A DNA stretch of 26,648 nucleotides from a virus (IMGVR_UViG_3300042924_002253:1-26648); one strand, 5' to 3'. Counted from the stretch's first letter, positions 1 to 26,648 are shown. Translations and numbers: made by a program. The notes: generated by a model from the letters alone, not told the origin.

Positions 1-1
1 A

Positions 2-1708
2 GCTCACATTGGACTATCAACTCAAGGTAGACTGTATACTTGGGGTACAAATGCAGTAGAATCATCTTATTCTCCAAAACCATTATCATCATCAAATTCT
101 TTTACAACTGTTGCTGCAGGTGATTCTCACTTTGTTGCGATTTCAACATTGGGTGAATTGTATTCTTGGGGTAAACCAGGTTCATCTCTTGGTTTTGGTG
201 ATACATTAGGCAGAACAACACCAACACAATTAGGAACAAATTCTTGGACTTTTGTTGCAGCCGAAAGCAATCACACATTTGCCATTTCAACAACAGGTGC
301 ATTGTTTGCTTGGGGTAACAATGAATTAGGACAACTTGGTGATGGTACAACAATAGATAAAGATTCTCCTGTTCAAATAGGAAGCAGTTCTTGGTCTACA
401 GTATCAACATCACATTCACATACTGCTGGTATTACAAGCACAGGTTCATTGTTTACTTGGGGTTATAATGCAACTGGTCAACTTGGCGATGGAACAACAA
501 TAAGTAAATCTTCACCAATACAGGTTGGTTCACTTTCATGGACAACTGTAAGTGCAGGTGAAGATCACACCGCAGGTATACAAGCTTTTGGATTATTTGC
601 GTGGGGAAATAACGTAGCTGGACAAATTGGTGATTCTTCGGTAGGAAGCAAATCTTCACCAACAAAAATTGGTTCTTTATCTTGGGGTAAGGTTGCAGCT
701 GGTAGACAATTTACTGCTGCAACGTTACAAGTAAGTGGTGCTTTATATACTTGGGGTAGAAATAATGAAGGTCAATTAGGAGCTGGCACCACAGTAAACA
801 GATCATCACCAGTACAAGTTGGATTATTATCTTATACTTTTGTTTCTGCTGATGATAAGATAGGAACGGTATTTACAATACAAACAACTGGTGCTCTATA
901 TGGATGGGGTAATAGTGCATTTTCAATTGGTGATGGTTATTTAACATCTCGTTCTTCTCCTGTAGCAATTTCAACTCCAAATGCAGCATACATTTATACT
1001 TGGACATCACCACTTGCAGGAGGATTTAACTCTGGTGGTTTTACAATTGATACAAGTAATTTATATATTTGGGGAAATAATGCAACTGGTCAAATAGGTG
1101 ATGCTACCACAACTAGCAAATCATCACCAGTATTGACAAATTCAACATTGTCATGGAAAGAAGTTAAATTAGGTGCAACACATACAGCAGCATTGACAAT
1201 GGATGGTGTACTTTTTACTTGGGGTAGAAATGCTGCAGGTCAATTAGGAACAGGAACTACTGTTAACAGAACAACTCCGTTAATAGCATTGCCAAATACT
1301 TTACAAATAATTGAAGGTGTTGAACCAGTTCGTTGGGTAAATCAAAAGAATTGGTCTAATGTGTATGTAGGACAAGATTCTACATATGTTTTATTTAAAG
1401 ATTCTGTAAATGAACAAACAGGATTAGGAGATAAATTATTTGGATTAGGACTAAATGCTACAGGTCAACTAGGAGATAATTCAACACTATCAAGAAGTTC
1501 TCCTGTATTGGTAAACGCTTGGGATCGTGCAAGAGATAGATTTTCTTCTTTTACTTCTGTATCTTCAGGATTAAATCATTCAGCAGCTTTAACATCTAAC
1601 AATATCATTTATACTTGGGGTTCAAATGCTACTGGACAATTAGGTGACAAATCATTAGTTACTCGTTCTACACCTGTTGCAGTTTCAAATAATTTTTATT
1701 ATACAAAA
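2..1708 (+). repeat. RCC1 repeat block A (about 11 units, continues upstream)
   Basis: The first readable unit gives LYTWGTNAVESS, followed by LYSWGKPGSS, LFAWGNNELGQLG and others. A degenerate stretch near 990-1020 (YIYTWTSPLAGG) lacks the GQLG half. The last unit before LamG 1 is IYTWGSNATGQLG near 1608-1650. Confidence 0.85.
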
Positions 1709-4700
1709 AATTCAATATTTTTTAGAGGAACAGATACAGCAGATCATTATGATTACTTAGCACCTTCAGGAAATAATGTTGTTTTTGATTTAGGTTATAA
1801 TGATTTTACTATAGAAGCATGGTTTTATTTAACGGTAGCTCCTTTAACAGCAGCTGCTGGTGGAACAACTTATGATAGTAACAGAGTTATTATTCAATTT
1901 GGTGAAGTAGGAAATCCATATCCTCCTTCAGATTTTGCTATATACGTAGATTCTAATTTATCATTAAAGGCTGTTGCAATATCGCAGTTTAATCCAACAC
2001 TCTCAACACCTTCCAACTTTATTGTTCTTAATAATTGGTATCATGTAGCCGTCACACGCCAAAGTAACACTCACACTTTATTTGTAAATGGTGTTTCTTA
2101 TGGTTCTGCAAATTATCCTCATGCAATTAGAAATCGACCAAATCAACCTACAATAGGTCAAGGTCATTATGATCCTGGCCAAGGGGTGCCAAGCAATAAT
2201 GGTTATTCTAATTGGCGAGGTTTTATTAGTAATTTACATATTGTAAAAAATCAAGTATTATATTCAAATACTAGTTCAAGTAGAGCATCGTTTGAACCAC
2301 CAAAAGAAATTGTAAAAAATGCAAATACAATATTGTTGATAACAGGAGATGGTTCAGCAAATAATAATATTATTGATGCATCAAATAATCAGTTTACAAT
2401 AACCAGAGCAGGCGAAAGATTTGATGGCTCTTTTAAAATAAAACCTTATGTGGCTGGTGCTCATTTTAATAAAGTTGTTGCTGGTTCTTCACATACTGTT
2501 GGCTTATCAACAACTAAAAATTTATATACTTGGGGTGGTAATGCTTCAGGTCAACTTGGTGATGGAACTGTAACAACAAGATCATCACCTGTTCAGATTA
2601 GCGTTAATTCAATATATGAACTTGGTAGATGGAACGATATCTCAATTAATAATTTAACAACAGCAGGAAAAATATATTCAAATACTACAACATTAAATAC
2701 AAGTATTGGTTATTCTGGCAATAATGCATTATTTGCTTGGGGTTCTGGTGTGAGTGGTATGGTTGGAGATGGTTTCACACTCAATAGAAACTCACCAGTT
2801 GCAATTACTTCGTTAACTGCAAGCAACACAACAAATAATTCTGTATTTTTTGATGGTAATGGTGATTATTTAACAGTCACTACAACAGCAAATACACAAT
2901 TACGCACAAGTGACTTTACAATAGAAGCTTGGATTTATTATTCAAAACCAAATCCAAATACAACAGATGATCGTGACTATAGAATTGTAAGTTTGGGTGG
3001 ATCTATTGAACTTTATATATATAACTCAGCTTCTCCATCAGACACCGACAGAATAAAGTATTACAATGGTAATAATGACCGAATTACATCTAGTATAGCA
3101 TTAACATCTAATGCTTGGTCTCATATTGCATTATCTAGGCAATCATCAAACACAAGAATGTATATAAATGGTTCGATTGCAGGGTATTGGTCTGTTGATT
3201 CTTCTGATATAAATCCTACTTTTATTGATATAGGAGTAGATAGAGGAACTTTACTAAGAAACTTTTATGGATATATTTCTAATTTAAGGATACTTAAAGG
3301 CACTGCTCTTTACACAACACAATCATTTACTGTACCAACAACAGGCCTAACAGCAATTTCAAATACTGTATTATTAACTTGCCAGTCGTCAACAATTGTT
3401 GATAATTCTACTGCAAATAATGGTACAAGTTATAGAGTTGTAACAACAGGTAATGCAGTTGCAAGAGGATTTAATCCTTTTACTAGTTCAGAATGGAATA
3501 TAGTAACACCAGGATTAGCAAACATTACTGGTAACACAATGTATGCTTGGGGTTTAAATGCTCAAGGTCAAGTTGGTGATGGTACAACCGTAAACAAATC
3601 AACTCCTGTACAAATTGGTTCTGATTATGAATTAAGAGATGTATCTTTTTCTTTAGTTAGTTCAGGTAAAAATGATCGAGTTGCTTATGCAGTTGGTGCA
3701 AATACTGGCAATTTATATGCTTGGGGAACAAACGTTTATGGAGAAATAGGATTACCATTTACAGGAAATTCTCAGTCTGCAAAGCTTTTATTACCACAAT
3801 TATCACAATCAAGTGAAATTCTATATAGACAAAGTTCTTGGAAACATATTTCAGCAGGTACTTCTTTTGCTGTTGCTATTAAAGCTGATGATTCTTCATT
3901 ATGGGCTTGGGGTGTTAATACTGTTGGTCAATTAGGTGATGGTACAACAGTAAACAAATCTTCACCAACTTTAATTAGTGCTAACACAAAATGGAAAGAA
4001 GTTAGTGCTGGATTGTCACACGCTATAGCAATAAACTCATCAAATAGATTATATGCTTGGGGTCTTAATTCAACAGGACAACTTGGTGATGGTACAACCA
4101 TAAACAAATCTGCACCAGTTTTACTTTCGGCCGGAGCAACATATCAAAGTTATTCGAACTTTTTTAATGGCAACGGTGACATGATAGCCGTTCCAGATAG
4201 TGCAAGTTTTACTTTAGGTACAAATGATTTTACATTAGAGTATTGGGTTAGACATGATGTGGTACCTTTAACACAAGTATTAACGGCTAGCCAATGGGAA
4301 ATTAGTTCTCGTCCTGATACAAATTCGAGTATTGGTACTGGAATTTCTAATAAAAAGCTTTATGGATCTCTTGCTTATAATAACAGTACAGATCAGACCA
4401 GCCTCATGGCAACTACCACTATTCAAGATTATACTTGGTATCATTTTGCTTTTGTTAGAAGTGGTAACACATTCAAAGTATATGTTAATGGCGTAAATGA
4501 AGCAACACTTTCAGATTTCGCAGTTTCAATTAATGATAGTAATTTATCTTGGGTTATAGGACAACGTAGAAATGGTACCATGCGATTTGGTGGACATATT
4601 TCAAATCTTCGTTTGGTAAACGGTACTGCGGTCTATACTTCTAACTTTACTCCACCAACATCAGCATTAACTGCAATTCCAAATACTGTATTATTAACTT

Positions 4701-7700
4701 GTCAGTCATCAACGTTCATTGACAATTCTCCATATAATCATATAGTATCGGCTACTGGCACTCCAATTGCAACAAATAGTGTTACTCCATATGCTATAGC
4801 AAACACAGGATTAGAGTTTAATATTGTTTCTGCTGGTGCTTCACATAGTGTTGCTCTTATTTCTAATGCAAATACTTATGGAAATTTTTATACTTGGGGT
4901 GGTAACGCTTCTGGTCAACTTGGTGGTGGCACAACAGTTAATAGATCAACAATACTACCTGTACCAACTTCACGAATTTATTCTTCATGGAAAGCAATTT
5001 CTGTTGGTCAATCTCATGCATTAGCAATTAGAAGTTCTGATGGTGCGTTGTTTGCTTGGGGACTTGGATCATCTGGTCAACTTGGTGATGGTACAACAGT
5101 TGCAAAATCATGGGCAACAAAAATTGGAGTATCTTCTTGGTCTGTAGTTTCTGCTGGACTTGCACACTCTGCTGGTATTACAACAGCAGGAGTTTTATTT
5201 ACATGGGGTATTAATTCAACAGGCCAACTCGGTGATGGTACAACAATTAATAAATCATCACCAGTTAACTTAGGACCAAATTGGTCTACAGTAAATGCTG
5301 GTTTTTCTCATACAATTGGAACAACTTCTTCAAATAATCAAGTGTATGTTTGGGGTGGTAATGCTTCAGGTCAACTTGGTGATAATACATTAGTAAATAA
5401 ATCAACACCAACAATATTAACTGGACATACTGCAATAGTTACATCAGCAGGAGCCACGAATAGTGGTACTGTTGCGGCCAATAATAGTTTATATGTTTGG
5501 GGTTTAAATTCTTCTGGTCAAGTTGGTGATGGCACCACAGTAAATAAATCTTCTCCTGTTAGAATTAATGAAATTTATGGAAACTGGTCATGGAAAGTAA
5601 TTGCCGCAAGTTCAAATCATATTGTTGCAATCAGACATGATGATACATTATGGGCATGGGGTTTAAATTCTTCTGGCCAATTGGGTGATGGTACCACAAT
5701 AAACAAATCTGCACCTGTTCAAATTAGTATAGGCACATCTTGGAGAGATGTTGCTGCTGGATTAATTCATACTGTTGCTATTGCAGCTAATAATGCATTG
5801 TTTGCATGGGGTTCTTCTTCAACAGGCCAACTTGGTGATGGCACAACTGTAAGCAAATCTTTACCAGTTAAAATTGGAACACTATCATGGACTTCTGTAA
5901 ACGTTTCAGAATCTAGTACAGCTTCATTAGGCATAACAACAACTGCAAATTTATTTACATGGGGTGTTAATACTGTTGGTCAACTTGGTGATGGTACAAC
6001 AATCAACAGATCATCACCTGTTCAAATTCCAGCAAGAGTTGGTTTATATTCTTGGTCTGCTATATCTTCTGGTTCATCTCATAGTATTGCTATTCGTTCA
6101 AATGATTCTTCACTATGGGGTTGGGGTTTAAATTCTGGTGGTCAGTTAGGTGATGGCAGTACAATAAACAAATCTTCACCAGTATTAATTGATTCTGGTT
6201 CTTGGTTAAGAGTTGCCGCAGGATTAAACTTTACATATGCCATTGCAGCTAACAATTCATTGTTTGCATGGGGAACAAATGGAACAACATATCAATTAGG
6301 TGATGGTACTTCAGTATCAAAATCTAGACCAGTTAGACTTACTACAGTAGTAGGTTCTTGGACTTCTGTTTATGCATCACTATCAAGCACAACAGGTGCA
6401 GGATTATTATCAAATAATGCATTGTATATGTGGGGCACAAATACTGTTGGTCAACTTGGTGATGGTACTACAGTAAACAAATCGGTACCTGTTCGTATTG
6501 CTGATCCAGAAACATTAATAAGTGTAAGTGTTGGTAACTCACACACAGCCGGTGTTCTTGCAAACAACACAGTATATGCTTGGGGTTTAAATTCTACAGG
6601 CCAACTTGGTGATGGTACGACTATCAATAAATCTAGACCAGTTAAAGTAGATACATTAGAATCATTTAGTTTAGTTTCTGCTGGCATAGCACACACATTA
6701 GGTTTATTAACATCAAACAACACAATATTAAGTTGGGGCTCAAGTGCCACAGGCCAACTTGGTGATGGTACAACGATTAATAAATCTAGACCAGTTAAAA
6801 TATCTTCAACAAGTTCATTTACAAATTTGAGTGCTGGAGCTTCACATTCATCAGCAGTAGATTCAGTAGGCAATCTATGGTTATGGGGTGGTAATGCTTC
6901 TGCACAATTAGGTGATGGTACAACAGTAAACAAATCTTCACCTGTACAAGTTGGATACTTTGCATCTTGGTCAATAATAAATTCTGGAATTTCAAATTCT
7001 TCGGCAATTGACACAGACGGTAACTTGTGGTTGTGGGGCAATAATGGTGCAGGTGCTTTAGGAGATTTAACTGTTGTTGCAAAATCTCATCCTGTTTTAC
7101 TGAGATCGTTAAATTTTGCTGCAAATGGAAGCCAATCATGGACATCCGCTAGCATAGGATTCACCCACGTTACAGCTTTACAATCTGATGGTTCATTGTG
7201 GACATGGGGATTTAATGGTCAAAGACAATTGGCACAAGGTCCAAATGATCTAGTAAACCGTTCTTCTCCTGTAAGAGTTAATACACAATCTTGGACTAAA
7301 GTTGATACTGGTGTTGCACATACTTTAGCAATTTCAGCAAACAATACTTTGTATGCATGGGGTAATAACACAACATATCAATTAGGTGATAATACTCTTA
7401 CAAATTCAGGTTTACCTATTGATGCAAAATTTGCAAATCAACTAACTCCAGTAAATGTTAATTCATCAAATAATTCATTAGTGTTGCGTGGTTCAACAAA
7501 CTACTTGATGACTACAGCTAACGATAATTTACATCCAGGTCAATCAGGAAGTGAATTTACCGTAGAGTGCTGGATATACCCAATACTCACAGGATTTTTC
7601 TATAATGTTGGATTTACTAGTGGCACATTTGCAAATGCTTTAATGTGTCAATGGGATCAATCTACTGGTAAATTTTACTTTGCACAAGAAACAACAACAT

Positions 7701-10700
7701 CAGCTGTAATTGCACATAGTTTAACTTCAACTAATACATTTACAGGAAATACTTGGCACCATTTTGCCGTTGTAAAATCTACTGATAATGTTTATAGAAT
7801 GTATATTAACGGCCAACTAGAATCACAGAACACTTATACGGGTACCACAACTACAGGAAATATTGCAAACTTTGGTGGTAGAAACTTGGCAGCAGGTTCA
7901 TTGGTAGGTACACAAGCTGCAACAGCATATATCTCCAACTTTAGATTTACAAAATCAGCATTATATACTGCAAACAACCAACATCCAACACAATCATTAG
8001 AACCAGTTGCAAACACACATTTGTTAATGTTCTCTGCTGATTCATATAAAGACCGTTCAAATAATAATATTGTTTTCAATACCATATCAGGTAAAATGAT
8101 GTTGACTGGTTTTAGTCCATGGACAACATCTAACAATTCTTTCATTAATATTTCTGCCGGTGGTTCACACTCAATGGGTGTAACATCATCAAATAATTTA
8201 ATTGTTTGGGGTGGTGGTGCTTCAGGTCAATTAGGTGAAAATGCCATTTTAACAAGAAATATTCCTGTCTTTGTAGAATCTCCAGTACATTATAGACCAA
8301 ACACAAGCTGGTCTATTGTTGATGCTGGAATTTCAAATTCGGCCGCAATAGATTCATATGGAAACTTATTCATTTGGGGTCAAAGTCCTCAAGGTCAACT
8401 TGGTGATGGTACAACAGTTGCAAAATCTTCGCCTGTTTTGGTGTTTACAAGAAATGCAAATACAGATTTTTCTGGAACATGGAAAGACATTTCTATTGGT
8501 GGCACACATACTGCTGCCATAACAAGTGCAAACGGTCTTTATGTTTGGGGTTTAAACAGTTCATTTCAGTTAGGAATAGGTGATGGATCAACAGTTGGTA
8601 GATCATTACCAGTATTGTTTAGTAATAACATTATTGATGTTACGGCAGGCAGCGCTCAAACTCTTGCAGTTAGAGAAAACAATGAATTGTTAGGTTGGGG
8701 TTTAAACACTTCTGGTCAACTAGGTGATAATACTTTAGTTAACAAATCTGTACCTGTTGTAATTGGAAGTTCATATACAATTGTTTCGAGTGGATTAACA
8801 ACAACATTGGCAATCTCATCAAACAATTCACTATATGGTTGGGGTGTTGGTACAGCAGGACAAATAGGTGATGGCACAGCAGTATCAAAATCGGCTCCTG
8901 TTTGGGCTGCAGGCGCAGCAGAAAATTATGAATTTGCAGAATATTCATCTTGGTCTTTTGCTGATGCATCTTCAACTGGCAATCACACAGTTGGAATATT
9001 AAACGGAACATTATACGCTTGGGGTCTAAATTCTCAAGGTCAATTAGGTGACGGTACTACATTAAGTAGATCGGCATACAATGCAGTTTCTACAACACAA
9101 AATCAAAACCCATGGTATATGGCAAAAGTAGGAGGCTCACATACTGTTGCTATTGCAAATAACAGAACTATTTGGACATGGGGTTTAAATTCTTCTGGTC
9201 AATTAGGTGATGGTACAACAATCAACAAATCATTACCTGCACAGATAGGTTCTCAAACATTTAGCACATATTCTGGTTTTTTTGATGGTTCAGGAGATTA
9301 CTTAGAAGTTAGTAATAATTCGGTTTTAAATTTTGGCACACAAGATTTTACTATTGAATTTTGGACTTATATAAGTTCAACTCAAACAAACGATTTTAGA
9401 TTTTTTGTTAAACGACAATTTGAAGATTCAGCATCAGGAACATATGGTTTAGTATGGTATACAACAGGTGAATTAAAATTCTCACAAATTATAAATGGAG
9501 AAACACCACAAGTATTAACATCTAATGCAAATGTAACCAAAGGTGCATGGCATCATATAGCCGTTGCTCGTTCTGTTGGAATATTAAAAATATTTGTTAA
9601 TGGTGTTGAAAAAGGTTCTGGATCATGGACAACAAACGTTAATAATCCTTATGTTTTAACGATTGGAGATGGTAAAGATCCAAGTAACAATCTTTTGAAA
9701 GGCTATATTACAAATTTCCGTATTCTTAAAGGCACGGCATTATACACCGTTAACTTTGCTACACCAACATCAGCACTAACTGCAATTGCAAATACATCAC
9801 TATTAACATTAAACTCACCAACACTAACAGATACCTCTGGAAATGGTTTAACAATTACAAAATTTGGTAACGTTACTTTAGTTAACAATTTTGCACCAAG
9901 TGTGTTTGCAACAGGTGGAACTAGTTATGGTGCATTAACAATAGATTCAGAATATTTACTAGCTAATACTGTTGCTGCTGGTGATAGCCATACATTAACT
10001 ATAAATGATAAAGGCAGATTGTATGCTTGGGGTCTTGGTACTTCAGGTCAATTAGGTGATGGTACCGCAGTAAGTAAATCATCACCAGTATTAGTTTCAA
10101 CAGAATCAGGAAACACACAATATTATTGGAGTGATATTTCTGCTGGTTCAGCAACCAATTATGCTATTACTGCTAATACCGCAAAAAATCATTTGTTTGC
10201 TTGGGGTCTTGGTACTTCAGGTCAATTAGGTGATAATGCAATCACCAGTAAATCTGCACCGGTAATTGTTGCAAAAGGTTTTCCATCAGGAAATAGTATA
10301 GAAAAAATTGTTACTACAAAATTTACAGCACATCTATTAGACCATTCTGGTGGAGTATTTTCTGTAGGTGATTTGAGTGGTACTGCACAAGGTTTGATTG
10401 GTGATACCACAGTAATTGGAAAAACTTCACCTGTTATTGTTCCAACTCTTGCAAATTCATTAATTAAAGATATTGTTGCTGGTAATCGCCATATTGCGGC
10501 AATTTCAGCTAACAACTCTTTGTATATTTGGGGATCAAATGCTAATGGTCAATTAGGAAAATATAATTTATCAATACCATTCGTTAATTCTCCTGTCAAT
10601 GTTGGAACATTTGCTAAGAAGTATTATTCTTGGAAATCCATTGGTCTTGGCCAAAACCATATTCTTGGTGTTCGTGAAGATGGATCACTATGGAGTTGGG

Positions 10701-13700
10701 GAAATAATGCACAAGGACAACTAGGTGACGGAACAACAATTGCAAAATCTTCACCAGTATTAATTGGAACATCAACATGGACATCCGTTTCTGCTGGACA
10801 ATACTATTCAGCCGGCGTATCATCAAATGGTGCGATGTATATGTGGGGTCTGAATACTTCTGGTCAACTTGGCGACTACACAGTTTTAAATAAATCTACT
10901 CCAGCAATTCTTAAAGTTGGAACTGCAAATACTGGTTCAGTATACTTTGAAGCATCTGGAAACTTAATATTAAATACTGCAAATACAAATTCTTCTTTAG
11001 ATTTACCTGGTGATTTTACCATAGAAATGTGGATGAATTCTGCAAATCCAATAGGAGTTGCTGGCGGCACAAACAGAATGTTGCTTCAACGTTTTGGTTC
11101 TAGTCCAACAGGTTCAGACGGACAATGGGCTTTGATATTACCAGGAGGTTTGCAAATGACTGGCGGTGTTGCTTTCATTTACGGTAATAATCAAGCAGGA
11201 TCAGGGACAGGTTATGGATATATTGCTGTACAAGAACCAAATGCAACTAAGCTTTCAATGAACACTTGGTATCATATAGCCGTGACTAGAAGTGCCTCAA
11301 CGCTTCGTCTATTCATTGATGGAAATATAGTATCTACAAATAACAGCTTTAACATAAATCTAACCAACGATGAAATTTTAGATATTGGTGGTCAATACAG
11401 ATATTCAAATTGGAGTAGATATGCTGGTTTTATTTCAAACCTTAGAATTGTTAAAGGTGAAGCACTCTATACTGCAAACACAACACCACCACAAAGCCGT
11501 TTAACAGCAACCGCAAACACAGTATTGCTGGTTCTTCAAGATGATGTCGTAACAGATGCATCAAATAATAAATTTATTTTAACACAAAGTGGAATAGTTA
11601 GTGGTACTGGACAATATTTTAATCCTGGTTATAATCCATTTTTAAATGCTGCAAATAATATAAGCTCTGTTTCTTTACGCAATACACATACAGCAGCTAT
11701 TAGTAATAATACATTGTATATGTGGGGCATTAACACATCTGGTCAACTTGGTAACGGAATCACAATAACCAGATCATATCCAACCACAGTACATACAGAA
11801 TTGACTCCAATTTCATATGATTCTTGGAAAGTAATTTCAACTTCATCTTCCAATTCTCATACTATCGCAATTCGATCAATAGATTCATCTCTTTGGGCAT
11901 GGGGTAATAATCAATTTGGACAACTTGGTGATGGTACAACTGTAAGCAAATCTACACCAGTTAGAATTGGTTTTTCATCATGGACAGCTGTAAGTGCTGG
12001 AAATAATGCAACTGGTGCGGTTGCAACTGATGGTTATGCATACACATGGGGTCTTAATAATTCAGGCCAACTTGGTGATGGTACTACAGTAAATAAATCT
12101 TCTCCTGTAGTTGTTCCAAAGCCATTTATCCCTTTTTATAACAAAAATGGTATATATTTTGATGGTGTTGGTGATTACTTAACTGTAACTGCTAATAGCA
12201 ACATCGATATATTGTCAACAGATTTTACTGTTGAATGTTGGTTCAATTCTTTGGCAAATGCCGGAGTATCCAATCAGAGAACATTAGGAGCTCAATGGCG
12301 ACAAACTGCTGGTTTAACTGGTTGGATTTTAAGTTTAAGGCCAGGGAACACAATTGGATTTTCTTTTGGAGCTTTTTCAGAAGCAACTAATTTATTTAAC
12401 AGTACAACAACTTGGACAGTAGGTAAATGGTATCACGTAGCAGTAACAAGAAAGAATAGAAAGTTTTCCATGTGGATTAATGGAAGATTAGAAACCGCCG
12501 CATTTACAACTGCAACTAGAGCAACAATAGCTGTTAACACCACATTTGGAAATTATCTTAATTCTACTGGAGTATTTCCTGCTACTGGTAATGATGATTT
12601 TAATGGTTACATTGCTAACTTCCACATTGTTAAAGGAACAGCATTGTATGATGCAAGCTTTATACCATCAGCCAATGTTACATTAACAGCAAATTCAACA
12701 TTATTAATTGGTCACAGTAACACAATTACAAATGGTGCAAACACTATATTGACATTAACGACATCAGGTAATGTTTCAAATGCAAACGTTATAAGTGTTC
12801 TTGCTGATTGGTCAAATGAATATGTGTCAATAAGTTCTGGCAATAATCATATGATGGCAATTGACAAGTCTGGTGGATTATATGCGTGGGGCAATAACGT
12901 AATAGGTCAAATTGGTGATGGTACTACAATATCTAGATCAACGCCAACATATGTTACTGCTTATGCTCCAACAACATATGATTCTTGGAAAGTAATTTCA
13001 GCAAGTAATTTGGCAAACGGCCATGTGCTTGCTATTAGAAGCCTTGATAGTTCCTTGTGGGGCTGGGGCAACAATTCTTCTTTCCAGTTAGGTGATGGCA
13101 CAACTATAAGCAAATCTTCTCCAACATTATTAAATTCTTCACGTTCTTGGAAATCAGTAAGTGCAGGTAATTATCATTCGATTGCTTTAGCTGAAACTGG
13201 TGGTCTTTATGCTTGGGGTAATAATGCATTTGGTCAAATTGGTGATGGTACAACTGTACAGAAAACAAGCCCAATACAAATTGGTTCTTCTTCATGGTCA
13301 ATAGTATCTGCTGGATTTAATACAACCATAGCAACAAAATCAGATTTTGCTTTATTTGGATGGGGTTTAAACAATTCTGGTCAACTGGGTCAAGGCGATA
13401 CGATTAATCGCTCATCACCAGTACAGATTGCTGCAGCAGGTGTTTATTCATCATGGAAATCAATAGCAACAGGAAGATTCCATACACTTGCTATTAGAAA
13501 TTCAGATAGTTCTCTTTGGGCATGGGGTTATAATGGTAATGGCCAGCTTGGCGATAATACAACTGTAACAAAATCTTATCCTGTTCAAATTGATTCAGGA
13601 TCTTGGATAAGTGTTGGTGCAGGTTGGCAACATTCAATAGCTGCTGCGGCAAATGGTGCTGTGTATGCTTGGGGTTGGAATACTTCTGGTCAACTAGGAG

Positions 13701-16700
13701 ATAATACTTCAGTTTCAAAATCAACACCAACTGCAATTAGTACACTAATTAACCCTCCAAGATTATTACAAACAAATAATTCATTCTATATGAATGGTGG
13801 TGGAACTTATATAAAAATAGCTGATGATACCAACAGATCAAATACATTATATCCACAACTTCGACCAAGTGGTGATTTTACATTAGAGATGTGGGTTTAT
13901 TTAACTGCGAACAATACAAGTATTGGTTCTTTATATACATATGGATCATCCATGTATTGGCCAGGAGCTCCTACATCTAGTATTGGAATACAATTAGAAT
14001 ATAATTTAGGTAGAATTTATATTAGATCAACGGGTGCAACATATACTGCAAATTTCCCTGCAAATAGAACGTTAGAAACCAATAGATGGTATCATATTGC
14101 ATTAGTTAGAAATTCAAACACTCTGACTGCTTATGTTGATGGTCAAGCAGGAGCTTCAGTATCAAGTGCAACAGGAAGAATTGATCCTATAGCTGCAGAT
14201 TATCGTGATAGCAATACTGCAATATGGCTATCCATTAAAAGTTTTCCTGAAGGTCCGGGCGGTAGAACTTATTCTACCAATTATTATAATCAAATTAGAT
14301 TTGTATCAAATTCGGCAGTATATACAGCTAATTTTACACCATCAACATCTGAATTAGGAAATATTACAAATACACAATTATTAATTAAACAAAAAGCTAA
14401 CACATTATATGATGCGTCAAATAATTCATTTATAGTGTATAATAAAAATGGTTCAAATTTTGATAGTGGATCTGAATTTAATAATCCTGCAGGTGCAATA
14501 TTTGCAACTTCATTTTCTCCATTTAGTAACCCTCTTTCAGCAAATGCTATTTTTGTAACCGCAGGAGGAAACTCATCAGCTTACATCTCTAACACAAATA
14601 TATTGATGGTTTGGGGTGAAGGAAACTATGGACAATTAGGGACAAACACAACAATAACAAGAGTTTTACCATCAGCAGTAGGTGATGAAACTTGGAAATT
14701 TATTAATTTTGGTAAATCTGCATTGCATACTAGCGCAATTACGACCTCTAATATTATATACACATGGGGTTATAATCTTTATGGCCAACTAGGAGATGGT
14801 ACAACTGTAAGCAAATCTACGCCTGTATTAACAAATTTATCAACTTTAGAGATGTCCGAATCATCTTTAGGACAATTTCACTCTGTAGCAAAATCGGCTA
14901 ATAATAATGTGTTTGCATGGGGTTATAATGCTTTTGGTCAACTTGGAGATGGTTCGTTTACCAATAGATCCAGACCGGTTAAAATTGGAAATATATCTTT
15001 AAGAACAAATGATACAAATTATAATTCTATTAGATATTATAGTTCTCAAAAACATACTGCATACTTTAATGTAACAGGATTATCTGTAAGTCCAAGTAGA
15101 AGTTTAACAGTTGAATGTTTTGTTTATTTAAGAGATGAAGATATTGGAGGTCCTATTGTTACACATATTAATAATGGATCACTACAAAATGCTTTATTTT
15201 TATCTTTAACTTCATCTGCAAATACTTCTACTCCAAGTTCTTCCACATCGGTTGATAACTTATACCCATGGGTAGGATATTGTACAAACACAAATAGCCC
15301 CTCAACAAATTGGTTTGGCGTTGGAGCTTTAAATCCTATAACAAAAAATGTTTGGCATCATATTGCCGGCGTCTATAGTGCAAATACAGGAGAAATTTCT
15401 ATTTATGTTAATGGTACTAAAGACAATTCTATAACAAGAAACTGGGGCAGTTATACGACCGAAGCTGGACAACAATTTAGATTAGGAAGAAATGATCAAT
15501 CGAGCGTTAATGATGCAATCACTTTTAAAGGTAATATATCAAACTTTAGATTGATATTAGGAAACACTTTACCTTATTTTGGTTCTACATATACAGTACC
15601 TACTGCTCCATTAACATCTACTTCTGGCGGCAATACAATTTTTGTTTCCGCACAATCAGATAGATTTGTTGATAATTCAAATGGTACATATCAACTTATA
15701 CCAGAGATTATTTCTGGCACCTTTAATCCACAAATAACAGGTGAAAATCCATTTACAACACAATATACACCATTAAGTGATACTATGACTGTTGGTGCTG
15801 GAAGATTTTATAGTGGTGCCGTTACAAATGCTGGACAATTGTTCATGTGGGGATACAATGGTCTTGGTTACTTAGCCAACAATTCTACAGAAACATTAGA
15901 ATATCCAGAAAAAATAATTGGCACAACAACTTGGAGTAAAATATCATTAGGTGAAGAAGCAGTAACAGCCGTAGCATCAAATGGTTCTATATTTACTTGG
16001 GGTTCTGGCCAACAAGATGAATTTCAAAGCTATTTTGCAACTTATCAATTAGGTGATGGCACAAGTTATAGATCAACGCCATCAATGATTAGTTCGACAA
16101 ATGAAAATTCTGCATATTTTGTGTATGATTCATGGATTTATATAAGTGCTGGTGCCAATAACATTGCAGCCATTACAACATCCAACACTTTATATACATG
16201 GGGAAATAATATATTTGGGCAAATTGGTGATGGAACAACTCTATCTAGATCAAATCCTGCACAAATTTCTTCATCATGGAAAGCAGTGAGTGTTGGTGGT
16301 TCACATATGATTGCTGTTGATTACACCAATAAATTATATGCTTGGGGTAATAATAGATTTGGTCAAGTTGGTGACGGTTCAACAATTAACAAATCATTTC
16401 CTGTTGCTGTTGCACTTACATATAGTACATCTGTATTAAATCCTGGATTAAATAACTCAATATATTTTGATGGAAATTTAGACTATGCCGATACTAATGC
16501 AAATTCATCAACTGTAATTGGCACAAATGATTATACAATTGAAGCATGGATTTATCCTACTGCTAGTGCTAATACATTTAATCCGTCTCAATACGTATTT
16601 TCAAATGATGAATTAACTGCTAATTATAATAATAGTACAAGAAGAATTGATTTTACAAATGTAGGAGCTTTTGATATATTTGGAACAGAACAATTAACAG

Positions 16701-18859
16701 CAAACTCTTGGAATCATATTGCATTTACAAGACAAGGATCTACAGTAAAATTATATACAAATGGAATTTTAAACTCGTCAACTGGTAGTGGTTCATATAA
16801 TATTACTGGTAATTATTTTAGAATTGGTAGAAATTATTTTAGTTCAACATCTATGTTTACAGGATACATAAGCAACTTTAGATTATTAATAGGTGAAGCT
16901 TTATATACTGGAAACACTTATACTGTTCCAACTTCAGCACCAGGTTTAAATGCAAATACTGCTTTACTACTGTGTGCAGCAAATACAGCAATTGATTCTT
17001 CAAATAATAATGTTTCAGTAACATTATTTGGAAATTCAGCTGTTTCTAGTTTGCAACCATTTGGATATCCAGAAGTTACTGGCATATCAGCAGGTGCAAA
17101 TACTTCTGCCTTTGTTACACAGAATATTGTTTTAACAACAGGATTAAATACTGGATCACAGTTAGGTGATTTGTCAGCTACAAATAGAACAACTCCTGTT
17201 GTTGTAGCACAATCAGGAAATACTGTAAGTGCTGGTGCAAATAATACTTTCTATATTGCAACAAACAATTATCTATATGGTTGGGGTTCTGTCACCGCAA
17301 ATAACGGAACAATTGGTGATGGTACCACAATCAGCAAATCTTCACCCGTTTTAATTGCGACAAGAGCATCTTGGTCAATAGTGTCATCTGCAAATGATTA
17401 TACACTTGGTATATTAACTACTGGTGCATTGTATGCCTGGGGTAAAAACAATTTTGGCCAACACGGTGATGGCACAACTCTTGCAAAATCTTCAACAGTA
17501 CAAATAGGTACATCTTCATGGTCATTTGTTTCTGCTGCTGCAAATAATGTTGCAGCATTAAGTTCAAATAAAATTTTATTTACATGGGGTAGAAACAATT
17601 TTGGTCAATTAGGTGATGGAACAACAATAGATAAATCTTCACCTGTACAAATTGGTACTTCTTCTTGGACATCAGTAAGCATGAATGATCATGCTTTAGC
17701 AACAACAATTGATGGAGCATTATTTGCATGGGGTTCAAATGAATATGGTTCACTCGGTGATAATACTATAACAGACAAATCTTCACCAATTCAAATTGGT
17801 ACATCTTCATGGACTTTTGTTGATGCTGGATTTAAAGGATCATTAGCTATAGATGCACAAGGAGAATTATTTGCGTGGGGTTTAAATAATGTTGGTCAAT
17901 TAGGTTTAGGTAATTTGTCAAATAAATCTTCACCAATTCAAGTTGGTACAACATATAAAGGTTATACTCCATATTCATGGACATCTGTAAGTGTTGGTGA
18001 TTTTAATACTGTTGGTTTAACTTCAGAGGGTTCACTATATACTTGGGGTGTTGGTACTGTAGGTGTCCTTGGTGATGGTACGACAGTTTCTAAGTCTAGA
18101 CCAGTTAAAATTGGCAATTCTTCTTGGTCATTTATATCTGCTGGCCCATCACACGTTGCTGCAATTGACACAAATTCTGCGTTATATGCATGGGGATTAA
18201 ATGCTTCTGGACAATTAGGTAATGGTACCACAGAAAACAAATCTTCGCCGGTTGCTGTTATAGCACATGATAATACAGTTTCTTGGAAATATGTTTCTGC
18301 TGGATTCTCAGCAACATCTGCAATTTCTTCGAATAATTTATTATATGTTTGGGGTACCAGCACAGGCAATACTGGCATATTAGGACTAGGAACTTCCATA
18401 ACTGCCAGGTCATCCGCTGTGCAAATTGGCACTTCTAGTTGGACTATGGTTAATGCGGGCTTTGGAACAATGGTAGGTCAAACTGCATATGGTAATTTGT
18501 ATGGTTGGGGCAATAACGTAGTAGGTTTAATTAATCAATATGGTCCAGGAAACTATGGTTATGGTGCAACAAACAATGCCATATTCACACCAGAACAAAT
18601 TGGCATTTTAAATCAAATAAGTCCAACAATAATTGCGGCAGAAGGTGAAGGCACATTAGTGATGGGAGTAGATAGTTCCGGAATAACTCATGTATTGGGT
18701 GCAGGATTAAATGATAGTGGCCAATTAGGAAATGGTACCATTGTAAATAACAATTATTTGGAAGTTGTATATAAAGGAAACAATAGAGCACAACTATACT
18801 CTGGTGCAAATACAGCTTACAGAATCGGCGAACAAGGTAATACATCGATTATTATCTGA
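2..18859 (+). CDS. Giant RCC1-repeat / LamG-domain surface or fibre protein (5' end outside window)
   Basis: The frame is open from the first bases, so the start lies upstream; the in-frame TTG at 149 is internal to a repeat and is not the true start. At least 6,285 residues are encoded without a stop or frameshift. About 74 units of 49-55 residues follow the pattern L(Y/F)xWGxNxxGQLGDGTT...SPVxI..SWxxVSAGxxHTxAI, typical of RCC1 beta-propellers. Ten LamG domains of about 200-250 residues interrupt them. Each has an FDGxGDYL-like start, (D/E)FT(I/V/L)E.W, W.H(I/F/V)A..R, VNG and, in most, a SNLRIVKGTALYT-like signature. Composition is rich in Asn, Ser, Thr and Gly, with few Cys. No transmembrane helix or enzymatic motif was seen. 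It sits immediately before glycosyltransferase genes and phage genes 13-17, where T4 has gene 12 and wac, so a virion-exposed host-recognition role is inferred. The family calls are firm; the function is not proven. Confidence 0.9.
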   Translation, partial: AHIGLSTQGRLYTWGTNAVESSYSPKPLSSSNSFTTVAAGDSHFVAISTLGELYSWGKPGSSLGFGDTLGRTTPTQLGTNSWTFVAAESNHTFAISTTGALFAWGNNELGQLGDGTTIDKDSPVQIGSSSWSTVSTSHSHTAGITSTGSLFTWGYNATGQLGDGTTISKSSPIQVGSLSWTTVSAGEDHTAGIQAFGLFAWGNNVAGQIGDSSVGSKSSPTKIGSLSWGKVAAGRQFTAATLQVSGALYTWGRNNEGQLGAGTTVNRSSPVQVGLLSYTFVSADDKIGTVFTIQTTGALYGWGNSAFSIGDGYLTSRSSPVAISTPNAAYIYTWTSPLAGGFNSGGFTIDTSNLYIWGNNATGQIGDATTTSKSSPVLTNSTLSWKEVKLGATHTAALTMDGVLFTWGRNAAGQLGTGTTVNRTTPLIALPNTLQIIEGVEPVRWVNQKNWSNVYVGQDSTYVLFKDSVNEQTGLGDKLFGLGLNATGQLGDNSTLSRSSPVLVNAWDRARDRFSSFTSVSSGLNHSAALTSNNIIYTWGSNATGQLGDKSLVTRSTPVAVSNNFYYTKNSIFFRGTDTADHYDYLAPSGNNVVFDLGYNDFTIEAWFYLTVAPLTAAAGGTTYDSNRVIIQFGEVGNPYPPSDFAIYVDSNLSLKAVAISQFNPTLSTPSNFIVLNNWYHVAVTRQSNTHTLFVNGVSYGSANYPHAIRNRPNQPTIGQGHYDPGQGVPSNNGYSNWRGFISNLHIVKNQVLYSNTSSSRASFEPPKEIVKNANTILLITGDGSANNNIIDASNNQFTITRAGERFDGSFKIKPYVAGAHFNKVVAGSSHTVGLSTTKNLYTWGGNASGQLGDGTVTTRSSPVQISVNSIYELGRWNDISINNLTTAGKIYSNTTTLNTSIGYSGNNALFAWGSGVSGMVGDGFTLNRNSPVAITSLTASNTTNNSVFFDGNGDYLTVTTTANTQLRTSDFTIEAWIYYSKPNPNTTDDRDYRIVSLGGSIELYIYNSASPSDTDRIKYYNGNNDRITSSIALTSNAWSHIALSRQSSNTRMYINGSIAGYWSVDSSDINPTFIDIGVDRGTLLRNFYGYISNLRILKGTALYTTQSFTVPTTGLTAISNTVLLTCQSSTIVDNSTANNGTSYRVVTTGNAVARGFNPFTSSEWNIVTPGLANITGNTMYAWGLNAQGQVGDGTTVNKSTPVQIGSDYELRDVSFSLVSSGKNDRVAYAVGANTGNLYAWGTNVYGEIGLPFTGNSQSAKLLLPQLSQSSEILYRQSSWKHISAGTSFAVAIKADDSSLWAWGVNTVGQLGDGTTVNKSSPTLISANTKWKEVSAGLSHAIAINSSNRLYAWGLNSTGQLGDGTTINKSAPVLLSAGATYQSYSNFFNGNGDMIAVPDSASFTLGTNDFTLEYWVRHDVVPLTQVLTASQWEISSRPDTNSSIGTGISNKKLYGSLAYNNSTDQTSLMATTTIQDYTWYHFAFVRSGNTFKVYVNGVNEATLSDFAVSINDSNLSWVIGQRRNGTMRFGGHISNLRLVNGTAVYTSNFTPPTSALTAIPNTVLLTCQSSTFIDNSPYNHIVSATGTPIATNSVTPYAIANTGLEFNIVSAGASHSVALISNANTYGNFYTWGGNASGQLGGGTTVNRSTILPVPTSRIYSSWKAISVGQSHALAIRSSDGALFAWGLGSSGQLGDGTTVAKSWATKIGVSSWSVVSAGLAHSAGITTAGVLFTWGINSTGQLGDGTTINKSSPVNLGPNWSTVNAGFSHTIGTTSSNNQVYVWGGNASGQLGDNTLVNKSTPTILTGHTAIVTSAGATNSGTVAANNSLYVWGLNSSGQVGDGTTVNKSSPVRINEIYGNWSWKVIAASSNHIVAIRHDDTLWAWGLNSSGQLGDGTTINKSAPVQISIGTSWRDVAAGLIHTVAIAANNALFAWGSSSTGQLGDGTTVSKSLPVKIGTLSWTSVNVSESSTASLGITTTANLFTWGVNTVGQLGDGTTINRSSPVQIPARVGLYSWSAISSGSSHSIAIRSNDSSLWGWGLNSGGQLGDGSTINKSSPVLIDSGSWLRVAAGLNFTYAIAANNSLFAWGTNGTTYQLGDGTSVSKSRPVRLTTVVGSWTSVYASLSSTTGAGLLSNNALYMWGTNTVGQLGDGTTVNKSVPVRIADPETLISVSVGNSHTAGVLANNTVYAWGLNSTGQLGDGTTINKSRPVKVDTLESFSLVSAGIAHTLGLLTSNNTILSWGSSATGQLGDGTTINKSRPVKISSTSSFTNLSAGASHSSAVDSVGNLWLWGGNASAQLGDGTTVNKSSPVQVGYFASWSIINSGISNSSAIDTDGNLWLWGNNGAGALGDLTVVAKSHPVLLRSLNFAANGSQSWTSASIGFTHVTALQSDGSLWTWGFNGQRQLAQGPNDLVNRSSPVRVNTQSWTKVDTGVAHTLAISANNTLYAWGNNTTYQLGDNTLTNSGLPIDAKFANQLTPVNVNSSNNSLVLRGSTNYLMTTANDNLHPGQSGSEFTVECWIYPILTGFFYNVGFTSGTFANALMCQWDQSTGKFYFAQETTTSAVIAHSLTSTNTFTGNTWHHFAVVKSTDNVYRMYINGQLESQNTYTGTTTTGNIANFGGRNLAAGSLVGTQAATAYISNFRFTKSALYTANNQHPTQSLEPVANTHLLMFSADSYKDRSNNNIVFNTISGKMMLTGFSPWTTSNNSFINISAGGSHSMGVTSSNNLIVWGGGASGQLGENAILTRNIPVFVESPVHYRPNTSWSIVDAGISNSAAIDSYGNLFIWGQSPQGQLGDGTTVAKSSPVLVFTRNANTDFSGTWKDISIGGTHTAAITSANGLYVWGLNSSFQLGIGDGSTVGRSLPVLFSNNIIDVTAGSAQTLAVRENNELLGWGLNTSGQLGDNTLVNKSVPVVIGSSYTIVSSGLTTTLAISSNNSLYGWGVGTAGQIGDGTAVSKSAPVWAAGAAENYEFAEYSSWSFADASSTGNHTVGILNGTLYAWGLNSQGQLGDGTTLSRSAYNAVSTTQNQNPWYMAKVGGSHTVAIANNRTIWTWGLNSSGQLGDGTTINKSLPAQIGSQTFSTYSGFFDGSGDYLEVSNNSVLNFGTQDFTIEFWTYISSTQTNDFRFFVKRQFEDSASGTYGLVWYTTGELKFSQIINGETPQVLTSNANVTKGAWHHIAVARSVGILKIFVNGVEKGSGSWTTNVNNPYVLTIGDGKDPSNNLLKGYITNFRILKGTALYTVNFATPTSALTAIANTSLLTLNSPTLTDTSGNGLTITKFGNVTLVNNFAPSVFATGGTSYGALTIDSEYLLANTVAAGDSHTLTINDKGRLYAWGLGTSGQLGDGTAVSKSSPVLVSTESGNTQYYWSDISAGSATNYAITANTAKNHLFAWGLGTSGQLGDNAITSKSAPVIVAKGFPSGNSIEKIVTTKFTAHLLDHSGGVFSVGDLSGTAQGLIGDTTVIGKTSPVIVPTLANSLIKDIVAGNRHIAAISANNSLYIWGSNANGQLGKYNLSIPFVNSPVNVGTFAKKYYSWKSIGLGQNHILGVREDGSLWSWGNNAQGQLGDGTTIAKSSPVLIGTSTWTSVSAGQYYSAGVSSNGAMYMWGLNTSGQLGDYTVLNKSTPAILKVGTANTGSVYFEASGNLILNTANTNSSLDLPGDFTIEMWMNSANPIGVAGGTNRMLLQRFGSSPTGSDGQWALILPGGLQMTGGVAFIYGNNQAGSGTGYGYIAVQEPNATKLSMNTWYHIAVTRSASTLRLFIDGNIVSTNNSFNINLTNDEILDIGGQYRYSNWSRYAGFISNLRIVKGEALYTANTTPPQSRLTATANTVLLVLQDDVVTDASNNKFILTQSGIVSGTGQYFNPGYNPFLNAANNISSVSLRNTHTAAISNNTLYMWGINTSGQLGNGITITRSYPTTVHTELTPISYDSWKVISTSSSNSHTIAIRSIDSSLWAWGNNQFGQLGDGTTVSKSTPVRIGFSSWTAVSAGNNATGAVATDGYAYTWGLNNSGQLGDGTTVNKSSPVVVPKPFIPFYNKNGIYFDGVGDYLTVTANSNIDILSTDFTVECWFNSLANAGVSNQRTLGAQWRQTAGLTGWILSLRPGNTIGFSFGAFSEATNLFNSTTTWTVGKWYHVAVTRKNRKFSMWINGRLETAAFTTATRATIAVNTTFGNYLNSTGVFPATGNDDFNGYIANFHIVKGTALYDASFIPSANVTLTANSTLLIGHSNTITNGANTILTLTTSGNVSNANVISVLADWSNEYVSISSGNNHMMAIDKSGGLYAWGNNVIGQIGDGTTISRSTPTYVTAYAPTTYDSWKVISASNLANGHVLAIRSLDSSLWGWGNNSSFQLGDGTTISKSSPTLLNSSRSWKSVSAGNYHSIALAETGGLYAWGNNAFGQIGDGTTVQKTSPIQIGSSSWSIVSAGFNTTIATKSDFALFGWGLNNSGQLGQGDTINRSSPVQIAAAGVYSSWKSIATGRFHTLAIRNSDSSLWAWGYNGNGQLGDNTTVTKSYPVQIDSGSWISVGAGWQHSIAAAANGAVYAWGWNTSGQLGDNTSVSKSTPTAISTLINPPRLLQTNNSFYMNGGGTYIKIADDTNRSNTLYPQLRPSGDFTLEMWVYLTANNTSIGSLYTYGSSMYWPGAPTSSIGIQLEYNLGRIYIRSTGATYTANFPANRTLETNRWYHIALVRNSNTLTAYVDGQAGASVSSATGRIDPIAADYRDSNTAIWLSIKSFPEGPGGRTYSTNYYNQIRFVSNSAVYTANFTPSTSELGNITNTQLLIKQKANTLYDASNNSFIVYNKNGSNFDSGSEFNNPAGAIFATSFSPFSNPLSANAIFVTAGGNSSAYISNTNILMVWGEGNYGQLGTNTTITRVLPSAVGDETWKFINFGKSALHTSAITTSNIIYTWGYNLYGQLGDGTTVSKSTPVLTNLSTLEMSESSLGQFHSVAKSANNNVFAWGYNAFGQLGDGSFTNRSRPVKIGNISLRTNDTNYNSIRYYSSQKHTAYFNVTGLSVSPSRSLTVECFVYLRDEDIGGPIVTHINNGSLQNALFLSLTSSANTSTPSSSTSVDNLYPWVGYCTNTNSPSTNWFGVGALNPITKNVWHHIAGVYSANTGEISIYVNGTKDNSITRNWGSYTTEAGQQFRLGRNDQSSVNDAITFKGNISNFRLILGNTLPYFGSTYTVPTAPLTSTSGGNTIFVSAQSDRFVDNSNGTYQLIPEIISGTFNPQITGENPFTTQYTPLSDTMTVGAGRFYSGAVTNAGQLFMWGYNGLGYLANNSTETLEYPEKIIGTTTWSKISLGEEAVTAVASNGSIFTWGSGQQDEFQSYFATYQLGDGTSYRSTPSMISSTNENSAYFVYDSWIYISAGANNIAAITTSNTLYTWGNNIFGQIGDGTTLSRSNPAQISSSWKAVSVGGSHMIAVDYTNKLYAWGNNRFGQVGDGSTINKSFPVAVALTYSTSVLNPGLNNSIYFDGNLDYADTNANSSTVIGTNDYTIEAWIYPTASANTFNPSQYVFSNDELTANYNNSTRRIDFTNVGAFDIFGTEQLTANSWNHIAFTRQGSTVKLYTNGILNSSTGSGSYNITGNYFRIGRNYFSSTSMFTGYISNFRLLIGEALYTGNTYTVPTSAPGLNANTALLLCAANTAIDSSNNNVSVTLFGNSAVSSLQPFGYPEVTGISAGANTSAFVTQNIVLTTGLNTGSQLGDLSATNRTTPVVVAQSGNTVSAGANNTFYIATNNYLYGWGSVTANNGTIGDGTTISKSSPVLIATRASWSIVSSANDYTLGILTTGALYAWGKNNFGQHGDGTTLAKSSTVQIGTSSWSFVSAAANNVAALSSNKILFTWGRNNFGQLGDGTTIDKSSPVQIGTSSWTSVSMNDHALATTIDGALFAWGSNEYGSLGDNTITDKSSPIQIGTSSWTFVDAGFKGSLAIDAQGELFAWGLNNVGQLGLGNLSNKSSPIQVGTTYKGYTPYSWTSVSVGDFNTVGLTSEGSLYTWGVGTVGVLGDGTTVSKSRPVKIGNSSWSFISAGPSHVAAIDTNSALYAWGLNASGQLGNGTTENKSSPVAVIAHDNTVSWKYVSAGFSATSAISSNNLLYVWGTSTGNTGILGLGTSITARSSAVQIGTSSWTMVNAGFGTMVGQTAYGNLYGWGNNVVGLINQYGPGNYGYGATNNAIFTPEQIGILNQISPTIIAAEGEGTLVMGVDSSGITHVLGAGLNDSGQLGNGTIVNNNYLEVVYKGNNRAQLYSGANTAYRIGEQGNTSIII
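1709..2440 (+). other. LamG domain 1
   Basis: It begins NSIFFRG and contains DFTIEAWFYL, WYHVAVTRQ, LFVNG, GFISNLHIVKNQVLYS and a closing DASNNQFTI motif. It is one of the more diverged copies: KNQVLYS replaces KGTALYT. Boundaries are approximate. Confidence 0.8.
2441..2833 (+). repeat. RCC1 repeat block B (2 units)
   Basis: Units LYTWGGNASGQLG and LFAWGSGVSGMVG. This is the shortest spacer between LamG domains. Confidence 0.8.
2834..3480 (+). other. LamG domain 2
   Basis: NNSVFFDGNGDYL start, DFTIEAWIYY, WSHIALSRQ, YINGS, GYISNLRILKGTALYT, then VLLTCQSSTIVDNS. Boundaries are approximate. Confidence 0.85.
3481..4150 (+). repeat. RCC1 repeat block C (4 units)
   Basis: Units MYAWGLNAQGQVG, LYAWGTNVYGEIG, LWAWGVNTVGQLG and LYAWGLNSTGQLG. 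The third is the first example of the SSWK...DDSSLWAWG unit subtype. Confidence 0.8.
4151..4810 (+). other. LamG domain 3
   Basis: YSNFFNGNGDMIAV start, DFTLEYWVRH, WYHFAFVRS, VYVNGV, HISNLRLVNGTAVYT, VLLTCQSSTFIDNS. It shares a 21-nt exact DNA match with LamG 2 (3361-3381 and 4681-4701), suggesting recent duplication. Confidence 0.85.
4811..7468 (+). repeat. RCC1 repeat block D (17 units, the longest run)
   Basis: Seventeen units without a LamG insertion, about 886 residues. Within it, units recur as a triplet beginning SWKxI...IRxxDxxLWAWG near 5577 and again near 6042, 465 nt (155 codons) apart. The units LWLWGGNASAQLG, LWLWGNNGAGALG and LWTWGFNGQRQLA near the end are atypical. Confidence 0.85.
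7469..8123 (+). other. LamG domain 4
   Basis: NNSLVLRGSTNYL start, EFTVECWIYP, WHHFAVVKS, YINGQ, AYISNFRFTKSALYT, HLLMFSADSYKDRS. Boundaries are approximate. Confidence 0.8.
8124..9268 (+). repeat. RCC1 repeat block E (7 units)
   Basis: Units include LIVWGGGASGQLG, LFIWGQSPQGQLG, LYVWGLNSSFQLG, LLGWGLNTSGQLG and IWTWGLNSSGQLG. Confidence 0.85.
9269..9900 (+). other. LamG domain 5
   Basis: YSGFFDGSGDYLEV start, DFTIEFWTYI, WHHIAVARS, IFVNGVEKG, GYITNFRILKGTALYT, LLTLNSPTLTDTSGN. A canonical copy. Confidence 0.85.
9901..10930 (+). repeat. RCC1 repeat block F (6 units)
   Basis: Starts with two nearly identical units (LYAWGLGTSGQLG and LFAWGLGTSGQLG) that also match at DNA level. The third unit, near 10355-10405, is degenerate (VFSVGDLSGTAQGLIG) and lacks the core WG. 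Confidence 0.8.
10024..10234 (+). repeat. 37-nt exact direct repeat pair within block F
   Basis: Positions 10024-10060 and 10198-10234 are identical over 37 nt, at a spacing of 174 nt (58 codons). Recombination between the copies would delete or add one in-frame RCC1 unit. Confidence 0.9.
10931..11644 (+). other. LamG domain 6
   Basis: TGSVYFEASGNLIL start, DFTIEMWMNS, WYHIAVTRS, LFIDGN, GFISNLRIVKGEALYT, VTDASNNKFIL. Contains a Gly-rich loop around 11125-11225. Confidence 0.85.
11645..12142 (+). repeat. RCC1 repeat block G (3 units)
   Basis: Units LYMWGINTSGQLG, LWAWGNNQFGQLG (the IRSIDSSLWAWG subtype) and AYTWGLNNSGQLG. Confidence 0.8.
12143..12796 (+). other. LamG domain 7
   Basis: KNGIYFDGVGDYLTV start, DFTVECWFNS, WYHVAVTRK, MWINGR, GYIANFHIVKGTALYD, STLLIGHSNTITNG. 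Confidence 0.85.
12797..13774 (+). repeat. RCC1 repeat block H (6 units, two triplets)
   Basis: Two SWK...IRxxDSSLWxWG units (near 12978 and 13447, about 469 nt apart) divide the later part into groups, the second ending in VYAWGWNTSGQLG just before LamG 8. Confidence 0.8.
13775..14530 (+). other. LamG domain 8 (diverged)
   Basis: NNSFYMNGGGTYI start, DFTLEMWVYL, WYHIALVRN, AYVDGQ, then IRFVSNSAVYTANFTP instead of the usual NLRIVKGTALYT, and TLYDASNNSFIV. The longest linkers and a distinctive Gly/Ser-rich face near 13930-14000. Confidence 0.75.
14531..15019 (+). repeat. RCC1 repeat block I (3 units)
   Basis: Units LMVWGEGNYGQLG, IYTWGYNLYGQLG and VFAWGYNAFGQLG. Aromatic residues replace the usual small residues in the NxxGQ loop. 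Confidence 0.8.
15020..15766 (+). other. LamG domain 9 (most diverged)
   Basis: YNSIRYYSS replaces the FDGxGDYL start. SLTVECFVYL, WHHIAGVYS, IYVNGT, NISNFRLILGNTLPYF and RFVDNSNGTY identify the fold. Boundaries are approximate. Confidence 0.7.
15767..16450 (+). repeat. RCC1 repeat block J (4 units)
   Basis: Units LFMWGYNGLGYLA, IFTWGSGQQDEFQ (with a 9-residue loop extension before YQLGDG), LYTWGNNIFGQIG and LYAWGNNRFGQVG. Confidence 0.8.
16451..17071 (+). other. LamG domain 10
   Basis: NNSIYFDGNLDYADT start, DYTIEAWIYP, WNHIAFTRQ, LYTNGI, GYISNFRLLIGEALYT, LLLCAANTAIDSSNN. Confidence 0.85.
17072..18856 (+). repeat. RCC1 repeat block K (11 units) and C-terminal cap
   Basis: The block starts with a degenerate unit (VLTTGLNTGSQLG) and ends with two irregular ones, LYGWGNNVVGLIN and THVLGAGLNDSGQLG. 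It is followed by about 45 non-repeat residues ending GEQGNTSIII. The tail has no recognised domain and may close the last propeller. Confidence 0.8.
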
Positions 18860-18874
18860 CATATATAATATATG
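18860..18874. promoter_or_regulatory. AT-rich palindrome containing TATAAT, possible promoter of the glycosyltransferase genes
   Basis: A perfect inverted repeat with 7-bp arms (CATATAT and ATATATG) around one base sits directly after the giant gene's stop codon. It contains TATAAT at 18864-18869 and resembles, but does not match, the T4 late box TATAAATA. No -35 element is seen at the expected distance. Chance is possible in such AT-rich DNA. Confidence 0.3.
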
Positions 18875-18890
18875 GTCTTTATTTGATTAT

Positions 18891-18895
18891 AGGAG
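18891..18895 (+). promoter_or_regulatory. Ribosome binding site AGGAG for the GT-B/methyltransferase gene
   Basis: AGGAG lies 6 nt before the ATG at 18902 and supports that start. It is the clearest Shine-Dalgarno in the glycosyltransferase cluster. Confidence 0.75.
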
Positions 18896-18901
18896 ATTTA
18901 G

Positions 18902-20641
18902 ATGCATGATATTGATAATGAATTAAAATTGATGCTTGATGGTAAATTTGAAGAAGCTAGAAGTATATCAGACAAGTTACAAAATTTAGGTCCAGAAAAT
19001 ATACCAGATACCGAAGGTAAACTTGGTAATCATGAAATGTGGACACGACACAGTTTTAATCGTGGATGGTTTTTATTACAAGATGGAGATTATCAAACTG
19101 GCTGTCAGTTATTAGAATCTGGTAGATTTATTAATGTTTATGGATCACCTCCATTAAAAACTTCCGCACCGATTTACAATCCAAAAGAACACAACATAAA
19201 AGGGAAATCAATAATCATTTCTCTCGAAGGTGGTTTTGGTGATGAAATAATTCATGCAAGATTTTGTAAGTCATATAAAGATTTAGGTGCAGATAAAGTT
19301 TATTTGGCAGCTTCACCAGAAGTGGTATCTATTTTTGAAAGAATTGATGGTTGCGATGGAGTAATTTTAAGAAATGCTGCACATACAGTACAACATGATT
19401 ATTGGGTACCTGGATTTTCCGCAGGATGGATTGCAGGACACACCTTTGAAAATTTTCCAAATGAAACTTATTTAAATGCAAAACAGGAAAGTATTGATAT
19501 TTGGAAAAATGTAATCAATTCAGATAAAATTAAAGTTGGTATTCGTTGGGCAGGAAATCCAAAATTTGAACACCAACAATTTAGAAGATTTCCTCCTAAT
19601 TTTTTAACTGAGTTGGCAAAATACGATCAAGTACAATTGTACTCTTTACAAAGAGATCAAAATATTATTGATTTGCCTGAAAACATTATTGATTTGCAAC
19701 ATCTTCTAATTTCATGGGAAGATACTTTAGCTGCAATGATGAATTTAGATTTAATCATTACCTCATGTACCAGTATTGCTCATGCGGCCGCAGCCCTAGG
19801 TAAAGAAACATGGGTTATTACACCTATTCTTCCTTATCATACATGGGCTCACAAAGCACCAGAAAGTAAAACATCACCATATTATCAAACAGCTCGTCTG
19901 TTTAGACAAAAAAATCCAAAAACTTGGGATGAAACATTTCAGGAATTGTATGCAGAATTTGAGGACAAATTTAATTTACCAGTAATTGTTCATGCTTGCC
20001 ATGATAAACCAACAAAGAGATTGAATCTTGGTTGTGGTTTTTTCAAACTTGATGGATATTTAAATGTAGATGCATCAGATGTTTGTGAACCAGATATGGT
20101 AGTTGACCTTAATCAATTGCCATGGCCATTTGAAGATGACGAATTTCAACACATTGTGGCTAAAGATATTCTCGAACATCTTGGTAACGATAAAGTATCT
20201 CTTGTTGATATTGTTAAAGAAATGTACAGAGTTTCTGAAAACGGTGCGGTATGGGAAGTTCAAGTTCCACACCATAGGTGTGATCATGCTTGGGACGATC
20301 CAACACATAAACGACCAATTACACCAGGAACATTTAGATTATTTGATCAAAGGGTAACTGTTGAAGGTATTGAAATTGGAAGATCAGACAGCACTCTTTC
20401 CGTAGAAGAAGGTATCGATATTGATTTGTGTGATACAAAATACATTTATGTTGGTAAATGGATGGAAATGTTAAGAGATAAACAGATCACAGAGGATCAA
20501 TTAGAATTTGCTTTACATACACAATGTAATGTTGCAGAATCTACAATAATGCTCTTACAAACACATAAACCAGGAAGATATACAATACAAGAACTAAAAG
20601 ATGCCTATAAACGCAGAGAGGAAAAAAAGAAAGCAAAATAA
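18902..20641 (+). CDS. Fusion of GT-B glycosyltransferase (GT9/GT41-like) and SAM methyltransferase
   Basis: 579 residues. Residues 1-80 are helical and may be a degenerate TPR-like region. Residues 100-350 look like a GT-B glycosyltransferase: GGFGDEIIHARF at 110-121, KVGIRWAGNP at 211-220, SCTSIAHAAAALGKETWVI at 288-306 in the nucleotide-sugar half, and YYQTARLFRQ at 327-336. These resemble heptosyltransferase (GT9) and TPR-linked GT41-like enzymes. Residues 372-520 form a class I SAM methyltransferase with LNLGCG (motif I) at 374-379, NVD at 388-390 and WPFEDDEF...DILEHL at 408-427. The C-terminus is basic (RREEKKKAK). The start is backed by AGGAG at 18891. It is followed after 2 nt by another glycosyltransferase/methyltransferase fusion. 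Likely cytoplasmic; donor and acceptor are unknown. Candidates are the neighbouring giant fibre or host glycans. Confidence 0.8.
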   Translation: MHDIDNELKLMLDGKFEEARSISDKLQNLGPENIPDTEGKLGNHEMWTRHSFNRGWFLLQDGDYQTGCQLLESGRFINVYGSPPLKTSAPIYNPKEHNIKGKSIIISLEGGFGDEIIHARFCKSYKDLGADKVYLAASPEVVSIFERIDGCDGVILRNAAHTVQHDYWVPGFSAGWIAGHTFENFPNETYLNAKQESIDIWKNVINSDKIKVGIRWAGNPKFEHQQFRRFPPNFLTELAKYDQVQLYSLQRDQNIIDLPENIIDLQHLLISWEDTLAAMMNLDLIITSCTSIAHAAAALGKETWVITPILPYHTWAHKAPESKTSPYYQTARLFRQKNPKTWDETFQELYAEFEDKFNLPVIVHACHDKPTKRLNLGCGFFKLDGYLNVDASDVCEPDMVVDLNQLPWPFEDDEFQHIVAKDILEHLGNDKVSLVDIVKEMYRVSENGAVWEVQVPHHRCDHAWDDPTHKRPITPGTFRLFDQRVTVEGIEIGRSDSTLSVEEGIDIDLCDTKYIYVGKWMEMLRDKQITEDQLEFALHTQCNVAESTIMLLQTHKPGRYTIQELKDAYKRREEKKKAK

Positions 20642-20643
20642 TT

Positions 20644-22065
20644 ATGAATTTTTTGATAGCTCTACAAACACACAATTTATCTAACAATCAAGATAATTTT
20701 AAACCATACGATGAATTTAAATTTAAAAGATATGGATGCAACGATAAAACAGAAATAATTAAACGTTGCACTCGTTCTTTAATTAAATCCATTAATTATG
20801 CATATGAAAAATTTCCAAATTTTACATTTAAACTAAATGTATTTGATGACCATTCGAGTGAAGATGCAATAGATATATTAAAAACCAATCTTAGTTTGGC
20901 AAATTTTACAACAACATTAAAACACATTGAAGGAAAAGGCCTTATGGCTTCTCTCAATGAATGTTACGTAAATCTTCGAGATGAGGGCCAAGATTTGGTA
21001 ATGCAAGTCCAAGATGACTACCTTTTTGATGAGTTGTGTTATTATGAATTGGTTAGGCAATGGTTAAAATTTTCTCCTAGATTTGAAAAACCATTATCTC
21101 TTTTACACTATAATGATCCATACAGATATTGGGATAAGAATATTGTACCAGTAAGAATCGTACAAGGTCCAGATAGGCATTGGAGGCAAACATATCAAGT
21201 ACCTTGTACCTTTATGACACATCATAGTGTTATAACAAAAGAATGGGATTTATTTGAAAAATGTTCTACTGGTGATCCACATGATCCTAAACTAGAAGAT
21301 AACTCATTAAATAAACTATGGCAAGAAAGAGACTACGTTGTTATGTCTCCGTTACCATCTTTAGCTCTACACTTTCAATCTGAAGAAGAAAAGGATCCAT
21401 ATATCGATTGGGAATTATGGTGGAATAAACACGCAGATAATAATGTTAAATTTGAAAGAAAAGAAAATCAAGAACTTTTTGAATCAAATGTTCCAGTAGT
21501 ATTAAATGTTGGTTGTGGAAAAACAAAATTACAATCACAATCGGAACATTTTATCAATTGGAAAGAAATTCGTGTTGATGCTTTTGAAAATGAAACAGCC
21601 GACATTATTACATCAATAGTGGATTTGCAAAAAATACCAAATAATTCTGTTGATGCAGTTTGGGCATCTCATGTTGTTGAGCATAATTATTGGCATGATT
21701 TACCTAAAGTTTTCAATAGTATGTTGCGTGTATTGAAAGATACTGGTTTTGCTGTCATTAGAGTTCCAGATTTAGGTTCAATTGCACATAGAATAGAAAA
21801 TGATTTATTAGGAAAAGTTTATGATTCTTCAGCAGGAGAAGTATCAGTTATAGATATGATATATGGTCATAGAGGATTTGTAGAATCTTGGGGTGATGGT
21901 ATGTGTCACAAGACAGGTTTTACTAAAAAATCTATGGAAACAATATTAAATTCTTTGAATATAAAATCTTATATAAAGGCAGATGGTGGAGAAATTATTG
22001 CCGTTTTATTCAAAGACAAAACACCAAATGAAGCTCTAGAGGATAGTAAATTAATTATAGCATGA
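20644..22065 (+). CDS. Fusion of GT2-like glycosyltransferase and SAM methyltransferase
   Basis: 473 residues. Residues 1-265 resemble a family 2-type (GT-A fold) glycosyltransferase: FDDHSSED at 67-74 and QVQDDYLF at 121-128, where the DD pair is the likely metal/nucleotide-sugar site, then RHWRQTYQVPCTFM and SLALHFQSEEEKDPYIDW. Residues 284-455 are a class I SAM methyltransferase with VLNVGCG at 286-292, VDAF at 311-314, and SVDAVWASHVVEH at 335-347 as the motif II/III region. The N-terminal half is clearly paralogous to the next gene. The start is 2 nt after the previous stop with no strong Shine-Dalgarno (GAGAGG at 20616-20621 is too far), so translational coupling is likely. The last 4 nt overlap the next start (ATGA). 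Substrates are unknown. Confidence 0.78.
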   Translation: MNFLIALQTHNLSNNQDNFKPYDEFKFKRYGCNDKTEIIKRCTRSLIKSINYAYEKFPNFTFKLNVFDDHSSEDAIDILKTNLSLANFTTTLKHIEGKGLMASLNECYVNLRDEGQDLVMQVQDDYLFDELCYYELVRQWLKFSPRFEKPLSLLHYNDPYRYWDKNIVPVRIVQGPDRHWRQTYQVPCTFMTHHSVITKEWDLFEKCSTGDPHDPKLEDNSLNKLWQERDYVVMSPLPSLALHFQSEEEKDPYIDWELWWNKHADNNVKFERKENQELFESNVPVVLNVGCGKTKLQSQSEHFINWKEIRVDAFENETADIITSIVDLQKIPNNSVDAVWASHVVEHNYWHDLPKVFNSMLRVLKDTGFAVIRVPDLGSIAHRIENDLLGKVYDSSAGEVSVIDMIYGHRGFVESWGDGMCHKTGFTKKSMETILNSLNIKSYIKADGGEIIAVLFKDKTPNEALEDSKLIIA

Positions 22066-22841
22066 AAATAGAAATAATATTAAGAACACATGACCAGTCA
22101 AATGTACATACTGATAGACAAAGGTATTGTAATAAAAATAAAAAAGAATTAATTCTTGGTTGTTTTAAATCTTTAATAAATTCTGCCAATTTAGTTAAAA
22201 ACCATTTAATATCTATAAAAGTAATAGATGACCATAGTTCTTTAGAATTTTTACAAGAATTGAATGAGATTAGAAAAACTAGTTTTTATCCTTCTACGGT
22301 CATAAATTTGAATGAAAAAGGTTATAACCATTCGGCTTTAAGGCAATTTCAAGAATGTAGAGATTCACAATCGGATTTGATTTATTCGGTAGAAGATGAC
22401 TATTTACATTGTTCTTCAGCCTTAACAGAAATGATAGACTGTTTTGAATTGTTTGAGAAAAATTCAGGACAAGACATTTGCATTTATCCCTTTGATATGC
22501 CAGATGACTATGTTCCACCACATATGAATCCTTGTTATGTTGTTCATGGTACCTGTAGACATTGGAAAACAGGAATATGGACAACAAACACTTTTATGGT
22601 GAGACCTAAAATATTAAAAGAACATTGGAGTGTTTTTGAAAAATTGGCCAAAGAATATTCTCCGGATTACTCTGACCCAAATAAACAATATGTGCATGAA
22701 GGAAACACAATATGTAATGTTTGGAAAAACCATACTTTAAGATTCAGTCCCATACAAAGTTTAGCTTTACATATGCAATTTGACACTCAAAAAGACCCCT
22801 ACATACCTTGGGAAACATGGTGGGATCAGTATACCAAGTGA
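22062..22841 (+). CDS. GT2-like glycosyltransferase, free-standing paralogue of the preceding gene's N-terminal domain
   Basis: 259 residues. It matches the N-terminal half of the upstream gene motif by motif: RTHDQSN at 8-14, IDDHSS at 55-60, SVEDDYLH at 109-116, CRHWK at 165-169, NTFMV at 176-180, SLALHMQ at 233-239 and KDPYIPWETWW at 244-254. The acidic DD pairs fit a GT-A fold nucleotide-sugar site. It has no methyltransferase domain and ends where the other protein's second domain begins. ATGA overlap with the upstream gene indicates coupled translation. The family assignment rests on motifs; the fold should be checked with a profile search. Substrate unknown. Confidence 0.72.
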   Translation: MKIEIILRTHDQSNVHTDRQRYCNKNKKELILGCFKSLINSANLVKNHLISIKVIDDHSSLEFLQELNEIRKTSFYPSTVINLNEKGYNHSALRQFQECRDSQSDLIYSVEDDYLHCSSALTEMIDCFELFEKNSGQDICIYPFDMPDDYVPPHMNPCYVVHGTCRHWKTGIWTTNTFMVRPKILKEHWSVFEKLAKEYSPDYSDPNKQYVHEGNTICNVWKNHTLRFSPIQSLALHMQFDTQKDPYIPWETWWDQYTK

Positions 22842-22848
22842 TTTAACA

Positions 22849-22868
22849 ATAGGTATAAATACACCTAT
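22849..22868. repeat. Inverted repeat enclosing the late promoter
   Basis: ATAGGT (22849-22854) and ACCTAT (22863-22868) are perfect 6-bp inverted arms around 8 nt, with the late-promoter box between and partly overlapping them. The inner GTATAAATAC (22853-22862) is itself nearly symmetric. Confidence 0.6.
22854..22861 (+). promoter_or_regulatory. T4-type late promoter TATAAATA upstream of gene 13
   Basis: An exact match to the T4 late -10 box TATAAATA, which is read by RNA polymerase with phage late sigma and clamp-loaded coactivator factors. It lies 21 nt before the gene 13 start, so the leader would be short (about 16 nt) and carries AGGAG at 22872-22876, 6 nt before the ATG. It is the only exact intergenic match I noticed and probably drives genes 13 to 17. 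Confidence 0.8.
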
Positions 22869-22882
22869 ATTAGGAGATCACT

Positions 22883-23656
22883 ATGCCTGCTGTTACTGAC
22901 AGAAAAACCTTCAAAGATTATTGTCTGCGTAGACTAGGATTCCCGGTAATTGAGATTAATGTCGATGACGACCAAATAGAGGATCGTATTGATGATGCAC
23001 TTCAATACTGGCAAGATTATCATTTTGATGGTCTACAAAAAATCTACTATGTCCGCAGATTAACTTCTGGAGATGTCCAACAGAAATATTTGGATATGAG
23101 CCAAGTTCGAGACAGTTCAAATAATAATTTGGATGTCGTTGGTGTTACCAGAATATTTCCAATCTACGATTCGCTTGCCACTTTTAATATGTTTGACCTG
23201 AGATACCAACTCCGACTGAATGAGTTGTATGACTTCACCTCAGCGTCCTACGTGAATTATACTTTGACCATGCAACACCTTAGATCTCTAGAGTTGATGT
23301 TCTCTGGAGAGACTCCTATTCGTTTCCAGAGACATATGCAGAAACTCTTTATCGAATGGTCTTGGGGAACTTCACAGGCACCAGTAGGAATGGTAGTGGT
23401 ATCAGAGTGTTATGCCAATATTGACCCTTCCGTTTATAATAGAGTATGGAATGACCGTTGGATGAAAGAGTACACAACGGCACTAATCAAAAGAACTTGG
23501 GGAAATAACCTCAAAAAATTCTCCGGCTTACAATTGCCAGGTGGTGTCACAATGAACGGCGATAAAATCTATGAAGAAGCCGTTGGTGAAATAGAAAAAC
23601 TAGAAACAGAAATGCAATCCGAATATGGTGCACCGCTAGAATGGTTTATGAATTAA
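22883..23656 (+). CDS. 13: Neck protein, T4 gp13 homologue
   Basis: 257 residues, compared with about 309 in T4. It forms the neck (head-completion/connector region) with gp14, below the portal, so that tails can join filled heads. The N-terminal region FKDYCLRRLGFPVIEINV with DDDQIEDRIDDALQYW is characteristic of T4-like gp13, and the gene is directly followed by genes 14, 15 and 16 homologues, which makes the call strong. The start is fixed by AGGAG at 22872-22876 and by the late promoter just upstream. By eye the gene is richer in G+C (about 42% in lines sampled) than its neighbours (about 27-35%) and uses more C-ending codons. It ends directly against the next ATG. Confidence 0.9.
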   Translation: MPAVTDRKTFKDYCLRRLGFPVIEINVDDDQIEDRIDDALQYWQDYHFDGLQKIYYVRRLTSGDVQQKYLDMSQVRDSSNNNLDVVGVTRIFPIYDSLATFNMFDLRYQLRLNELYDFTSASYVNYTLTMQHLRSLELMFSGETPIRFQRHMQKLFIEWSWGTSQAPVGMVVVSECYANIDPSVYNRVWNDRWMKEYTTALIKRTWGNNLKKFSGLQLPGGVTMNGDKIYEEAVGEIEKLETEMQSEYGAPLEWFMN

Positions 23657-24541
23657 ATGCCAACCAATCTTTATTTCAACAACTACAATTCTAATGCAGA
23701 ACAAAGGGTCATTGAAGATTTAATAGTTGAATCTATCAAGATCATGGGCTTTGAGGCATTCTATTTGCCAAATGATAATGATATTGCAAGAGATTTATTA
23801 TACGGTGAAGATCCTATTAAGAAGTTTCAATCTGCATATCCATTAGAAATGTATCTTTCTTCTGACCCATTGGATTACCAAGGTCAGCAAGAATTTTTTT
23901 CTAAGTTTGGTTTAGAAATTAAAGATTCTGTGAATGTTATGTTATCAAAACGTTCTTTTGCACAGAGAGTACCACAAACAATAATGACAAGACCCCGTGA
24001 AGGTGATCTTGTTTATGTGCCATTTTTAAATGGTACCGGCGAATTGTATGAAATTACTTTTGCAGAGCAGTCAAAAGATTTTCATATGTTGGGCCGCAAA
24101 CAACCATATTTCTATGAATTGAAACTAGAGAAATTCAAGTATTCACAAGAAGTCATTGATACTGGTAATGAAGAAATTGATGTTATTGTAGAGCAAGATG
24201 CGTATACAATTAAACTCAATACTGGCCTTGGTAGTGGCACATATCAATTAAATGAAGTTGTGTATCAATCAAATGATGGAACATATGCAAATGCTATATG
24301 TCAAGCAGTTGTTCAAACTTGGTCACCAAACGAAAATATATTGTCAATCACAACTATTAAAGGTACTTTTGCAACAAGTATGAGAGTGATTGGCGTTACA
24401 AGTAATGCTCAATATTTCTTGACTACATATGATCCGTACTTAGATAATGTTTCAGATGAATCTTATGGAAATAAAACAATTAAAACAGAATCAGATTCAA
24501 TAATTGATTTCTCTGAATCTAATCCTTTTGGTAATCTATAA
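23657..24541 (+). CDS. 14: Neck protein, T4 gp14 homologue with extra C-terminal module
   Basis: 294 residues, compared with about 256 in T4. Residues 1-165 match the gp14 pattern: PTNLYFNNY start, VESIKIMGFEAFYLPND, DLLYGEDP and REGDLVYVPFLNG. gp14 works with gp13 at the head-tail junction. Residues 184-260 (24206-24436) form a beta-rich module that also appears in the next gene. The C-terminus is polar and ends SNPFGNL. The start abuts the gene 13 stop with no clear Shine-Dalgarno, so coupled translation is likely; the stop overlaps the next start by 1 nt (TAATG). Confidence 0.88.
   Translation: MPTNLYFNNYNSNAEQRVIEDLIVESIKIMGFEAFYLPNDNDIARDLLYGEDPIKKFQSAYPLEMYLSSDPLDYQGQQEFFSKFGLEIKDSVNVMLSKRSFAQRVPQTIMTRPREGDLVYVPFLNGTGELYEITFAEQSKDFHMLGRKQPYFYELKLEKFKYSQEVIDTGNEEIDVIVEQDAYTIKLNTGLGSGTYQLNEVVYQSNDGTYANAICQAVVQTWSPNENILSITTIKGTFATSMRVIGVTSNAQYFLTTYDPYLDNVSDESYGNKTIKTESDSIIDFSESNPFGNL
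24206..24436 (+). other. Module shared with gp15 (gp14 copy)
   Basis: gp14 residues 184-260. Key positions: GSGTYQLNEVVYQ, TW near 221-222, ILSI, IKGTF, VIGVTSNAQY. It aligns with gp15 residues 222-292 over about 68 positions, with about 25 identities by eye. Confidence 0.7.
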
Positions 24542-25623
24542 TGGCTGATATAACTTACAATAGAATGATAAGAAAAATGGTCGTAGGTTTTGGTAGCCTA
24601 TTCGACAAAATAACTCTTGTTCGTTATAATCCAGATCGATCAGAACAGCAAAGAGTATTGGTACCTTTAACATATGCAACAAAAGAATTGTATGTTAGAA
24701 GATTAGAAGATGATCCAGATTTGCAGAAAAAAGTTCAAATTGCACTACCTCGTATGTCATTTGAAATGAATGGTTTATCTTATGATGTAACAAGAAAACA
24801 AAACACTAATATAAAACAATTTGCAAGAACTTCTGAAGGTGTTGTGTCACAATATAATCCAGTACCATACAATTTTGATTTTTCTTTATACATATATGTT
24901 CGTAATATGGAAGATGGTACACAAATCATAGAACACATACTTCCTTATTTCACACCAGATTATACTATTAAGTTAAATCTTATACCTGAAATGGGTATAA
25001 CAAAAGAAGTGCCTATTATTTTAAATTCTGCAACGCATGATATTGTTTATGAGGGAGATAAAAATTCAGAAACAAGAATGATTATTTGGACTCTTAACTT
25101 TACGGTTAAAGGATTTATATTTGGTAAAATATCTGATACTGGTGGTTTAATCAAACATTCAATCACAAATATATTGAACGGATTGCAATCAACAGATATT
25201 GTGAGATTTGATATGGCTGCATCAGGAATTGGTAGTTATAAAATTGGAGAGTTTGTTTATCAAGGTTATACTTATCAATCTGCTACTGCAAGTGGAATAG
25301 TAGAAAGTTGGGAAAACGGAATATTAAAAATAAAAAATATACAAGGAAATTTTGTATCAGACAAAACAGTTATTGGCGCAGAGTCTAGTGCCAAATACAC
25401 CTATACATCTTATGAAGTTTCTCCAGCATTAATGGCTAGAATAGACATTCGTCCAAATCCATTAACAGCAAATGGAAATAATGATTTTGATTATGACATC
25501 AGAATTAATGAAAGAGATGAAATAGAACCAGTTGGAGATTTGCACGTACAATTTGGTGCTGAAGAATTACAAGATAATTTATCCTTAAAAAACACAGACT
25601 TAGATTTACAAAAAAGGTATTAA
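24541..25623 (+). CDS. 15: Tail completion / sheath stabiliser protein, T4 gp15 homologue with extra module
   Basis: 360 residues, compared with about 272 in T4. gp15 caps the tail tube and sheath and forms the tail side of the head-tail joint. The N-terminal 200 residues fit the family: TYNRMIRKMVVGFGSLFD, a basic QRVLVPLTYATKE segment, PRMSFEMNGLSYD, NFDFSLYIYVRNMEDGTQI, EHILPYFTPDYTIKLN and a TLNFTVKGFIFG strand. Residues 222-292 carry the module also seen in gp14, followed by about 68 acidic/polar residues ending QKRY. The start overlaps the gene 14 stop (TAATG). Position between genes 14 and 16 supports the identity. Confidence 0.87.
   Translation: MADITYNRMIRKMVVGFGSLFDKITLVRYNPDRSEQQRVLVPLTYATKELYVRRLEDDPDLQKKVQIALPRMSFEMNGLSYDVTRKQNTNIKQFARTSEGVVSQYNPVPYNFDFSLYIYVRNMEDGTQIIEHILPYFTPDYTIKLNLIPEMGITKEVPIILNSATHDIVYEGDKNSETRMIIWTLNFTVKGFIFGKISDTGGLIKHSITNILNGLQSTDIVRFDMAASGIGSYKIGEFVYQGYTYQSATASGIVESWENGILKIKNIQGNFVSDKTVIGAESSAKYTYTSYEVSPALMARIDIRPNPLTANGNNDFDYDIRINERDEIEPVGDLHVQFGAEELQDNLSLKNTDLDLQKRY
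25204..25416 (+). other. Module shared with gp14 (gp15 copy)
   Basis: gp15 residues 222-292. Key positions: GIGSYKIGEFVYQ, SW near 256-257, ILKI, IQGNF, VIGAESSAKY. Confidence 0.7.
25611..25617 (+). promoter_or_regulatory. Ribosome binding site AAAAAGG for the Mtd-N-like gene
   Basis: The AAGG core lies inside the gene 15 C-terminal codons, 7 nt before the ATG at 25625, and supports that start. Confidence 0.6.
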
Positions 25624-25624
25624 A

Positions 25625-26200
25625 ATGTCAAAGACCTTACAATTTAGAAGATATCATAGTTCAAATACCGATACAATTGTTGCATCCAATGGTGAAATTA
25701 TTGTTGATCTTACCAGAAAAACACTCTCAGTTCATGACGGTGTAACTGCTGGAGGTTCCAGACTTGCAACAGAATTGTATGTAAATACCGCAGTATCTAA
25801 TGCAACAACCATTTTACTTGGTGGTGCTCCTGGTGCATTAGACACATTGAAAGAATTAGCAGATGCAATCAGATTAGATCCACAATTTGGTAATACTATT
25901 CTTGCGTTTGCAAATACAAAAGAAAGTATTGCTAATGTTAGCAATTCAATTAATACTGTAACTGCATTGGCACAAGCTGCATTTAATTATGCAAACACTA
26001 TACCTCTTATAGATTCTACAGCTAGAAATATAGGCAACTCTGCTTTTATACACGCAAATGCAGCTTACAATGCGGCAAATTCTTTTACAATAACAGTTAA
26101 TGGTCCTTATGTTGACGATGCAGATGCGGCCAATAATTCTGTTGCCATAGGATCGTTGTATTATGTTTCAGGTGGTAGTGTAAAAGTAAGGTTAACATAA
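25625..26200 (+). CDS. Small tail-fibre-like protein with Mtd-type N-terminus
   Basis: 191 residues. Residues 1-48 (LQFRRYHSSN, GEIIVDLTRKTLSVHDG) match the beta-hairpin head found at the N-terminus of the Mtd tropism determinant and many phage fibre proteins. Residues 64-84 hold LGGAPGALDTLKELADAI, a segment common in tail fibres. Residues 115-155 have Ala/Asn repeats (AQAAFNYANT, SAFIHANAAYNAAN) like the shaft repeats of marine T4-like fibres. The end is a short beta tip, LYYVSGGSVKVRLT. It probably forms a small trimeric fibre or an anchor for another fibre. It lies 1 nt after gene 15 and separates it from gene 16, which are adjacent in T4. It may be a virion decoration. No enzymatic motif is visible. 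Confidence 0.7.
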   Translation: MSKTLQFRRYHSSNTDTIVASNGEIIVDLTRKTLSVHDGVTAGGSRLATELYVNTAVSNATTILLGGAPGALDTLKELADAIRLDPQFGNTILAFANTKESIANVSNSINTVTALAQAAFNYANTIPLIDSTARNIGNSAFIHANAAYNAANSFTITVNGPYVDDADAANNSVAIGSLYYVSGGSVKVRLT

Positions 26201-26201
26201 G

Positions 26202-26219
26202 ATGGATTTTTTACTATGA
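26202..26219 (+). other. Possible 5-codon leader peptide overlapping the gene 16 start
   Basis: ATG at 26202 encodes MDFLL and stops at 26217-26219, sharing ATGA with the gene 16 start. TAAGG at 26187-26191 could serve it. Gene 16 itself has only a weak Shine-Dalgarno (GATGGA at 26201-26206). It may be chance. Confidence 0.2.
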
Positions 26220-26638
26220 GTGAATTTGATAAAAAAATGGAAGAAATATTTGATGTGACGCCAACGATGCCAGAAGAAAAAAAGGCACCGGTAGTGTTAC
26301 AGCAACATTATAATGAGCCAGATTTAAAACAAGATTTGACTGATGCTTATCAGCAATCAAAAGAAAATTTACAAGGCATTATAGACCAAGGCAAAGATGC
26401 AATGGAAGAAATACTTAACATTGCAAAAGCAGGTCAACACCCAAGAGCCTTTGAAGTTTATGCAACTCTGTTAAAAAATATGACAGAGGCAAATGATAGA
26501 CTTCTTAAAATACAAAAAGAAATTCGTGACATGGAAGGTGTTAAAAAAGAAACTAATAACACCAATATCGACAAAGCCATATTTGTTGGTTCTACTGCCG
26601 AATTAGGAAAACTCCTGAAAAATGGCAAAGCAAACTAA
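26216..26638 (+). CDS. 16: Terminase small subunit, T4 gp16 homologue
   Basis: 140 residues, compared with 164 in T4. The small terminase recognises concatemeric phage DNA and stimulates the large subunit's ATPase and nuclease at the portal. The N-terminal part is acidic (FDKKMEEIFDVTP). A long helical, coiled-coil-like middle follows at about residues 35-105 (LTDAYQQSKENLQGIIDQGKD, LNIAKAGQHPRAFEVYATLL, RLLKIQKEIRDME). The C-terminus contains KAIFVGSTAELGKLLKNG, typical of T4-like gp16. The gene's 3' end overlaps the next start by 17 nt, as expected for the 16-17 pair. The weak ribosome binding site suggests coupling to upstream translation. Confidence 0.87.
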   Translation: MSEFDKKMEEIFDVTPTMPEEKKAPVVLQQHYNEPDLKQDLTDAYQQSKENLQGIIDQGKDAMEEILNIAKAGQHPRAFEVYATLLKNMTEANDRLLKIQKEIRDMEGVKKETNNTNIDKAIFVGSTAELGKLLKNGKAN

Positions 26639-26648
26639 AAATACATAC
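26622..26648 (+). CDS. 17: Start of terminase large subunit, T4 gp17 (3' end outside window)
   Basis: Only nine codons (MAKQTKNTY) are visible. The call rests on position: gene 17 follows and overlaps gene 16 in T4-like phages, and AGGAAA at 26605-26610 is a suitable ribosome binding site. The sequence alone does not prove identity. Confidence 0.6.

Follow-up and report, generated by a model that had tools for sequence, protein, structure and literature searches.

The giant RCC1-repeat fibre gene of a T4-like phage and the three genes behind it most likely form a single block, made up of the fibre and of enzymes dedicated to glycosylating its RCC1 propellers (rough probability 0.75). The locus lies in a window of 26,648 nt (the whole stretch of DNA that was analysed, a 26.6-kb viral fragment of this phage), in which genes A, B, and C occupy three open frames, all on the + strand, between the fibre gene and gp13. 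We have confidence in the role of A as a partner dedicated to RCC1-repeat proteins, and a fair degree of confidence in its predicted activity, the glycosylation of these proteins. The recurring pairing of fibre and enzyme, in phages as well as in several bacterial phyla, points to an undescribed protein-glycosylation system; in the open-licence literature, neither an RCC1-glycosyltransferase pairing nor an RCC1-modifying enzyme was found described. The locus is laid out as follows:

2..18859, + strand: giant RCC1-repeat/LamG fibre gene (6,285 aa, 5'-open at the window edge), the proposed substrate
18902..20641, + strand: gene A (579 aa), proposed initiating glycosyltransferase with methyl cap
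19184..19978, + strand: GT9-like domain of A (residues 95-359), Z 17-18.8 to GT9 enzymes
19241-19243, + strand: D114 codon of A, the expected catalytic Asp by its position in the motif
20009..20581, + strand: methyltransferase domain of A (residues 370-560; 3l8d Z 13.4; phrog_6636 E 2e-12)
20644..22065, + strand: gene B (473 aa), GT-A/GT2-like domain plus class I SAM methyltransferase, proposed elongation and capping
22062..22841, + strand: gene C (259 aa), GT2 paralogue of the first half of B, proposed elongation
22842..22882, + strand: right edge of the exchangeable block, where DNA identity to fibre-swapped relatives begins (22849/22855)
22854-22861, + strand: T4-type late promoter consensus TATAAATA, within the C-gp13 gap
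22883..23656, + strand: gp13 neck gene (phrog_211 E 2e-40), first gene of the conserved flank, outside the cassette

The first-pass annotation had described a cassette nearly without gaps between the giant gene and gene 13, and the spacings agree with this: 42 bases before A, 2 between A and B, an overlap of 4 between B and C, and 41 between C and gp13. The fibre frame matches PF00415 (E 1e-139 for a 1,067-aa stretch) and also PF25390 and LamG PF13385. On the 3' side, gp13 is followed by gp14 (PF11649), gp15 (PF16724), and the small terminase (PF11053). By count alone, the late promoter motif is no more frequent than expected by chance; scans for sigma-70 promoters and terminators likewise gave counts no higher than chance, and a tRNA search found none.

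The association of A with RCC1 was assessed on 80 viral relatives that had been collected by A alone, blind to RCC1, 74 of them with upstream sequence. An RCC1 gene is present in 71 of these 74 loci and lies on the same strand, at most 200 bases upstream, in 62 of the 74; after collapse at 95 % identity, the figure is 44 of 51 loci. In the three loci that lack RCC1, A stands behind other large fibres (DUF6242 in L009 and L010, Gly-rich in L083). A conserved linkage between RCC1 genes and the cassette, which had been suggested as a check at the outset, is thus found for A, and the arrangement, initially regarded as unusual, is for this gene common and conserved. In the reverse direction, among viral contigs picked by an RCC1-repeat DNA pattern without reference to A, 30 of the 50 outside the A set contained an A relative, often split into one gene for the glycosyltransferase half and another for the methyltransferase half. 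RCC1 gene and A relative also stand close together in the records of BUCT-ZZ01, S-SRM01, and AG-345-E08.

An equal frequency of the cassette in phages lacking the giant gene had been named beforehand as speaking against a role in fibre modification. When T4-like relatives were collected by gp15 alone, 36 extended far enough upstream to be scored; A is present in five of the six that have RCC1 and in none of the other 30. One of these relatives, L487, matches the window at 96.6 % DNA identity starting at base 22849, within the C-gp13 gap, but upstream of the shared DNA it has a 1,290-aa fibre and lacks A, B, and C; L493, L495, and L497 are similar, with identity from 22855 at about 91.7 %. As the flank is shared while the fibre is swapped and the three enzyme genes are missing, fibre and enzymes move as a block, which ends at the T4-type late promoter consensus.

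Homologues of the glycosyltransferase half of A were furthermore found, by a search of bacterial genomes, in metagenome bins labelled Bdellovibrionales/Bdellovibrionaceae, Patescibacteria-type, Planctomycetota, and Pseudomonadales, and most of those with at least 34 % identity lie beside or near RCC1 genes. One of them (L182) is probably a phage contig inside a bacterial bin, since gp13-gp16 are present. In G053 (5 Mb), G060 (2.3 Mb), and G062 (7.2 Mb), RCC1 repeats occur, among the matches listed, only beside A. A sample of 192 genomes from the phylum of G053 contained RCC1 in 113 and an A match in ten, all ten of which also have RCC1; in five of the seven genomes with strong A matches the gene directly adjoins RCC1, and in one it sits on a 4.4-kb contig. 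The core member in the seventh, G214, had no RCC1 in the 18 kb read around its locus. The phylum of G051, sampled with 287 genomes, has RCC1 in 18 of them, and the single genome with A carries it beside RCC1. The phylum of G060 (398 genomes) yielded one core member (381 bits) and 105 genomes with superfamily members only (at most 221 bits), and in the phylum of G062 core members are confined to G062 and G696. The latter (Planctomycetota), picked blind, has a 7-repeat RCC1 gene directly upstream of its core A member. Together with the fibre-swapped relatives, the bacterial loci rule out that the linkage reflects mere T4-like synteny.

The division into core and superfamily follows from nearly bimodal A-profile scores, with core members above 320 bits and a TPR/GT9-like superfamily at 155-226, although the gap is imperfect (two RCC1-linked phage relatives fall under the 250-bit line, one of them at 235). 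None of 19 superfamily loci, with 9-16 kb read around each, had RCC1 nearby, and RCC1 linkage as a general property of TPR/GT9-like proteins was rejected on this ground. In the tree, the core is split from the superfamily with a support of 0.855, and the phage A sequences cluster within the bacterial core (weakly supported for all phages, at 0.145, and at 0.939 for all but one).

These distributions bear directly on a different reading, also raised at first pass, according to which the enzymes remodel the host surface polysaccharide to block superinfection and lie near the fibre merely through late-gene clustering. GT9, GT25, GT2, and Hld genes are indeed typical of LPS and capsule synthesis, and phage glycosyltransferases that alter the host serotype are known (cited in PMC12619734). 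However, A tracks RCC1 rather than T4-like synteny, following it where the neighbours have changed and being lost with it in near-identical phages; the pairing recurs in bacterial chromosomes, and the related superfamily is without RCC1 linkage. We therefore consider host remodelling improbable.

The architecture of A was derived from an AlphaFold2 model of high confidence (mean pLDDT 92.9, pTM 0.87), which comprises a helical N-terminus (about residues 1-95), a GT-B GT9-like domain (95-359), and a class I SAM methyltransferase (370-560). The aligned viral relatives retain the whole of A at 48-76 % identity, so it is not a chance frame, and the occurrence of its halves as separate genes in some relatives places the domain boundary near residue 365. 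As a sequence search of solved structures gave nothing useful for A or B, folds were used instead. Residues 95-359 match GT-B GT9 structures (3tov, Z 18.8; WaaF 1psw, 18.5; TibC 4rap and WaaC, both 17.0), the GT9-type matches spanning about 230-250 residues, and residues 370-560 match class I SAM methyltransferases with Z about 13. The Pfam GT9 profile PF01075 reached only sub-threshold scores, in 7 of 44 family members (best E 0.045). Regarding GT41-type features, none of the same 44 members matched PF13844, and TPR models gave a single weak hit; GT41 is missing among the structural matches of A, which carries no weight as evidence.

D114, which is present in all 96 core and in 21 of 22 superfamily sequences, is placed at the catalytic Asp of WaaC/TibC by its position in the motif rather than by residue-level superposition. 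It belongs to a framework that is common to the superfamily and invariant or nearly so (E109, G111, G113, D114, R120, Q250, T290, H294, and W315), to which the core adds positions of its own (W168, R215, FEH 222-224, W272, C289, and Y312). C289 is the only invariant Cys in the glycosyltransferase half (C68 is found in 58 %), and the four-Cys iron finger of BAHT/TibC is absent from this half.

For B, the model and Foldseek matches indicate a GT-A/GT2-like domain (about residues 1-262), with SpsA and K4CP among the best structural matches, followed by a class I SAM methyltransferase (about 280-450; PF08241, E 3e-7). The Asp-Asp metal motif of this type of GT-A fold (D124, D125) is invariant in 22 sequences. 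C reaches PF00535 barely at threshold (23.5 bits, cut-off 23.3) and aligns at about 30 % identity with the glycosyltransferase half of B. Domains and models hence bear out the initial description of a GT-B-like and a GT2-like fold, each joined to a SAM methyltransferase, plus a free GT2 paralogue. GT2 genes of the B/C type are also found where both RCC1 and A are missing (11 of 46 long loci), so B and C are regarded as accessory, and their status as obligatory core members was rejected.

A candidate acceptor is apparent in the fibre itself. With 50 repeat anchors in the window fibre, [KR][ST][ST]P sites number 39, as compared to 0.5 expected from shuffles. The motif follows the GQLG motif in 62 % of phage and 48 % of bacterial A-linked RCC1 repeats, and occupies the same site in 17 %, 4 %, 2 %, and 12 % of four unlinked RCC1 sets. 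As the contrast is weaker against Cys-free unlinked bacterial RCC1 (p 0.02), the motif may partly be a mark of one RCC1 subfamily. In the bacterial proteins, a Tat-type pattern (RRx[FL][LIV], defined after viewing the sequences and for Bdellovibrionota only) lies near the N-terminus of all 13 Cys-free RCC1 proteins of A-bearing Bdellovibrionota, in none of 21 Cys-type RCC1 proteins of this group (mostly with lipoboxes), and in none of 191 other frames; a stricter Tat pattern is found in 6 of 13 linked RCC1 proteins across phyla. The Tat pathway exports folded proteins, and such signals thus fit a modification of the folded propeller in the cytoplasm.

Hints at the sugar come from partner genes. 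In 27 of 80 phage loci, HldE- and/or HldD-like genes are found no more than 10 kb from A, for example immediately upstream of A in L071 (both HldE and HldD), with most HldD matches under the curated cut-off; the present window contains no Hld genes, and none were found in the gp15-picked T4-like loci. Also often present near A are GT25, one cluster of which recurs in 63 of 80 loci, GT2, and methyltransferases of several types, a frequent and variable set of partners that fits a conserved first step followed by a variable outer glycan.

The enzymes would accordingly constitute, with the fibre, a self-contained cassette that modifies the giant RCC1-propeller fibre in the infected cell before assembly. 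A is the putative initiating enzyme, whose GT9-like domain would glycosylate Ser/Thr of the RCC1 blades, most likely with a heptose taken from a nucleotide-heptose donor and most likely within the repeated [KR][ST][ST]P loop, and whose fused methyltransferase would cap the transferred sugar. B and C may then add and methylate further sugars, building an outer part that varies between phages (GT25, GT2, several methyltransferase types). Beyond the observed genes, folds, linkage, block exchange, and family-specific conservation, we infer that the fibre is modified, from which donor, at which site, and in which sequence of steps, and that the methyl group is placed on sugar instead of protein. 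The initial suggestion that the phage glycosylates and methyl-caps its own fibre thus gains strong genomic context from the linkage and the block swap, its enzymatic part being predicted. A more far-reaching version, in which phages and several bacterial phyla share a system for folded RCC1 with heptose on [KR]-S-S-P, a methyl cap, a nucleotide-heptose supply of their own in some phages, and Tat export in some bacteria, is put forward tentatively, at somewhat less than even odds.

The methyltransferase domains could instead act on side chains or termini of the fibre protein, sugar and methyl group then being independent modifications. The fold matches leave the methyl acceptor unspecified and the methyltransferase half is a separate gene in some relatives, both of which would suit this option, but A and B both join a methyltransferase to a glycosyltransferase, as do L056 and L084 with another type of methyltransferase; such fusions speak for a sugar acceptor and make protein methylation unlikely. 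That A helps RCC1 fibres to fold or assemble, having kept the glycosyltransferase fold and lost sugar transfer, would agree with the strict pairing, typical of fibre chaperones too, and with the core-specific positions, which could form a protein-binding face, but is very improbable given that the glycosyltransferase framework of the superfamily is invariant or nearly so in A and that further glycosyltransferase, methyltransferase, and sugar-nucleotide genes accompany it.

Fibres and surface proteins built of RCC1 repeats are widespread among phages and bacteria, and with A as partner of such proteins, the pairing offers a genomic predictor of which of them are glycosylated. It connects methyl-capped glycans with the fibres by which phages recognise their hosts, and offers a reason for the heptose-nucleotide genes in some phages. 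Synechococcus phage BUCT-ZZ01, with UTS52180.1 as its RCC1 protein, is an isolate that carries the pairing and is open to direct study.

Among known systems, TibC heptosylates the repeat adhesin TibA, which is encoded in the same operon (PMC4358343, PMC3835316). Like TibC/AAH (BAHT), A has a GT-B GT9-like fold (Z 17.0) in which motif position predicts the catalytic Asp at the corresponding site, and its gene adjoins that of one repeat-built adhesin; the BAHT-type adjacency is seen in position only, namely as an RCC1 gene no more than 200 bases ahead of A for 62 of the 74 loci. In contrast to these enzymes, A has a helical N-terminus (residues 1-76 are helical in the model) instead of a beta-barrel, is without the iron finger, carries a fused methyltransferase, shares about 11 % identity, and has an RCC1 propeller as proposed substrate rather than an autotransporter beta-helix. 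The GT9 ADP-heptose LPS heptosyltransferases WaaC/WaaF resemble A in fold (Z 17-18.5) and GD motif, yet share about 10-14 % identity with it; A also differs in its sub-threshold PF01075 scores and in having a protein fibre as partner gene. The TPR/GT9-like superfamily of Pseudomonadota and Planctomycetota shares the glycosyltransferase framework at 155-226 bits, whereas the RCC1 linkage and the W168/R215/FEH/W272/C289/Y312 signature are particular to the core. Finally, mycobacteriophage virion glycosylation targets the C-termini of capsid and tail tube proteins (Freeman 2023, as cited in PMC12619734). The common element is a set of phage-encoded glycosyltransferases decorating virion proteins, a role here predicted, and the present system differs in that its target would be a repeat fibre, constantly accompanied by one enzyme that bacteria possess as well.

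Between gp15 and the small terminase there appears to be another site at which fibres are exchanged, since the fibre-swapped T4-like relative L495 carries a 1,407-aa fibre at the position matching a 191-aa fibre-like ORF of the window. The position of the late promoter motif TATAAATA, furthermore, coincides exactly with the start of DNA identity to fibre-swapped relatives.

Window 22842-22882, gap between C (free GT2) and gp13: TATAAATA, T4 late promoter consensus, single occurrence in the window
Window 25625-26200, between gp15 and small terminase: short fibre-like ORF, 191 aa, Mtd_N match

Among viral relatives of A (GT-B glycosyltransferase-methyltransferase), L009 (3-2783) and L010 have A preceded by a large DUF6242-match fibre, not RCC1, possibly a second substrate class for A. 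A second, GT-only A paralogue (~395-404 aa, 21-29 % identical) occurs in ~20 phage loci, and the GT2-methyltransferase fusion of L056 and L084 is independent of that in B.

L036:8936-10126, L054:2392-3579, L060:4260-5474: GT-only A paralogue
L056:2104-3417, L084:12380-13753: C-like GT2 domain fused to a methyltransferase of other type than B's
L071:7502-9991, L070:15162-17418: HldE-/HldD-like genes

These HldE- and HldD-like nucleotide-heptose genes, fused or split and on either strand, lie close to the cassette in phages (L071, L070, and 25 other A loci). In many loci (L027, L070, and others) the genes for both subunits of ribonucleotide reductase, large and small, are located just downstream of the cassette. 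RCC1 proteins of Bdellovibrionota fall into two subfamilies, namely a Cys-type (L272-L289, L219-L238) with lipoprotein-like signals versus a Cys-free one (L185, L188, L190, L213-L215) with Tat-type signals, whose occurrence tracks the A gene.
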